Shown here: in pieces, positions 1-64,000 of the stretch | How the letters are laid out: the number at the start of each line of letters is the position of its first letter | Numbering within the stretch: the first letter of the stretch is position 1 | Source of the DNA: Brevibacillus laterosporus | Lineage (GTDB): Bacteria; Bacillota; Bacilli; Brevibacillales; Brevibacillaceae | Assembly (NCBI GenBank): GCA_007833815.1 | Contig: CP033464.1 | Location: forward strand, 3,094,001-3,158,000 | DNA: 64,000 nucleotides | Direction: 5' to 3' | Position numbers and translations under genes: made by a program | Notes under the pieces: model-generated | Database searches by the model: none | What the model saw: only the letters and a program-made list of their open reading frames with translations | What the model was told of the DNA's origin: nothing

Positions 1-65
1 AATGATTGTAGTACCGTAGGCTCGTTATGCACTGGCCTTTCCAACATGTAAGGAGGATGATATAA

Positions 66-2117
66 ATGATCAAGGGAGTCAGAGGGTTAAAAGATAACTG
101 GAAACCCTCTTTAGCAAACATAAGAAAAATGAAAATTCATATGGGCAACTCCATAGCTACTAAAATGATTATTTGGGGAATCATTATGGTGCTACTGATC
201 TTTGGAACCTTGGAAACAATCGTGTTGTCTTTTTCCAAAAATACGTTAATCAACATTACAACTAAACAATCTAAAATGTTGACAGAGCAGTATACAGCAA
301 GTGTTGATGAATGGATAGATTCGATTGCGACACAAGTAAAAGGTTCTGCTTCAAAGAATCTAATGAGGACGACCATTGATACCCTCATAAAAGATGAATT
401 TAAATTATTGAGACAGAGTTTTCCGGAAATTAAAAAGATTCATCTGGTAAATGGAAAAACAGGGATTGAAGAATATTCACTGACGACAATGAATTATACT
501 AATTTTAATGATAAGTTATTTTTTAAAGATGCTATTGCTAAAAAGCAAATGATCATTTCTGGTGAAGATATCCAACCTCAAGTGGAAAAAAGCTACGGAT
601 ACATCGCAACACCGGTGGGTCCTTCTAATTCCGATACGAGTCGTATTCTCATTGTTGCATTCTCTATGCAGAAAATGCTGGATAGAGTAGCAGGAGTTCA
701 GTTCATGGAGCAGGGTTATGGGTATGTGCTTAATGAGAATGGTCTTGTCGTGGCTCATAAGAATGTGGAGCAAACGAACAATGTAGAAGTTGGTAATAAT
801 CCAGCATACAAAGAAGTGATGCAAAAAGTAAAAGATCGCTCTAGCACGAATGTCATTTACGATGATAATGGCATAGAATCATTTGCATCAATTGCTCCTT
901 TAAAAACGTTGCCCTGGAGCTTGGTACTAAGCACAAGTCTGTCGGAAATTTATGGAGAAGTGAACAGTATGGGCTGGATTATTTTCCTAGTTAGCATACC
1001 GGTCACTTTGCTTGCGGGTGCAGCCATTTGGTGGTATGCAAATAGCATGAAAAAGCAATTGATTTCTGTTACTACACAGATGCACAGAGTAGGTAGTGGA
1101 GACTTTACGACGAAAATAGAAGTGAAGGGTAAAGACGAAATCGCCCAAGTTGGACAGGCTCTCAACCAGATGGTAGGCGAGCTGAAAGATTTAATTACGC
1201 GTGTACAAAGCCAAGCGGTTGTCTTGAATGAGGCATCTGGAGAATTGCAGAAACATTCTGAAGCAAATACGGTATCACTACACCAAATTTCAGGTACATT
1301 AACTGGGATTTCCGAGCGTATTTCCATGCAAAACCGCGAAGTACAAGACACAGTGACTACTGTTTCAGAAATCTCCGAAGGGGTGGAGCAGGTTGCTATA
1401 TCAGCAGAGGCGACATCCAATGCTACATCCAAAACATTAGAACGCACTCAAGTTGGAATGAAGCAGGTTCAAGATGTAGTTGAAGTTGTTCGTGGTGTTA
1501 CAGTAGAAATTGGACAAAACGCGAATCGGATGCATACCCTGCGACAAAGGGCTAAAGAGATTTCTGAAATTGTGAAAATGATAACAGGAATTGCCTCTCA
1601 AACCAATCTTTTAGCTTTAAATGCTGCTATAGAAGCGGCACGTGCGGGTGAAGCGGGTAAAGGATTCTCCGTTGTAGCAAGCGAAGTTCGCAAATTGGCT
1701 GAAGAAAGCAGTAGCTTCTCGGAAAAGATCGCATCAATCGCTGGATCTATTAACTATGAAGCAAAAGAGATGACGGAAAATATGGATGATGTAGTAAAAC
1801 AAGCGGATGTTGGACTTAAATCCGTTGAGATGGTGGGTCAATCCTTTACCCACATCTTGCAAGAAATTCAGTCTGCGGCTGAACAAAGCGAATCCATGAC
1901 CGCTATTTCGGAAGAGATGGCAGCAGGTAATCAAGTTGTTAGTAGCTCCATGCAAAGTTTATCGCTTAGGTCCGGTGAAATTGATGAATCCCTAATTGAA
2001 GCGGTCACAACTATAGAAGATCAATTAAAAGCAATATCCCGGATAAATCAAAATGTACAAAGCATGCTAGAATTATCTAATGACCTAGAAGCTCATGTAT
2101 CTAAATTCCAAGTATAA
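66..2117 (+). CDS. Methyl-accepting chemotaxis protein
   Basis: A 683-residue transmembrane chemoreceptor that would pass ligand binding outside the cell to CheA/CheW inside. A membrane helix lies at about residues 34-58, followed by an extracellular sensor of about 240 residues (dCache-like by length and position), a second helix at about 302-325, a HAMP segment, and a long coiled-coil signalling domain. The conserved hairpin tip is visible (core [18 protein letters not shown]). The start is well supported by AAGGAGGATG just upstream. It stands alone and is followed by its own terminator. The ligand cannot be read from the sequence. Confidence 0.95.
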
Positions 2118-2120
2118 GTA

Positions 2121-2163
2121 GAAACTTGTCGTTCTCTGCAAAAGAGACGGCAAGTTTTTTTTG
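2121..2163 (+). terminator. Rho-independent terminator after the chemoreceptor gene
   Basis: The arms AACTTGTCGTTCTC and GAGACGGCAAGTT form a hairpin (with G-T wobbles) followed by a run of eight T. It lies 4 bp after the chemoreceptor stop codon. Confidence 0.85.
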
Positions 2164-2269
2164 TGCTGTCGGATCCTGTTACATTTTATGGTAAAAGATG
2201 CAACCCTGATTAAGGTTCACTTACGCAACAGATAGGGATTTCTCCACATTTTTAAATTCTATGAAAGTG

Positions 2270-2300
2270 TGAATATTTTCCTTGGAAAAGGGGAAGCTAT
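2270..2300 (+). promoter_or_regulatory. Possible forespore (SigF/SigG-type) promoter of dacF
   Basis: TGAATA at 2270-2275 is followed about 14-15 bp later by GGGGAAGCTAT, an imperfect match to the SigF -10 pattern. DacF is a forespore gene in Bacillus subtilis, which makes this attractive, but the -10 match is weak. The 160 bp between the chemoreceptor terminator and dacF holds nothing else obvious. Confidence 0.3.
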
Positions 2301-2327
2301 GAATACGAATGGAGGTACGAGAGCGAA

Positions 2328-3497
2328 ATGAAAAGATTACTTCGTGTTTTTCTCTGTTTGGTAACTTGCATAACCTTGCTTGCTCCAGGGGTAGCCTTTG
2401 CAGCGGAGTCAAAACCTGATATGGCTCCACAAGCAAAGTCAGCAATTCTGATGGAGGCTGATTCCGGAACCATTTTGTTTGAAAAAAATGCGCATGAGAA
2501 GCTACCACCCGCTAGTATTACCAAGGTAATGACCTTGTTACTGATTGTTGAGGCGATGGAGCGGGGAGAAGTAAAGTTAACCGACAAAGTTCGTACCAGC
2601 GAGCGAGCGGCTTCCATGGGTGGATCTCAGATTTTCTTGCAGCTAGGGGAAGAAATGACCGTGGAAGATATGATCAAAGGCATTGCAATTGCTTCTGGGA
2701 ATGATGCAGCAGTTGCTATGGCCGAGCATATTGGTGGAACAGAAGAAGCGTTTATTAACAAGATGAATGAACGTGCTGTACAACTAGGTTTGAAAAATAC
2801 TCATTTTATTAATTGTAATGGACTACCTTCTCCAGATCACTACTCGACCGCCTCTGACATCGCAATCATGTCACGTGAGCTGTTAAAACACGAAATGATT
2901 ACCAAATATACAGGCATCTATCAAGATTACCTGCGCAAAGAAAGCACCAGCCCATTCTGGTTAGTTAACACGAATCGACTTGTACGATTTTATGACGGAG
3001 TGGACGGCTTGAAGACCGGCTATACCTCGGAAGCTAAGTTTTGTATCACAGCAACAGCTAAACGCAAAAACATGCGTGTAATTGCTGTCGTATTGGGCGA
3101 ACCCGATACCAAGGTAAGAAATAGTGAAATTACTGGTATGTTTGATTATGCCTTCAATCATTACCAAGTACATCCTGTTTATAAAAAAGGGGATGTTATT
3201 CAACAGCTTTCTCTGGATAAAGGGGAAGAAACGAAGGTAAACATCGTGACCGAACAACCTGTCAGTCTTCTTACCAAAAAAGGAGAAAATCCTAACGCTT
3301 ATGTAAAAGAGATCACGCTTGCAAGCGAGGTGAAGGCTCCGATTCAAAAAACGGATGTAGTAGGTCATATTTTTATCAAAAAAAATGGTAAAGAAGTAGC
3401 TCGTATTGATCTGTATCCGGAGAAAACAGTAGACCGTGCCAATATGTGGGACATACTCAAACGAACAACCAAGAAGGTAATGTTTACCTATCGCTGA
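2328..3497 (+). CDS. dacF: D-alanyl-D-alanine carboxypeptidase (DacF, PBP5-type)
   Basis: A 389-residue secreted low-molecular-weight penicillin-binding protein that trims the terminal D-Ala from peptidoglycan stem peptides and tunes spore cortex cross-linking. There is a signal peptide ending near VAFA-AE (about residue 25). The three active-site motifs are S63-I-T-K66, S123-G-N125 and K229-T-G231. A C-terminal beta-rich domain follows. GGAGG lies 12 bp before the start. As in Bacillus, it sits just upstream of spoIIAA-spoIIAB-sigF, but here a terminator separates them. A second paralogue (dacB-like) lies at 41742-42917. Confidence 0.93.
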   Translation: MKRLLRVFLCLVTCITLLAPGVAFAAESKPDMAPQAKSAILMEADSGTILFEKNAHEKLPPASITKVMTLLLIVEAMERGEVKLTDKVRTSERAASMGGSQIFLQLGEEMTVEDMIKGIAIASGNDAAVAMAEHIGGTEEAFINKMNERAVQLGLKNTHFINCNGLPSPDHYSTASDIAIMSRELLKHEMITKYTGIYQDYLRKESTSPFWLVNTNRLVRFYDGVDGLKTGYTSEAKFCITATAKRKNMRVIAVVLGEPDTKVRNSEITGMFDYAFNHYQVHPVYKKGDVIQQLSLDKGEETKVNIVTEQPVSLLTKKGENPNAYVKEITLASEVKAPIQKTDVVGHIFIKKNGKEVARIDLYPEKTVDRANMWDILKRTTKKVMFTYR

Positions 3498-3510
3498 AAT
3501 CACGAAAAAT

Positions 3511-3551
3511 GTCGAGAATGTCCACTTTTGTAGAGGCTTCTCGACTTTTTT
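3511..3551 (+). terminator. Terminator between dacF and spoIIAA
   Basis: GTCGAGAA and TTCTCGAC pair perfectly around a 19-nt loop and are followed by TTTTTT. It separates dacF from the SigH-type promoter of the spoIIA operon, so most dacF transcription should stop here. Confidence 0.75.
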
Positions 3552-3567
3552 GTTCTTTTGTCGGCTG

Positions 3568-3597
3568 GGAGGAATTGGTTTGTTACATAGAGAAAAA
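3568..3597 (+). promoter_or_regulatory. SigH-type promoter of the spoIIA operon
   Basis: GGAGGAATT (3568-3576) fits the SigH -35 consensus RnAGGAwWW. After a 12-bp spacer, AGAGAAAAA (3589-3597) fits the -10 consensus RnnGAATwW with one mismatch. In B. subtilis the spoIIA operon is driven by SigH. Its position about 37 bp before the spoIIAA start is right. Confidence 0.6.
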
Positions 3598-3633
3598 GAG
3601 AGACATCAACGGGAGAAGGAGTTGTTCCAAGTT

Positions 3634-3984
3634 ATGAGTTTACACATTGAGATGGAGACCTTACATGAGGTCTTGTTGGTCCGGTTACAAGGAGAATTGG
3701 ACCATCACACAGCGGAAACCTTGCGCAACCGTTTAGACACAGCTATCAAGGATGAGCAGATTCGGCACGTGGTCCTCAACTTGGAGGACTTGACCTTCAT
3801 GGATAGTTCAGGAATTGGCGTGATTTTAGGGAGATACAAACAAATTACTGCCCGTTCTGGTGAAGTATTTGTTTGTTCCATTAACCCAACCATCTATCGC
3901 ATTTTTGAAATGTCGGGTTTGTTTAAAGTATTGAAGCATAAAGAACACGTATCAGATGCCCTGAACGTACTGGGGGTGGCATAA
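3634..3984 (+). CDS. spoIIAA: Anti-sigma F factor antagonist SpoIIAA
   Basis: A 116-residue STAS-domain protein. Unphosphorylated SpoIIAA displaces SigF from the anti-sigma factor SpoIIAB and so starts forespore gene expression; SpoIIAB phosphorylates it and SpoIIE dephosphorylates it. The phosphoacceptor is visible in MDSSG as Ser58, the same position as in B. subtilis. The reading frame is open further upstream, but ATG 3634 gives the family's usual length (about 117) and an N-terminus MSLHIEM like the known protein. AAGGAG lies 12 bp before it. It is the first gene of spoIIAA-spoIIAB-sigF, with 2 bp to spoIIAB. Confidence 0.96.
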
Positions 3985-3986
3985 CG

Positions 3987-4427
3987 ATGAGAAATCAAAT
4001 GCAACTACAATTCTCTGCCCTCAGTCAAAACGAAGCATTTGCACGTGTTTCTGTCGCTTCTTTTATCTCACAACTCGATGTCACGATGGAAGAGCTGGAG
4101 GAAATTAAAACGGTCGTATCAGAGGCGGTGACGAATGCGATTATCCATGCCTATGATGAGAATCCACTGGGCGTGGTCCATATTGAAGCAGCTTTGGAGG
4201 ACGGGGTAGTTGAGCTTGTCATTGAGGATTATGGCAAAGGAATTAATGACGTGGAAGAAGCGATGCAACCATTGTTTACTTCCAAGCCAGAATTGGAGCG
4301 CTCAGGAATGGGATTTACGATCATGGAAAACTTCATGGATTCTCTAGAAGTGGTTACCGCCATTAATCAGGGTACACGTATTCGCTTAGTTAAACGTCTC
4401 GCTTATGCTAAAGCTTTACAAAGCTAG
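3987..4427 (+). CDS. spoIIAB: Anti-sigma F factor / serine kinase SpoIIAB
   Basis: A 146-residue GHKL-fold kinase that holds SigF inactive and phosphorylates SpoIIAA on serine. The N box ([11 protein letters not shown]), the G1 box (DYGKGI) and the G2 box (SGMGFT) are all present, and the length equals that of the B. subtilis protein. It begins 2 bp after spoIIAA, with a GGGGGTGG ribosome site inside the end of spoIIAA, which suggests translational coupling. No lesion was seen. Confidence 0.97.
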
Positions 4428-4437
4428 GGGTAATGCC

Positions 4438-5193
4438 ATGGGAGCCGATATCAAAAACGCTAGTCAGCCGTTTCTCACTAACGAACAAGTAAAAGAGCTC
4501 ATTGCCAAAAGTCAAACGGGAGATACGTCTGCACGTGACCAATTGGTGAGTAGTAATATTCGCTTAGTATGGTCCGTTGTCCAACGTTTTATGAACCGTG
4601 GTTATGAGGCAGATGATTTGTTCCAGATTGGGTGCATTGGATTATTGAAAGCAGTTGATAAATTTGATTTAAACTACGACGTCAAATTTTCTACGTACGC
4701 TGTCCCAATGATTATTGGAGAAATTCAGCGTTTCCTACGTGATGATGGTACGGTTAAAGTAAGCCGTTCGTTGAAAGAAACCGCAAACAAAGTACGGAGA
4801 ACAAAGGACGAATTGTATAAGAAATTTGGGCGTTCTCCTACCATCAGCGAAGTGGCGGAAACGTTAGGGTTATCTAACGAGGATGTCGTATTCGCTCAGG
4901 AGGCTAGCCGAGCTCCATCGTCTATTCATGAAACTGTCTTTGAAAATGATGGTGACCCTATTACGCTGATAGATCAAATAGCTGATGAAAGTTTAAACAA
5001 ATGGTTTGATCAGATTGCTTTACGCGATGCAATAAGTAAATTAACAGAACGAGAACAATTAATTGTTCTTATGCGTTACTATAAAGACCAAACTCAATCA
5101 GAGGTAGCCGAGCGATTAGGAATTTCACAAGTACAGGTATCCCGATTGGAAAAGAGAATACTTCAAACGATAAGAGACCAGATCGAGCATTAG
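4438..5193 (+). CDS. sigF: RNA polymerase sigma factor SigF (forespore)
   Basis: A 251-residue sigma-70 family factor that directs early forespore transcription. Region 2 (DDLFQIGCIGLLKAVDKFD, then FSTYAVPMIIGEIQRFLRDD) and the region 4 helix-turn-helix (SEVAERLGISQVQVSRLEKR) are clear and very close to B. subtilis SigF. ATG 4438 is chosen because the upstream extension has no family similarity. Its short spacing to spoIIAB (10 bp after that stop) fits an operon. The stop TAG (5191-5193) is part of the target-site duplication of the IS element that follows, so the gene was left intact by one nucleotide. Confidence 0.97.
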   Translation: MGADIKNASQPFLTNEQVKELIAKSQTGDTSARDQLVSSNIRLVWSVVQRFMNRGYEADDLFQIGCIGLLKAVDKFDLNYDVKFSTYAVPMIIGEIQRFLRDDGTVKVSRSLKETANKVRRTKDELYKKFGRSPTISEVAETLGLSNEDVVFAQEASRAPSSIHETVFENDGDPITLIDQIADESLNKWFDQIALRDAISKLTEREQLIVLMRYYKDQTQSEVAERLGISQVQVSRLEKRILQTIRDQIEH

Positions 5194-5194
5194 C
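5175..5194 (+). terminator. Left arm of the sigF terminator, split by an IS
   Basis: AGACCA-GAT-CGAGC-AT followed by TAGC. Removing the IS and one TAGC copy joins this to 6863 onward and restores a hairpin AGACCA..CGAGC-atta-GCTCG..TGGTCT followed by a T-rich run. The stem is 6+5 bp with a small internal loop. Confidence 0.7.
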
Positions 5195-5260
5195 TGATAT
5201 GCTCCCCTAAAGGTAGACAGGTGAAATAATAAAACCTGTTACTGTGAGGGGAGCTTTTTC

Positions 5261-5938
5261 ATGCCTAAAGTACAATATGGTGCGCCAGAGAAATTCGCCA
5301 TCCTACAAGAAGTTGAAAGTGGCCAGTTGGGTCTTATGGCTACAGTTAAAAAATACGGGATTAACAAATCAACCTTAGCGAAATGGCGAGGTCGTTATGA
5401 AGTGTATGGATACGAAGGGTTAGAGGTTCGAACCCACAATAGAAGTTATTCTGCGGAACTAAAGCTTCAAGCGGTGAGGGATTATCTCTATGGGGGATTG
5501 TCACAATATCAGACCATCGATAAGTACAAGATAGCCAGCCGAACACAACTCTCCAACTGGGTAAAGAAGTATAATGGTCATAGCAGCTTAAAAACCTATA
5601 CAGGGGGAGTGAAAGCTATGACGAAAGGTCGATCTACAACTTGGCAGGAGAGGATTGATATTGTTCTTTATTGTCTTACCCATCATCATGACTATCAAAA
5701 GACAGCGGAGCAGTACCAGGTCTCCTACCAACAAGTGTACCAATGGGTAAAGAAGTATGAAAATGACGGTCAGGATGCTTTACAGGATGGGCGGGGAAGA
5801 AAAAAAGCGCTTGAGGAGTTAACCGAAGCGGATCGCCAAAAGTTCGCAATGAAAAAGCTGGAGTATGAAAATGAGCGGCTTCGAGCAGAGAATGCTTTCT
5901 TAAAAAAGTTACAGGAAATCGAAAGGTGGCGACGTTAA
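5261..5938 (+). CDS. IS3-family transposase OrfA
   Basis: A 225-residue DNA-binding part of the transposase. It contains repeated helix-turn-helix segments (about residues 10-55, 65-105 and 130-170) and a C-terminal leucine-zipper-like helix (EYENERLRAENAFLKKLQEI), typical of long IS150-type OrfA proteins. A GAGGGGAG ribosome site precedes ATG 5261. The end overlaps OrfB by 13 bp, and the A_AAA_AAG site at 5902-5908 lies in the correct phase for making OrfAB. Confidence 0.93.
   Translation: MPKVQYGAPEKFAILQEVESGQLGLMATVKKYGINKSTLAKWRGRYEVYGYEGLEVRTHNRSYSAELKLQAVRDYLYGGLSQYQTIDKYKIASRTQLSNWVKKYNGHSSLKTYTGGVKAMTKGRSTTWQERIDIVLYCLTHHHDYQKTAEQYQVSYQQVYQWVKKYENDGQDALQDGRGRKKALEELTEADRQKFAMKKLEYENERLRAENAFLKKLQEIERWRR
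5902..5908 (+). promoter_or_regulatory. Programmed -1 frameshift site (A AAA AAG)
   Basis: The slippery heptamer A_AAA_AAG is phased exactly with OrfA codons (AAA at 5903-5905, AAG at 5906-5908). The -1 frame is open from 5908 straight into OrfB, as expected for the OrfAB transposase of IS3-family elements. Confidence 0.8.
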
Positions 5939-6813
5939 GCCAATATCGGCAGGAGAATGTCTACCTTGCCATTCAAGCTGTTTGGCAAGAAGAACAATGT
6001 AGCGTGCAGGTATTGTGTGAAATCGCAAAGATTTCACGGTCAAGCTATTACAAATGGCTCAATCGCAAAACCAGTTCTCGTGAACTGGAAAATCAACAAC
6101 TCACTGATGCCATGCTCTCGTTATACGAGAAGGTTGATGGCATCTACGGGTACCGTCGGTTAACCCTCCATTTGCGCCGCCAGACCCAGCGACGGATCAA
6201 TCATAAGCGAATACAACGCCTTATGAAGAAAAGAGGAATCCAATCGGTGATCCGCAGAAAGAGAAAAAAATATGCGCGTTCAGCTCCACAGCAAGTTGCT
6301 GAGAATCTGTTAAATCGTAAGTTTTATGCGAAAACACCGAATGAGAAGTGGGTAACCGATATAACGGAATTCAAGTACGGAAGTGGCCAGAAGGCCTATT
6401 TAAGTGCTATCTTAGACCTTCATGATAACTCGATTGTCTCCTATGTTTTAGGCCATTCCAATAACAATAGCCTTGTGTTTAAAACAGTGAATTTGGCCTT
6501 GCAAGCGGTACCAGGAAGTAAGCCTATGCTTCATAGTGATCGAGGTTTTCAATATACCTCTTTCAGGTTCAAAAAGTTATTTGCCGACAAACTAACCCAC
6601 AGCATGTCCCGAGTTGGCAGGTGTATTGATAACGGTCCAATAGAAGCGTTCTGGGGAACCCTTAAATGTGAGAAGTATTATTTGCATTCATATAGTACCT
6701 TCGAGGAACTTAAGAAAGACATTGATGACTACATGTACTTTTACAATAACGACCGATTACAGGTAAAACTAAACAGCCTTAGTCCAATGGAATACAGAAC
6801 TAAGGCTGCTTAA
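5926..6813 (+). CDS. IS3-family transposase OrfB (catalytic)
   Basis: A 295-residue DDE integrase-type domain, with GTG 5926 as the first start in this frame. The catalytic signatures are WVTDITEF (first Asp), LHSDRGFQYTS (second Asp) and NGPIEAFWGTLK (Glu), preceded by an HTH_21-like region (DGIYGYRRLTLHLRRQ). In life it is probably made mainly as the OrfA-OrfB fusion through the frameshift site. No disruption was seen. The C-terminus NSLSPMEYRTKAA is the usual IS3 ending. Confidence 0.93.
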   Translation: MATLSQYRQENVYLAIQAVWQEEQCSVQVLCEIAKISRSSYYKWLNRKTSSRELENQQLTDAMLSLYEKVDGIYGYRRLTLHLRRQTQRRINHKRIQRLMKKRGIQSVIRRKRKKYARSAPQQVAENLLNRKFYAKTPNEKWVTDITEFKYGSGQKAYLSAILDLHDNSIVSYVLGHSNNNSLVFKTVNLALQAVPGSKPMLHSDRGFQYTSFRFKKLFADKLTHSMSRVGRCIDNGPIEAFWGTLKCEKYYLHSYSTFEELKKDIDDYMYFYNNDRLQVKLNSLSPMEYRTKAA

Positions 6814-6858
6814 CTGTTTTTTATTTTTTGTACTGTCTACTTGACAGGGTGCAGTTCA

Positions 6859-6880
6859 TAGCTCGAATGGTCTTTTTCTT
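6859..6880 (+). terminator. Right arm of the split sigF terminator
   Basis: TAGC (target duplication), then TCG-AA-TGGTCT and a T-rich tract. It is the downstream half of the hairpin whose other half lies at 5175-5194. Alone it can no longer form that hairpin. Confidence 0.65.
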
Positions 6881-6893
6881 TTTGCAGATACTA
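6864..6893 (+). promoter_or_regulatory. Possible SigG-type promoter of the spoVA operon
   Basis: CGAATG (6864-6869; 4 of 6 to TGAATA) and GATACTA (6887-6893; one mismatch to CATACTA) are 17 bp apart. In B. subtilis the spoVA operon is transcribed by SigG. If this is right, the IS inserted about 6 bp upstream of the -35 box and spared the promoter. Confidence 0.4.
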
Positions 6894-6937
6894 CAAAAAA
6901 CACCACACTGCTTGCATAGAAGGAAGGAGGCAGTGAA

Positions 6938-7552
6938 ATGGAGCATCCTTTGTTTTTACGGTTACGGAAACGACTGGTGATTAGAGAGAAAGATGTCATT
7001 TTGCTCGGGGATATTTGTCAACTCTACTGGGATGGAGAACGAGAAGATAAACTACGTCGCATCCCAGTCTATCAAGTAAAGAAAGAGGATGGGAATCTGA
7101 TTATCATCGACATTATGCAGGTCATTCGTAAACTGCGTCAGATGTACCCAGAAGTCCATCTTGAAGTGCAAGGTACGTCTCAAATCATCGTTGAGGTAGA
7201 AAGCCCTATAAAACGGGCCAATCTCTTTATTGTATCGTTTGTTTGGCTAATTTTATTTATAGGCTCTGGATTAGCCATTATGAACTTTCACGCTGATGTC
7301 AGCATGTTGGAAGTACAGCAACGCTTATATCAACTGATTACAGGACAATATGAAAAACGCCCTTTGTTGTTACAAATCCCTTACTCACTAGGAATTGGTC
7401 TTGGAATGGTCTTGTTTTTTAATCATATTTTTCGTAAACGGTTCAACGAAGAGCCTAGTCCACTTGACGTCGAATTATTTTTATATCAGCAGAACTTAGA
7501 TCAATATTATTTAGAGAATGAGAATGAGGAGAACCAGCGAGATAAGACATGA
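6938..7552 (+). CDS. spoVAA: Stage V sporulation protein AA
   Basis: A 204-residue membrane protein, first gene of the spoVA operon, whose products move calcium-dipicolinate into the developing spore and release it at germination. A soluble N-terminal domain (about 1-90) is followed by two membrane helices at about 94-116 and 146-163. The length matches the known protein (about 206). AAGGAGG lies a few bases before ATG. The last codon and stop overlap spoVAB (ATGA), indicating coupling. Confidence 0.93.
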   Translation: MEHPLFLRLRKRLVIREKDVILLGDICQLYWDGEREDKLRRIPVYQVKKEDGNLIIIDIMQVIRKLRQMYPEVHLEVQGTSQIIVEVESPIKRANLFIVSFVWLILFIGSGLAIMNFHADVSMLEVQQRLYQLITGQYEKRPLLLQIPYSLGIGLGMVLFFNHIFRKRFNEEPSPLDVELFLYQQNLDQYYLENENEENQRDKT

Positions 7553-7965
7553 TGCTTCTCTATTTGTTTGTCATTGTAACTGGACTAGGTTGGGGTCTGG
7601 CAGTAGGCAGTGGTCTGGTCGCCTTTTTAAGCGTCTTAGATATCATTCCACGCTTGACGCAACTCTCTTCTTCTCAGTCTTCTATCCGCAGTTACGAATG
7701 GGCAATTGTCCTGGGAGCGCTCTGGTTTACGTGGTGTGATTACTTTGCGATTTCTGTTCAGTTGCCAGCAGTTGTATCCTCTGTGGTAGGAACTATAGCT
7801 GGAATTTTCGTAGGCATGCTAGCGGCTGGTCTTACAGAGGTGTTAAATGTTTTTCCTATTTTAACCAAGAGGTTAGGGCTTCATGACTATATGCGAAACT
7901 TTTTAATGGCAATGGTACTGGGGAAAATAGTTGGTTCTTTGTTGCAATGGACCTTTTCTATATAA
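7549..7965 (+). CDS. spoVAB: Stage V sporulation protein AB
   Basis: A 138-residue protein that is almost entirely membrane-embedded, with about four hydrophobic segments. It overlaps spoVAA by 4 bp. Length and position match B. subtilis SpoVAB (about 141 residues). Its precise role in dipicolinate transport is not established. After it comes a 140-bp gap without a recognisable feature before spoVAC. Confidence 0.92.
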   Translation: MMLLYLFVIVTGLGWGLAVGSGLVAFLSVLDIIPRLTQLSSSQSSIRSYEWAIVLGALWFTWCDYFAISVQLPAVVSSVVGTIAGIFVGMLAAGLTEVLNVFPILTKRLGLHDYMRNFLMAMVLGKIVGSLLQWTFSI

Positions 7966-8106
7966 AGGGAATATAAAGCCGGAAAACAAGAAGGATTGGG
8001 ATTGGAAAATCGAACCATTCATAGGATAGGGAAGACATAGAAAAAATAAGCAGTAGGAATTAGACCATAATCGTACTTTATTACAGAAATAAAGGAGACA
8101 AGCTTG

Positions 8107-8589
8107 ATGGCAACAACAAAACAAAAACGGGGATTCAAACTACAAATGAATAAGCAGATCTATCAGGAACAATCCAAAAAATATGAACCAAAACGTAATG
8201 TCTTGTTAAATTGTTTTCGAGCTTTCTGGGTTGGTGGCAGTATTTGTTTGTTAGGACAATTCATTCAGAATCTCTATATGACTTTTTTTCAGCTAAACGC
8301 AGAAAAGGCCACAGGACCAACTTCTGTGACGCTCATTTTAATTGCTGTGTTATTGACAGGATTTGGGATTTACGACAACATCGGGCAGTATGCGGGGGCT
8401 GGTTCAGCAGTACCCATCACAGGGTTTGCCAACTCTATGTCATCTGCTGCTATCGAACATCGCAGTGAAGGATATGTGCTTGGTGTGGCTGGAAATATGT
8501 TTAAACTGGCAGGTTCCGTCATTGTTTATGGTGTAACGGCAGCCTTTATTTTTGGGATTTTACGTGTGATTTTAAATATGTACTACTAA
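8107..8589 (+). CDS. spoVAC: Stage V sporulation protein AC (membrane channel component)
   Basis: A 160-residue integral membrane protein. SpoVAC of B. subtilis behaves as a mechanosensitive channel releasing dipicolinate. The charged N-terminal stretch is followed by about four membrane segments with the family pattern (GIYDNIGQYAGAGSAVPITG). AAAGGAG ends 9 bp before ATG 8107; a TTG one codon earlier (8104) is also possible. It resembles SpoVAE (9635-9985), which shares the GIYD..A.GAG pattern, so the two are paralogues. Confidence 0.94.
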   Translation: MATTKQKRGFKLQMNKQIYQEQSKKYEPKRNVLLNCFRAFWVGGSICLLGQFIQNLYMTFFQLNAEKATGPTSVTLILIAVLLTGFGIYDNIGQYAGAGSAVPITGFANSMSSAAIEHRSEGYVLGVAGNMFKLAGSVIVYGVTAAFIFGILRVILNMYY

Positions 8590-8603
8590 ACGAGGTGAAA
8601 TAA

Positions 8604-9632
8604 GTGAGTATGGCAACGAAAAGTCAAAATAGAGTAAGCCGACAAACGTGGAAATATAACGAAGATGTACGTATTCAGGGCAGTGCGGTAGTAGTGGGGC
8701 CAAAGGAAGGAGAAGGGCCATTAAAAGACTTGTTTGATAAAGCATATGACGATATGTATGCAGGTCAAGAAACATGGGAAAAGGCTGAAAAAAAATTGAT
8801 GGAAGATGCTATCAAGCTTGCGATTAAAAAAGCTAAGTTAAAAGATGATCAAATCGATCAAATTATCGCAGGAGACTTACTTAATCAAAATATCACGGTT
8901 AGCTTTACAGCAGAAAAAATGCAGTTTCCTACACTGGGCATGTATGGAGCATGTTCCAGCTCGATGCTGACGCTTTCTACCGCTTCTGCCCTTGTGAATG
9001 CGGGTTATTCCAATTATATAGTAGCCGCATGTAGCAGTCATAACGCGACAGCTGAACGACAATTCCGTTATCCAACGGAGTATGGTGGACAAAAGCCTCC
9101 GCATTCACAGTGTACGGTTACAGGGGCGGGCGCAGCCATTGTAGGCTTGGGTGGGAGTGGACCACGCATTACATATTCTACCGTTGGCAAAGTAATTGAT
9201 TTGGGTATTACGGACCCTTTTGCAATGGGAGCTGCGATGGCACCCGCTGCCGTCTCCACGATCGCTACTCATTTTATTGATACCGGTCGTAGCCCTAAAG
9301 ATTATGATCTCATTGTCACAGGAGATTTAGGGAGTGTTGGCTATGCCATTTGTAAAGATATGTTAGCAAAAGAAGGCTACAACATGGAAGGTGTTTACAA
9401 TGATTGTGGCCTAATGATTTATTCGCCCGATCAAGAAGTATTTGCAGGGGCAAGTGGATGCGCTTCTAGTGCTAGCGTAACGTACAGCTATATCATGAAT
9501 CAGCTTCAATCAGGCAAAATGAAAAAGGTGCTTGTATGCGCCACAGGTGCCCTTCTTAGTCCCATTAGCACGCAACAAGGAAATTCAATCCCGTGTATTG
9601 CACATGCTGTTGCATTTGAAGGAGGGAAATAA
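8604..9632 (+). CDS. spoVAD: Stage V sporulation protein AD (dipicolinate-binding)
   Basis: A 342-residue soluble protein with the ketoacyl-synthase/thiolase fold. SpoVAD binds calcium-dipicolinate and is essential for its uptake into spores. Recognisable stretches are [35 protein letters not shown] and [15 protein letters not shown], all close to the B. subtilis protein. The start is GTG 8604 with GAGGTG upstream; ATG 8610 is an alternative. It begins 14 bp after spoVAC and ends 2 bp before spoVAE. Confidence 0.95.
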
Positions 9633-9634
9633 TC

Positions 9635-9985
9635 ATGGAATACCTTATTGCTTTTGTAATTGGTGGTTTAATTTGTGTGGTTGGGCAGATCATGTTAGAT
9701 GTAGCCAAAATAACACCAGCTCATGTCATGGTTACGTTAGTAGTCACAGGTGTTTTGCTTGATTTTATTGGTATTTATGATGGATTTATCAAATTTGCTG
9801 GTGCTGGTGCTACTGTGCCTATCATCAGTTTCGGTCATTCACTGTACCACGGTGCCTTACAGGAATTAAATCAAACCGGAATGATAGGGGTAGCGACTGG
9901 AATGTTTGAGGTACCAGCGGCTGGTATTACTGCGGCGATCGCCTTTAGCTTCCTAGCTTCTCTCGTGTTTAAACCAAAAGGGTAG
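9635..9985 (+). CDS. spoVAE: Stage V sporulation protein AE (SpoVAEb type)
   Basis: A 116-residue membrane protein with three to four hydrophobic helices and the SpoVAC/SpoVAE signature ([20 protein letters not shown]). It is part of the spoVA dipicolinate channel set. ATG follows the spoVAD stop by 2 bp, with a GAAGGAGGG ribosome site inside spoVAD. Confidence 0.94.
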
Positions 9986-10010
9986 GTATTCCGGCGGAGG
10001 AGGCGGTTGA

Positions 10011-10592
10011 ATGAAACAGGCTCGACGCCGCGTCATCATCATCACAGACGGCGACTACATCGCGCAGAGAGTAATTGAAGAAGTAGCTAGACAAATCGGC
10101 GGAAGATGTATTTCGTTATCCGCAGGTAATCCAACGCCACTGTCAGGGGAACAGATGGTAACACTTATTAAACAGACCCCTCACGATCCCGTACTAGTCA
10201 TGTTTGATGACAATGGGAATTATGGTTTTGGTCGAGGGGAAAAAGCGATTCGTTTTGTAGCAAAGCACCCTGACGTTAACGTAATGGGAGCAATAGCAGT
10301 AGCATCCAATACGAAATGGGTAGCGGGTACGAAGGTAAAATACTCGGTTACGAGGCAGGGAATGGTGGTTGAAGATGCTGTTGATAAGGATGGGGTCGTA
10401 CACAAAGAACTTGAACATCGTATCTACGGAGACACTGTGGACATTCTGAATGCATGTGATATAGCCCACATTATTGGAATTGGCGATATTGGAAAAATGG
10501 ACGGTAGGGACCACATTAATAAGGGATGTCCCATCACAAGAAAAGCCGTGGAATGGATTATGGAAAGGAGTGGGTTCAGTGTCGGAGGATAA
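10011..10592 (+). CDS. spoVAEA: Stage V sporulation protein AEA (soluble)
   Basis: A 193-residue soluble protein of the SpoVAEa family, always found with spoVA genes; its molecular role is not known to me. It begins RRRVIIITDGDYIAQRV, which fits a Rossmann-like alpha/beta fold, and no membrane helix is seen. GGCGGAGGAGGCGG precedes ATG. Its 3' end overlaps spoVAF by 14 bp. Confidence 0.9.
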   Translation: MKQARRRVIIITDGDYIAQRVIEEVARQIGGRCISLSAGNPTPLSGEQMVTLIKQTPHDPVLVMFDDNGNYGFGRGEKAIRFVAKHPDVNVMGAIAVASNTKWVAGTKVKYSVTRQGMVVEDAVDKDGVVHKELEHRIYGDTVDILNACDIAHIIGIGDIGKMDGRDHINKGCPITRKAVEWIMERSGFSVGG

Positions 10593-12048
10593 ACAAGACA
10601 AACAACCTATTGCACCTAGTCTTGAGGAGAATAGAGCGTTTCTTGATGACAAGCTAGGGATAGGCACATCTTTTGATATTGGTGTCCATGATCTGAAAGT
10701 AGGACGCATTAGAGTAAGTCTGTATTATATTAACGGATTTGCGGATAGCAAGATTGTAACTTTGATTTTACAAGATCTAAATAATATTAAGGAACGTGAA
10801 ACGGGCGAAGATAACTGGAAAATCTTTTATCAAAAATATGTTCCGTTCTTTCAAATAACAAAGATAAATACATGCAATGAGTTTATGGATAAAGTATTGG
10901 TTGGTCAAATCGGTATGTTGATTGATGGGGAAGATACAGCCCTGATGTTAGATGCAAAAATTTACCTGACTCGTACACCAGAAGAGCCAGCTACAGAACG
11001 CGTTGTGCGAGGGGCCCATGATGGTTTTACGGAGAACCTCGTTGCCAACACCTCACTAACTCGTCGTCGTATACGTGATGAACGCTTACGCTATGAAATT
11101 ATGCAGGTAGGGGAACGTTCTAAAACGGATGTAGTCATCGCTTATCTGGCTGATGTAGCGAATCTGCATTTAGTGGAGAAATTAAAGGGAAGACTTCAGG
11201 AGATCCAGATTGATGGGATTCCGATGTCAGAGAAAACCATTGAAGAGTTTATTATTGGAAAATCATACAATCCATTTCCGATGGTACGTTATACGGAACG
11301 GCCAGACGTAGCAGCTATTCACCTTCTGGAAGGACATGTTCTTATTTATGTAGATACATCACCTAGCGTTATCATCACACCTGCCACCTATTTCCATCAT
11401 GTACAACATGCTGAGGAATATAGGCAGACGCCAGTGGTTGGAGCTTATCTACGCTGGGTACGCTTTTTGGGAATCATAGCTTCCTTGATTTTACCACCTC
11501 TTTGGCTGTTATTGGTGATGCATACGGAATATATTCCTGCCCAGCTTGATTTTCTCGGTGTGAAAAATACTGGTTCTATTCCGTTAATGGTACAATTTTT
11601 GCTGGCTGAGCTGGGGTTGGACTTAATGAGGATGGCGGCGGTACATACTCCTGCACCGCTTTCCATTGCAATGGGACTTATTGCTACCATGTTAATCGGG
11701 GAGATCGCTGTTAAAGTAGGGTTGTTCTCACCTGAAGTTATCCTATACCTAGCTATGGCTGCGATCGGCACCTATGCAACTCCTAGCTATGAACTCAGCA
11801 TGGCCAATCGGTTGGTGCGATTACTCTTGTTGTTGAGTACTGGATTTTTTGGATTGCCGGGCTATATGTTTGGCTGTGCCTTCGTCTTGCTTGTTCTTGC
11901 GATGACTAGATCAATAGATACCCCTTATTTGTGGCCATTTATTCCGTTTAACTATGATGGGCTTAAAGAGATTTTGTTCCGTACGCCTGTGCCTAATCAG
12001 GGGAAACGGCCAAGCATTGTTCGTTCCCAAAATGCGAACAGGCAATAG
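10579..12048 (+). CDS. spoVAF: Stage V sporulation protein AF (GerA-type membrane protein)
   Basis: A 489-residue protein of the GerAA/SpoVAF family. The N-terminal half is hydrophilic (about 1-290) and the C-terminal half carries four to five membrane helices (about 290-455). It associates with germinant signalling and dipicolinate release. GTG 10579 is chosen because AAAGGAG lies 8 bp before it and the length then matches B. subtilis (about 493); an upstream extension in the same frame would run through spoVAEA. It is the last gene of the operon. Confidence 0.93.
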   Translation: MSEDKQDKQPIAPSLEENRAFLDDKLGIGTSFDIGVHDLKVGRIRVSLYYINGFADSKIVTLILQDLNNIKERETGEDNWKIFYQKYVPFFQITKINTCNEFMDKVLVGQIGMLIDGEDTALMLDAKIYLTRTPEEPATERVVRGAHDGFTENLVANTSLTRRRIRDERLRYEIMQVGERSKTDVVIAYLADVANLHLVEKLKGRLQEIQIDGIPMSEKTIEEFIIGKSYNPFPMVRYTERPDVAAIHLLEGHVLIYVDTSPSVIITPATYFHHVQHAEEYRQTPVVGAYLRWVRFLGIIASLILPPLWLLLVMHTEYIPAQLDFLGVKNTGSIPLMVQFLLAELGLDLMRMAAVHTPAPLSIAMGLIATMLIGEIAVKVGLFSPEVILYLAMAAIGTYATPSYELSMANRLVRLLLLLSTGFFGLPGYMFGCAFVLLVLAMTRSIDTPYLWPFIPFNYDGLKEILFRTPVPNQGKRPSIVRSQNANRQ

Positions 12049-12143
12049 ATTGGTAGGCATAGTCATATATCTCTTGGATTTGGTTACTTGCTGTGGTATA
12101 TTAATGCTTAAAAATTAGGTATACGCATAAAAATACAGGATGA

Positions 12144-12175
12144 ATAGCGAGTCAGCAATGTATGATCCTCGCTAT
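12144..12175 (+). terminator. Stem-loop after spoVAF, possible terminator
   Basis: ATAGCGAG and CTCGCTAT pair perfectly around a 16-nt loop. No T-run follows, so termination would be weak. The surrounding 243-bp spoVAF-lysA gap shows nothing else certain. Confidence 0.35.
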
Positions 12176-12291
12176 CTCCTCTCTGCAAAAGTCGAAAAAC
12201 ATGAAAAAGACAGAATAGCTTCATGATTTTTGGTCAAAGAGACAGATACTACCAGCGCAGCAGAGAAAGTGGATAAGGGGAGGCAAACGAT

Positions 12292-13608
12292 ATGTTTTTG
12301 CATGGCACCAGTCGCATCAACGAAAAAGGACACCTAGAAATTGGAGGATGTGATACTAGTCAGCTAGTAGAGCAATATCAGACTCCATTATACGTCTATG
12401 ATGAAACATTAATTCGGGAAAAGTGCCGTGCTTATGTAGCGGCCTTTCAGCAAAGTGAATTTCCTTTCCAAGTGGCTTATGCTAGTAAAGCATTTTGCAC
12501 GATGGCGATGTGTAAGTTAGTAGAAGAGGAAGGGTTATCTCTGGATGTGGTTTCAGCAGGGGAGCTATACACAGCTTTAGCGGCGGGATTCCCGGCAGAA
12601 CGAATTCATTTCCATGGTAATAATAAATCCATGCAAGAATTAATTATGGCTCTGGAAGCCAATATAGGCTGTTTTGTGGCAGATAACTTTTATGAGTTAG
12701 ACATGTTGAATTCGCTGGCTACAGAACGTGGATTGACAGCCAATGTTTTACTACGTCTTACACCTGGCGTAGAGGCACACACGCATGAATATATATCCAC
12801 TGGACAGCAGGATTCGAAATTTGGATTTGACATGATTAGCAATCAAGCAATGAAAGCTATTGAAGTGGTTCATGAAAGCAAAGCGTTACAGTTGCTAGGG
12901 ATTCATTGTCATATAGGCTCACAAATTTTCGAGACAGATGGTTTTCTTTTAGCTATTCAACGTTTGACTGAATTTTTAGCGGCTGTGAGAAAGACGCTTG
13001 GTGTTACTTGCCAGGTATTTAATGTCGGCGGCGGATTTGGTATTCGCTATGTAGAAGGGGATACACCTCTTGCAGCAAAAGACTACATCGAAGCGATTAC
13101 CAGTAGCGTGCGTGATGAGTTTACAAAGCATGACTTGCCTTTCCCGGAAATTTGGATTGAACCAGGCCGGAGTATCATTGGAGATGCTGGGACAACCTTG
13201 TATACGATTGGGGCGACGAAAGAAATCCCTCATGTTCGCAAATATGTAGCGATTGATGGCGGGATGACTGACAATCTGCGTCCTGCTCTATACCAAGCCA
13301 AGTATGAGGCTTGCGTAGCAAATCGTCTACATGAACCAGCTACAGAACTGGTCTCGATAGCCGGTAAATGCTGTGAAACTGGTGATATGCTTATCTGGGA
13401 TGTTCACTTATCCTCTCATCGACCTGGGGATGTATTGGCAGTTTCCAGTACGGGAGCCTACGGATACGCAATGGCAAATAACTATAATAGAATTACACGT
13501 CCTGCTGTGGTATTTGTTAAAGAGGGAGAAGCGGAATTGGTTGTTCAACGCGAATCATTGATGGATCTGATTCGTAATGACCGCTTATATACAAAAGTCT
13601 CTCTATAA
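12292..13608 (+). CDS. lysA: Diaminopimelate decarboxylase
   Basis: A 438-residue PLP enzyme of the alanine-racemase fold type, catalysing the last step of lysine synthesis (meso-diaminopimelate to lysine and CO2). The Schiff-base lysine is Lys66 in AYASKAFC. HFHGNNKS, HCHIGSQI, FNVGGGFG, EPGRSIIGDAG and CCETGDM are family motifs. GGGGAGG precedes ATG. As in B. subtilis, it follows spoVAF. Confidence 0.96.
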   Translation: MFLHGTSRINEKGHLEIGGCDTSQLVEQYQTPLYVYDETLIREKCRAYVAAFQQSEFPFQVAYASKAFCTMAMCKLVEEEGLSLDVVSAGELYTALAAGFPAERIHFHGNNKSMQELIMALEANIGCFVADNFYELDMLNSLATERGLTANVLLRLTPGVEAHTHEYISTGQQDSKFGFDMISNQAMKAIEVVHESKALQLLGIHCHIGSQIFETDGFLLAIQRLTEFLAAVRKTLGVTCQVFNVGGGFGIRYVEGDTPLAAKDYIEAITSSVRDEFTKHDLPFPEIWIEPGRSIIGDAGTTLYTIGATKEIPHVRKYVAIDGGMTDNLRPALYQAKYEACVANRLHEPATELVSIAGKCCETGDMLIWDVHLSSHRPGDVLAVSSTGAYGYAMANNYNRITRPAVVFVKEGEAELVVQRESLMDLIRNDRLYTKVSL

Positions 13609-13638
13609 ATAATGTGTTACATTATAAAGTAAGCAAAG

Positions 13639-13674
13639 AAAAGAGATATCAGACATTGGGTCTCTTTTTTTTTT
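13639..13674 (+). terminator. Rho-independent terminator after lysA
   Basis: AAAAGAGA and TCTCTTTT pair around a 14-nt loop, with about ten T in total at the 3' side. The stem is AT-rich. Confidence 0.6.
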
Positions 13675-13692
13675 GCTCGGAACAACGATAAC

Positions 13693-13721
13693 TTGCTATT
13701 AGTAATTGAACAGGATAATAT
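13693..13721 (+). promoter_or_regulatory. SigA-type promoter of ppiB
   Basis: TTGCTA (13693-13698), a 17-bp spacer and TAATAT (13716-13721). The transcript would begin with a small hairpin (CCACTTG...CAAGTGG, 13736-13759) before the ppiB ribosome site. Confidence 0.5.
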
Positions 13722-13810
13722 AAAAGGGATAAAAACCACTTGGTTGCATAAGCAAGTGGACTAACTATTTTACCCTTTTAAGGGAATGGAAATAATGGAG
13801 GTACATACAT

Positions 13811-14245
13811 ATGAAAAAAGGGCAAATTACCCTAGAGAACGGAAATAAGGTTGTTATTGAATTCTTCCATAACGAAGCGCCTGGAACGGTTGCAAACTTT
13901 GAAAAACTAGCAAATGAAGGGTTCTACAATGGTCTGACTTTCCACCGTGTTATCCCAGGTTTTGTAGCACAAGGTGGTTGCCCGAACGGAATGGGTACAG
14001 GTGGTCCTGGTTACACAATCAAATGTGAAACACAAGGAAATCCACACAAACACGTTCGTGGCGCATTGTCCATGGCACATGCAGGTAAAGATACGGGCGG
14101 TAGCCAATTCTTTATCGGATATGATGCATTCCCACATCTAGATGGCGTCCATACTGTATTTGGTCAAGTGATCGAAGGTATGGAGCATGTTGATAAAATT
14201 AAGCAAGGCGAAAAAATGGCTGAAGTGAAGCTTTGGGAAGAATAG
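13811..14245 (+). CDS. ppiB: Peptidyl-prolyl cis-trans isomerase, cyclophilin type
   Basis: A 144-residue cytoplasmic cyclophilin that speeds proline isomerisation during protein folding. The catalytic region [13 protein letters not shown] (with the key Arg), GGSQFFI and the late [11 protein letters not shown] are present. There is no signal peptide. Length matches B. subtilis PpiB (143). TGGAGG lies 9 bp before ATG. Monocistronic, with its own promoter and terminator. Confidence 0.95.
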
Positions 14246-14273
14246 GATAAGATAAAATAATATCGTGAAAAAG

Positions 14274-14320
14274 AAATCCTCCTTGATAATACGTAAAAGT
14301 ATTCCAGGAGGATTTTTTTA
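14274..14320 (+). terminator. Rho-independent terminator after ppiB
   Basis: AAATCCTCC and GGAGGATTT flank a partly paired loop and are followed by seven T. Confidence 0.85.
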
Positions 14321-14399
14321 CTCAAGCTCCTAATTTAAAATATTTTACATTGATTTATAGCTGAAACCTTAGAAAAATCAAAGACTTTTACTGAAATTA

Positions 14400-14428
14400 T
14401 GAACATCTCAACGTATTAGTGCTATAAT
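14400..14428 (+). promoter_or_regulatory. Possible SigA promoter of the 114-residue unknown gene
   Basis: A perfect TATAAT at 14423-14428 with a weak -35 (TGAACA, 4 of 6) 17 bp upstream. The coding start lies 37 bp downstream. Confidence 0.4.
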
Positions 14429-14464
14429 TATATGTACGTAATACTATAGGGATGAGCTGATAAA

Positions 14465-14809
14465 ATGTTTAGAGTTGTAAACGCTTATGTTTATGATGAG
14501 AACGGAGATCCAATTGACAGAATCAAATATGTTATTGTCAAACCAAATGTGAAGGGAGCAGGTGCTAAAGTAAAGCTGGCTTTTAAAGCTTCCTCTAAAA
14601 TTAGAGATATGATTAATAATAGCTTGAATGAAGATAGAAAACCTGTCTTGAATAGGATTGTTGGGGATTTAGAAGGGGTACGTAAAAGAGTTTTGTTAAG
14701 TAATGTTTTTTTAATACTAGACCGTCAACTTCCTACGGAGTTTGGACTGACAGATGAGTTACTTATTGTTAGAGGGGTTATAGAAGAGGATCATTCATTT
14801 GTAGAGTAG
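14465..14809 (+). CDS. Hypothetical protein, 114 residues
   Basis: Not recognised. It is a soluble, Lys- and Val-rich small protein without signal peptide or membrane helix. It begins FRVVNAYVYDENGDP and ends with an acidic tail. The sequence between reads as alternating beta and alpha segments. The ribosome site is weak (GGGATGAG about 9 bp before ATG), but a TATAAT box lies upstream and it fills the space between the ppiB terminator and the T-box promoter. It is probably a real single gene; no function is proposed. Confidence 0.6.
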   Translation: MFRVVNAYVYDENGDPIDRIKYVIVKPNVKGAGAKVKLAFKASSKIRDMINNSLNEDRKPVLNRIVGDLEGVRKRVLLSNVFLILDRQLPTEFGLTDELLIVRGVIEEDHSFVE

Positions 14810-14884
14810 TTTATGGAAGTAAATTGGAGATAGAGTTAAAATATGTGCAGAATTTTTAAATTTTTTTATTTAAATTAAAAATGA

Positions 14885-14914
14885 TTGACATTAACCTCAA
14901 AAAATTACTATAAT
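14885..14914 (+). promoter_or_regulatory. SigA promoter of the T-box/brnQ transcript
   Basis: Consensus TTGACA (14885-14890) and TATAAT (14909-14914) with an 18-bp spacer. Transcription would begin about 14921, just before the first T-box leader. Confidence 0.8.
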
Positions 14915-14940
14915 ACTAACAAATCAAACAAATTTAAAAG

Positions 14941-15233
14941 TTGTGATGAGGACAAGTAGAAGATAAGAACTGACGATAGAGAGCCATCCCTAGAGCTGAA
15001 AGGATGGTCGTTATTTCCCTTTGAATATCACCTCGGAGCTTTGTTAACGAACGATGAATCTAATCTATCGAAGTAGCTAACAACGGATTGTCCCCCCGTT
15101 AAAAGGAACGAAGTCTTTTTTTAGACTTGATAAGTCTGCTTTTCGTGAGGAAGGCAGAAAAGCTGAGTGGTACCGCGAAACTCTCGTCTCTGCAATCAAA
15201 ACGTAGCCGTTGATTGCAGAGACGAGAGTTTTT
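14941..15233 (+). ncRNA. T-box riboswitch 1 (Ile specifier), upstream of brnQ
   Basis: The conserved T-box sequence GTGGTACCGCG is at 15167-15177. Stem I includes GAGAGCCATCCC..GGATGG. The specifier is read as ATC (Ile) at 15027-15029, in GAAT-ATC-ACC just before TCGGAGC. The leader ends in a long GC-rich terminator (AACTCTCGTCTCTGCAATCA and its complement, 15179-15230, then T). Uncharged tRNA-Ile would favour the antiterminator and let transcription continue. Confidence 0.88.
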
Positions 15234-15249
15234 CACTATAACTACATAT

Positions 15250-15566
15250 GTAGAAAGTGTTGAAGAGGAGAAGTAAAAGAAGGATTTAATGTGCAGAGAG
15301 CTGTCCCCTGGCTGAAAGGATGGTCATTATACTTCTTTGAATATCACCTAAGAGCTTTGTTTTTGAAATGACAACTAATACAATGTCATAGTAGAGAACA
15401 ACGGAAAAATCACCGTTATTTGATTATAGTTCAGTATGGACTAGCAAAGTCTGTTTTTCGTGAGAAGACAGAAAAGCTGAGTGGTACCGCGTTTTCTTCG
15501 CCTCAGTAACCAAAAGAGAAGTGTTTGTAGATCAAACACCCGCTTGGTTACTGAGGCGTTTTTTTT
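15250..15566 (+). ncRNA. T-box riboswitch 2 (Ile specifier), in tandem
   Basis: A second complete leader. It has GAGAGCTGTCCCC...GGATGG, specifier ATC at 15343-15345 in the same GAAT-ATC-ACC context, T-box GTGGTACCGCG at 15481-15491, and terminator arms CGCCTCAGTAACC (15499-15511) and GGTTACTGAGGCG (15546-15558) followed by eight T. No promoter was seen between the two leaders, so both must be passed in series to reach brnQ. Confidence 0.88.
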
Positions 15567-15691
15567 ATAGTTTACTGCGAGGCGTATTCGAATTTTAGAC
15601 TGAATTACTGACTGTTTTCTGGCTACTAGCACTATTAATTCCTACTATTCAGGGATGTTAACTTATATATAAATTAAAAGGAGAGATCACA

Positions 15692-15754
15692 ATGGAAATT
15701 GAGATTCAGATTAACAGTAGCATGGATCCGTTCAAACAAGAAAATGAATTGTAG
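15692..15754 (+). CDS. 20-codon ORF between the T-boxes and brnQ
   Basis: ATG 15692 has a strong ribosome site (AAAGGAG, 8 bp spacing) and encodes a 20-residue peptide starting MEIEIQINSS and ending QENEL, acidic and with three Ile in its first eight residues. It stops 14 bp before the brnQ ATG, and its stop overlaps the brnQ ribosome site (TGAGGAG), so brnQ translation could be coupled to it. It could be a leader peptide, a small protein or a relic. No function is assigned. Confidence 0.45.
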   Translation: MEIEIQINSSMDPFKQENEL

Positions 15755-15768
15755 TGAGGAGAATAAAT

Positions 15769-17124
15769 ATGCAGAGGTTATCAAAAAAAGATTTACTGTT
15801 AGTTAGTTTTATGGTTTTTTCGTTATTTTTTGGAGCTGGTAATTTAATCTTTCCACCTTATTTAGGGCAATCAGCAGGGACTAACTTTTGGCAAGCAATG
15901 AGTGGTTTTATTATCTCTGCTGTTGGGCTTCCTATTTTGGGTGTTGTTGCAGTAGCGAAGTCAGATGGCCTACACCATTTAGCAAAACGAGTTCATCCTA
16001 TTTTTGCATTAATCTTCACCCTTCTTATCTATTTGTCGATCGGACCTTTTTTAGGGATTCCGCGTAATGGAAGCTTGGCCTTTGAAATGGGAGTAGCTCC
16101 TTTTTTACCAACAGAATGGCAACAAAATAGTTGGATTCTATTACTCTATACGCTGGTTTATTTTTTAATTGCCTTTTGGCTTTGTTTAAACCCTGATAAA
16201 CTATCTGATCGATTTGGAAAGGTACTAACACCATCCTTATTGATTTTACTTGCGGGCATTTTCATCTATAGCTTATTTAAACCTATGGGGTCTTTTGATA
16301 GTCCAATTGAAAGCTACGTACAAACTCCTTACTTCAATGGTTTTTTGGATGGTTACTTAACCATGGATACAATTGCAGCTCTTAATTTTGGTATTGTAAT
16401 TTCAGTGACTCTTAAGCAAAAGGGCATTAAAGAAAAGAAGTCATTGATCGCTACTACTGTCTATGCAGGATTGATTGCTGGAGCCATTCTGGTGTCAATT
16501 TATGTTTTACTGGGTTATCTGGGAGCAGCTAGTTCACACATGTTTGGAGTGGCGGAGAATGGTGCTCAAACTTTAACAAACGTGGTACTTTATTTGTTTG
16601 GAAAACCAGGAGTGATATTATTAGGTCTTGTATTTTCGCTGGCATGCTTAACGACGTCAGTTGGTCTAATTACCTCTTGCAGTCAGTACTTTGCAACATT
16701 GGTACCTAGAGTTTCATATAAAATGTGGGTAACAGTACTTGCCTTAATAAGTATGTTTTTTGCTAACATGGGATTGAGTGGAATTTTATCGATTTCAGTA
16801 CCGGTATTGTCTGCTATATATCCGTTAGCTATTACTCTGATTGTTCTTTCATTTGCGAATGACGTACTGAAAGGTGATTCCATTGTTTATGTTTGCAGTA
16901 TGTTATTTGTTGGAATTATCAGCATTACTGATGCATGTGGCCAAGTAGGATTTCATTCTCTTGCATTTGATAACCTACTGAGATATTTACCCATGCATGC
17001 AGAAGGTCTTGGATGGATTATTCCAGGGGTAGTAGGAGCACTTCTTGGATATGTAATCTCCTTTAGTAAAAAGAAGAAAGGAAGTACAGCACCTCAACTC
17101 ATAGAAAAAAATGATTCTTGCTAG
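15769..17124 (+). CDS. brnQ: Branched-chain amino acid transporter BrnQ (LIVCS family)
   Basis: A 451-residue polytopic membrane protein with about 12 helices that imports Leu/Ile/Val using a cation gradient. The N-terminus (VSFMVFSLFFGAGNLIFPP) is the family signature. ATG 15769 is chosen over an in-frame GTG at 15754 because TGAGGAG (15755-15761) is correctly placed for the ATG. It lies downstream of two Ile-type T-boxes, so import should rise when tRNA-Ile is uncharged. The C-terminus is short and basic (SFSKKKKGS). Confidence 0.93.
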   Translation: MQRLSKKDLLLVSFMVFSLFFGAGNLIFPPYLGQSAGTNFWQAMSGFIISAVGLPILGVVAVAKSDGLHHLAKRVHPIFALIFTLLIYLSIGPFLGIPRNGSLAFEMGVAPFLPTEWQQNSWILLLYTLVYFLIAFWLCLNPDKLSDRFGKVLTPSLLILLAGIFIYSLFKPMGSFDSPIESYVQTPYFNGFLDGYLTMDTIAALNFGIVISVTLKQKGIKEKKSLIATTVYAGLIAGAILVSIYVLLGYLGAASSHMFGVAENGAQTLTNVVLYLFGKPGVILLGLVFSLACLTTSVGLITSCSQYFATLVPRVSYKMWVTVLALISMFFANMGLSGILSISVPVLSAIYPLAITLIVLSFANDVLKGDSIVYVCSMLFVGIISITDACGQVGFHSLAFDNLLRYLPMHAEGLGWIIPGVVGALLGYVISFSKKKKGSTAPQLIEKNDSC

Positions 17125-17210
17125 TAAATAGTTCTGAGCAATTTTAAGACAGACTGGGAAAAAGAAGCCCAGAAGGAAGTATGGCAAAAGAGATCTGTTT
17201 CAATAAAGCA

Positions 17211-17242
17211 ATCCCAGTACCGTATTGGTGCTGGGGTATTTT
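17211..17242 (+). terminator. Hairpin after brnQ, probable terminator
   Basis: CCCAGTACC and GGTGCTGGG pair (one G-T) around a short loop, followed by GTATTTTGTG. The T-run is imperfect. Confidence 0.55.
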
Positions 17243-17762
17243 GTGTCTTTAAGACTTTATTCTATTTAGGATAAGATTGTGTAAACAAGAATATTTCTGG
17301 ATGAGGGATCAAACAGATGATGCAATGGAGATTATATGGAAGTCAATCTTTTTTAATGTGAGAAAAGTTATTTACTCTTTAAAAAAAGCATATTGCAACA
17401 ATTACATTTTATCTAAATACGTTATGTACAAACAAAAAGGTTATAAAATTCAAAATAAATATTTTTCATTGTTATGATCAACTTAAGGTATTTTTAATAA
17501 ATACTCAATTATCAAATTATTTTTTAATATAATTTAACAAGATACTTGCAGGATTATCCATTTTGAAGTTAAATAATAGTAAAACAATAAATAACTAGGA
17601 CTGAAGAACAATTATTTCTAAATACGATCGTTCTTATTTTTTTGTTGTTTTGAAAATTTCTTCATTTCGTTTATTTCGTAATCGTACCAGAGAAGGATGC
17701 TAAAGATACAGTTCATTTGTTCAATTGTTAGTGGATAGTAACGTTCTTTCCACAAAGCGATT
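17243..17762 (+). other. AT-rich non-coding stretch left of the NRPS locus
   Basis: About 520 bp, markedly AT-rich. A 66-codon open frame at 17277-17477 has no ribosome site and no family look, and I do not accept it. The right end (17700-17762) may contain the eroded 5' part of the GNAT pseudogene that follows. Confidence 0.6.
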
Positions 17763-18057
17763 TATGAAGGTCTCATACGCTATGTAACTGAAGAAGCACA
17801 AAGCCCATTTTTATTGATTAAAAAGATCAACTATTTCATATTTGTGTAATTTTCAATAAAAATCTTCGGGAAGGTGTAGATTTCTATGTGAATGAGCTAT
17901 TTGTCCTCAATAATTATCGCAAAAAAGGATTCGCAAAAAGGGCGTTGAAACAATGTTTTGCAAACAATCAAGGAAACTATATGGTTATGCAGATGAGTAA
18001 CAATAAACCAGCCATATATTCTGGCACCGATTATATGAAGAGGAAGGTGGCAAATAA
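17763..18057 (+). pseudogene. Decayed GNAT-family N-acetyltransferase
   Basis: Three short pieces in different frames read as one GNAT C-terminal region. First YEGLIRYVTEEAQSPFLLI (frame from 17763), then after a frameshift near 17822-17850 DFYVNELFVLNNYRKKGF (the acetyl-CoA loop pattern R-K-K-G-F-A) through NNKPAIY, then after a second shift near 18018 FWHRLYEEEGGK and stop at 18055-18057. At least two frameshifts and a missing N-terminus mean no functional enzyme. It abuts the NRPS start at 18063, so it may once have been co-transcribed with it. Confidence 0.7.
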
Positions 18058-18062
18058 ATACT

Positions 18063-21000
18063 ATGAAAGTCTTTAACAATAGAGTGATTGAACAAAAACA
18101 ATTTTGGCTTTCTAAACTTGGTGGTGAGTTCATCCCCTCTATGGTTCCCACAGACTATCCTTACGTAGGTCAAACCAAATGTAAGGCATCACTGCAATTA
18201 TCTATTGAACAGGATATTACAGACAGGCTGATTCAAGTTTGTAAAAATTCTGATGTGCTTGTGTATACCTTTTTGTTAGCCACGGCAAAAATTTGGCTAC
18301 ATAAATATACCCAACAAACAGAGGTTTGTATAGGCGCACCAAATCTTTCACCGACAACAAGACTGGTCCCTATCGTCTCTAATCCAGCTCCACATCTAGC
18401 CTCCAAACAATTTATTATGGATGTGAAACAGTCTCTTACGGATTCATACAAGCATCAGGATTTTCCTCTTCATCATATCTTTGAAGAGTTGGGAATTAAT
18501 CCTGAGGGCTCTGTTTCTCCATTTATTAATGTGGTTGTAGCACTTGATAGCATACACGATAGAGAGTTTATCGAGGCACAAGAGGTAGGCCTTATACTTC
18601 TTTTTTCAAAGACAGATAAAACGATAAATGTACATCTTCATTATGATAAATCGCTGTATAAGTCACAAACGCTGGAGCGATTTTTCACTCACTACAAAAA
18701 TATTCTTCGCACGATTTCAACAAATGTAACGATATCTTTGAGTGAAATTGAGCTGATGAGTGAAGATGAAAAAGTCCAGCTTGCTTCTTTTTCTCAAACA
18801 CTTGAATCATATCCGACAGATATGTTAGTACATCAAGTGTTTGAACATCAAGCTGAACGTCATCCAAATAAGGTAGCTGTGGTATACCAAGAGCAGCAGA
18901 TGTTAACATACCGACAACTAAACGAGAAAGCAAATCAATTGGCAAGGAACTTACGAGAAAAAGGTGTAGAGAAAGATGAAGTAGTTGCTCTGATGGTAGA
19001 GCGGTCCTTGGAGATGATGATAGGTATCTTAGGTATTCTCAAGGCAGGCAGTGCCTTTCTTCCCATCGATCCTGAGAATCCTTCAGAGCGCATAAGCTAT
19101 ATGCTAGCCGACAGTGAGTCTCGCTTTTTGTTAACGCACAAGAAACTAGGAAGCGATGTAGAGTTTGAGGGAGAAATAATTAGCCTAGATGGGGATGAGT
19201 TATATGTTGGTGATATGTCCAATCTTACACCGATTCAGACATCAGCTCATCTGCTATATGTCATCTATACCTCAGGTACAACTGGCAAACCAAAAGGTGT
19301 GATGGTAGAGCATCGGAACCTGATCAATTATGTAACCTGGTTCAGTAGGCAGGCTAGCATAACAGAAACAGACAGCACAATGCTCTTATCTTCCTATGCA
19401 TTTGATTTAGGATATACGAGTCTTTTTCCAGCACTGCTAAATGGATGTACCTTGCATATAGTGCCAAAAGATACATATCTGCACCCTGATAGCTTACTGA
19501 ATTACATCAAAGATCAGCAGCTCAGCTTTTTAAAACTGACACCGTCTCTTTTTTCATTACTAGTACAAGCAATTGACGGGTTACATACATCCGACATGAC
19601 AGCACTGCGTTTAGTCGTTTCAGGAGGAGAATCTATTCAGCCACTTGATGTTGCTAAGTTCCATAGTTACTATCCTGCTGTAACCATAATGAACCACTAT
19701 GGCCCAACCGAGTCAACAATTGGTACTCTGGCTATGCCAATTGAGTTTGACGAATGGGGTAGATTTGAAGAATGTCCAACTATCGGTACACCAATTCATC
19801 AAGCGGAAGTATTCATTCTAAATAAGGATTTGCAGTATGTTCCAATAGGGGTACCTGGTGAATTGTGTATTGCTGGAAAAGGGCTTGCACGTGGTTACCT
19901 TGGACAACCAGAGTTAACGAAAGAGAAATTTATAGCCCATCCATTTCAAGCTGGTGAACGACTTTATCGAACCGGAGATATGGCGCGATGGGATGAAGCG
20001 GGTACAGTTCAATTTCTGGGACGTATAGATCATCAAGTAAAAATTCGAGGATATCGCATCGAGATAGACGAGATTGAAAAGCATGTAATAAGTCATCCGT
20101 CGATCCATGAAGCGATTGTATTGGCTATGCCCAATGAGCAAAACGAAAATGAGCTGTGCAGTTATTATCTTTCTGATGAAGAACTGGGACAAGGTGAATT
20201 ACGTGAATTTCTCCAACGGAAAGTACCGGAGTATATGATCCCAATATTTTTCATCCGACTAAAAAATATCCCGCTCACTTCAAACGGTAAAATCAATCGC
20301 CATGCTTTGCCAAAACCAGATGCCCATGAACTTGCCCAGCTTTCTTACGTTGCTCCAGGCAGTGAGATGGAGGAGCAGTTGGTTTTCATTTGGAAAAATA
20401 TTTTGAAAAGAGAGTTGGTTGGGGTTACAGATAACTTCTTTCAATTAGGTGGTCATTCTCTATCAGCTATCAAACTGGCTCACCAAATCAGCAAAACATA
20501 TGGTACTCATATAACGCTGAAGGATATTTTTATGCATTCAACCGTGGGCAATCAAGTAAAAATGATTGCCCACGCAGAAAAAAGAATAACAAGAAAGATA
20601 GAAGTTTCTGAGCATAGAGAATATTATCCACTCTCTTCGATGCAACGCCGTTTGTTCTTACTTCATCAATTTGAAGGGGCAGAGACCGCATACAATATGC
20701 CTACCATCTGGCGTTTTACTGGAAACATAAACCTGGATAAGTTGGAGAAGGCATTTCAAACTCTCATTAATCGTCATGAAGCGCTACGTACTTCTTTTCA
20801 TGTGATTGATAGTGTTCCCATGCAACGGGTTCATACTCGTATAGATTTCACGCTATCTCTTCTAGAAGCTACAGAATTAGAAGAGAAGCAAGTTATTCAG
20901 TCATTCTTTCAAACATTTGATTTAGGTGTAGCTCCATTATTCCGTGCAGGTTTTGTGTCTCTGAACAATGATGAATGTCTTCTGATGATTGACATGCATC

Positions 21001-24000
21001 ATATTATATCTGATGGTGTCTCGATAAATATTCTTTTCGCAGAGCTGGAAAAAGCTTATCACGGTCAGAATCTGTCGCCGCTTACCATTCATTATAAAGA
21101 CTATGCTATGTGGCAAAATAAGTGGGAGCAATCGGAAGAGTACAAGCAGCAAAAACAGTTTTGGCTAACACAATTTTCTGATGAAATACCTGTGCTCAAC
21201 CTACCAACTGATTTTATGCGACCAAAACTCCAAAGTTTCAAGGGTGGGTTAATAACCGCCTCGTTATCTGGGGAACAGTTTGAGGCTGTAAAGCGACTCT
21301 GTCAGAAAACAGAGACTACTCTCTACATGTTTCTGCTTGCTACGTACAATATACTGCTCGCCAAATACAGCAATCAGGAAGATATTGTTGTAGGAACAGC
21401 AGTAGCTGGGCGGAGTGTAAGCGATGTGGAATCTGTCATCGGAATGTTCGTTAATACGGTGGCCATTCGAAATAAACCTATGCCAAGTAAAGCATTTGCT
21501 TCTTTTTTAGAAGAAGTAAAGCAACAAACCATTCAGGTGTTTAATCATCAGGATTATTCTCTCGATGACTTGGTGGAGAATCTTAAGTTAACTAGAGATA
21601 TGGGACGAAATCCACTATTTGACACCATGCTGACACTCCAAAGCTATGAGAAACAAAGCGTCGAGCTTGATGGAATTGCGATTCTACCAAACATGCAAGA
21701 TCATGATATTGCTAAATTTGATATAACCGTGGTTGCTGTTGAATATGAAGATCAATTACAAGTCTCATGGGAATTTTCCTCTGAACTGTGGAGGAAGGAA
21801 TCAGCAGAGAGGATGCTAAAGCATTTTATAACAGTAATGGAAGTAGCTGCTCGAGAACCCGAACGTACTATCGGCGAATTAGAAATACTGAGTCTAGAAG
21901 AAAAACACGAATTGTTATCCGTCAACAATCAAATCGCTATTTCTTATAACAAAGAACAAACCATTACTGATTTAATTGAGCAACAAGTTATTTTGCATCC
22001 TGATCACATTGCGGTTGTTTCAGATGGGGGGATACTACGTTATCGAGAATTGAATGAAGCAGCTAACCGGCTTGCCAGGTTTCTTCGTGCCAAAGGGGTT
22101 GAGCGTAATCAACCTATTGGGGTGATGATGGATTGTACTCCTGAGCTACTTATTAGCATTCTAGCCATAGTAAAAGCTGGAGGGGCGTATGTACCACTGT
22201 CGACGAATTATCCGAACGAACGAATTGAGTATATGTTGGAAGATAGTGAAGTGGGCTTGGTTTTAACCAAGCGAAATCTCCTTACCAATGTACGATTTGA
22301 TGGCGAGTGGATTTTCATGGATGAAATACGATTGGAAGGCAATGCAGACAATTTCGAGCGTGATACTAATGCAGATGACCTTCTGTATATCATCTATACC
22401 TCTGGTTCAACAGGTAAACCAAAAGGCGTGATGGTTCAGCATAAGGCCCTGCATCATTTTGTCACTGCTATGAATAAAGAATATTTGGGAACGATCAGCT
22501 ATAAAGACCGGTTTCTCCTTTCTACAGATATTTCATTTGACGTTAGTTGCTTTGAGATTTTTCAGGCGTTGACTAATGGTGGAACACTGGTCCTTTTTAA
22601 TGGGCATAAATTTGATGTCAAGCTTCTTGCTAAAACGATAGAGGAAGAAGAGGTAACTCTAGCTTATATACCACCTGCTCTCCTTACCCAGTTGTATGAG
22701 ACTATTCTTCTTTCGCCTGATGGTTTTGTCTTGAATAAAATGCTTGTTGGTGTTGAGCCAATAAAGGATGAGGTATTGGATCAATTTCTATCTCTGAATC
22801 CAGAAATGCTCATAGTCAATGGATATGGACCGAGCGAGGCTACCATCTGTTGTACAACCTACCGCTATGAAAAAAACGAGATAAGGGGTAAATATGTTCC
22901 AATTGGTAAGCCATTGGGCAATATGCAGATTTACATTCTAGATGCCCAGTGCCACCTTGTGCCAAGAGGTGTGATAGGTGAACTTTGGGTATCAGGTGAT
23001 GGATTATCCCTTGGTTATTGGAATCAAGAAAAGATGACAGAAGACCGTTTTAAGACGAACCCATTTCACCCACATACTCTGATGTACTGCACAGGAGATA
23101 AAGCAAGATGGGCAGAGGATGGAAATTTAGAGTTTATGGGACGAACGGATCATCAAGTAAAAATTCGTGGTTACCGTGTTGAGCTTGGCGAAATAGAGAC
23201 TCAATTGTTACGTCATCCTGAGATTGAAGCGGCACTAGTTATGACTAAGACGGATTCTTATGAATTTAAATATTTGTGTGCATACGTTGTTTTTCAAAAT
23301 AAAGAATGGAATTCAGCTCCAGATGCTACACAAAAATTGCATCAATGGCTTGCTACTTTTTTACCAGATTATATGTTGCCAAGCGTTTTTATCGCAGTAG
23401 ATGAATTTTCATTAACTCCTAATGGGAAAATAGATCGCAAAATTTTGCCTGAGCCAGATGGGAGCATTCATGTAAATGAACATAGTTACTCTGCACCGCG
23501 AAACGAATTTGAAGAGCAAATGGTGTTGTTGTGGGAGAAAATTCTTGAGGTTAAACCTATTGGTGTTATGGATAACTTCTTTATGCTAGGAGGTCATTCA
23601 CTCAAAGCCTTTGTGCTTGTTAGTCAGATCAACCAACGCTTTGGAATAAATCTTCCTTTGTCAGATTTGTTTAAGGCTCCTACTATTGCAGGTCTTTGTG
23701 AACATCTTCAGATGCAAGAGGCAAGTAAAGAGGAGACTGTTATCCTGCTTCAGCAAGGAAATCCTGATGTCCCACCACTATTCATTATTCATGGTCAGGG
23801 AGGGGGAGTCATTAATTTTTCTCATCTAGCACAAGCTATAGGAGGGGAGCGTAACGTTTATGGCATTCAAGCCGTTGGGTATGATGGCGAAGCAGAGATG
23901 TTGACAACAGTGGAAGAAATGGCCACACACTTTAATGCTTCTATTCGCCGAATTACGCCAACTATGCCTATCCAACTAGTTGGCTGGTCATTTGGAGGTC

Positions 24001-24554
24001 TGGTTGCTTATGAGATGACCAAACAATTAGAACAGAAGGGGGAGAAGGTAGAATTACTGGTATTGGTAGATTGTCTCCCGCTAACTGAAAAGGACCGTAT
24101 CAGTTTTGACCAACGTTATGAAAACTTGGATACTATTATTCAATACGCTCTTTATAACGGCATAGATCAAGAGGATTTAGCAGAATTAGGCGAAGAGGAA
24201 AAAATGAAATTTTGCTGGGAAGAGGCGCGCAAACAAAAACTATTTCCAGATGAAGTGTATGGACAGGCTTTGCTTCCTAAACTACGTATTCATGCAACAA
24301 ATGGCTTAGCAATACACAAATATCATCTTCTTGGGAAAATCGACTCTGATCTACACCTCTTTCTTGCTTTAGAATCGTCGGTTCAGCATCAATCCGCGAC
24401 GATCGCTGATATAGCACGCTGGAATGAATTTACCATGGGGAAAATACATTCAACATATATTACGGGCAATCATTATACTATGTTAGAAATGCCTCATGTC
24501 CAAAAGATGGCTACTTTACTTGGGGATTATATAAAAAGTAAAAAAATTGAATAA
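18063..24554 (+). CDS. Non-ribosomal peptide synthetase: half-C, A(Asp), T, C, A, T, TE
   Basis: A 2163-residue terminal NRPS. Domains: C-terminal lobe of a condensation domain only (1-225, no HHxxxDG); A1 (about 255-750; pocket residues read as D-L-T-K-V-G-H-I-G-K, the Asp code); T1 (Ser799 in GGHSL); complete C2 (H979-H980 to D984-G985, L-L type by context); A2 (about 1310-1790; pocket read as D-V-F-Y-L-G-G-I-C-K, unassigned); T2 (Ser1846); thioesterase (about 1885-2163, GWSFGG with Ser1976). ATG 18063 has an AGGTGG 12 bp upstream. It appears to add Asp and one more residue and release the product. Next comes a 280-bp AT-rich gap, then the partner NRPS. The missing C lobe leaves the entry step unexplained. 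Confidence 0.93.
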   Translation: MKVFNNRVIEQKQFWLSKLGGEFIPSMVPTDYPYVGQTKCKASLQLSIEQDITDRLIQVCKNSDVLVYTFLLATAKIWLHKYTQQTEVCIGAPNLSPTTRLVPIVSNPAPHLASKQFIMDVKQSLTDSYKHQDFPLHHIFEELGINPEGSVSPFINVVVALDSIHDREFIEAQEVGLILLFSKTDKTINVHLHYDKSLYKSQTLERFFTHYKNILRTISTNVTISLSEIELMSEDEKVQLASFSQTLESYPTDMLVHQVFEHQAERHPNKVAVVYQEQQMLTYRQLNEKANQLARNLREKGVEKDEVVALMVERSLEMMIGILGILKAGSAFLPIDPENPSERISYMLADSESRFLLTHKKLGSDVEFEGEIISLDGDELYVGDMSNLTPIQTSAHLLYVIYTSGTTGKPKGVMVEHRNLINYVTWFSRQASITETDSTMLLSSYAFDLGYTSLFPALLNGCTLHIVPKDTYLHPDSLLNYIKDQQLSFLKLTPSLFSLLVQAIDGLHTSDMTALRLVVSGGESIQPLDVAKFHSYYPAVTIMNHYGPTESTIGTLAMPIEFDEWGRFEECPTIGTPIHQAEVFILNKDLQYVPIGVPGELCIAGKGLARGYLGQPELTKEKFIAHPFQAGERLYRTGDMARWDEAGTVQFLGRIDHQVKIRGYRIEIDEIEKHVISHPSIHEAIVLAMPNEQNENELCSYYLSDEELGQGELREFLQRKVPEYMIPIFFIRLKNIPLTSNGKINRHALPKPDAHELAQLSYVAPGSEMEEQLVFIWKNILKRELVGVTDNFFQLGGHSLSAIKLAHQISKTYGTHITLKDIFMHSTVGNQVKMIAHAEKRITRKIEVSEHREYYPLSSMQRRLFLLHQFEGAETAYNMPTIWRFTGNINLDKLEKAFQTLINRHEALRTSFHVIDSVPMQRVHTRIDFTLSLLEATELEEKQVIQSFFQTFDLGVAPLFRAGFVSLNNDECLLMIDMHHIISDGVSINILFAELEKAYHGQNLSPLTIHYKDYAMWQNKWEQSEEYKQQKQFWLTQFSDEIPVLNLPTDFMRPKLQSFKGGLITASLSGEQFEAVKRLCQKTETTLYMFLLATYNILLAKYSNQEDIVVGTAVAGRSVSDVESVIGMFVNTVAIRNKPMPSKAFASFLEEVKQQTIQVFNHQDYSLDDLVENLKLTRDMGRNPLFDTMLTLQSYEKQSVELDGIAILPNMQDHDIAKFDITVVAVEYEDQLQVSWEFSSELWRKESAERMLKHFITVMEVAAREPERTIGELEILSLEEKHELLSVNNQIAISYNKEQTITDLIEQQVILHPDHIAVVSDGGILRYRELNEAANRLARFLRAKGVERNQPIGVMMDCTPELLISILAIVKAGGAYVPLSTNYPNERIEYMLEDSEVGLVLTKRNLLTNVRFDGEWIFMDEIRLEGNADNFERDTNADDLLYIIYTSGSTGKPKGVMVQHKALHHFVTAMNKEYLGTISYKDRFLLSTDISFDVSCFEIFQALTNGGTLVLFNGHKFDVKLLAKTIEEEEVTLAYIPPALLTQLYETILLSPDGFVLNKMLVGVEPIKDEVLDQFLSLNPEMLIVNGYGPSEATICCTTYRYEKNEIRGKYVPIGKPLGNMQIYILDAQCHLVPRGVIGELWVSGDGLSLGYWNQEKMTEDRFKTNPFHPHTLMYCTGDKARWAEDGNLEFMGRTDHQVKIRGYRVELGEIETQLLRHPEIEAALVMTKTDSYEFKYLCAYVVFQNKEWNSAPDATQKLHQWLATFLPDYMLPSVFIAVDEFSLTPNGKIDRKILPEPDGSIHVNEHSYSAPRNEFEEQMVLLWEKILEVKPIGVMDNFFMLGGHSLKAFVLVSQINQRFGINLPLSDLFKAPTIAGLCEHLQMQEASKEETVILLQQGNPDVPPLFIIHGQGGGVINFSHLAQAIGGERNVYGIQAVGYDGEAEMLTTVEEMATHFNASIRRITPTMPIQLVGWSFGGLVAYEMTKQLEQKGEKVELLVLVDCLPLTEKDRISFDQRYENLDTIIQYALYNGIDQEDLAELGEEEKMKFCWEEARKQKLFPDEVYGQALLPKLRIHATNGLAIHKYHLLGKIDSDLHLFLALESSVQHQSATIADIARWNEFTMGKIHSTYITGNHYTMLEMPHVQKMATLLGDYIKSKKIE

Positions 24555-24834
24555 ATGAGATAATATGTTTTACATTCAGTGTTTGTTTTAATAAAATGAA
24601 ATAGAATTAAAATTAAAATTTTAACAATATGGGATACTTTGTGACTGGTAAGGAAAAAGTACGTGGCTTAATAAAATAACATAACCTTACTTGATTTATA
24701 TAAAAATAAATCGTGACTCATATGATTAAGCCAGAAATCGCTAGCTTTACATACTAATAGGTTTGAAATAGAAATAGGAAAACTCGTTGTTTTTTTAGAA
24801 GTTATCTAATTACCAGAAAGTGAGGGAGATTATT

Positions 24835-27800
24835 TTGACCGTTACGCGTACGTATTATCCACTTTCACATTCCCAAAAACGGGTATGGTATATTGAGAAA
24901 ACATATCCTCACACCTCCATGTACAATATTGGAGGAGTCGTTCGAATGAATGGTTCTGTTAATATTACCTATCTTACTCAAGCTATTCAGATTTTTATAA
25001 ACAAGAATGATGGTTTGAGGCTACACATGCATGAGAAAGATAGCTTTGTAAATCAATACGTTGTAGAGTTGAATGATTTTTCCGTACCCTTCTATGACTT
25101 CAGTCATTCGATTCAAGCTGAAGAAGAGGTAATGCAATGGGCCGAGTCAGAGTTCAAAAAGCCATTTGTACTTGCTGATCATCCTTTGTTTTACTTTGCT
25201 ACCTTTCGCGTTCATGAGAAATATACAGGATATTTCATCAAATTGCATCATATCATTGCCGATGGCTGGTCTATCAATATTATGACCAACCAAATTGGGG
25301 AGATTTATCAAAAAATAAAAAATGGTGAGAAAATATCTAGAGAAGTTGAATACTCGTATCTCGATTATTTACAACAAGAACAAAAATATCTATCTTCCAA
25401 CCGTTTTGAAAAAAATAAGAAATACTGGAATGAAAAATTTCAAGCACTTCCTGAAAGCTTCTTGAGTAAGAGTTCAGATAAAGTGGAAGGGCATAGAAAA
25501 AGCATCGATCTTGATAAAGAATTATCGAGTCGTATTAATGAGTTTGCTACTGAGCATAATCTATCGCTAAGCTCACTGTTCATTATGCTTGTTTTACTTT
25601 ATCAATACAAAACACAGCAAACCAAAGATCAAATACTTGGTATCCCGGTTCTTAATCGTTCAGGGAATAAAGAGAAAAATATCTTTGGTATGTTTACTAG
25701 TTCCATGCCATTTCGCATGGAGTTAGAAGATACTGAAACACTGACTAGTTTATACAAGAGAGTTCATAATGAGATGTTAAGTAATTTTTTTCATCAAAGA
25801 TATCCGTATGATCTTCTAATTAGCAATTTAGAATTAAAGAAAAAGGGATATGATAGTCTCTTCCAAATTTGTGTGAATTACTACGGAACAAAGCTAGTTA
25901 ATGAGCTTGAGGGAATTAACATTGATAATCTAGAATTTTATAGTGGCTATCAGGCCTACTCATTACAATTGGTAATAAAAGAATGGTCAAGTGAGAATAA
26001 AATTACATTGTTCTATGATTATAAAACCAGTGACTATACAAATGAGCAGATCGAAGAAATACACAGTCGATTGATGTATGTTCTTGAACAGATGATACAA
26101 CAGCCAGAGAAGTCGATTAAGGAAGTCTCTCTTTTAAGTGATCGAGAGAAACATGATCATATCTATGGTCGAAATCAAACAGATGCGTTTTTCCCAAAAG
26201 ACAAGACTATACATCAGCTTTTTGAGGATCAGGTAGCGTTAACTCCAAATCGTGTTGCTGTACGCTTTCAAGATCAAACGTATACATATCATCAGCTTAA
26301 CGAACAAGCCAATAGATTAGCTCGTACGATTCGAGCTAAAGGCGTTAAGCCAGACCAACTAGTTAGTATTTATATGAGACATTCGTATGATATGGTTGTG
26401 GGGATTTGGGCTGTGTTAAAAGCAGGTTGTGCCTATGTGCCGATTGATCCTGATTATCCAACCGATCGCGTTGCATATATTTTGCAAAATAGTCAGACCA
26501 AGCTTTTACTATCAAATGTGGATGTGGATATAGAAGGCTTCAATGGAGAGGTTATCCGTCTTGATGATCCAACTACCTATGCATTAGAGTCACATAATCT
26601 CACGGACATAAACGAACCAAGTGATTTGGTTTATGTGATTTATACCTCGGGCTCTACTGGAAAACCAAAGGGAACGTTAATCGAACATAGAGGATTAATC
26701 AACTACATCCATTGGGCGAAACAGATGTACATACAGTCTCAGGATGAATCCTTTGCACTATATTCCTCTTTAGCTTTTGATTTAACAGTTACTTCCATTT
26801 TCGCTCCACTCCTAAATGGAAACGAAATCGTGGTTTATGTAGAAAATGGTTCTGAATTCGTTCTGGACACCATTCTTCGTGAGAATCGCGTCAACATACT
26901 TAAACTGACACCTGCGCATCTTGCGTTAATTAGTGACAGAGATAATCGACAATCGTCAATCAAACGATTCATCGTTGGAGGAGAAGACCTTAAAACATCG
27001 CTTGCTGCTAAAATCTATGAGAGTTTTGAGGGAAATATTTGCATTTACAATGAGTATGGCCCGACAGAAACAGTAGTGGGGTGTATGATCTATGAGTATA
27101 ATCCAGAAACAGATCGGACTGGGTCTGTGCCAATTGGTCGACCGATAAATAACGTGCAAATCTATCTACTAAATGATCAGCTACAACCCGTACCTGATGG
27201 TGTAGCGGGAGAGGTATATATTTCAGGTGATGGCGTTGCAAGAGGGTATTTGTCTAGAGAGGATTTGACACAGGAGCGTTTTTTGGACAATCCGTTTAGA
27301 CAAGGGTCTCGCATTTACAAAACTGGTGATCTGGCTAGAATGCTCGCCTCCCAAGATGTAGAGTATGTGGGAAGAATAGATCATCAGGTAAAAATGAAAG
27401 GATATCGTATTGAATTAGGTGAAATCGAGAACTGCTTGACCAGTTTCACATCTGTTAAAGAAGCGGTGGTCATTGATCGAGTAGAGGAGAACGGGTATAA
27501 GTATCTGTGTGCATATATAATTGCAGATGAAAAAATGTCCATTCCAGAAATTCGCCAAAAGCTAACACATCAACTGCCTTCTTATATGATTCCAACGTAC
27601 TTTGTTACAGTTGACAAATTGCCGTTAACATCAAATGGAAAAATTGATCGCAATCAGCTTCCCGACCCAATTGTTGATAACAACACTAATCGTGCAGGAG
27701 ATCAACTGCTAAATGATACAGAAGAAATATTGATGAAAGTTATAAAAGAGGTATTACAAATAGAAGAGGTAGGATTAGATTCAAATTTTTATTTTCTTGG

Positions 27801-29322
27801 TGGAGATTCGATCAAAGCCATTCAAGTAGTTGGTAAATTAAATCAGATGAATCTCGGGGCTACTGTGAGAGATGTAATGACATTTCCTGTGATTCATGAA
27901 CTTGCGGCTGCACTTGCAATGAATCAACAACCAACGGCTCCACAAACAACCATGAGTGGAACAATAAAGCCCACACCAATCACTTCATGGTTTTTCTCTC
28001 AGAATCTAACCGAGGCTTCACATTGGAATCAATCTGTCCTCCTTCAACTAAAAAAAGCATTTACTGCAGAACAAATAAGCAAGGTACTTACAAAAATTGT
28101 TCATCATCACGATACATTGCGACTTAACTATGATACGAAGGAAAATGTGCTGTTTTATAATGAAAAGCATCTAACTCATATGATTGAGATTGAAACGGTT
28201 GATCTGTCGGAAATTTCCTCCGAAAAACAGCTTGAAGAGCTGAAACAAATTGGGGAGCAAGTTAAAAGAAGCTTTGATTTAGAAGAGGGATTATTGTTTA
28301 AAGCCGTTTTGTTCCTGTTAGGAAAGGATGAGACTCGATTACTACTTACGGCACATCACTTAGTTGTAGATGGAGTCTCTTGGAGAATTTTATTAGAAGA
28401 TATGGGACAACTTTTCCGCGACTTGGAAGAAGGTCGTGATCTACATTTACCAGCAAAAACTCACTCTATGCAGAAATGGGCGGAAGAGCTAGACCATTAC
28501 AGTAAAACAGAAGCTTTGATGTATCAGGAATATTGGAAGGAAGCCTTGGATTCTCCCACATCAAATTCAAAAAGTGAAGTTGAAGAGCGCCTAGAAAATT
28601 GCGAGACACTGAGTGCTGAATTAACTAGAGAGTCTACCGACCAACTGTTGCTTAACGCCAATCGAGCTTACCAAACACATTCTCATGAGCTTATCATTAT
28701 GGGATTAAGTCTAGCAACCGCTGCTTTGACCAGTAAAACAGAAATCACGCTTGAATTGGAGGGTCATGGAAGAGAACAGTTGTTTTCTGATATAGATGTG
28801 ACTCGTACCATCGGGTGGTTTACTTCTATGTATCCACTTAGGTTACAGCTTCCTCAAGGGGATATCTCCAACGTCATTAAACATCTTAAGGAACAGATCA
28901 GAAAGGTACCTAATAAGGGGATAGACTTTGGAATTCTTACCTATCTGGCAGGGCAGTTCAGTCAATCTCAGGAAAAGCGTATTCGCTTTAACTTTCTGGG
29001 GGAAGTAGACAATCAATTAGACAATCAGTATCTTTCTTTGGCACATGAGGAAACGGGACCAGACATTTCTTTACAAAATGCAATGACTTGCTTAATCGAA
29101 ATTAACGCTATGATCAAAGAGAAAAGATTACAGCTTTCTCTTACGTACAATAAAAGTAAGCATAATCAAGTGGCCATGCAGCATTTTCTGGATAATATCA
29201 TCACTAATACAAGCCATATTCTCAATCATTGCTGTCAGTCAGAAGAGATACAAGATTTTACTCCTTCTGATTTTACTACCGTTAATCTCACACAAGATGA
29301 TCTTGATGATTTATTCAGCTAA
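24835..29322 (+). CDS. Non-ribosomal peptide synthetase: starter C, A(Asn), T, E
   Basis: A 1495-residue single module, ClbN-like in layout. The C domain (about 1-440; H138-H139 to D143-G144) begins YYPLSHSQKRVWYIEKTYPH, resembling the lipid-starter C domain of surfactin synthetase SrfAA. The A domain (about 455-960) pocket reads D-L-T-K-I-G-E-V-G-K, 9 of 10 to the Asn code. The T domain has LGGDS (Ser992), the form seen before epimerases. The E domain (about 1050-1490) has H1174-H1175, EGHGR and GWFTSMYP. The tail ends TQDDLDDLFS like a donor docking (COM) segment. Predicted product: N-acyl-D-Asn on the carrier. The start is TTG 24835 with GAGGGAG upstream; an earlier in-frame GTG overlaps that site. 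Confidence 0.93.
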   Translation: MTVTRTYYPLSHSQKRVWYIEKTYPHTSMYNIGGVVRMNGSVNITYLTQAIQIFINKNDGLRLHMHEKDSFVNQYVVELNDFSVPFYDFSHSIQAEEEVMQWAESEFKKPFVLADHPLFYFATFRVHEKYTGYFIKLHHIIADGWSINIMTNQIGEIYQKIKNGEKISREVEYSYLDYLQQEQKYLSSNRFEKNKKYWNEKFQALPESFLSKSSDKVEGHRKSIDLDKELSSRINEFATEHNLSLSSLFIMLVLLYQYKTQQTKDQILGIPVLNRSGNKEKNIFGMFTSSMPFRMELEDTETLTSLYKRVHNEMLSNFFHQRYPYDLLISNLELKKKGYDSLFQICVNYYGTKLVNELEGINIDNLEFYSGYQAYSLQLVIKEWSSENKITLFYDYKTSDYTNEQIEEIHSRLMYVLEQMIQQPEKSIKEVSLLSDREKHDHIYGRNQTDAFFPKDKTIHQLFEDQVALTPNRVAVRFQDQTYTYHQLNEQANRLARTIRAKGVKPDQLVSIYMRHSYDMVVGIWAVLKAGCAYVPIDPDYPTDRVAYILQNSQTKLLLSNVDVDIEGFNGEVIRLDDPTTYALESHNLTDINEPSDLVYVIYTSGSTGKPKGTLIEHRGLINYIHWAKQMYIQSQDESFALYSSLAFDLTVTSIFAPLLNGNEIVVYVENGSEFVLDTILRENRVNILKLTPAHLALISDRDNRQSSIKRFIVGGEDLKTSLAAKIYESFEGNICIYNEYGPTETVVGCMIYEYNPETDRTGSVPIGRPINNVQIYLLNDQLQPVPDGVAGEVYISGDGVARGYLSREDLTQERFLDNPFRQGSRIYKTGDLARMLASQDVEYVGRIDHQVKMKGYRIELGEIENCLTSFTSVKEAVVIDRVEENGYKYLCAYIIADEKMSIPEIRQKLTHQLPSYMIPTYFVTVDKLPLTSNGKIDRNQLPDPIVDNNTNRAGDQLLNDTEEILMKVIKEVLQIEEVGLDSNFYFLGGDSIKAIQVVGKLNQMNLGATVRDVMTFPVIHELAAALAMNQQPTAPQTTMSGTIKPTPITSWFFSQNLTEASHWNQSVLLQLKKAFTAEQISKVLTKIVHHHDTLRLNYDTKENVLFYNEKHLTHMIEIETVDLSEISSEKQLEELKQIGEQVKRSFDLEEGLLFKAVLFLLGKDETRLLLTAHHLVVDGVSWRILLEDMGQLFRDLEEGRDLHLPAKTHSMQKWAEELDHYSKTEALMYQEYWKEALDSPTSNSKSEVEERLENCETLSAELTRESTDQLLLNANRAYQTHSHELIIMGLSLATAALTSKTEITLELEGHGREQLFSDIDVTRTIGWFTSMYPLRLQLPQGDISNVIKHLKEQIRKVPNKGIDFGILTYLAGQFSQSQEKRIRFNFLGEVDNQLDNQYLSLAHEETGPDISLQNAMTCLIEINAMIKEKRLQLSLTYNKSKHNQVAMQHFLDNIITNTSHILNHCCQSEEIQDFTPSDFTTVNLTQDDLDDLFS

Positions 29323-29340
29323 GAAAGGAAACGATATAAA

Positions 29341-32300
29341 ATGAATGTTACAAAATCGTTGTGCCTACCCATGTTTTTGACATGGGTGCTTTCCTTTACA
29401 TTCTTGGTGTTTCCAGTGAATCAGATAAGTGCTGCTACTATGTTACTATCTACACAGGAAATCGAGAGAATGGAAGAATTCATTACCAAGCAAATGGATA
29501 CGTCGAAGATTCCAGGTTTACAAGTCATTATTGTTGAAAAAGACAAAACGGTTTACCAAAAAGGTTTTGGTTATGCTGATATAGTAAACAAAAAGCCTGT
29601 AACAATTGAAACGCTGTTTGAATTAGGATCAAATAGTAAAGCTATTTCTGGCCTTGCTATTTTACAATTGGCTGATAAAGGGCTGATTGATTTGAACGAT
29701 CCTGTGACAAAATATCTACCATGGTTGAACCTTTCCTATAAAGGAAAGGTTCAACCGATAACATTACGTCAATTACTTCATCATACGAGTGGAATTCCGT
29801 TCAAGTCGATAGGGTTCATTCCTGAGGGAAATGACAAGGGCGCACTTGAGAAGACGGTACGAACACTACTTACCCAAGAACTGAATCGTGAACCTGGTAC
29901 AAGGTACGAATATGCGACTATCAATTACGATGTGTTAGGGCTAGTGATCGAAAAGGTTACCAATCAATCTTTTGAGACATATATGACAGAAAATATCCTA
30001 GAAGCTCTTGATCTTCCACACACATATGTTGGCGAACAAAACGTTAACAAAGCTCAAATGGCTACTGGTTACAAGATGGGGTTTACGGAACCACAAAAAT
30101 ATAACCCGCCTAGCTTCCGGGGAAATACACCAGCTGGCTATATGATAAGTAACGGAATAGATATGGCTAGATGGATGCAAATACAAGTAGGCACAGTTGA
30201 CATAGGTGGCTTCAACCCAGCTCTAATTAAAGCTTCTCATGAGCCAGATCGAAAGGTGAGACCTAATGGCAGCGGGTCATCATATGCTACTGGTTGGGAG
30301 GTTTATCAAAAAGGGGATGGGGAACTCTCACACTCCGGGAGCAATCCAACATTTAGTTCGTTTATGGTGTTTCGTCCGACTGAGCAAATTGGGGTAGCTG
30401 TATTAGCAAATATGAACAGTGACTATACTGCTAATATTGGGCAGGGAATCATGAACTTGCTTATGGGAAAAGATGTACCTCCTATTTATTCAGACATGTA
30501 TAAAAAGTTAGATCAGTTGTCTTTTTCCATTATTTGCGTGCTTGTTCCAATTTGTTTGGCGATCCTTTTCTTACTAGGACGTATGTTTATTCAAACATTG
30601 AAGAAGCAACGAAAGTTTCAGATAACGGGGAAAGAGGTTATTGTGGGGCTGCTCTTTCATTTACTTTTATTGAGTTTATTCGCAATATCCTTGTTCTATT
30701 TACCAAATCTTCTATTTATGGAAATGACATGGGAGTTTATTGAAGTTTGGACTCCAGAGACTGTCATGATTGCTGTGTATGGAGTTGTGCTAACATTTGT
30801 TCTCTATTTTTGCTACTCGCTTCTTCTCTTGTTTTCTAAACAAAAACAGGAAAATATCTATTTTTCTTTGACGATGTTAAGCATTGTTAGCGGGTTTGGA
30901 AATGCTTTTATTATCTTCATTATTAATGAATCCTTTGCACGAACAAATAATTTGGTTAACGGTTTACTGTTCTACTTTACAATGGGGATTTTTATGTATG
31001 TTGTAAGTCAAAAGCTACTCCGTTCTCGTCTTGTTACCTTGACCAACCAATTAGTTTATGAAAAGCGGATGGAACTGGTTGAGAAATTACTTCAGACTAG
31101 CTATACCAGCTTGGAAGAGATGGAGCAAGGTCGTATTCAGGCCACACTCAACAATGACACAGAAGTGATCAGTCGAGCAATCAACGTTATTATTACGAGT
31201 GTGACTAATTTAATTACGCTAATTTGTTGCTTTATTTATCTGGGGGTTATGAACTTTTATGCGTTTGTACTTTCTCTGATTATTATCGGGCTTGTAGCAG
31301 CGTTTTACTATTTTATCGGACAAAAGGCAAACAAGCTGTGGGAAAAAACGCGTGATATTCAAAACGTTTTCTTCAAATTTATCACAGATCTTACTAGCGG
31401 CTTTAAAGAACTGACATTGCATAGAGGAAAACGTCAAGATTTTCATGTTGCAATTAAAGAGAGTTGTGCAGAATACCGTGACAAACGTGCTGAGGGCGAT
31501 CTGAAATTTGCTAACGTGTTTATCATTGGGGAATTACTGTTTATTATCGTAATTGGTTGTGTAGTGTTCATTTTTCCAGAAATTTTTAAACAGATGAATG
31601 CTGATATGCTTCGTAACTATGTATTTGTCTTCTTATACATGACAGGACCTGTTAACGGTTTATTAAATGGACTCCCACAAATCGTAATGATTCGAATTAG
31701 TTGGAAACGCATTAACAAAATGATCAAAGATTTAGATTTAGCTAAAGATCCAGAGCAAGAGAAAATAGAATCGGCACAGGACATCAAGGAGCCGATTAAG
31801 ATGATCGTAACCGATGTGTCTTATGATTATAAAAATGCAGATGATCGAAGCTTTAGTGTAGGACCTATTAATTTTGAGTTTGCGTCGGGAGAAATCATTT
31901 TTATTACTGGCGGAAACGGAAGTGGAAAATCAACACTCGCGAAGCTACTGACCGGTTTGTATGCTCCCAATAGAGGAGAAATTACCATAAACGGAGGCAA
32001 GGTCTCGCATGTGAAGCTAAATCAGTATTACTCTGCGATTTTTGGCGAGTTTCATCTATTTGATCGTCTATATGGTATTGATTCAGAGCGTCATGATAAA
32101 GAGATAAAACATTATCTTGAAGTCTTAGAATTACATGAAAAGGTGAAAGTGGAAAACGGGATGTTTAGCACAACTAGACTCTCAACTGGGCAAAAAAAGC
32201 GTCTTGCTCTTTTAATTACCTATCTCGAAGATCGCCCTATTTGCCTTTTCGATGAATGGGCTGCTGACCAAGATCCTGAATATAGACGCTTTTTCTATCA

Positions 32301-32436
32301 AGTATTATTGCCAGACATGAAACAAAAAGGGAAGTGTATTATTGCCATCACGCATGATGATCAATACTTCCACATAGCTGATAAAGTGATTAAGATGGAT
32401 GCGGGACAAATGGTGCAAGCTGTTGTAAGTGTTTAA
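29341..32436 (+). CDS. Fused membrane serine peptidase (ClbP/ZmaM-like) and ABC exporter
   Basis: A 1031-residue two-function protein. N-terminal signal/anchor (12-31); beta-lactamase-fold peptidase (about 37-380) with S97-N-S-K100, Y191-A-T193 where the fold usually has YxN, and H331-S-G; three helices (394-413, 433-454, 474-498) as in ClbP; then an ABC permease (about 505-790) and ATPase (about 820-1031) with GGNGSGKST near 857, LSTGQ near 947 and LFDEWAADQDP, the wording of SyrD/PvdE-type peptide exporters. It begins 18 bp after the NRPS, so is co-transcribed. In the ClbP/XcnG/ZmaM family the peptidase removes N-acyl-D-Asn from a pre-toxin outside the membrane. Inferred role: export and activation of the NRPS product, and self-protection. 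Confidence 0.92.
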   Translation: MNVTKSLCLPMFLTWVLSFTFLVFPVNQISAATMLLSTQEIERMEEFITKQMDTSKIPGLQVIIVEKDKTVYQKGFGYADIVNKKPVTIETLFELGSNSKAISGLAILQLADKGLIDLNDPVTKYLPWLNLSYKGKVQPITLRQLLHHTSGIPFKSIGFIPEGNDKGALEKTVRTLLTQELNREPGTRYEYATINYDVLGLVIEKVTNQSFETYMTENILEALDLPHTYVGEQNVNKAQMATGYKMGFTEPQKYNPPSFRGNTPAGYMISNGIDMARWMQIQVGTVDIGGFNPALIKASHEPDRKVRPNGSGSSYATGWEVYQKGDGELSHSGSNPTFSSFMVFRPTEQIGVAVLANMNSDYTANIGQGIMNLLMGKDVPPIYSDMYKKLDQLSFSIICVLVPICLAILFLLGRMFIQTLKKQRKFQITGKEVIVGLLFHLLLLSLFAISLFYLPNLLFMEMTWEFIEVWTPETVMIAVYGVVLTFVLYFCYSLLLLFSKQKQENIYFSLTMLSIVSGFGNAFIIFIINESFARTNNLVNGLLFYFTMGIFMYVVSQKLLRSRLVTLTNQLVYEKRMELVEKLLQTSYTSLEEMEQGRIQATLNNDTEVISRAINVIITSVTNLITLICCFIYLGVMNFYAFVLSLIIIGLVAAFYYFIGQKANKLWEKTRDIQNVFFKFITDLTSGFKELTLHRGKRQDFHVAIKESCAEYRDKRAEGDLKFANVFIIGELLFIIVIGCVVFIFPEIFKQMNADMLRNYVFVFLYMTGPVNGLLNGLPQIVMIRISWKRINKMIKDLDLAKDPEQEKIESAQDIKEPIKMIVTDVSYDYKNADDRSFSVGPINFEFASGEIIFITGGNGSGKSTLAKLLTGLYAPNRGEITINGGKVSHVKLNQYYSAIFGEFHLFDRLYGIDSERHDKEIKHYLEVLELHEKVKVENGMFSTTRLSTGQKKRLALLITYLEDRPICLFDEWAADQDPEYRRFFYQVLLPDMKQKGKCIIAITHDDQYFHIADKVIKMDAGQMVQAVVSV

Positions 32437-32469
32437 GGTAATTCATGTATTCGACTGGTAATACATTCA

Positions 32470-32513
32470 GAAGAGACTCATTTTTAGCGTGCATGGAAAA
32501 AATGAGTCTCTTC
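32470..32513 (+). terminator. Strong hairpin closing the NRPS locus
   Basis: GAAGAGACTCATTTTT pairs perfectly (16 bp) with AAAAATGAGTCTCTTC around a 12-nt loop. It lies 33 bp after the exporter stop, with T-rich sequence on both sides, and could also serve the convergent minus-strand gene. Confidence 0.8.
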
Positions 32514-32632
32514 TCTATTGGACAATAAGAATGATGGATGTAGATAAGCATGTTTCATTTGATTAATACTCGTTCTTGTCATGGAAATTCTTTTAACAAA
32601 AACAGGAATACGTCATAGGTGGAGAGAAAGAG

Positions 32633-33280
32633 CTAGTACGCGATACTCTTTGAAACAAATCCAACAATGACTTTACCATTCGAATCTTTACTAGAACCAA
32701 AGTACCAAGTCTGATTTTCTCCTACAACGGATACTTCTGCATGTAGTGACGCAGAGCCACGTGCTTTGCTTTCAGTAGATGGTGTTGCATAAAAATAGCC
32801 TTTGTCAGCTTGTATACGTACCTTTTTGGGGGTAATAACATTGTATTGGGTTAGCAAAGTTTTAGATAGATAGCCTTGGTCAATGGAGGCAAAATCCGTG
32901 AAACCGCCTTTATCTTTTACTTCATAACCATACCAGAGGTTGGTAGTAACTGAAGCTGTAGTCGCTGGGGTGCTATAGACTGGTGCTTGGTCGACTGCTA
33001 TGATGGTTTTTTTCTGTACGACTGGGGTAGCTTTGACAGCGGGTTTAGCGGCTGGAGTAGAGTTCTTACCCGGTGATTTGGCAGGAGATGCACTTTTTGC
33101 TGGACTAGAACCTCCCCCATTGTGATAATGATATTCCCCGTAGGAAAGACCCCATTTTTCACAGTTGGTACGACATGTATGACCGCCGTTCTTGTCTGTG
33201 CGACCTGGATGAGCTGATGTTTGTTGGAATGGAATAGCTAGCATGGTTACGAACAAAAGGAATAGTAGTGCTTTTTTCAT
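32633..33280 (-). CDS. Secreted YHYH-domain protein with SH3-like C-terminus
   Basis: A 215-residue exported protein. It has a signal peptide (cleavage near TSA-HPG, residue 23), then a YHYH motif domain (about 24-57, HPGRTDKNGGHT, two Cys, YHYH at 50-53), an Ala/Pro/Lys/Ser-rich linker of about 40 residues, and a C-terminal SH3-like cell-wall-binding type region (about 95-215). The YHYH domain is common on secreted or wall-associated Bacillales proteins; its role is unknown to me. AGGAGGG precedes ATG. A perfect palindrome lies in its promoter region (33325-33339). Confidence 0.85.
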   Translation of the reverse strand: MKKALLFLLFVTMLAIPFQQTSAHPGRTDKNGGHTCRTNCEKWGLSYGEYHYHNGGGSSPAKSASPAKSPGKNSTPAAKPAVKATPVVQKKTIIAVDQAPVYSTPATTASVTTNLWYGYEVKDKGGFTDFASIDQGYLSKTLLTQYNVITPKKVRIQADKGYFYATPSTESKARGSASLHAEVSVVGENQTWYFGSSKDSNGKVIVGFVSKSIAY

Positions 33281-33324
33281 AGAACATCCCTCCTAATATA
33301 ATATTGACATTTATCATAGCACAA

Positions 33325-33339
33325 TTCCATAAAATGGAA
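33325..33339. repeat. Perfect palindrome TTCCAT-AAA-ATGGAA
   Basis: A 15-bp inverted repeat 45 bp upstream of the YHYH gene, between a possible TATGAT -10 (minus strand) and its -35. It could be an operator; there is no direct evidence. Confidence 0.4.
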
Positions 33340-33503
33340 AGTTATGAATTTTTGCTGTTTTATTATTGTTAGAATCAATTTCATAAAGGCTTTTTCCAAA
33401 AATAATTAGACTATCCCTGGTATTATCCCCTTTGAGTAGACAGTGTAAAAAGCCCATCCACCTAGCGGTGGGTGCTACACTATCCTCGGAGGGGATTTTT
33501 CGT

Positions 33504-33842
33504 ATGGCTAAAAAAGGACAAACATTTCAACGATATACGATGGAATTTAAACAGAAGGCTATTGCTCTTTACGAACAAAAAGGGATCAGCTATGAAGCGA
33601 TTGCTAAAGAATTGGGAGTGCCTAGTCCTACTCAGATCAAGAATTGGGTCAGGAAATACCGAGACGGAGATGGTTTAGAGGATCAACGAGGTAAAACATC
33701 TAAAAGAGATAATCCTTTTATAGGGCGTCCACGTACAAAATTCACTAACGTGGAGGAGGAAAGAGATTATTTAAAAGCGCAGGTAGAATACTTAAAAAAG
33801 CGTTATCCAAATCTACACGGGGAGGGTGGGTTTCAAAAGTAG
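33504..33842 (+). CDS. IS3-family transposase OrfA (copy B)
   Basis: A 112-residue helix-turn-helix protein (IALYEQKGISYEAIAKELG, then PTQIKNWVRKY) with a coiled-coil tail (ERDYLKAQVEYLKKRY). ATG 33504 has GGAGGGGA upstream; the frame extends further 5' without support. It contains an in-phase A_AAA_AAG at 33794-33800, after which the -1 frame is open into OrfB. Confidence 0.9.
   Translation: MAKKGQTFQRYTMEFKQKAIALYEQKGISYEAIAKELGVPSPTQIKNWVRKYRDGDGLEDQRGKTSKRDNPFIGRPRTKFTNVEEERDYLKAQVEYLKKRYPNLHGEGGFQK
33794..33800 (+). promoter_or_regulatory. Programmed -1 frameshift site (A AAA AAG), copy B
   Basis: AAA at 33795-33797 and AAG at 33798-33800 are OrfA codons preceded by A. The -1 frame from 33800 reads ALSKSTRGGWVSKVARFAV and on into OrfB without a stop. 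Confidence 0.8.
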
Positions 33843-34693
33843 CTCGGTTTGCGGTTATTGATCAGTTGGTACGGAAGTACCCTGTTACTTGGTTAGTGGA
33901 GATAGCCAAAGTTTCCCGCGCTGGTTACTACAAGTGGAAACATACGCAAGAAGAACGTGCAAAAAGGCAACAACATAATAAACTCATAAAGGAACATATG
34001 ATAGCGATTCATCGTGTGCATCCATACTTCGGTTATCCAAGAATGCGAATTGCATTGAGAAAGAAAGGATTTATTGTGAATCACAAGAGGGTATATCGGT
34101 TGATGAAGGAGATGAACATTCAGTCCATCATTCGTAAGAAAAGGCGCTTTTTTGGTAAAACTGCATCCATTGTTAACCCTAACTTACTTAATCGAAAGTT
34201 CACAGCCGAAAAACCAAATCAATTGTATGTAGCAGATATTACATTTGTAGCACTGAACGATCGATTTTATTACCTATCGGTAATCCAAGATCTCTTTAAC
34301 AACGAAGTTGTTGCCTGGAAGGTTTCTCATCGGAATGATTTAAAACTTGTTTTAGATACTCTGGAGCAGTTAGCAAAACAAAGAGACGTGCAGGAAGCCA
34401 TCCTGCATTCTGATCAGGGCTTCCAATACACGTCTAAGCAGTACAATAAGAGACTGAGGGATTTTGGCGTGAGAGGCAGCCACTCTCGCAAAGGAAACTG
34501 CCTCGATAACGCTTGCATAGAATCCTTCTTTTCTCATCTCAAAACAGAGACATTGTACTTTTCTGAGTGTAAAACAGATGAAGAGCTCTTTTAAGCCATT
34601 GAAAAGTACATATGGTTTTATAACCATGAACGATTTCAAAAAAAACTAAATCAGTGTGCCCCAGTCGAATACCGGAACACACTGGCTGCTTAG
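33800..34693 (+). pseudogene. IS3-family transposase OrfB (copy B), truncated by a nonsense codon
   Basis: The DDE domain is recognisable: YVADITFVAL, LHSDQGFQYTS, NACIESFFSHLK. The frame carries an in-frame TAA at 34592-34594 (probably from CAA). After it the same frame continues for 32 codons, AIEKYIWFYNHERFQKKLN through NTLAA, and stops at 34691-34693, as in intact IS3 proteins. The catalytic residues lie before the stop, but the conserved C-terminal tail is lost, so activity is doubtful. Confidence 0.85.
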
Positions 34694-34767
34694 GCTTTTT
34701 TAATGCTGTCTACTTGACAGGGGTAAGTCCACCCTACGGGATCAATGCTGTTTTTTTGAAAAAATTA

Positions 34768-36120
34768 AGCTGCTACTTTCATCCTACTTGCCAGTTCCTA
34801 CGAATTCGATCCACTGCTAACTTGGATGCATTATAAACAAGAGTAACCAAGTCAAAATGGACTTTTGCCCTCTTTCCTGTGCGATATCGGACATTGTTTA
34901 GCTGAAAGAACTCCTTCAAATAAGCATGTACTCGCTCTACGGCTGTTCTCTGGTCATATAGTTCTTCCCACGTTTTTGTTCCTCTGGCTGGCGCGGTGTA
35001 CTTTCGAAGATCGGTTTCAGCCTTAATTTTATAGACTTTTTGACAGAGAGAATCCTGATTCAATGGACAGTCTTTACATTCTTTTGGCCGTACAAATTTC
35101 AACGTTTTGTACTTCTTATCATAACTGTCGTAACGATAAGAGCATTCTCGGACACAAGTTGGCGCAAAATGTGAATCGAATCCAACCATTTCTCCTTCAT
35201 TCCGCTTGTTGTAAGCAATAATCGCTTGTGCGTTCATTCGTCCGATTTGTTGATAAATCGGGACATAGTCATATCCCGCATCCATGATTCCATATCGCAT
35301 GTGATTGGGCAGAACAGTTTGAATTCCTTTCAACAAGGGAATCGCTGCTTTCCCATCGTTCATACTTCCAGAGGACATGAGGGAGCAAAGAATATATTGA
35401 CTTTTCGTACCGACTGCAAGATGAGCTTTGTATCCGAACCAAAATACGTTCTTTCCTTCACTATTTTTCTTAATGCCCCAATCTGGTTTGATAGGAACTT
35501 GGGGACCGTAGGTCCTCCAACGTCACATTTAGTTGAGCTGCAATGGTTTTTTCGTACAAGGACTTCTGAGTTTCCTTTTCTTGCTTTTGTTTGTCATAGA
35601 TTTCTTTTTCTGCTTTTGATTTACGTCCGCGTTTTTTTTATAATTTCGTCTTTTTTTCCTTTGCTACACCTCGATCACGGGATTCAAAATGGGTTGCATC
35701 GATGGCAATTGTTTCATCGCCTATGAACCCTTCCTGTATCGCTTGCAACAGTAACTTGTCTTGGACTTTATCGAGGTGTGCTGTTTCAGAAAGCTTCTGA
35801 ACGAGACGAGAGTACGATGCCTCGGAAGGAAGATTGTCAGAAAACAGAAAACCGCATTCCATTCGAAAGATAAAGTCATGTTTTAGTCGTTTTTGTAAAT
35901 CTTTCACAGTGGGAATTCGTTCTACGATTCGGGCGACCAGAGAATATAGCATGGCAGCATAATTCAACTCGGTAGGAGCACCATAGATCGACTCTTTGGA
36001 AATAGAGAAAAGAAGCGGTTCAATGTCAAGAGTGGAGAAAATAGCCTCAAAACGTTTGGGAGGTTCTAAGTCGAATAATTCTTGTATATCAAATAGGCTT
36101 CCTTGTTTTATAATAGACAC
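34768..36120 (-). pseudogene. IS1182-like transposase, copy 1 (frameshifted)
   Basis: Read from ATG 36120 leftwards: N-terminal part MSIIKQGSLFDIQELFDLEP through AKEKKTKL (stop at 35638), a basic linker KKRGRKSKAEKE, then DLRS (extra C near 35511 shifts the frame), the DDE region FWFGYKAHLAVGTKSQYILC, and the C-terminal AVERVHAYLKEFFQLNNVRY. A missing T near 34800 changes the last residues. Comparison with copy 2 shows which changes are lesions. At least three separate hits, so it is inactive. Confidence 0.85.
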
Positions 36121-36246
36121 TGGGAGTCACCACCACCTCTTAAGTTTGGGTCGCACTTAACTTATTAGAGATTTGGGGAGGTACTCCTTTTTCTATGCTA
36201 AAAAACTCTTGAGCCCGTAGGGCTTTGATTTATGAAATTGATTCAA

Positions 36247-36930
36247 TTACCAAATATAAGGAATCAGGCGGTATTTTACCTTTGACATGTATTCGTTATA
36301 GCCAGGTAGTTCTGATAGCAATGTGCGTTCCTCCTGTACTGCCCGCCATGCCATTCCGATGACAATAACAAGAACTGTAAGCAGCCCATACCATGACCCA
36401 AGCAAAAGACACGTACCTATTAAATAGATGATGGCCGTGGCATACATTGGATGTCTCACAACCTTGTAGGGACCAGTGGATATTACTGTTTGCTTACGTT
36501 CACTCTGAATACGGACCGCTGGGGACAGGTACGAGTTTTCTCGGAATACGAGAAAGAAGAAGTAAAACGAACATAAGAGAAGAATCGCTCCTGCTACTTG
36601 GAGTCCCATCGGTACATGCGACCAGCGGAATCGAACAGCATCTAACGGCATAAAGACCAGCCAGGCAAGGAAGTATACGTTCATCAGTACATACCACACT
36701 TTATCCCATGCTTTTTGATCGGGTTTTCCGATTCCCGTCATGCGTTCAGTTAGTAAATCAGGATTGTACTTGATTAACCATACACTTAACGCGAACACGA
36801 AGCCAAAAAATAAAAACAAGTAAGCCCATCCTGCAAGCCACGCGACAGTTCCAGCCGAAAGAAACATAGCGAGAGCAAAAACGACAAACATGCCTACTAT
36901 TTGTGCTGTTAGTATTTTCACATTAATCAT
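36247..36930 (-). CDS. Isoprenylcysteine carboxyl methyltransferase-family membrane protein
   Basis: A 227-residue protein with about five to six membrane helices. The C-terminal signature STGPYKVVRHPMYATAI and the end EERTLLSELPGYNEYMSKVKY fit the ICMT/PEMT-like methyltransferase superfamily (S-adenosylmethionine-dependent, membrane-embedded). The real substrate in bacteria is usually unknown. ATG 36930 is chosen because TTGGAGG sits 9 bp before it; an upstream extension has no ribosome site. It lies between two direct copies of the IS1182-like element, its stop only 2 bp from the end of copy 1, which suggests it travelled with them. The frame is intact. Confidence 0.85.
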   Translation of the reverse strand: MINVKILTAQIVGMFVVFALAMFLSAGTVAWLAGWAYLFLFFGFVFALSVWLIKYNPDLLTERMTGIGKPDQKAWDKVWYVLMNVYFLAWLVFMPLDAVRFRWSHVPMGLQVAGAILLLCSFYFFFLVFRENSYLSPAVRIQSERKQTVISTGPYKVVRHPMYATAIIYLIGTCLLLGSWYGLLTVLVIVIGMAWRAVQEERTLLSELPGYNEYMSKVKYRLIPYIW

Positions 36931-37055
36931 TGGTATGCCTCCAATAAATTTTTTTGAAGTCTCCCCAACGAGTATCTGAAGTGATTTACCATCTCCTAAG
37001 CGCCTTTTAAAACTAAACAACTATGTTAACTTTATTTTACTATATTTTACAAATT

Positions 37056-38470
37056 GAATCAATTTCATAAAGGCTTTTTTCAAAAATGATTAGACTATCC
37101 CTACGGGATCAATGCTGTTTTTTTGAAAAAATTAAGCTACTACTTTCATCCTACTTGCCAGTTCCTTACGAATTCGATCCACTGCTAACTTGGATGCATT
37201 ATAAACAAGAGTTACCAAATCAAAATGGACTTTTTCCCTCTTTCCTGTGCGATATCGGACGTTGTTTAGCTGAAAAAACTCCTTCAAATAAGCATGTACT
37301 CGCTCCACAGCTGTTCTCTGGTCATAGAGTTCTTCCCACGTTTTTGTTCCTCTGGCTAGCGCGGTGTACTTTCGAAGATCGGTTTCAGACAAGTTGGCGC
37401 AAAATGTGAATCGAACCCAATCATTTCTCCTTCATTCCGCTTGTTGTAAGCAATAATCGCTTGTGCATTCATTCGTCCGATTTGTTGATAGATCGGGACA
37501 TAGTCATATCCCGCATCCATGATTGCATATCGCATGTGATTGGGCAGGACAGTTTGAATTCCTTTCAACAAAGGTATCGCTGCTTTCCCATCGTTCATAC
37601 TTCCAGAGGACATGAGGGAGCAAAGAATATATTGACTTTTTGTACTGACTGCAAGATGAGCTTTGTATCCAAACCAAAACATGTTCTTTCCATCACTATT
37701 TTTCTTAATTCCCCAATCAGGTTTGAGAGAAAATTGGGACCGTAGGTCCTCCAACGTCACATCCAGTTGAGCTGCAATGGTTTTTTCATATAAGGACTTC
37801 TGGGCTTCCTTTTCTTTCTTTTGCTTGTCGTAGATATCTTTGATTTACGTCCGCGTTTTTTCAATTCTGTTTCGTCTTTTTTTCTTTTGCCACACCGCGA
37901 TCACGGGATTCAAAATGGGTTGCATCGATGGCAATTGCTTCATCGCATATGAACCCTTCCTGAATTGCTTGCAAGAGTAACTTGTCTTGGACTTTTTCGA
38001 GGTGTGCTGTTTCAGAAAGCTTATGAACCAGACGAGAGTACGATGCCTCGGAAGGAAGACTGTCACAAAATAGAAAACCGCATTCCATTCGAAAGATAAA
38101 GTCATGTTTTAAACGTTTCCGCAAATCTTTCACAGTTGGAATCCGTTCTACGATTCGAGCGACCAGAGAATACAGCATGGGAGCATAATTCAACTCAGTA
38201 GGAGCTCCATAGATCGATTTTTTGGAAATATAGAAAAGAATCGGTTCAATGTCAAGAGTAGAGAAAATAGCCTCAAAACGTTTGGGAGGTTCTAAGTCGA
38301 ATAATTCTTGTATATCAAATAGGCTTCCTTGTTTTATAATAGACACTGGGAGTCACCACCACCTCTTAAGTTTAGATCGCACTTAACTTATTAGAGATTT
38401 GGGGAGGTACTCCTTTTTCTATGCTCAAAAACCCTTGACCCCGTAGGGCTCTGATTTATGAAATTGATTC
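37056..38470 (-). mobile_element. IS1182-like element, copy 2 (dead)
   Basis: Has the same 16-bp inverted ends (GAATCAATTTCATAAA at 37056-37071, complement at 38455-38470) and the same orientation as copy 1. About 1.42 kb; it lacks roughly 140 bp of the transposase gene. It preserves the uninterrupted target of the nested IS3 element of copy 1. Confidence 0.82.
37131..38346 (-). pseudogene. IS1182-like transposase, copy 2 (deleted and frameshifted)
   Basis: The N-terminal part (ATG 38346 to about 37861) ends in a frameshift after KKTKQN, a small deletion removes the KSKAEKE linker, the middle part (37760 to 37356) is open and includes DLRSQFSLKPDWGIKK, then about 140 bp covering the Cys-containing CKDCPLNQ region is missing (junction at APTC-LKPIF). 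The C-terminal part resumes to the stop near 37131. Inactive. Confidence 0.85.
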
Positions 38471-38477
38471 GTTAGAG

Positions 38478-38526
38478 AAAAAACAAAAAAAAAGAGGGGA
38501 GAGATACCCTCTTTTTTTTGTTTTTT
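38478..38526. terminator. Bidirectional terminator
   Basis: A-rich tract, GAGGG, a 9-nt loop, CCCTC, T-rich tract; the A- and T-tracts also pair. It can stop transcription in both directions and lies just downstream of the small minus-strand gene. Confidence 0.75.
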
Positions 38527-38551
38527 CATATTATGAATAGTTGTTCGTTTC

Positions 38552-38713
38552 TTATTTTGTACTCTCGTAATTCATCTCATGGTATTCTTTAATTAGTTTT
38601 TGTAAGAGCAAGTTTTCATAAGAACTTAGCCCTTGCGAGTTTTCCAACATAATGAGGGAGTGCAGGTCGTTCTCTAGCATTAGTCTCCTACGGTCTGTAC
38701 TTGTTAGTGCCAT
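38552..38713 (-). CDS. Small protein, 53 residues
   Basis: ATG 38713 (minus strand) opens a 53-residue frame starting MALTSTDRRRLMLENDLHSL and ending YHEMNYESTK. It is amphipathic and charged, probably all helical, with no membrane helix. AAGGAG lies about 14 bp upstream, a plausible promoter at 38752-38780, and a terminator directly downstream. Together these argue for a real gene. The pattern of short helices faintly recalls Spo0E-like small proteins, but I do not see their SxxLD motif, so no function is assigned. Confidence 0.55.
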   Translation of the reverse strand: MALTSTDRRRLMLENDLHSLIMLENSQGLSSYENLLLQKLIKEYHEMNYESTK

Positions 38714-38751
38714 GGGTTCTTCCCAACTCCTTTTTTGTTAGATTGGTTATT

Positions 38752-38780
38752 AGTATACCGTTATCGAATCATTTGGTAAA
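38752..38780 (-). promoter_or_regulatory. Promoter of the 53-residue gene
   Basis: On the minus strand TTTACC (38775-38780), a 17-bp spacer and TATACT (38752-38757). Confidence 0.5.
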
Positions 38781-38926
38781 ACGTGGTAATAAGCTCCCTC
38801 TCTTGATAATCAGGGTTCTCATGGTGTGAGGGAAGCTGACTAGATCTATCCCTAAAATTGCGCCAGCATATTGCCAAATCCGGCCAAATCCGGCTCAAAA
38901 ATGATGCTACGAAGGAGGAAGTAAAC

Positions 38927-39439
38927 ATGAATATGGCAGTAGAAGCTGTCCTACTAGCAACAAAAGCACACGCTAATCAACAAGATAAAGGGGGGCAACC
39001 TTATATTTTGCATCCTTTGCGCGTCATGATGTACATGTCTTCGGATGAAGCGAGAGCGGTAGCTGTTTTGCACGATGTATTAGAAGATACCGATGTAACC
39101 GCAGATGATTTACGTGAAACGGGGTTTCCAAAGGAAGTTGTAGAAGCGGTTATGATTCTAACCAAAAATCCCAAAGAGAATTATGACAGCTACATTATCA
39201 AGGTCAAACAGAATCAGTTGGCCCGAGCTGTCAAGATTGCAGATATCAAAGACAATTTGGATGTAACTCGTATACCGGAACCTACGGAGGCAGATTTAGC
39301 ACGGATAGAAAAATATAAGCGCGCATTGAAAGAATTAGAGGGTGAAAGCACACCTATGGAAAATTCAAAGGAAGATTGTTCACAAGAAGAAAGTAATATA
39401 GATAACGATAAGCAGTTAGAAGGGAAAGAGATATTGTAG
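38927..39439 (+). CDS. HD-domain protein (RelA/SpoT hydrolase-like)
   Basis: A 170-residue protein with the HD fold of (p)ppGpp hydrolases and related phosphohydrolases. His29 in YILHPLRV and the His49-Asp50 pair in LHDVLEDT are the metal ligands expected. There is no synthetase or regulatory domain, so it resembles small alarmone hydrolase-type or other stand-alone HD proteins. The tail from about 145 is acidic and low-complexity. ATG 38927 is supported by GAAGGAGGA; upstream codons in the same frame have no ribosome site. The substrate cannot be settled from the sequence. Confidence 0.8.
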   Translation: MNMAVEAVLLATKAHANQQDKGGQPYILHPLRVMMYMSSDEARAVAVLHDVLEDTDVTADDLRETGFPKEVVEAVMILTKNPKENYDSYIIKVKQNQLARAVKIADIKDNLDVTRIPEPTEADLARIEKYKRALKELEGESTPMENSKEDCSQEESNIDNDKQLEGKEIL

Positions 39440-39609
39440 AAACGGTGTTCGCTTTTAGTGGGAATAGATTTGACATGGATATTTCTGAATGAAACTGCTT
39501 GTACTTGTGTCATTCTTTGAAGGCTGTTATTCTAATAAAATAGCGTATTTTTGCACGATAGACCGAGGATAGAGGCACGTGCAAGAAACAGAGAATGAAG
39601 GAGGGCTCC

Positions 39610-40287
39610 ATGGGTTTATTTCAATTTGATCTAAATACGCTCCCTTTTCGGGTGATTGCGTTCGTGATCGCTTTTTCCATGCATGAGTGGGCGCATGCGT
39701 TTGCTGCCTATAGATTAGGCGACAACACAGCGAAAAATGAGGGGCGTTTAACACTTAATCCAATTCCGCATCTAGATCCATTTGGTCTCTTGATGATTTT
39801 ATTTGGACCATTTGGTTGGGCACGACCTGTCCCATTTAATCCTTACAATTTTAGAGGAAATAAACGTCTAGGAATTGTGTATGTTGCAGCAGCAGGACCG
39901 TTTGTGAACTTTGTGTTAGCGTTCTTCTTTTCGTTCCTGTGGTTTTATATTCAGACACCATTTTGGGCAGAGATGATGGCTTCTTGGCCTGCTAAAGGTA
40001 TAGAAGCGGTTGACTTAACCTTACAGTACTGTATTATCATTAACTGCGCTATGCTGGTGTTTAATATGTTGCCGATTGCACCGTTAGACGGTTCTAAAAT
40101 TTTGCGCTATATTTTGCCGCAAAAATGTAGTGGATTCTTTGATAAATTAGACCTATATGGACCATGGTTGTTATTGTTGATTGTATTCTTGCCACCGTTG
40201 CGAGGATTACTTAGCATACCACTACAGATTGTGCTGTCTTGGATTGAAAGCATAACACGATATGTGGTCATTCAGCTTTTTTTATAA
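39610..40287 (+). CDS. Site-2 protease family (M50) membrane peptidase
   Basis: A 225-residue polytopic membrane zinc protease. H25-E26-x-x-H29 in MHEWAHAF is the first zinc motif, and NMLPIAPLDGSKI supplies the conserved Asp of the second (LDG) motif. The family cleaves substrates within the membrane; short forms like this, next to scpA, are common in Firmicutes and have no settled substrate. ATG 39610 is chosen since AAGGAGGG lies just before it, overlapping an earlier in-frame ATG at 39595. scpA follows after 32 bp. Confidence 0.9.
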   Translation: MGLFQFDLNTLPFRVIAFVIAFSMHEWAHAFAAYRLGDNTAKNEGRLTLNPIPHLDPFGLLMILFGPFGWARPVPFNPYNFRGNKRLGIVYVAAAGPFVNFVLAFFFSFLWFYIQTPFWAEMMASWPAKGIEAVDLTLQYCIIINCAMLVFNMLPIAPLDGSKILRYILPQKCSGFFDKLDLYGPWLLLLIVFLPPLRGLLSIPLQIVLSWIESITRYVVIQLFL

Positions 40288-40319
40288 ACATGATGCAATG
40301 AAGTAAGGCGGGATTAGCG

Positions 40320-41081
40320 TTGTCATACAGTATTAAATTGGATTCGTTTGAAGGGCCGCTTGATTTGCTTTTGCATTTGATCGACAAGGCGGAGGTAGAC
40401 ATTTATGATATACCAATAGCGGTGATTACTGAACAGTATTTGCACACCATTCATACAATGCACGAGCTTCAATTGGATGTAGCTAGTGAGTTCGTAGTCA
40501 TGGCCGCTACTCTGTTGGCCATCAAAAGTAAAACGTTACTTCCTAAAAAAGAGGAGATTCATTTTCATCCATTGCACGATGAATATGGAGAAGAGGAAGA
40601 TCCTCGAGATGAACTGGTACAACGCTTATTGGAGTATAAAAAGTTCAAGCGCGTGGCCGAACAACTACGTGAAATGGAAACGGGGCGCAGTCAGGTATTC
40701 ACTCGTCCGGCAGAAGATTTAACGCCATATGTGCGTGAAGAGGAGCCGGGAGTTGCCAATGTGACCCTGTTTGACATGCTTCATGCTTTAGAAAAATTGT
40801 TTGCGAGATTGCAAACAAAAGAGCCGATAGCCAAAGTATCAAGGGATGAAATCTCCATTAAGGATAGAATGAAAGAGATTCGTCAGCTCATTAAGGTTGG
40901 AGGAGGGCATGTCCGCTTCTCACAGTTGTTTATTACAAACGTTTCTCGCACCGAGATTGTGACAACGTTCCTTGCCCTACTGGAATTGATGAAAGGGAAG
41001 GCGATCACGTGTGTTCAAAATCAATTATTTACGGACATCCTGATCAGTGAGGGAAAAGGAGAAACGGGACATGGATTATGA
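40320..41081 (+). CDS. scpA: Segregation and condensation protein A
   Basis: A 253-residue kleisin subunit of the bacterial SMC condensin, bridging the SMC heads together with ScpB. The N-terminus ([20 protein letters not shown]) and [10 protein letters not shown] are strongly diagnostic, and a winged-helix C-terminus is expected. It starts with TTG 40320; the ribosome site (AAGGCGGG) is weak. It overlaps scpB by 11 bp. Confidence 0.96.
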
Positions 41082-41655
41082 TAAATTAAAATCGGTGATT
41101 GAGGGTCTATTATTTATCTCCGGTGACGAGGGGATAGATGCAAAGCAGATTGCGGAAATAATTGAGGTAACTGAAGAAGTTGTCATTGATTTGTTAGAAG
41201 ATATGAAAGCAGACTTTTACCGATCTAACAGAGGAATCCAGCTTGTTGAAGTGGCGAAAGCTTATCAATTAACAACCCTGCCCGAACATATGATGTATTT
41301 TGAAAAGCTGGCAACTTCCCCAACACACTCATCCTTATCGCAAGCAGCTTTGGAAACCTTAGCCATCATTGCCTATCGACAGCCGATTACTCGTTCTGAG
41401 ATAGAAGAAATTCGTGGAGTTAAATGTGAAAAAGCGTTACATACCCTGATGTCCAAGCTTTTGATTAAAGAGATGGGACGAGCAGAGGGTATCGGGCGAC
41501 CAATCTTATATGGGACGTCCAAGGAATTTCTGGAGTATTTCGGATTGAAAGGAATTACAGATTTACCAGAGCCGCCAATTGATTTTTCATTTGATCAACA
41601 TGATGAGGAAATGGCTCAATTGTTTCGCGGGAAGGAAACTACTGGAAACGACTAG
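41071..41655 (+). CDS. scpB: Segregation and condensation protein B
   Basis: A 194-residue ScpB with two winged-helix domains that dimerises and binds Scp[16 protein letters not shown], the middle [20 protein letters not shown] and [20 protein letters not shown] are clear family stretches. ATG 41071 has AAAGGAG 9 bp upstream, inside scpA, indicating translational coupling; a GTG at 41047 is in frame but lacks support. Confidence 0.96.
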
Positions 41656-41673
41656 GACCCGATTAAGATTAGG

Positions 41674-41702
41674 GTATATCATAGGTCTTGTCTCCATATA
41701 CT
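41674..41702 (+). promoter_or_regulatory. Possible SigE promoter of dacB-spmA-spmB
   Basis: GTATATC (41674-41680; near KMATATT) and CATATACT (41695-41702; near CATACAnT) with a 14-bp spacer. B. subtilis dacB is SigE-dependent (mother cell), which supports the reading. Confidence 0.45.
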
Positions 41703-41741
41703 TGGTACAAACCATTGTAAACCAAGCATGGGGAGGACACT

Positions 41742-42917
41742 ATGAAATACCAACGAATAATCGGCGTACTCGTCGTTTTTCTTTTGTGCGTTAGCTACCT
41801 AGGCCCACAACCTCGTGCCTGGGCATCGAAAGCACCTAAGATCTCGGCGGAAGCAGCTGCAGTCATTGATGTTGAATCAGGACGTATCTTGTACGAGAAA
41901 AATGGTAACAAGAAAATGAGAATTGCCAGCTTGACCAAGACGTTAACGGCCATTGTAGCTATTGAAGCGACCGATATAAAGAAAGTCGTTACTGTTCCAG
42001 ACAAAGCCATAGGAGTGGAAGGCTCCTCTATTTATCTAAAAAGAGGGGAGAAGCTGACCCTAGAAGAGTTATTATACGGCTTGATGCTCCGTTCTGGAAA
42101 CGATGCGGCGGCGGCGATTGCTTTGCAGGTGGGAGGCTCGATTGAAGGGTTTGCCACAATGATGAACGAAAAAGCCATGTATATTGGCATGAATCACAGT
42201 AATTTTATGAACCCACATGGATTAGATAATAGTGATATGCACTATTCGACAGCGGTTGATATGGTTAAATTATCTGCCTATGCTCTACGAAACCCACAGT
42301 TTCAGCAGATTGTCTCCACAAAAGTAAAAAGTATTTCGTGGGAAGGCGAGAAATGGGATCGTAGGCTGCAAAACAAAAATAAAATGCTTCATCTCTACAA
42401 CGGAGCAGATGGTGTAAAAACTGGTTATACCAAGCTTGCTAAGCGTTGTCTGGCATCGTCAGCAAGCCGCGCTGGCCGACAGGTAGCAGTAATTACGCTT
42501 AATGCACCAGATGATTGGAATGACCATGCTACACTGCTTGACTATGGCTTTCAACAGTTCGAGGAAACGTCTTTAATTCACAAAGGCGAAAAATGGGATG
42601 CTCCCCAAGCCATTAAGCTAGAGGACAAAGGGAAAGTTGAGCTGGTTTCGTTAGCTGATTTTGTATATCCACTCAGAGCAGGAGAAGCGCAAAAAGTGAG
42701 TAAAAAGGTCTGGTTGTTTCATAAGCAGGTAGGCCAAAAAGATGTGAATGAGCATATTGGATTTGTTGAGGTTTACTTAGGGAAGGATTCAATCGGCAAA
42801 ATACCGCTTACGTTACAAGAAAGGACGGAAAAGGATACTTTTCAAAAAACATCTATACCCAATGGATTTTGGAAGCAGGTCTCCCGCATGTTGAAGGGAG
42901 GATTACCTGATGCTTAA
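41742..42917 (+). CDS. dacB: D-alanyl-D-alanine carboxypeptidase DacB (PBP5*)
   Basis: A 391-residue secreted carboxypeptidase made in the mother cell that controls spore cortex cross-linking. Signal peptide to about residue 28. Active-site motifs S63-L-T-K66, S118-G-N120 and K226-T-G228. It is the first gene of dacB-spmA-spmB as in B. subtilis, overlaps spmA by 8 bp and has a SigE-like promoter upstream. Paralogue of dacF at 2328-3497. Confidence 0.93.
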   Translation: MKYQRIIGVLVVFLLCVSYLGPQPRAWASKAPKISAEAAAVIDVESGRILYEKNGNKKMRIASLTKTLTAIVAIEATDIKKVVTVPDKAIGVEGSSIYLKRGEKLTLEELLYGLMLRSGNDAAAAIALQVGGSIEGFATMMNEKAMYIGMNHSNFMNPHGLDNSDMHYSTAVDMVKLSAYALRNPQFQQIVSTKVKSISWEGEKWDRRLQNKNKMLHLYNGADGVKTGYTKLAKRCLASSASRAGRQVAVITLNAPDDWNDHATLLDYGFQQFEETSLIHKGEKWDAPQAIKLEDKGKVELVSLADFVYPLRAGEAQKVSKKVWLFHKQVGQKDVNEHIGFVEVYLGKDSIGKIPLTLQERTEKDTFQKTSIPNGFWKQVSRMLKGGLPDA

Positions 42918-43500
42918 TATCATTTGGTTGTTCTTGATAATTATTAGTGTGATCGTTGCCGCTGTGAACGGACGTATGGAAATCATTAGTCAATCTGTAT
43001 TTGAAGGTGCCAAGACAGGCGTTACGGTCTGTTTTGGTCTCCTCAGCGTCCTCATCTTCTGGATGGGGATCATGAAAATTGCCGAAAAATCTGGACTTTT
43101 ACATCTAGTCTCAATCTGGCTATCTCCTATTGTGCAAAAGCTTTTCCCCGATGTGCCAAAGGGACACCCAGCCATTGGTTACATTCTCTCCAACATGAGC
43201 GCTAACATCCTCGGGCTTGGAAACGCGGCTACTCCGATGGGACTTAAGGCAATGGAGGAGCTCCAAAAGTTAAACCCACACAAAGAAATCGCTTCCCCAG
43301 CTATGTGCACCTTACTTGCCATAAACACGGCTAGTATCACACTCATTCCTACCACTATGATCGCCATTCGTTTACAATATGGTTCTGCTAATGCTTTTGA
43401 AATAGTAGGTACAACACTGCTTTCTTCTTTTTTTGCAACAGCGTTTGCTCTATTGCTTGATCGTGTCTACCGTCTGCGCTACAAGCGCAAGTCCCGCTAA
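42910..43500 (+). CDS. spmA: Spore maturation protein A
   Basis: A 196-residue membrane protein of the nucleoside-recognition (Gate) superfamily. SpmA and SpmB are needed for full spore core dehydration and heat resistance. About four to five helices; NILGLGNAATPMGLKAMEEL is the typical signature. It overlaps the end of dacB, with GGGAGG upstream of ATG. Confidence 0.94.
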   Translation: MLNIIWLFLIIISVIVAAVNGRMEIISQSVFEGAKTGVTVCFGLLSVLIFWMGIMKIAEKSGLLHLVSIWLSPIVQKLFPDVPKGHPAIGYILSNMSANILGLGNAATPMGLKAMEELQKLNPHKEIASPAMCTLLAINTASITLIPTTMIAIRLQYGSANAFEIVGTTLLSSFFATAFALLLDRVYRLRYKRKSR

Positions 43501-43514
43501 AGGAGGGAGCTAGC

Positions 43515-44048
43515 TTGTACTCACTGATAAATGTCGTATCGCTTTGGGCGATTCCTGTTTTGATTTCCTTTGTTCTAACCTACGGATGGTATAAAAGAGT
43601 GCAAGTCTATGACACTTTTATAGAAGGGGCTAAGGGAGGACTTGTCACAACCATCAAAATATTACCTCATTTAGTAGCAATGATGGTGGCCATTACGTTA
43701 TTTCGTGAGTCAGGAGCGTTAGAAATGATGTTACAGGTCTTGCATCCTTTGCTACGTCTTTTTCATATCCCCTCTGAAATTGTCCCTCTGGCTTTGCTAC
43801 GTCCCTTGTCAGGTACAGGCTCGCTTGCTATTGCGACAGATTTGATTGCGCAATTCGGGCCTGATTCTATGATTGGTAGGCTTGCTTCCACGATGCAGGG
43901 AAGCACAGATACGACCTTTTATGTGCTGACAGTGTATTTTGGAGCAGTGGGGATCAAAAATGGACTGTATGCGCTAAAAGTCGGTCTATGGTCTGATTTG
44001 ATTGGAGTAGTGGCTTCTTTAGTAGTTGTTGGCTATATTTTTGCTTGA
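43515..44048 (+). CDS. spmB: Spore maturation protein B
   Basis: A 177-residue membrane protein that works with SpmA. RPLSGTGSLAIATDLI and STMQGSTDTTFYVL are diagnostic of the family. TTG 43515 is the likely start, with AGGAGGG 7 bp before it and 14 bp after spmA. The 243-bp gap to rluB shows no clear terminator. Confidence 0.94.
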   Translation: MYSLINVVSLWAIPVLISFVLTYGWYKRVQVYDTFIEGAKGGLVTTIKILPHLVAMMVAITLFRESGALEMMLQVLHPLLRLFHIPSEIVPLALLRPLSGTGSLAIATDLIAQFGPDSMIGRLASTMQGSTDTTFYVLTVYFGAVGIKNGLYALKVGLWSDLIGVVASLVVVGYIFA

Positions 44049-44291
44049 ATGATGAACAAGACGAATAAAATAAAAGAAAATATGCCTAAGAACAGCCAAG
44101 GTACCTGTAGGACTCCTATCTAGAAACGATACCTAGTTCGCTGTTTGAGGGCATTATTTGCTATTAGATAAGCTTTTTTGTGTTTTTTCGACTAAAATAA
44201 GATGCCTATGTATGGCGGTCCTACACTCTTTGTCCACCGTACTCTTGTCCTACTTGCCGGAAATAGGTAGAATGTGTGAGGGGTGATCTTT

Positions 44292-45044
44292 ATGGAAGAA
44301 CGCTTGCAGAAGGTGCTTGCCCAAGCGGGTGTCGCCTCACGTCGCAGCTGTGAAGAACTGATTAAGCAAGGTAGAGTAAAAGTAAACGGCCAAGTTATAA
44401 CTGAGTTAGGTACCAAAGTGACTGCCTCCGTAGATCAAATTCTGGTCGATAACAAGTCTATTGCACAAGAAGAGCATGTATATGTGTTACTACACAAACC
44501 AACGGGAGTCATTACGAGCATGAGTGATCCAGAAGGACGTAAAACCGTTCGTGATCTGATCAAACAAATTCCACAGAGGGTATATCCAGTGGGGCGTTTA
44601 GATTTTGATACATCGGGACTACTTATTATGACGAACGATGGTGAACTGGCTAATCGCTTGGCGCATCCGTCATTTGAGATGGACAAGGTATATCGTGCTT
44701 GGGTCAAAGGAATTCCTACATCGGAAAGTGTTTTACGTCTAGCCAAGGGTATCAAATTGGAGGACGGAATGACTTCTCCTGGGAAGGCGAAAATTTTGGA
44801 ACGGGATACCAATAAAAATCGCACATTGCTTGAGTTGACCATCCATGAAGGCCGCAACCGTCAAGTGCGGAGAATGTGTCAAGCAATCGGACATCCCGTG
44901 GTTACGTTGCAACGAATTCGCATTAGTTTCCTTATGTTAGGTAATCTCGGCCTAGGTTCCTATCGCTTTTTACAAAAGGAGGAAGTAGAACGCTTGCAGA
45001 GCGAGTTAAAACAAGTTCAGAAAAAAACGAACAGACGTTTGTGA
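44292..45044 (+). CDS. rluB: 23S rRNA pseudouridine synthase, RsuA/RluB family
   Basis: A 250-residue enzyme that isomerises a uridine in 23S rRNA. An N-terminal S4 RNA-binding domain (RLQKVLAQAGVASRRSCEEL) is followed by the catalytic domain with Asp104 in GRLDFDTSGLL and the late GRNRQVRRMC. ATG 44292 is preferred, with GAGGGGTG upstream; a GTG three codons earlier overlaps that site. The position between spmB and resA is as in B. subtilis. Confidence 0.92.
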   Translation: MEERLQKVLAQAGVASRRSCEELIKQGRVKVNGQVITELGTKVTASVDQILVDNKSIAQEEHVYVLLHKPTGVITSMSDPEGRKTVRDLIKQIPQRVYPVGRLDFDTSGLLIMTNDGELANRLAHPSFEMDKVYRAWVKGIPTSESVLRLAKGIKLEDGMTSPGKAKILERDTNKNRTLLELTIHEGRNRQVRRMCQAIGHPVVTLQRIRISFLMLGNLGLGSYRFLQKEEVERLQSELKQVQKKTNRRL

Positions 45045-45058
45045 TGAACTGCACATCG

Positions 45059-45075
45059 TTCAAAAGTTGTTCAAA
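45059..45075 (+). promoter_or_regulatory. PhoP-box-like direct repeat upstream of resA
   Basis: TTCAAA at 45059 and 45070, 11 bp apart (N5 between). The B. subtilis PhoP box is TT(A/C/T)ACA repeated at 11 bp, and PhoP activates resABCDE there. The match is 5 of 6 per half. A TATAAT (45106-45111) without a good -35 follows, as expected for an activated promoter. Confidence 0.35.
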
Positions 45076-45168
45076 ATATCCAACTCGTTTAAAATAGCGG
45101 CAAGCTATAATAAAGAAAGAGAATGAGTAATAATTGGAACGATTCTGAACAAAGCCAGGTGAGCAAAT

Positions 45169-45702
45169 GTGAATAAACAGAAAAGAACATCCATGCGAGT
45201 TGCCATTTTGGGAGTTTTATTAGTTGCTCTCGTTTTTGCTGTGTACACAAGTTTTGCCAAGCCAAATGAAATTAAAAAAGGGGACAAGGCACCTAACTTC
45301 AGTTTGCAAAGCTTGGAAGGACAGCCTATGACATTAGCTGATTTAAAAGGAAAAGGAGTCATCCTTAATTTCTGGGGCTCTTGGTGTGAGCCCTGTAGAA
45401 ATGAGATGCCGGACTTAGAAAAAGTATGGCTTGCCAACAAGGATCAAAATATTGTGATCGTAGGGGTAAACGTGGGGGAGTCGGAAGTATCTGCTGAGCA
45501 GTTTGTCCGACAGGTGAAAACCACATTTCCCATCTTGATGGATAAGCAGAAAGAAGTTACCAAAGTGTATAATATTGGAAAAATGCCGACTACTTTTTAT
45601 ATTGATCAGGACGGTATTGTCCGGGATATCATGTTCGGACAAATGAACGAAAAGAGTATAAATTCCATGCTAGAAAAAATTAGACCTGTTCAGACAAACT
45701 AA
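45169..45702 (+). CDS. resA: Thiol-disulfide oxidoreductase ResA
   Basis: A 177-residue membrane-anchored thioredoxin-fold protein acting outside the membrane to reduce the haem-binding cysteines of apocytochrome c. An N-terminal anchor (about 10-30), then the active site WGSWCEPCRNE with Cys73 and Cys76, and the cis-Pro loop KMPTTFYID. GTG start with AGGTGAG upstream. First gene of resABC. Confidence 0.94.
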   Translation: MNKQKRTSMRVAILGVLLVALVFAVYTSFAKPNEIKKGDKAPNFSLQSLEGQPMTLADLKGKGVILNFWGSWCEPCRNEMPDLEKVWLANKDQNIVIVGVNVGESEVSAEQFVRQVKTTFPILMDKQKEVTKVYNIGKMPTTFYIDQDGIVRDIMFGQMNEKSINSMLEKIRPVQTN

Positions 45703-45723
45703 ACCGTAAGCGAGGACACGTAC

Positions 45724-47385
45724 ATGGATCAAAGAAAATGTGAATGCGGACACACCAACCCGGTGGGAACGCTTTTGTGTGAATCCTGCGGTATACCTCT
45801 TTTACACCCCGTTAAAGAGACGGATGAAAAGAAAGCGTTTCCTGATATGCGTTATGAAGGGATGGCGCGTCGTTCCCAGACTTACTCCTCCACGGTGGTG
45901 GATAAAGTCTGGAACTTCTTTTCCTCTGTAAAAATCGCAATCATCATAATAATCATTACCTTGGTGATGGCGGGTGTTGGTACTATTCTGCCGCAGTTGG
46001 AATATGTGCCAGTCCCTTTATTAGATGAACCGAGCAAAGCTTTATTTTACGAACAAACGTATGGTTTTTTTGGCAAGGTGTATTATGCCTTAGGTTTTCA
46101 TGAAATGTATGGTTCTTGGTGGTTTGTTTCACTGTTAGTTATGATAGGAGTATCGCTGGTTATTTGTAGTTTAGACCGGGTAATACCATTGTACAAAGCT
46201 TTGAATAAGCCACGGCTTAATCAGCATCTCTCGTTTTATAAAGGGCAAAAATTACATGCGGATACATTAATTTCTGAGGGAGTTTCTGTAGAAGAAAAAC
46301 TAACGCAAGTACTGGCCTGGTACAAGAAAAAAGGGTATCGCGTATATCGTGAAGGCAACTCCATATTAGGAGAAAAAGCAAGGTTTAGCCGATGGGGTCC
46401 ATATGTGAATCATATTGGGCTTATAATCTTCCTGTTGGGCGTACTGCTGCGTGGTGTACCTCAATTCTTCTTGGAGGATAATGTTTGGGTACGCGAAGGG
46501 CAAACTGTAAAAGTACCAGGAACAGAGCTCTATATTGAAAATCTAGATTATAAGACTGAATATTATACAAAGGATGAATTTGCTGAAGATCTTCCGTTAC
46601 AAGAGGGACAAGTAATAGCGAAGAACTACCAGACTGATGCTGTTTTATACAAAAATGAGAATGAAGGATTAGCTGGAGCCAAGCCCAAGTTGGTGGAAGT
46701 CAAGAGGGGATCAATCACCGTAAACCATCCAATGAATTACGAGGGCATTCTTTTGTATCAATTAGACCGTAGGGAACAAATGTTGGGCGCACTCAATTTC
46801 GACTTATACGATGCCAAAGAGAAGGAAAAGAAAATTGGCGCGATCAAAATTGATTTGTATGAGCCTAAAAAGGAACTGAAAATTGGTGATCATTACGTTG
46901 TCCGTGTCATGGATTACTTCCCAGATTTTGAGTTAGGTAAAGATGGATTACCAACGACCAAAACAACTTTACCAAACAATCCAATGGTAGCATTGGAGAT
47001 CATGGATACGAAGACTAACGAAAGCGAACGATTAGCGTACGTAGCAGGTGGTTTTATTGAAAATACAACATCGCCTCGCTTTATCTTAGAGGTACATAAA
47101 CCTGACATCATTGATTCAAGTGGCTTATTGGTGCGTAAAGATACCATGATCCCCGTGATATACTTTGGGGCTTTCATTACGATGATTGGGCTTGTCATGG
47201 GCTTCTATTGGCAACATCGTCGGATTTGGTTGCATGTTGAAAATAACGAACTGTATCTCGCCGGTCACACCAATAAAAACTGGTTTGGCTTACAACAGGA
47301 AGCAAAGAATCTGGTGAAACAATTGGAGTTACCATTGGAACTCATTCTTGAACAAGATAAACAAAAACCGAAGAAGAAAACGTAG
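45724..47385 (+). CDS. resB: Cytochrome c biogenesis protein ResB
   Basis: A 553-residue membrane protein of cytochrome c maturation System II, acting with ResC in haem delivery. The N-terminal zinc-ribbon-like four cysteines (C6, C8, C19, C22 in CECGHTNPVG..CESCG) occur in the B. subtilis protein too. Membrane helices near 70-90, 135-155, 220-240 and 480-500 surround a large extracytoplasmic domain. It starts 21 bp after resA. Confidence 0.94.
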   Translation: MDQRKCECGHTNPVGTLLCESCGIPLLHPVKETDEKKAFPDMRYEGMARRSQTYSSTVVDKVWNFFSSVKIAIIIIIITLVMAGVGTILPQLEYVPVPLLDEPSKALFYEQTYGFFGKVYYALGFHEMYGSWWFVSLLVMIGVSLVICSLDRVIPLYKALNKPRLNQHLSFYKGQKLHADTLISEGVSVEEKLTQVLAWYKKKGYRVYREGNSILGEKARFSRWGPYVNHIGLIIFLLGVLLRGVPQFFLEDNVWVREGQTVKVPGTELYIENLDYKTEYYTKDEFAEDLPLQEGQVIAKNYQTDAVLYKNENEGLAGAKPKLVEVKRGSITVNHPMNYEGILLYQLDRREQMLGALNFDLYDAKEKEKKIGAIKIDLYEPKKELKIGDHYVVRVMDYFPDFELGKDGLPTTKTTLPNNPMVALEIMDTKTNESERLAYVAGGFIENTTSPRFILEVHKPDIIDSSGLLVRKDTMIPVIYFGAFITMIGLVMGFYWQHRRIWLHVENNELYLAGHTNKNWFGLQQEAKNLVKQLELPLELILEQDKQKPKKKT

Positions 47386-47403
47386 AGAAGGGGGTTCTCT
47401 TGA

Positions 47404-48630
47404 TTGATACAGGTAAGTAGCAATCTATTATTGATCGCCTTTGTATTGTATTTGATAGCTACTATTGTGTTTGCAGTAGCAATCACTGGAAAACGTTGGT
47501 CTAACAGGGATGCTAAGGCTCATCAGGCAAGATATGAACAGATTGGCGTGTGGATCACTGCGATTGGATTTTTATGTCATCTGGGACAGTTTATTATTAG
47601 ATGGACTGCATCTGGACGTATTCCTACAAGTAACATGTTTGAATTTATCTCTTTTTTGTCGATCTGTATTGTAGCGGGATTTTTACTGCTCTATTATATC
47701 TACAAGTTGGGAGTTCTTGGCGCGTTCGCGATGCCGCTAGCAGCTATTATGTTAGCTTATGCTAGTGTTTTTCCTAAAGAGGTGACGCCACTTATTCCAG
47801 CGTTACAAAGCTACTGGCTAAAGATTCACGTTACCACAGCCGCACTTGGAGAAGGAATTTTGGCAATTGGATTTGCTGCGGGGCTCATGTATTTAATTCG
47901 TACCATTCCGCAAATCAAAAAGTCAGCTAGTACGTTTTGGTTAGAATTTTCCATCAGTGTTGTTTTAATGATGGTTGGTTTTATTGTTGTATCGGCATCC
48001 TTTTCGTCACCAGGTATGAGAACGACGTTTGAATTCCCTGTCTATGACGATAATAAGCCGGCTGTTGTTAAGAATATGCAGCAGGTCGAGTATAAATTGC
48101 CAGCTATTGTGGCACCACAAGAGTATAAAATCATCAAAGAGGGTCCAATTAAGCCGTTTTTTGAAGCACCGTCCTTTATGCATGGTAAGGATGCAGCTCG
48201 TAAATTCAATACAATGATCTGGTCAGTATTGTCAGGAGTCGTGTTCTACGGTTTGATTCGACTGTTATTACGTAAGCGTATTGCAGCTGCTATTCAACCA
48301 TCCTTGGATGACATTGATCCAGAGCTAATCGATGAAATTAGCTATCGTGCTATTGCCATTGGCTATCCTATTTTTACTCTGGGAGCGCTTGTTTTTGCCA
48401 TGATCTGGGCAAACGAAGCATGGGGTCGTTTCTGGGGTTGGGATCCAAAAGAGACGTGGGCACTGATTGTATGGCTCTTTTACAGCGTTTATTTGCATCT
48501 GCGTCTGTCAAAAGGATGGATTGGCGAAAAATCTGCTTGGATGGCAGTACTAGGGTTTGTTATTATATTAATAACGCTCGTCCTAGTAAATTTGGTGATC
48601 GTAGGCTTGCACTCTTATGCAGGCGCTTAG
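47404..48630 (+). CDS. resC: Cytochrome c biogenesis protein ResC (CcsA type)
   Basis: A 408-residue polytopic membrane protein of the CcmC/CcsA haem-handling family. The tryptophan-rich WWD segment WGRFWGWDPKETWALIVW is conserved, with flanking His in transmembrane helices. Start TTG 47404, with GGGGG upstream, 18 bp after resB. Last gene before a terminator that separates resABC from resDE. Confidence 0.94.
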   Translation: MIQVSSNLLLIAFVLYLIATIVFAVAITGKRWSNRDAKAHQARYEQIGVWITAIGFLCHLGQFIIRWTASGRIPTSNMFEFISFLSICIVAGFLLLYYIYKLGVLGAFAMPLAAIMLAYASVFPKEVTPLIPALQSYWLKIHVTTAALGEGILAIGFAAGLMYLIRTIPQIKKSASTFWLEFSISVVLMMVGFIVVSASFSSPGMRTTFEFPVYDDNKPAVVKNMQQVEYKLPAIVAPQEYKIIKEGPIKPFFEAPSFMHGKDAARKFNTMIWSVLSGVVFYGLIRLLLRKRIAAAIQPSLDDIDPELIDEISYRAIAIGYPIFTLGALVFAMIWANEAWGRFWGWDPKETWALIVWLFYSVYLHLRLSKGWIGEKSAWMAVLGFVIILITLVLVNLVIVGLHSYAGA

Positions 48631-48651
48631 CTGTACTGTTTGCTGACAATT

Positions 48652-48679
48652 AAAAAAGCTGGTAGCTCGCCAGCTTTTT
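48652..48679 (+). terminator. Terminator between resC and resD
   Basis: AAAAAGCTGG and CCAGCTTTTT pair around TAGCTCG. In B. subtilis, resDE also has its own promoter; read-through may be partial. Confidence 0.85.
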
Positions 48680-48773
48680 ACTTGTACTATCAAGACGTAT
48701 AGGCTATTTTAGATAGGTAGGTTGTAATGTTTATTTAACTATTAATTTCAATGTTGTAGCAGAGGTGATTTGG

Positions 48774-49487
48774 TTGGAGAAAGAAAGAATCCTCATCGTA
48801 GACGACGAAGAAAGAATCCGTCGCCTGTTAAAGATGTATTTGGAAAGAGAGAACTACTATATTGATGAGGCAGAGCATGGGGAGGAAGCCTTAGATAAGG
48901 CCCTAAATCAAGATTACGATATTATCTTGCTGGATCTAATGTTACCTGGTATGGACGGGATTGAAGTATGTGAAAAAATTCGGGAGCAAAAAGCAACGCC
49001 AATCATCATGCTGACCGCTAAAGGAGAGGAAACCAATCGAGTAAATGGTTTCGAGGCTGGCGCTGATGATTATGTAGTAAAACCGTTTAGTCCACGTGAA
49101 GTCGTATTCCGTGTAAAAGCGATTTTGCGTCGTTCTTCTGCTACTGCTTATTTAAAAACAGATACGGTATCCAGTCATTCTATTCTGGTTTTTCCAGAGT
49201 TAACGATCGATCATGATGCTCACAAGGTTACAGCGAATGGTGTTGAAGTAAACCTTACCCCAAAAGAGTATGAGTTGTTGCATTATTTAGCATTATCTCC
49301 AGATAAAGTATTTACACGAGAAGAATTACTAAAAGACGTTTGGCACTATGATTTCTTCGGAGATTTGCGAACCGTGGATACACACATTAAGCGCCTGCGG
49401 GAAAAGCTAAATAAAGTATCTCCTGACGCGGCTCAAATGATTTCAACCGTTTGGGGCGTAGGTTACAAACTAGAGGTTCCTAAATAG
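48774..49487 (+). CDS. resD: Response regulator ResD (OmpR family)
   Basis: A 237-residue two-component regulator controlling aerobic/anaerobic respiration genes. The receiver domain has D10-D11, phosphoacceptor D54 (ILLDLMLPG) and KPFSP; the C-terminal winged helix includes LTPKEYELLHYLA and DTHIKRLREKL. TTG 48774 is preferred over GTG 48765 because AGAGGTG overlaps the latter. It abuts resE directly. Confidence 0.94.
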   Translation: MEKERILIVDDEERIRRLLKMYLERENYYIDEAEHGEEALDKALNQDYDIILLDLMLPGMDGIEVCEKIREQKATPIIMLTAKGEETNRVNGFEAGADDYVVKPFSPREVVFRVKAILRRSSATAYLKTDTVSSHSILVFPELTIDHDAHKVTANGVEVNLTPKEYELLHYLALSPDKVFTREELLKDVWHYDFFGDLRTVDTHIKRLREKLNKVSPDAAQMISTVWGVGYKLEVPK

Positions 49488-51266
49488 GTGGATAATATCC
49501 TGCGAAGTGTTGTCGGAAAGCTTTGGATGACAATTATAGCGTTATTCGCGGTGGTACTTACCATCTTCAGCTTACTGCTGGTTCAATCCTTTGGTAGTTA
49601 TTATCTGAAAAAGCAGTCGGCTGATTTGGCTCTTCTTGGAACAAAAGTTGCTGCTAGTCTGGAGACTGTGCGTGATCAGAAAGAAATGCTGACGATGGCT
49701 TCAAAAATTTTGACGGTGTACCATACAGGTCTACTTGTAGTGGATGAGCAGAAACATGTTCTTGTTCATGAAACGACTAATGAAAAACAGCCGTACATTA
49801 CCTTGGATAAGCTATTGAACAGTGGGGGATTCCCCATATCTGATGCTTTTACGGGGAAACAAGTAGGACCAAATCGTTTGATTTTTGGAGACAAAGGCCC
49901 AGAAAGTCCTGAACACACACAGTTTCTGGCTATGGCTATTCCCTTTTCTTTTGATGGAAAACAAAAATCGGCACTTATTTTATATCAGGCCATCGAAGAA
50001 GTGAATGGTACTTATCTGGAGATTAGACAACTCATTTTTGTGGTGGGTGTCATTGGTTTTATTTTAACAACTGTGTTCGCTTTCTTTTTATCCTCACGTA
50101 TCACTTCACCGTTGCGTCAGATTAAACAATCTGCTCAGCGTATCGCTGAAGGAGAGTTTAATACAGAGATACCGCTTCGTTCCACAGATGAAATCGGAGA
50201 ATTAGCGGCAGCATTTAATGTCATGACGTTGAAACTACGTAATGTAGTTAATGCGCTGTCTCATGAAAAAGAGCAGATGGCAACGGTTTTGCGTAGTATG
50301 ATCGATGGTGTAATTATGATGGATCAAAAGGGTCAGGTCGTATTGACTAACCCTCAGGCAGAAGATTTTACCCGGGATTGGGCCTATGAAAATCAAGGAC
50401 GTCCCCTGCCTATTCAAGAACTGTATCAGAAAATGTTGATCACGGAACAAGAAGTAATGGAAGATTTCGAAGCCCAAGGGCGTTTCTGGTCTGTTGTGAT
50501 GGTACCGCTATACGATCACAATCAAGTTCGAGGAGCTGTCGCTGTACTGCGGGACATGACTAAAGAGCGGAAACTGGATAAATTGCGTCAAGACTTTGTG
50601 GCAAATATCTCGCATGAACTGAGAACGCCTTTGTCCATGCTACAGGGGTATAGTGAAGCTATTGTAGATGGTATTGCGTCCACTCCAGAGGAACATAAAG
50701 AATTAGCTAAAATTATTTATGATGAGTCTGTGAGGATGACTAAGCTAGTGAATGAATTGTTAAGCTTGGCACGTATGGAAGCGGGACATGTAGAGCTTCA
50801 TGAGGAAATAACGGAACTTCTCCCTTATTTTGAACGTGTATTACGTAAGTTCGCGAACAGAGCAGCAGAGCGCAATGTCGAAATTAAGCTCGATATGCAA
50901 ACGGATTATCGTTTGATTTCTTTTGATCCAGACAAAATGGAGCAAGTGCTGACCAATTTAATTGACAATGCTATTCGTCACATTCCAAATGGTGGACTTA
51001 TTACTGTTCGTATAAAGGATGAGGATGCAGGGAAAGTAACTATTGAGGTAATTGACACGGGTAGTGGCATACCTCAGGAGGATTTACCATTTGTTTTTGA
51101 GCGGTTTTATAAAGCAGACAAGGCACGAACACGTGGTAGAGCTGGAACTGGCCTAGGACTAGCTATTGCGAAAAATATTGTAGCAGCCCATAACGGAAAA
51201 ATATCTGTTCAAAGCAAGATGAAAGAGGGAACAACTTTTACCATTACAATACCAGTCACCATATAG
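49488..51266 (+). CDS. resE: Sensor histidine kinase ResE
   Basis: A 592-residue membrane kinase that phosphorylates ResD. Two helices (about 11-33 and 182-202) flank an extracytoplasmic domain; then HAMP (about 203-255), a PAS-like region (about 260-360), H-box His376 (FVANISHELRTPLSML), N box (LTNLIDNAIRH), G1 (DTGSGIP) and G2 (GTGLGLAI). GTG start immediately after the resD stop. Confidence 0.94.
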   Translation: MDNILRSVVGKLWMTIIALFAVVLTIFSLLLVQSFGSYYLKKQSADLALLGTKVAASLETVRDQKEMLTMASKILTVYHTGLLVVDEQKHVLVHETTNEKQPYITLDKLLNSGGFPISDAFTGKQVGPNRLIFGDKGPESPEHTQFLAMAIPFSFDGKQKSALILYQAIEEVNGTYLEIRQLIFVVGVIGFILTTVFAFFLSSRITSPLRQIKQSAQRIAEGEFNTEIPLRSTDEIGELAAAFNVMTLKLRNVVNALSHEKEQMATVLRSMIDGVIMMDQKGQVVLTNPQAEDFTRDWAYENQGRPLPIQELYQKMLITEQEVMEDFEAQGRFWSVVMVPLYDHNQVRGAVAVLRDMTKERKLDKLRQDFVANISHELRTPLSMLQGYSEAIVDGIASTPEEHKELAKIIYDESVRMTKLVNELLSLARMEAGHVELHEEITELLPYFERVLRKFANRAAERNVEIKLDMQTDYRLISFDPDKMEQVLTNLIDNAIRHIPNGGLITVRIKDEDAGKVTIEVIDTGSGIPQEDLPFVFERFYKADKARTRGRAGTGLGLAIAKNIVAAHNGKISVQSKMKEGTTFTITIPVTI

Positions 51267-51278
51267 ATAGAGAGTAAG

Positions 51279-52445
51279 ATGGATGAGAGAATGGAGTGTT
51301 TTTTTGGGATGAGCAAAACGATTTTGTTCGATGTGGATGGTGTTTTCCTAAGCGAAGAGAGATATTTTGATGCTTCTGCTCTGACGATTTGGGAAATGTT
51401 GTTTAGCGAGAAGTATATCGGGATAGAGGGACAGGTTTTTGTACCTGCTCCTGTCGAAAAAGAGATTAGACGTGTACGTTCTGATGTTTTTGCGGATGAC
51501 CAAGTGCTGGCCTTTATGAAAGGGCAAGGGATTAACTCGAACTGGGATATGGTGTACTTGGTTGTCTCTTACCAACTTATTTGTCTTGCTTCAAAATTGA
51601 AAGAAACGAAACCAGAAGAAGTTCGTGTGTTGTTGACAAATCAAATTGGTCGAGAAGAGATCAGAAACATACAAGCTTTGTTGAGATCGGAAAAGCTCTC
51701 CTTTTCTCCTGATTATTCTGCTTTTGTTACAGATTTTTCAAAAGGAAATGTAGAGAAGAGCGAAATGCTGCTGTATCTAAACCAGATTGCTTATGACAAG
51801 TGTGGAATTAAAACAAGTATTTTTGCACGAACTAGCTCACTGTGGGAGCTTTGCCAAGAGACGTTCCAAGAATGGTATCTGGGTGACGCTCTGATCGCTG
51901 ACTCCATTGGTAGAACAGCGCATCAGTTAGGGAAAAAAGGGTTTTTGTCAGACGAAATTCCAATCGTGGATCCAGCCGTTATTCAAGGAGTGCTACAGGG
52001 CTTACGTGATCGTGGCTATCGTTTAGGGATAGGCACAGGACGTCCTTCTATTGAAACGTATGTTCCGCTCAAAGAACTAGGGATTCTGGATTTCTTTGAG
52101 CCAGATTGTATTGTAACGGCTTCGCATGTATTGGGAGCTGAACAGGAATACCCAGAAGCCGCTCCACTCTCCAAGCCACATCCATACTGCTACTTTCAAG
52201 GTTATTTGACGAGAGGGAGCGGTGTGACGGCGGCACTTTCCTGCCAATTAACGCAGGAAGAACGTGAGAACCTGCTTGTTGTTGGAGATTCCGTTGCTGA
52301 TCTTATGGCAGCTAGGTCGATTGGTTGTCAGTTTGCCGCTACGTTGACAGGGTTGTCGGGTGAAGAAGCGCGAGAGAAGTTTGAACAAGAAAATGCAGAA
52401 TTTATTTTGCGTGATGTAAGTGAGATTTCTACGATTGCGTTTTGA
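51279..52445 (+). CDS. HAD-superfamily hydrolase-like protein
   Basis: A 388-residue protein. HAD motif I is ILFDVDGVFLSEE (nucleophile Asp and the second Asp), and the late VVGDSVADLMAARSIG is motif IV. The roughly 200-residue insertion between them is a large cap. GIGTGRPSIETY is the region expected for motif II. The substrate is unknown. Start uncertain: ATG 51279 is only 12 bp after resE with a weak AGAGAG site; ATG 51309 (MSKTILFD) is the alternative. Probably transcribed with resDE. Confidence 0.8.
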   Translation: MDERMECFFGMSKTILFDVDGVFLSEERYFDASALTIWEMLFSEKYIGIEGQVFVPAPVEKEIRRVRSDVFADDQVLAFMKGQGINSNWDMVYLVVSYQLICLASKLKETKPEEVRVLLTNQIGREEIRNIQALLRSEKLSFSPDYSAFVTDFSKGNVEKSEMLLYLNQIAYDKCGIKTSIFARTSSLWELCQETFQEWYLGDALIADSIGRTAHQLGKKGFLSDEIPIVDPAVIQGVLQGLRDRGYRLGIGTGRPSIETYVPLKELGILDFFEPDCIVTASHVLGAEQEYPEAAPLSKPHPYCYFQGYLTRGSGVTAALSCQLTQEERENLLVVGDSVADLMAARSIGCQFAATLTGLSGEEAREKFEQENAEFILRDVSEISTIAF

Positions 52446-52521
52446 TGGAAATAGTAGTATCAAGTTAGTGTCATAGCACAACAGACTGCTATGTGGAATG
52501 TATGATAAATCATCAATTTGT

Positions 52522-52571
52522 AAAAGGGTATGTAAACAACTACGGTTGTTTTTACATGCCCTTTTCTTTTT
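52522..52571 (+). terminator. Terminator after the HAD-like gene
   Basis: A long hairpin: AAAAGGGTATGTAAACAAC pairs with the complement at 52544-52564 around TAC, then CTTTTCTTTTT. Confidence 0.85.
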
Positions 52572-52600
52572 GTGGATATGATAAAAATGGTGATGAAAAG

Positions 52601-53170
52601 ATGAAACGAACGGGCTTAGGTAAAAAAGTAGTATTAGCTTTGGGGGTTGCTTGTATAGTGGGTACCCTAAGTTGTTTTAAAGCTACCAGTGGTTGTAAGG
52701 ATTCCAGTTCTTTGAATCATGTAGCAAGTGGTTTGGATATCTCAAGTACCTTGTGTATTTTAAGCACTTCCAAAGGTTCTCATCCTTCTAATTCATCAGG
52801 ACTTGCAATCGATAAATCTGCATCTATTTCCAATTGCAAGGAAGAGTATCGTGAGCAATTATTGGAAGGAGCACTCATTAATCGTTATGTAAATCTCATA
52901 GGAGAGACCCTGCAAAGACAGTTTGGCTGTGAAAAAATCGTAGCGATTAAACGACTGGGAGATAGTAACATACCTTTTTTTGAGGTGACAGTACAAGTGA
53001 TGACGTATGGCAAGGAGTATCATCATCCACCTTATGATGCCGTAATACTAGTCATACGAGATCGAATAGACTTAGTTTCTCTGGCAGGGATCTCTAAAAA
53101 GCGTAATATCTCAAAGAAAGAATACCAGCAAGAATGTCGGTGTTCTCAAAGATATCAACAGAAAAAGTAA
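52601..53170 (+). CDS. Secreted protein of unknown function
   Basis: A 189-residue protein with an N-terminal hydrophobic signal (about 8-24, VVLALGVACIVG) followed by Cys25 in TLSC, which is not a clean lipobox. It has a Ser-rich stretch (about 30-75) and a C-terminal domain (about 80-165) with FEVTVQVMTYG and HHPPYDAVILVI, which recalls DUF3888-type secreted Bacillales proteins. It is rich in Cys. The frame is open upstream, but that part overlaps a terminator, so ATG 52601 (GGTGATG upstream) is chosen. No function is proposed. Confidence 0.7.
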   Translation: MKRTGLGKKVVLALGVACIVGTLSCFKATSGCKDSSSLNHVASGLDISSTLCILSTSKGSHPSNSSGLAIDKSASISNCKEEYREQLLEGALINRYVNLIGETLQRQFGCEKIVAIKRLGDSNIPFFEVTVQVMTYGKEYHHPPYDAVILVIRDRIDLVSLAGISKKRNISKKEYQQECRCSQRYQQKK

Positions 53171-53284
53171 ACTATATACATCCAATATTTACCATTAATA
53201 ACTAACCTCCTATGAAAGGAATAGTAAATGAAAGTATGTGATCATTCTATATCCGTGTTCGGAAAGGTAAATGGCTAATCTAAT

Positions 53285-54550
53285 ATGGAAGACAAAAAAA
53301 CGTGGGATCTTATCTCTGTTGCATCAATTCCCCTTGTAATGACATTAGGTAATTCCATGCTCATACCAGTATTGACAATTATGGAAAAGAAACTGGGAAT
53401 TTCTCCTTTACAAGCCAGTATGCTAATTACTACGTATTCTGTGGTAGCTATTTTACTTATTCCTTTGGCAGGTTTTTTGTCAGACCGCATTGGTAGAAAA
53501 ACAATTATCATACCTAGTTTAATTATTGCTGGTCTGGGTGGTTTGCTATCAGGATGGGCGGCTTGGAAGATGGCTAATCCTTATATGATGATACTAGTTG
53601 GTCGTACTTTGCAAGGAGTAGGGGCGGCTGGAGCTTTTCCCATTGTTATGCCGTTGATTGGGGATATGTTTCGTAATAAAACGGAAGTTAGCTCTGGTCT
53701 AGGTATTATTGAAACATCCAATACCTTTGGCAAAGTACTTTCTCCTGTCTTAGGCGCATGGTTAGCATCGCTGATCTGGTATTTACCCTTTTTTGCGACA
53801 CCTATTTTTTGTCTGGTATCTCTTTTGTTAGTAGCTTTTTTTGTTAAAGTTCCTAAAGAGAGACAAAAACCAAAAAGCTTTCAAGAATGTAAAGCGTCCA
53901 TTTTTTCCATTTTTCATGCAGAGGGTCGCTGGTTATATGCGGTTTTTGCAATTGGATGTATCTCCATGTTTGTGTTATTTGGAGTTCTCTTTCATTTATC
54001 GTCGGTATTAGAGGATCAGTATAAATGGGAAGGAATAAAAAAAGGACTTATTCTAGCCATACCATTAGCCGCGTTGTGCCTTGTGTCCTACTTGACGGGG
54101 AGAGTTATTGGAGAAAATAAGACATTGATGAAATGGCTTTCTTTTTCGGGCATGTTGTTCTTGTTGGGCAGCATGCTCTGGATTAGCTTTGCTCAGTCGC
54201 AGAGCATTTATCTGTTAATCATCCTTTTATGTGTAAGTGGTGCTGGAATTGGTGCGACGCTTCCAAGTCTAGATGCTTTACTTACAAAACGCTTTGAAAA
54301 AGAAGAGCGAGGAACCATTACGTCGTTGTATAATAGTGCTCGGTTCGTTGGGGTTGCCTTTGGTCCGCCAATCTTTGCCTATTTGATTACATTTTCGCAT
54401 CGCGTTTTATTTTTGACAGTAGCGGGAATCTGTTTAGTGGCAGCTATTCTCTCCTTATTTGCTATTAAACCATCGGAGAAAACAACAAAAAAAGAAGATG
54501 ATGGCTCTGGTTCTATGCGTAAGATGAGAAGGTACCGAGTGAAAACGTAA
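53285..54550 (+). CDS. MFS transporter (drug:H+ antiporter-like)
   Basis: A 421-residue, 12-helix major facilitator. Motif A GFLSDRIGRK between helices 2 and 3 and GRTLQGVGAAGAFP (motif B region, with Arg in helix 4) fit multidrug exporters of the DHA1 group. The ligand is unknown. The C-terminus is charged. The ribosome site before ATG 53285 is weak. Stand-alone, with its own terminator. Confidence 0.88.
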   Translation: MEDKKTWDLISVASIPLVMTLGNSMLIPVLTIMEKKLGISPLQASMLITTYSVVAILLIPLAGFLSDRIGRKTIIIPSLIIAGLGGLLSGWAAWKMANPYMMILVGRTLQGVGAAGAFPIVMPLIGDMFRNKTEVSSGLGIIETSNTFGKVLSPVLGAWLASLIWYLPFFATPIFCLVSLLLVAFFVKVPKERQKPKSFQECKASIFSIFHAEGRWLYAVFAIGCISMFVLFGVLFHLSSVLEDQYKWEGIKKGLILAIPLAALCLVSYLTGRVIGENKTLMKWLSFSGMLFLLGSMLWISFAQSQSIYLLIILLCVSGAGIGATLPSLDALLTKRFEKEERGTITSLYNSARFVGVAFGPPIFAYLITFSHRVLFLTVAGICLVAAILSLFAIKPSEKTTKKEDDGSGSMRKMRRYRVKT

Positions 54551-54596
54551 ACAAAAACAAAATTTTCGTATTGGTAAAGTTTATGTTAAAAAACCA

Positions 54597-54648
54597 AAAA
54601 AGCCAAGGGAAGGATTCTATTCCTAAGCACTTGGCTTTTATCTTTTTT
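54597..54648 (+). terminator. Terminator after the MFS gene (possibly bidirectional)
   Basis: AAAAGCCAAG and CTTGGCTTTT pair around a 22-nt loop that itself contains GGAA..TTCC; followed by ATCTTTTTT. Confidence 0.75.
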
Positions 54649-54678
54649 GTATCTGGATATTACCTTTTTGCGGTCGTA

Positions 54679-54957
54679 CTATTCGTTCCACCTCAAAGAC
54701 TCCAAGCAATGAAAGCGGAAGGCTTCTGTTAAAAATCTCAAATAGGAATCATTACGGACGATAATTTCAAAGACGCCTTGTTGATCCGTGTAAAATAAAG
54801 CGTCTGTATAATCATTGTCACTGTTTAGATAGTTACGCAATTCTTTAACGCGGTCGCGCATAAGCTCCGATTTTACTACTACACGAAAGGTGACGTCTTT
54901 CTCGTTTTCCGTTTCTTCAATGTGTATGAATGTTTCGTTATACGTATACGTAATCAT
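54679..54957 (-). CDS. Hypothetical protein, 92 residues
   Basis: Not recognised. A soluble, acidic protein (MITYTYNETFIHIEETENEK...) without signal or membrane helix; Arg/Asp-rich in the middle, ending FHCLESLRWNE. A clean AAGGAGG ribosome site lies 7 bp before ATG, and it follows the upstream permease by only 15 bp, suggesting a two-gene unit. Confidence 0.7.
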   Translation of the reverse strand: MITYTYNETFIHIEETENEKDVTFRVVVKSELMRDRVKELRNYLNSDNDYTDALFYTDQQGVFEIIVRNDSYLRFLTEAFRFHCLESLRWNE

Positions 54958-54972
54958 GGTTTTTTCCTCCTT

Positions 54973-56253
54973 TTACATAAAATAAATGAGATACAGATAG
55001 AGATTGGCCATCAAAATAGAGAGGAGCATGAGTGGAAATGCGACTTTCATGAAACCTAGAAAAGAAATACGGTAACCATCTTTCATTGCCAGACCGATCA
55101 CAATGACATTAGCACTAGCACCGATAACTGTTCCATTTCCGCCTAAGCATGCTCCGAGTGATAAACTCCACCAAAGAGGTTCTATATTCTGTATACCCAA
55201 ATGACCTAACCCTTTAATCAGAGGTATCATGGTGGCTACAAATGGAATATTATCGACGAAAGCTGAAGCGATAGCACTTAACCAGAGAATGAGAAAAGCT
55301 GAACTCATAGCTTCTCCGCCTGTGAGCGACATTACGTTCTTCGCCAATAAATCAATTACTCCTGTTTCGACTAATCCACCTACCAAAATAAATAGCCCAA
55401 TAAAGAAGAACAGGGTTGTCCATTCTACTTGTAACAAAGCGCCCTCTAGATAATTCTCACCGGTTATCAATAATAAGAAGAAAGCACCTGTTAGGGCGAT
55501 GGTAGCCGTTTCTAAACCTACCAGGTCATGGATAACAAAACCAGCGATTGTGAGACCTAACACAGTAAGGGATTTGATTAATAAGCGAGTGTCAGTCAAT
55601 TCTTCTTTTTCATTCAACTCCATAATTTTTGCTTGTAGCTCTGGGGTTGTTACTAATTGCTTACGATATATGAGATACAAGAAGCTAAGCGTTACGCTCA
55701 TGATTACTACAATGATAGGAGCCAAGTTTGTCAGAAAAGCCGTGAAATCTAACTCTGGAACAGCACTTCCGATCATGATATTAGGTGGATCACCAATTAA
55801 TGTTGCTGTACCTCCGATATTAGCCGCCAGAATTTCACTAATCAGATAGGGAATAGGGTTTACTCTAAGGGAATGAGCGATGCTAAAAGTAATGGGAACA
55901 ATCAGTAATACAGTGGTTACGTTGTCTAAAAAGGCAGAAGCCAGCGCTGTAATTAGACTAAGATAGATGAGAATCGTGGCTGGCCTGCCATTTGCCAATT
56001 TTGCAGCTTTAATAGCCATATACGTAAAAACGCCGGTTTTAGATGTGATTGCTACTAGGATCATCATGCCAATGAGAAGTCCGAGTGTATTAAAATCAAT
56101 GTAATGCAGTGCATGCTCCTGACTTACGATCCCTGTTATAATCAGCAGGACAGCACCAACCATCGCAATTATCGTTCGATGAATTTTCTCGCTGATGATA
56201 CATGCATACGTAAGTGAAAAGAACGTAAGTGCAAGATAAGCTTGGCTGCCCAT
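54973..56253 (-). CDS. ArsB/NhaD-type (ion transporter superfamily) permease
   Basis: A 426-residue membrane protein with about 11-12 helices. The repeated pattern SAFLDNVTTVLLIVPIT / SAFVDNIPFVATMIPLI and GTATLIGDPPNIMIGS / GNGTVIGASANVIVIG marks the IT superfamily (ArsB, NhaD, P protein). The charge of the substrate (arsenite, Na+/H+ or organic anion) cannot be told. AGGAGGATG precedes ATG. No ars genes are nearby. Confidence 0.9.
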   Translation of the reverse strand: MGSQAYLALTFFSLTYACIISEKIHRTIIAMVGAVLLIITGIVSQEHALHYIDFNTLGLLIGMMILVAITSKTGVFTYMAIKAAKLANGRPATILIYLSLITALASAFLDNVTTVLLIVPITFSIAHSLRVNPIPYLISEILAANIGGTATLIGDPPNIMIGSAVPELDFTAFLTNLAPIIVVIMSVTLSFLYLIYRKQLVTTPELQAKIMELNEKEELTDTRLLIKSLTVLGLTIAGFVIHDLVGLETATIALTGAFFLLLITGENYLEGALLQVEWTTLFFFIGLFILVGGLVETGVIDLLAKNVMSLTGGEAMSSAFLILWLSAIASAFVDNIPFVATMIPLIKGLGHLGIQNIEPLWWSLSLGACLGGNGTVIGASANVIVIGLAMKDGYRISFLGFMKVAFPLMLLSILMANLYLYLIYFM

Positions 56254-56304
56254 GATGACATCCTCCTATCATTTTACGTTTTTTACTTGAGTCTATTTAT
56301 TGGG

Positions 56305-56347
56305 TAAAAACAGCCAAAAGGGCAGAATCTCTACCAGTTTGGCTGTT
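56305..56347 (-). terminator. Terminator after serA
   Basis: On the minus strand AACAGCCAAA and TTTGGCTGTT pair, followed by TTTTACCC. The hairpin also has T on the plus-strand side, so it may work for both directions. Confidence 0.8.
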
Positions 56348-56385
56348 CGTTTGGAAATCTATACTTTTACTCTGATTCTTACATG

Positions 56386-57975
56386 TTACAACTCAATTTG
56401 CGTTACGCTAGAGATTTCTAGGGATTGACCTAGTTCATCTAACAGTTCAGCACTAAGTGGTTTATCAACGGCAAGCATCATGATAGCATCTCCACCAACA
56501 TCTTTACGACCTACCTGCATGGTTGCGATATTGACACCATTTTGACCCAGCACGCTGCCAACATAGCCAATAACACCCGGACGATCATGGTGTTGAACGT
56601 ACAATAGATAACCATAAGGTTGCACATCAATGGTAGATTGATCAATTTTGACGATTCGGTCACCGAAGCCATTTAAGCGGGTACCGGCAATGGTTCGTGT
56701 CTCCAGATTGGAGCGGAGTGTCACGGTAATTAAGCTTGTAAAGCCACGAGAAATTGTTGATTTTTCTTCAGTAACTGAGATATCGCGAATTTTTGCTAAA
56801 TAGGGTGCATTAATGTAATTAACTTCGGCACCTAATCGATAAGCCAATAACCCTTTTAAAATAGTGCGAGTGAGGGGAGAGGTGCTCATCTCTGACAATT
56901 CACCACTATAGGTAATTTTAACTTCTTGTAAAGCTCCGATCGTTAATTGTGCCAAGAATTGTCCCAATTTTTCTGCCAGTGTAAAGAAAGGTTGTACGCG
57001 TTCCATCAGATGAGCGTCGACAGTAGGTAGATTCACTGCGTTTTTGAAGGCTTCGTTACGCAGTACTTTAAGTAACTCTTCGGAAACGTCAATGGCAACG
57101 TTCTCTTGAGCTTCTACAGTAGAGGCGCCCAAATGAGGAGTTGTAACAACTCGTGGATGACCTACCAATGGATTATTGACAGGAGGCTCCTCTTCATATA
57201 CATCAAGTGCCGCTGCGGCAATCAGTCCGTTGTCTAAAGCATGCAATAAAGCTTTTTCATCAATAATTCCTCCTCGTGCGCAGTTGATGACACGAGCTGT
57301 TGGTTTCATTTTAGCAAATTGCTTGTCGCTTAAAATATGTTTAGTCTCTTTCATTAATGGGGTATGCACGGTGATAAAGTCTGCTTGTGTAACGATGTCA
57401 TCGACAGTACCGTTTGTTACGCCAATCTTCTGGGCACGTTCGTCTGTCAGATAAGGATCGTAACCAATCACGTTCATTTGAAAAGCTTTTGCTCGTTTTG
57501 CAACTTCGGAACCAATGCGCCCCATTCCGATAATTCCTAAGGTTTTATTGTGGAGCTCTACACCTTGAAAGTTTTTTCTATCCCATGTTCCATCAACTAG
57601 CCTTTTGTGAGCTTGTGGAATGTTACGAGCAACTGCCATTAGCATCGCAAAGGAATGCTCAGCAGTGGAAATCGTATTACCATCGGGTGCGTTGATGACG
57701 ACAATACCTGCTTCCGTTGCAGCGTTAATATCTATATTGTCAACGCCAACACCTGCGCGACCAATTACTTTTAGTTTCTTAGCCGCTTGAATTAATTGAG
57801 CCGTCACTTGTGATTGACTTCGCACAAGTAAAGCGTCGTATTCTCCGATGATCCCAAGTAAATCACTTGGGGACAAAGTTGTTTTTTGTTCAACGATCAC
57901 ATCCTGAGCGTTCAGCAATTGCACAATACCCTGTTCACTTAGTGGATCACTTATTAATACTCTGAATTTATCCAT
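56386..57975 (-). CDS. serA: D-3-phosphoglycerate dehydrogenase
   Basis: A 529-residue enzyme for the first step of serine synthesis (3-phosphoglycerate to phosphohydroxypyruvate, NAD+). NAD motif GIIGMGRIGSEVAK at 147-160; VGRAGVGVDNID; catalytic Arg in NCARGGIIDE and His in TPHLGAST; an intervening domain, then a C-terminal ACT domain (about 455-529, VQHHDRPGVIGYVGS) for serine control. It overlaps the aminotransferase gene by 8 bp, downstream of a Ser-type T-box. Confidence 0.96.
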   Translation of the reverse strand: MDKFRVLISDPLSEQGIVQLLNAQDVIVEQKTTLSPSDLLGIIGEYDALLVRSQSQVTAQLIQAAKKLKVIGRAGVGVDNIDINAATEAGIVVINAPDGNTISTAEHSFAMLMAVARNIPQAHKRLVDGTWDRKNFQGVELHNKTLGIIGMGRIGSEVAKRAKAFQMNVIGYDPYLTDERAQKIGVTNGTVDDIVTQADFITVHTPLMKETKHILSDKQFAKMKPTARVINCARGGIIDEKALLHALDNGLIAAAALDVYEEEPPVNNPLVGHPRVVTTPHLGASTVEAQENVAIDVSEELLKVLRNEAFKNAVNLPTVDAHLMERVQPFFTLAEKLGQFLAQLTIGALQEVKITYSGELSEMSTSPLTRTILKGLLAYRLGAEVNYINAPYLAKIRDISVTEEKSTISRGFTSLITVTLRSNLETRTIAGTRLNGFGDRIVKIDQSTIDVQPYGYLLYVQHHDRPGVIGYVGSVLGQNGVNIATMQVGRKDVGGDAIMMLAVDKPLSAELLDELGQSLEISSVTQIEL

Positions 57976-59122
57976 GTTGAATCAGCACCTCCTGAGCTGC
58001 ACATACACCAGCGCCTAATGTAATTTCATAACCAATCTGTTTTAAGGCAATTTCAATGAGAGCAATAACAGTTAACATATCTTGTGGATCACAATAACCC
58101 ATATGACCAATGCGGAATATCTTACCTTTTACATGCTGCTGTCCACCAGCAATGATCACATTATACTTGGTGCGCAATATCTTACGTAGTTCCTCAGCAT
58201 CGAATAAATCGCCAGGATCTACGGATGTAACAGTTGGAGAGGCGTACACATCATCTGTCATTAGCGGCAATCCCAATGCCCTCATAGCAGCACGTGTCAT
58301 TTCTTTCATAAGCTCATGCCGGGCAAATACCTGAGGAAGTCCTTCTTCTTCAAGCATTGCTACCACTTCTTCTAGTCCGAACACGAGTGATACAGCCGGA
58401 GTATAAGGCGTTGTTTGCTCTGCCATACTTTTGCGATATGCTTTTAGATCAAGATAGAAGGCTTGTGGGGTGATTTGTTCAATACGTTTCCAAGCCTGTT
58501 CACTTACTGCAATAAAAGCAAGTCCGGTAGGTAGCATGAATGCTTTTTGTGAACCTGTTACGACGATATCTAGACCCCATTCATCCATTTCGCAAGGTAC
58601 AGCTCCTAAGCAACTGACCGCATCTACAATAAATAAAGCGTTGCTGTGTGTCTTGACGACCTGTGATAGCTCAGGAATCGGATTTAAAACACCAGAAGAC
58701 GTTTCGCAATAGGTGGCAAAAACCGCTTTTGCCATGGGATGCTGGGTTAGAAAATCTTGTAAGAGTTCGGGGGTAATAGCTTCTCCCCAAGCAACTTCTA
58801 AACGGTGGACTATGATATTGTAACGTTCGCAGATTTTTGCGAATCGTTCGCCAAAAGCACCGCTAATAGTCACGATTGCTTCATCCCCGGCTTGTAAGGT
58901 ATTGACTACACTCATTTCCAAGGCGCTTGTACCGCTTCCTGCTAGTACGTACACTTGCTGAGTGGTGCCAAAAACAGGTTTTATTTTCTCAGCTACATCA
59001 GATAGAATCTTAGAAAATTGCCCACTACGATGGCCGATCATCGGACGGGTCATGGCTTGTTGCACACGTGGGGGAATCGGAGTAGGACCTGGAATACGTA
59101 ATATGATTTTCTCTTCGAACAT
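57968..59122 (-). CDS. Class V aminotransferase in the serine operon
   Basis: A 384-residue PLP enzyme of the small alanine/serine-glyoxylate aminotransferase type. PLP lysine Lys193 in GSQKAFMLP; N-terminal RIPGPTPIPPRV is a family mark. Paired with serA, it may act as the phosphoserine aminotransferase or otherwise make serine by transamination; canonical SerC is not in the window. The start at ATG 59122 is chosen because AGGAGG lies 9 bp upstream; ATG 59131 is too close to that site. Controlled by the T-box at 59190-59500. Confidence 0.88.
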   Translation of the reverse strand: MFEEKIILRIPGPTPIPPRVQQAMTRPMIGHRSGQFSKILSDVAEKIKPVFGTTQQVYVLAGSGTSALEMSVVNTLQAGDEAIVTISGAFGERFAKICERYNIIVHRLEVAWGEAITPELLQDFLTQHPMAKAVFATYCETSSGVLNPIPELSQVVKTHSNALFIVDAVSCLGAVPCEMDEWGLDIVVTGSQKAFMLPTGLAFIAVSEQAWKRIEQITPQAFYLDLKAYRKSMAEQTTPYTPAVSLVFGLEEVVAMLEEEGLPQVFARHELMKEMTRAAMRALGLPLMTDDVYASPTVTSVDPGDLFDAEELRKILRTKYNVIIAGGQQHVKGKIFRIGHMGYCDPQDMLTVIALIEIALKQIGYEITLGAGVCAAQEVLIQHG

Positions 59123-59189
59123 AGTTCTCATCCTCCTAAAAATATCTCTATTTCATTTATTTACGCCTAGAATCTTGCTTTTTTAGCAT

Positions 59190-59500
59190 ATAAAAAAACT
59201 TCTCAGCCTCCCCACTACAAATACATCATGTAGTGAGGGGCGAGAAGTTAGATTCGCGGTACCACCCTCATTTGTTCTTCTTTTCGCAAAAAAGAACCTT
59301 ACCAGGTAACAAGACCTGAGAGATAACGGATCATCCGTTCAAACCTACGACCGCAAGCGGGCTGGGTTTGCCAACTCGGAAGTGCTTATCTTTCAAAGGA
59401 ATCACCGGTTCGCAGCAACCACCGGCTCTCTGGGGATTTCCTGTAAAAGCATCTCTTCGTCAACGTTGTTTCGTATGTAGCTGTTAAAGTTAGAATTTAC
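59190..59500 (-). ncRNA. T-box riboswitch (Ser specifier) of the aminotransferase-serA operon
   Basis: On the minus strand the T-box motif AGGGTGGTACCGCG lies at 59255-59268. The terminator has arms AACTTCTCGCCCC (near 59237-59249) and GAGAAGTT (near 59197) followed by T. The specifier is read as AGC (Ser) at 59384-59386, in ATA-AGC-ACTTCCGAG, aligned with the ATC-ACC context of the brnQ leaders. Uncharged tRNA-Ser should switch the operon on. Confidence 0.9.
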
Positions 59501-59520
59501 TTTATCACCGTACAACAGTA

Positions 59521-59835
59521 GCGTCAAGCAGAAAAATAGAAAAAGAAAGAACGTTTTTTAAAGTGGTAGCATGGTTGTTCGTGAATCAGTGGAAGAGGTA
59601 AAAAAATAAAAGGGTAAAAACCCATGAATGTACGGTTTTTGTAAACGGAAGGAAATAGGAAGAAGAATTGGGATAAGGGAGACAAATGGGGAAAATCAAT
59701 GAAAATGAGATGTGAAAAAGAGAAGGAGAGTGTGCTGAAATGAAAAATGTTAGGGACAAACATTCGGTTTTTAGGGGGTGTGCGTAGCGCACAAAAAAGA
59801 AGATTGATAGGGGGAAAACAAGAGTTAAACAGAAG
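59521..59835. other. Non-coding stretch between the T-box and the ferredoxin terminator
   Basis: Purine-rich on the plus strand. Open frames on the minus strand here (hydrophobic, Phe/Pro/Ser-rich) reflect base composition and lack ribosome sites. A short perfect hairpin TGTGCG-TAG-CGCACA sits at 59779-59793. The promoter of the serine operon should lie near 59500-59560, but I cannot pick it confidently. Confidence 0.5.
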
Positions 59836-59878
59836 AAAAACCACTTATACTGCTCGAGCAGTGATTAAGTGGTTTTAA
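59836..59878 (-). terminator. Terminator after the ferredoxin gene
   Basis: On the minus strand AAACCACTTA and TAAGTGGTTTTT pair, with an inner palindrome CTGCTCGAGCAG in the loop, and end in T. Confidence 0.85.
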
Positions 59879-59902
59879 ACTTCCTTATTTGATTGCAATC
59901 GA

Positions 59903-60189
<287 letters not shown>

Positions 60190-60225
60190 GAATGAATCGC
60201 GTCTAAATATGTACCGAGAACACGA

Positions 60226-61152
60226 TTATTTATTATAAATCGGCACTTCGGGCAATGTTAGGACGGGATAGAGATTTTTGTTTAATTGTACAAAGTCTCC
60301 AGCATGTACTCCATTGCTTGCAATCAATACATTAACACCAAACGAGATGTTTTGCCAGCCCAACTTCACTGTCTCTTTATTTTTTAAACGAGAGTCGATA
60401 GATGCCGTCAAATCATGAGGGAAGAATTGAGGCATGGTTCTGATGTTTTCCATATATCGGGCAGAAATGTAATTGCGATAATGGAAGGGAAGTGTATCCC
60501 ATGCTGCAAATGTCAATGAATTAACATCAACATCTCCGATAGAGTGTTGAAGTACATAAATTTGTTCCCACATAGCAATGGCTTGATAAAATTTCGTTTG
60601 GGCTTGTAGATATTCGGATTGAAACGGTATGGTATGACGCAAGGCTGCAATGTCTTCGGAGGAGTATTCATTGCCTTTTGTATCTGCCATAGCTTGAGTT
60701 AGACTCTTATGTAAGGTGTGTAGGCTATCTAAATATTGATTTCTGGACGCAACCAACAACGGAGAATTTTCTCCGATATAGACTGTTTCTAGCTGTTTAA
60801 TCTTAGCTTGTACCACTTGTTTGAGTTGGTCATGAACACCTTTTTGTTCTACCGCTGTTTTTCCTTGTAAGTTGGCTACATAATAAAAATAATCATTTTT
60901 AAAAGTGCTGAGTGGTTCATAAAAACTGTAGTAATAATTGGTGAAATCTTGCTCGGGGTATAGCTTCTTTTCTCGAATGAGCTGTTCCTGATTGTGAGTT
61001 TGTTGGGTCAATTGCTGGAGTTGGGTTAGTTGTTGGTTCATTTTAGATTGAACCACGTTAGCTCCCCAAAAAAAACCGACAACCAGACAAGTTAATGATA
61101 AGATAATCATGTATGTAACGATGTATTCGTGCTTGGACAAACGCTTTGTCAT
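60226..61152 (-). CDS. Membrane-anchored protein of unknown function
   Basis: A 308-residue protein with one N-terminal membrane helix (about 12-32, VTYMIILSLTCLVVGFFWGA), a Gln-rich coiled coil (about 38-60) and a mostly helical extracytoplasmic domain. I do not recognise it. ATG 61152 is chosen, with GGAGGG 7 bp upstream; the longer open frame upstream overlaps the divergent ypbB start. It is divergently oriented to ypbB, and fer lies downstream with its own promoter. Confidence 0.75.
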   Translation of the reverse strand: MTKRLSKHEYIVTYMIILSLTCLVVGFFWGANVVQSKMNQQLTQLQQLTQQTHNQEQLIREKKLYPEQDFTNYYYSFYEPLSTFKNDYFYYVANLQGKTAVEQKGVHDQLKQVVQAKIKQLETVYIGENSPLLVASRNQYLDSLHTLHKSLTQAMADTKGNEYSSEDIAALRHTIPFQSEYLQAQTKFYQAIAMWEQIYVLQHSIGDVDVNSLTFAAWDTLPFHYRNYISARYMENIRTMPQFFPHDLTASIDSRLKNKETVKLGWQNISFGVNVLIASNGVHAGDFVQLNKNLYPVLTLPEVPIYNK

Positions 61153-61257
61153 AAGTATCCCTCCGTCTAAAGCAAAAACATTACAATCATTTTGTCTTTG
61201 TTTAGAATGATAGAATTTAAGATAGAGTAACCAAACGTGAAGGAGAAACTTTGATCC

Positions 61258-62370
61258 ATGGAGGAACAAGATTTCCACTTTTTAGAAGCCCTCATTTTAA
61301 ATGGACTAGCTGTATTGCAAGGGGAACGAACTCCACAATCTCTCTACTACATGGTAAAAGGCCGGAAAGCTAATCAAGTATGGCAGGATGTGAATAATTT
61401 TAACCTCCATTCTTATTATCGGCTTTTTCCTTGGATTTCAAGAGGGCTATGGGAGCAAATCATGAAAAATCTCTTGAAAAAAGAGTGGGTCACAACGACT
61501 AACACATCGCAAAAGAATATAACATCCAGCTTTGAACTAACTAGTTCTGGTTATGAACACCTATCTGAACAAAAAGAAATATATCAATTGGAACGTTGGT
61601 TATCTGGAATTAATGGGATATTGATAACAGAGGAAGCAACCTTGTTTCGCTTGCAAGTGTTACTCATGGTTCAGACTATCTCACAGCTTTTGTATGACAA
61701 CACTCATTTTTCCCCGATTGTGCAAAATAAAGAGATTCAACGTAGAATAAAGCAATTGTTGCTAGAAACGGCGGATCGAGCTGCTTGGCTGGATGGGTTG
61801 GCAAATGAACTGTTTTTGGTTATGGATAAACTTGATCCAAGCTTGCAACAACAGTTTTTTCTGCAATGGACAGGAGCTTCTCAAGTAGGTCTCACTTCTC
61901 GACAAATTGCCTATTATTTTCACGAATCAGTACTTCTGACAGAAGTAAAATTGCTTTCACTTTGGAGTAGCATGTATTGTGAGGTAAAAGAAAACGAATC
62001 TGGACAATATGTTTTGTTACAAAAACTATGTCAGCTTCAATCAGCACAAAAGCCACCAATCAGTATGAGCGCTTGGGAAACATATAAAATGCTACAGAAA
62101 GACATGTCACTAGATGAAATTGCTACCAGACGTGCTATTAAGTTAAATACCGTAGAGGACCATTTGATTGAAATGGCCTTAATGGCTTTACCATGTAAGT
62201 ATGAGCGTTGGGTAAGCAATCCACAAATTCAATTCGTGCAAGAAGCAAGCAATCGATTACAAACGAAACGCTTGCGCTTATTAAAGGATGAATTGGGTCA
62301 TAACTACAGCTATTTGCAGATACGCTTAGCTTTAGCCCTAAGAGGAGCGTCATCATGGAAACAAATATGA
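61258..62370 (+). CDS. ypbB: YpbB-like helix-turn-helix protein, partner of RecQ
   Basis: A 370-residue protein matching YpbB by position (just upstream of recQ/recS and next to fer). The C-terminal part (about 270-365) carries an HTH_40-like helix-turn-helix (MSLDEIATRRAIKLNTVEDH) of the sort found at RecQ C-termini; the N-terminal 250 residues are helical and unassigned. AAGGAG precedes ATG. It overlaps recQ by 16 bp, so the two are coupled. It may supply a DNA-binding part to the helicase. Confidence 0.82.
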   Translation: MEEQDFHFLEALILNGLAVLQGERTPQSLYYMVKGRKANQVWQDVNNFNLHSYYRLFPWISRGLWEQIMKNLLKKEWVTTTNTSQKNITSSFELTSSGYEHLSEQKEIYQLERWLSGINGILITEEATLFRLQVLLMVQTISQLLYDNTHFSPIVQNKEIQRRIKQLLLETADRAAWLDGLANELFLVMDKLDPSLQQQFFLQWTGASQVGLTSRQIAYYFHESVLLTEVKLLSLWSSMYCEVKENESGQYVLLQKLCQLQSAQKPPISMSAWETYKMLQKDMSLDEIATRRAIKLNTVEDHLIEMALMALPCKYERWVSNPQIQFVQEASNRLQTKRLRLLKDELGHNYSYLQIRLALALRGASSWKQI

Positions 62371-63977
62371 AGAAAATTCGTCTTATCTTACAACGGCACT
62401 TTGGTCATGCCACGTTTCGTGCTGGACAGGAAGAGATTATCAGTCGAATCTTACAGGGTGAAAACGTGCTCGGCATCATGTCAACAGGTGGGGGGAAATC
62501 GCTTACGTACCAAGTCCCCGCCTATCTGTTTCCCGGCATCACACTAGTGGTTTCCCCGTTAATTTCCTTGATGGTCGATCAGGTCCAGCAACTGTTAAAA
62601 AACGGACATCGGCTAGCGACTTACATAAATAGTTCCTTGGATCGCGACGAAATTCGTCTTGTAATAGATGAATTGGAAGCGGGTAAATACAAGCTTGTCT
62701 ACATTTCTCCAGAAAAACTTCAACAACCCGCCATCATCCGTCTACTTCAAAAACGGGGTGTGTCCTTTGTAGCGATTGATGAGGCACATTGTATATCACA
62801 ATGGGGACATGATTTTCGTACAGATTATTTAAAATTGCCATCTCTGATCAAAGCACTGGGGCAGCCTCCTGTATTAGCTGTGACGGCGACTGCCACTTAT
62901 AGCGTAGCGCAAGAGATTGCTCACTTATTTGATATTTCGATGGACAATCAGATTCGTCTCAGTGTCAACCGCTCTAACATCGCTTATGATCTATACCTCA
63001 CAAATGATGATGTCGACAAGAAAGAACGATTACTTACTCAGATACGCGAGTGCCAAAAACCGGGAGTCATATATTGTAGCACGCGGCAGGCTGTAGACCA
63101 GCTCGTATTGTTATGTCAACAGGAAGGTATTCAGCGAGTAAGTGGCTTTCATGGCGGAATGAACCCGATGGAACGTATTTTAATTCAAGAGCAGTTTATC
63201 GCGAATCAACTGGATGTGATTATTGCTACAAATGCGTTTGGGATGGGAATAGACAAGTCGGATATCCGTTTTGTTATCCATTATCATTTACCAGCAAGCG
63301 TAGAGGCTTACACGCAGGAAGTTGGACGTATTGGGCGTGATCAACAACCAGGATATGCTTGTCTTTACGTACAGGAGGAGGATGTGCATATTCATCACCG
63401 CCTTTTCCAAAATGAATATCCAACAGATGAAGAGCTTAATCGATTTTTGGAATTGCTTCGGGCCCCTTTTCATGTATCTGCTTCTACTGTTACCGCGAGT
63501 GCTGGCCATGAACAAAAAATAACCCATGAGGAACTATTTACGGCCATTGGGATCGGTGAAAATGTAACGAGGTTTTTATTTTACTATGCGCAGGAGGCAG
63601 GAGCTGTTAGTCGCGTTCAACAAGGAAAAAGCGGATATACCTACTGGTTACAACCTCATGATCCGCAGTCAATCCTTGCTGACATGAAGCAACGAATCCA
63701 GCTAGTGAAGCGTTCAAAATATGCGAAATTGGGTAATATGCAGGAGTGGATTCAATCAACTGGTTGTTATCGTGAATCATTGCTAGCCTATTTTGGAGAA
63801 AGGCTGATAGACAAACCAGAATCATGCTGTAGAGCCTGTGGGATCACCACCACCCTTTATCTAGAATCTACAAAGACGGAAAGGCTAGTCCAAGAATCAG
63901 CTTGGAATCTACGAGAAGCCCTGGAGCGATTGTTGCCGTACAGACAACCGGACGAGAGGGGCGCGACTTCCTTGTGA
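62355..63977 (+). CDS. recS: ATP-dependent DNA helicase RecQ/RecS
   Basis: A 540-residue SF2 helicase unwinding DNA 3' to 5' in repair. Walker A STGGGKS (Lys48), DEAH box 142-145 (AIDEAHCISQWGHDFR), motif VI region QEVGRIGRDQQPG, and a C-terminal RecQ zinc-binding part with a Cys cluster (CCRACG). No HRDC domain. The length is a little over the B. subtilis RecS. ATG 62355 has GAGGAG upstream. It ends overlapping a possible next start. Confidence 0.93.
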   Translation: METNMKKIRLILQRHFGHATFRAGQEEIISRILQGENVLGIMSTGGGKSLTYQVPAYLFPGITLVVSPLISLMVDQVQQLLKNGHRLATYINSSLDRDEIRLVIDELEAGKYKLVYISPEKLQQPAIIRLLQKRGVSFVAIDEAHCISQWGHDFRTDYLKLPSLIKALGQPPVLAVTATATYSVAQEIAHLFDISMDNQIRLSVNRSNIAYDLYLTNDDVDKKERLLTQIRECQKPGVIYCSTRQAVDQLVLLCQQEGIQRVSGFHGGMNPMERILIQEQFIANQLDVIIATNAFGMGIDKSDIRFVIHYHLPASVEAYTQEVGRIGRDQQPGYACLYVQEEDVHIHHRLFQNEYPTDEELNRFLELLRAPFHVSASTVTASAGHEQKITHEELFTAIGIGENVTRFLFYYAQEAGAVSRVQQGKSGYTYWLQPHDPQSILADMKQRIQLVKRSKYAKLGNMQEWIQSTGCYRESLLAYFGERLIDKPESCCRACGITTTLYLESTKTERLVQESAWNLREALERLLPYRQPDERGATSL

Positions 63978-64000
63978 ATAAAAACAACAAAGTAGATCAG
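63974..64000 (+). CDS. Possible start of a further gene, cut by the window edge
   Basis: GTG 63974 overlaps the recQ stop (GTGA) and opens a frame VNKNNKVDQ that runs off the window, with GAGGGGCG about 10 bp upstream. In B. subtilis ypbD/ypbE follow recS. Too short for identification. Confidence 0.3.

What the first reader, a model, noticed from the sequence alone, without database searches (positions are those of the whole stretch)
18063..32436. Compact N-acyl-D-Asn prodrug NRPS locus with its own peptidase-exporter
Seen directly: a starter-C/A/T/E module whose A pocket reads as Asn, a terminal NRPS with TE, and a fused SxxK serine peptidase plus ABC exporter 18 bp downstream. Established: in colibactin, xenocoumacin and zwittermicin pathways a C-A(Asn)-T-E module makes N-acyl-D-Asn, which a ClbP/XcnG/ZmaM peptidase removes at export. 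Inference: this locus uses that logic with only about three building blocks, so the released molecule after cleavage would be very small (Asp plus one residue, or a cyclised form). I do not know a described compound from such a minimal three-gene layout.
Basis: partly seen in the sequence, partly recalled or inferred. Interest (0 to 1): 0.88.

Follow-up and report, generated by a model that had tools for sequence, protein, structure and literature searches.

The report
Prodrug operon of a split assembly line
Three neighbouring genes in a relative of the soil bacterium Brevibacillus laterosporus look like the start, the release end and the export-and-activation step of an antibiotic-type peptide factory, and the missing middle of that factory may lie in a large gene cluster about one million bases away.

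Summary
Gene 2 (24820-29322) is a starter-C/A(Asn)/T/E module. Gene 3 (29341-32436) is a ZmaM-type peptidase fused to an ABC exporter; it meets the eleven published positions tested. Gene 1 (18063-24554) is half-C/A(Asp)/T/C/A(?)/T/TE. The operon is intact and under purifying selection in 4 of 6 genus genomes.

The 'minimal three-block pathway' is not supported. Gene 1's first C domain is a C-lobe without the catalytic HHxxxDG in 4 of 4 orthologs, so the operon holds no fitting C domain to join acyl-D-Asn to Asp.

A syntenic NRPS-PKS cluster of about 60 kb, 0.91-1.03 Mb away in the three genomes where this can be measured, occurs in the same four genomes. Pfam finds no thioesterase in it and no starter C was placed there. 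One of its proteins opens with a C domain of the clade that accepts acyl-D-Asn elsewhere (0.996). Best reading: gene 2 starts, gene 1 ends and gene 3 exports and activates the product of that remote line. This is inferred; nothing chemical was tested.

The parts
18063..24554 (+). Gene 1: two-module NRPS, half-C-A(Asp)-T-C-A(unknown)-T-TE, 2163 aa
18063..18806 (+). half-C: C-lobe of a condensation domain only (model positions 183-442 of 442), no HHxxxDG; same in 4 of 4 orthologs; member of an 11-of-12 half-C clade (support 0.999)
18825..20312 (+). A1 domain, pocket DLTKVGHIG, read as Asp
20619..21917 (+). complete C domain (HHIISDG), LCL-type clade
21960..23447 (+). A2 domain, pocket DVFYLGGIC, substrate unknown; only in the 4 gene 1 orthologs among 111 A domains compared
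23775..24500 (+). thioesterase domain (GWSFGG)
24820..29322 (+). Gene 2: starter-C-A(Asn)-T-E initiation module, 1500 aa, COM-type E tail (LTQDDLDDLFS)
24850..26154 (+). starter C domain, prodrug subclade (10 members, support 0.995)
26221..27642 (+). A domain, pocket DLTKIGEVG, read as Asn
27952..29289 (+). epimerization domain
29341..32436 (+). Gene 3: S12 prodrug-activating peptidase fused to an ABC exporter, 1031 aa
29428..30480 (+). peptidase domain: S97/K100/Y191 and D-Asn-recognition residues E94, T193, N262, N335
30493..31020 (+). peptidase transmembrane region with P455, W464, W470, P472 (ClbP P451, W460, W466, P468)
31021..32424 (+). ABC half-transporter (TIGR01194)
17873..18048 (+). 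remnant of a GNAT acetyltransferase gene that is intact at this place in G003 and G005 and broken here and in G004

Best explanation
The operon is the head, tail and activation part of a split prodrug assembly line. Gene 2 puts a fatty acyl group on Asn, epimerizes it and hands N-acyl-D-Asn through its E/COM end to a DCL domain. That acceptor is probably not gene 1 but the ortholog of g4067915, in a NRPS-PKS cluster of about 60 kb (G000:C4:4039297-4098198) about 0.9 Mb away. The chain is finished by gene 1, whose N-terminal half-C receives it from a protein ending in a terminal C domain (g4039297), adds Asp and one more residue and releases the product with its TE. Gene 3 exports the acyl-D-Asn precursor and cuts off N-acyl-D-Asn at the outer face of the membrane. 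Shown by sequence: domain content, residue tests, synteny, selection, clade memberships, open ends. Inferred: that the two loci work together, the order of steps, and all chemistry. The gene 2/gene 3 part is better supported than the gene 1 part.
For: Gene 2 and gene 3 pass the prodrug tests. Gene 1's half-C is conserved in 4 of 4 orthologs, under purifying selection (dN/dS 0.15-0.19), with no N-lobe found nearby. In the window's genome 6 of 9 half-C proteins directly follow a protein with a terminal C, and 6 of 8 terminal-C proteins with an FxF-like tail are followed by a half-C; 12 of 14 E-terminal proteins are followed by a DCL start; gene 1 and gene 2 are among the exceptions. The 60-kb cluster is syntenic in G000, G003, G004, G005; for its last terminal C domain G001 and G002 show no hit above 46% identity at the cut-off used. 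Pfam finds no thioesterase in its 13 proteins in G000 and no starter C was placed there. Its g4067915 C domain and 3 orthologs fall in a 19-member clade (0.996) whose 13 members outside the two orphan clusters all come from loci with a fused peptidase (loci read). Typing the junctions and keeping the five matched neighbours gives one order, which begins at g4067915 and ends in a terminal C. Its PALP, ornithine-cyclodeaminase-like and aminotransferase proteins are 57-62% identical to ones in prodrug loci (only prodrug loci were in that comparison).
Against: The two loci are 0.91-1.03 Mb apart in three genomes, and NRPS pathways are usually clustered. Co-occurrence in 4 of 6 genomes follows the species tree: two unrelated C-domain proteins show the same pattern. 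Type balance is weak evidence: 1944 of 2000 shuffles also allow a complete order. Two of seven neighbour junctions inside the remote cluster do not fit, and the NRPS-to-PKS docking type there is my inference. Of 12 proteins ending in a C domain only 6 are followed by a half-C; a terminal C can also release a chain onto an amine (recalled), and the cluster has an S12 hydrolase, so it may not need gene 1's TE. A zwittermicin-like cluster (named by eye) in G000 and G004 also seems to lack starter and peptidase and has an acceptor of the same clade. In gene 3 the residue aligned with ClbP K235, part of the D-Asn network, is Met. Only G000's E ends were listed, from an incomplete hit list. The DCL clade has support 0.46 (1.0 for a 29-member version). 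No expression or metabolite data.
Confidence: 0.5

Rival explanations
1. The three genes are a self-contained minimal pathway: acyl-D-Asn is joined to Asp-X on gene 1 by an unusual junction (E domain plus half-C, or gene 1's own C acting in trans), and gene 3 frees a small Asp-X product.
For: Operon order with TE, starter and exporter together, 18-bp spacing, all three genes constrained in all four genomes. One paper on thermoactinoamides speculates that a terminal E domain might catalyse a condensation (PMC7253712, passages).
Against: No C domain suited to a D-donor in the operon; half-C lacks HHxxxDG in 4 of 4; gene 1's complete C is LCL-type; 12 of 14 E ends listed in the genome are followed by a full DCL start.
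Confidence: 0.2
2. Gene 1 is an independent dipeptide synthetase that initiates with Asp (half-C being vestigial), and only gene 2 and gene 3 serve another assembly line.
For: A truncated, probably inactive C domain stands before the first A domain of thermoactinoamide ThdA, which starts with Leu (PMC7253712, passages). In G139 an NRPS with a partial TE match lies directly upstream of a C-A-T-E gene and a fused peptidase, the same order. Only 6 of 12 proteins ending in a C domain are followed by a half-C.
Against: The half-C belongs to the clade whose other members in this genome mostly follow a terminal-C protein (6 of 7); the one other half-C protein here with no NRPS before it, g3726487, is outside that clade.
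Confidence: 0.2
3. In this strain and G004 the operon mainly serves the zwittermicin-like NRPS-PKS cluster (G000:C4:2869541-2904903), which seems to lack its own starter, TE and peptidase.
For: Its first NRPS C domain is in the acyl-D-Asn acceptor clade; my HMMs found no C-A-T-E gene, TE or fused peptidase in the 89 kb (G000) and 72 kb (G004) read around and including it (no Pfam scan); G004 has one fused peptidase at the cut-off used.
Against: An ortholog (84%) was found only in G004, not in G003 or G005 (G005 is in 80 contigs), which keep the operon under constraint (G003-G005 dN/dS 0.11-0.18).
Confidence: 0.1

Closest known systems
ZmaM / EdeA / PamJ-type prodrug-activating peptidases (ClbP family, S12)
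   Same: SxxK and catalytic Tyr, D-Asn-recognition residues, TM2-TM3 linker tryptophans, fused ABC half-transporter
   Different: sits in a three-gene operon without the rest of an assembly line; 46-56% identity to the fused peptidases found outside this group
N-acyl-D-Asn initiation modules of zwittermicin/edeine/colibactin type (C-A(Asn)-T-E)
   Same: starter C, Asn pocket, T, E, COM-type tail; prodrug subclade 0.995 with modules of other loci
   Different: no DCL acceptor in the same locus
Edeine- and zwittermicin-like clusters of Bacilli (cluster names by eye and recall)
   Same: the remote 60-kb cluster has acyltransferase, PALP, ornithine-cyclodeaminase-like and aminotransferase genes like those of prodrug loci
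   Different: there head, body and peptidase are in one cluster; here they are apart
Thermoactinoamide synthetase ThdA (PMC7253712, passages)
   Same: truncated N-terminal C domain before the first A domain
   Different: ThdA is reported as an initiation protein; no prodrug peptidase is mentioned in the passages seen

Membership tests
N-acyl-D-Asn prodrug-activating peptidase (ClbP/ZmaM family) | Catalytic Ser, Lys, Tyr (ClbP S95, K98, Y186) | tested here: met
   S97, K100, Y191 in 21 of 21 fused peptidases aligned; ClbP alignment
N-acyl-D-Asn prodrug-activating peptidase (ClbP/ZmaM family) | N331 strictly conserved, S/T at 188, E92, H/N at 257 (PMC9889268, passages) | tested here: met
   N335, T193, E94, N262; N335 absent from 6 of 6 S12 paralogs of the genome (4 have another residue, 2 are gapped there)
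N-acyl-D-Asn prodrug-activating peptidase (ClbP/ZmaM family) | Transmembrane domain with W460, W466 and prolines 451, 468 | tested here: met
   W464, W470, P455, P472; profile aligns to full-length ClbP 7mdc through the TMD
N-acyl-D-Asn prodrug-activating peptidase (ClbP/ZmaM family) | K235, which stabilises E92 in ClbP (not listed as conserved in the passages seen) | tested here: not met
   the aligned residue is Met by the alignments, position counted by eye; not a defining position in the passages seen
N-acyl-D-Asn prodrug-activating peptidase (ClbP/ZmaM family) | Cleavage of N-acyl-D-Asn from a precursor | not testable with these tools
   needs enzyme assay
C-A(Asn)-T-E prodrug initiation module | Starter-type C, Asn-type A pocket, terminal E | tested here: met
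C-A(Asn)-T-E prodrug initiation module | Loads a fatty acyl group onto Asn | not testable with these tools
   needs in vitro loading or metabolite data
Self-contained NRPS assembly line | A catalytic C domain of fitting type at every junction | tested here: not met
   none between gene 2 (E) and gene 1 (half-C); six-frame search around 4 of 4 loci
Edeine- or zwittermicin-type cluster | Precursor genes (diaminopropionate or hydroxy/aminomalonyl) beside the NRPS | tested here: not met
   none among the neighbours of the operon scanned or shared with relatives; such genes are present in the remote clusters

The most novel reading that the evidence does not exclude
The operon is a stand-alone prodrug cassette (starter, terminator, exporter-activator) that plugs in trans into remote assembly lines, in this strain and G004 possibly two of them (the 60-kb cluster and the zwittermicin-like cluster), with half-C domains acting as sockets for the terminal C domain of the protein before them.
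Probability: 0.2. Interest if true: 0.8.

Novelty: new variant of a known kind. Interest (0 to 1): 0.6.

Why it matters
If the split model holds, cluster-based genome mining misreads such loci: it predicts a tiny product here and a cluster without a start elsewhere. It would give two testable rules (the C-domain clade that accepts acyl-D-Asn; half-C as partner of terminal C) for joining distant NRPS genes, a handle on an export-activated compound of the B. laterosporus group that my searches did not find described, and possibly a portable prodrug cassette.

Tried and rejected
Assembly or strain artefact for the half-C: rejected, since it is the same in 4 of 4 orthologs and no N-lobe fragment was found (one 151-aa frame near the IS3 genes gave a weak C-lobe hit, E 0.0013).

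Stand-alone C domain G000:C4:3395786 as a dedicated partner: it co-occurs in the same 4 of 6 genomes, but lies between large polyketide-synthase-like genes and an ammonia-lyase-like gene (named by eye, no family search), which fits the basiliskamide-type cluster of B. laterosporus (PMC3940840, passages). Another terminal-C protein outside the 60-kb cluster has the same 4-of-6 pattern, so co-occurrence alone was dropped as an argument.

Zwittermicin-like cluster as the only partner: rejected because no ortholog was found in G003 and G005 at the cut-off used.

Ortholog of gene 1 in other Bacilli: the best hits of its half-C outside the group are 24-28% identical among the proteins compared; none found.

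A2 substrate: the code DVFYLGGIC is not in the paper library and has no close relative among 111 A domains; left open.

S12 hydrolase at G000:C4:4043296 as a prodrug peptidase: rejected, it lacks the N331 and S/T188 equivalents (paralog L006).

Own errors: the first peptidase table held a wrong ORF for the 1.30-Mb locus and missed L084; replaced. In one search three E domains (g1295377, gene 2, g4050640) print as C because the E clade was drawn too narrowly; I counted them as E.

Literature: searches gave no description of this locus or of a split prodrug NRPS among the rows listed (for example 25 of 1,095 papers and 15 of 141); the library holds open-licence papers only.
Full report
Setting. 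The window is C4:3094001-3158000 of a 5.76-Mb genome (G000). Six genomes of the genus are held.

What is there. Gene 1 (18063-24554) reads half-C-A-T-C-A-T-TE, gene 2 (24820-29322) C-A-T-E, gene 3 (29341-32436) peptidase-ABC. Gene 2 to gene 3 spacing is 18 bp; gene 1 to gene 2 is 265 bp here and 82-129 bp in the three orthologs. The 265-bp stretch occurs once in the genome. Core motifs are intact in 4 of 4 orthologs: A3 and A10, carrier serines, TE GWSFGG, HHxxxDG of gene 2 C and E and of gene 1's complete C.

Constraint. dN/dS between the window and the three orthologs is 0.10-0.15 for gene 1 or gene 2 whole and 0.08-0.10 for gene 3; by domain it spans 0.05-0.25, half-C 0.15-0.19 (Nei-Gojobori, dS above 1 in many comparisons with G003 and G005, so those ratios are rough). 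For the closer pair G003-G005 (dS 0.19-0.22) the ratios are 0.18, 0.16 and 0.11.

Gene 2. Among 135 complete C/E domains, its C lies in a starter clade of 12 (support 1.0) and, with more loci added, in a 10-member prodrug subclade (0.995). Its E domain lies in the E clade of 30 (1.0). The pocket DLTKIGEVG also stands next to a DLTKVGHIG module in the cluster at 3656446, which I take, from recall, for loloatin with its Asn-Asp pair. The A-domain tree puts gene 2 A with other DLTKIGEVG domains (9 members, 0.997) and gene 1 A1 with other DLTKVGHIG domains (6 members, 0.999).

Gene 3. PMC9889268 (passages) names residues that set prodrug peptidases apart from other S12 enzymes. The eleven of its positions tested are met in the window protein. 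Across 21 fused peptidases E94, S97, K100, Y191, S/T193, N262, N335, P455, W464 and W470 are kept in 21 of 21 and P472 in 20 of 21; none of 6 S12 paralogs of the genome has Asn at 335 (four have another residue, two are gapped there). Against: K235 of ClbP, which steadies E92, aligns with Met here (counted by eye). The fused peptidases form a clade apart from the paralogs (0.999); ClbP and XcnG were not in that tree. Against solved structures the best match is Protein flp (4gdn, a 342-residue soluble chain), slightly ahead of ClbP; the family profile aligns to full-length ClbP through the transmembrane part.

How unusual the layout is. Fused peptidases were found in 15 of 40 genomes of the order and in 26 of 399 sampled genomes of the class (at most 2 candidates per genome scored, so a lower bound), 32 loci in the latter. 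Four are this operon. The other 28 were read; none showed only these three genes, though several stretches end inside the cluster.

The broken link. Gene 1's first C matches only model positions 183-442 of 442 in 4 of 4 orthologs, and a six-frame search of 30 kb of the window and of the fetched ortholog stretches found no N-lobe. Its complete C is LCL-type. So nothing in the operon is suited to join acyl-D-Asn to Asp. Half-C domains are a family here: 11 of 12 collected form a clade (0.999). Of 9 half-C proteins in G000, 6 directly follow a protein ending in a terminal C; the exceptions are gene 1, g3726487 (outside the clade) and g4039297. Seen from the other side, 12 proteins end in a C domain and 6 of them are followed by a half-C; of the 8 whose tail I read as FxF-like, 6 are. 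Seven terminal-C proteins looked at in other genomes also have FxF-like tails (two of these, in G142 and G192, are not adjacent to their half-C protein). Of 14 E-terminal proteins in G000, 12 are followed by a DCL start; the exceptions are gene 2 and g4044922 (with E assignments; the DCL clade has support 0.46, a 29-member version has 1.0).

Where the link may be. The N-terminal C domain of g4067915 (G000:C4:4067915-4075681) and its three orthologs lie in a 19-member clade (0.996). Thirteen other members come from loci with a fused peptidase (within about 25 kb); in 11 of these 13 a separate C-A-T-E gene was also seen in the stretch read, the misses being L087 and L028. Some of the 13 are close relatives of one another. 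The remaining two are the zwittermicin-like cluster of G000 and G004. The g4067915 cluster is syntenic in G000, G003, G004 and G005. Its distance from the operon is 0.91, 0.97 and 1.03 Mb in G000, G004 and G003; in G005 the two loci lie on different contigs. Pfam finds no thioesterase in its 13 proteins in G000 (g4067915 scanned as two overlapping pieces) and no starter-type C was placed there. It holds KS, KR, DH, an acyltransferase, PALP, ornithine-cyclodeaminase-like and class III aminotransferase proteins, a luciferase-like monooxygenase inside one A domain and a methyltransferase inside another. With the junction types I assigned, it opens with a DCL domain and ends with a terminal C in 48 of 48 allowed orders. 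Five of its seven neighbour junctions fit; keeping those five leaves one order, starting at g4067915 and ending at g4039297. The clade result is a partial independent check of that start, because the order was not derived from it; three of the eight proteins open with a DCL domain. The match of type counts is not evidence by itself: 1944 of 2000 shuffles also allow a complete order.

Reading. Gene 2 offers the E end that g4067915 lacks, gene 1 the half-C and TE that g4039297 lacks, gene 3 the export and activation that the cluster seems to lack (its S12 hydrolase does not have the prodrug residues). On this model the released product holds on the order of a dozen residues rather than two (A domains counted by HMM; some are split or divergent). 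In G139, a genome of another family of the class, an NRPS with a partial TE match, a C-A-T-E gene and a fused peptidase stand in this same order at the edge of a larger NRPS-PKS cluster.

Limits. Everything is comparative. The four genomes are close relatives, so co-occurrence is weak. The remote cluster might release its product through its terminal C domain or S12 hydrolase without gene 1. In G000 and G004 a second orphan acceptor exists; that cluster was typed with my own HMMs only and named zwittermicin-like by eye and recall. Junction typing was done only for G000, from the C hits, which were incomplete (136 candidates, 111 scored), supplemented by my own HMM on the stretches fetched.

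GNAT gene. Upstream of gene 1 a GNAT gene is intact in G003 and G005 and broken in the window and G004. N-acetyltransferases are self-resistance genes in edeine and paenilamicin producers (EdeQ is cited in PMC9889270, reference list; PamZ in the abstract of PMC9054821, search listing), so it may have been one here; not tested.

Noticed in passing
window 14934-15194 and 15251-15508 (+): Two T-box leaders in tandem (Rfam RF00230, 100.8 and 114 bits) upstream of a BrnQ branched-chain amino acid transporter gene (15754-17124).
   Followed up: no
window 59233-59472 (-): A third T-box leader (98.7 bits).
   Followed up: no
window 33432-38346: About 5 kb with IS3 genes and two copies of a DDE/DUF772 transposase around a phospholipid/isoprenylcysteine methyltransferase-like gene (36247-37020), absent between the same flanking genes in three relatives; looks like a composite insertion.
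   Followed up: partly
window 17873-18048; L018:5917-6423; L020:6059-6577: GNAT acetyltransferase gene before gene 1, intact in G003 and G005, broken here and in G004.
   Followed up: partly
G000:C4:2869541-2904903; G004:C1:91968-127309: Zwittermicin-like NRPS-PKS cluster (named by eye) in which my HMMs found no acyl-D-Asn module, thioesterase or peptidase-exporter.
   Followed up: partly
G000:C4, nine half-C proteins (for example 2899117, 3882597, 4050640, 5214417): Six of nine half-C N-termini directly follow a protein that ends in a terminal C domain with an FxF-like tail; may be a docking type of its own.
   Followed up: partly
G000:C4:4075948-4083711: This protein seems to start with two condensation C-lobes in a row before its first A domain.
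   Followed up: no
L025:13378-17847, L026:900-3983 (G000:C4:1.295-1.321 Mb): A second prodrug locus in the same genome with its own C-A(Asn)-T-E, fused peptidase, DCL acceptor and TE protein.
   Followed up: partly
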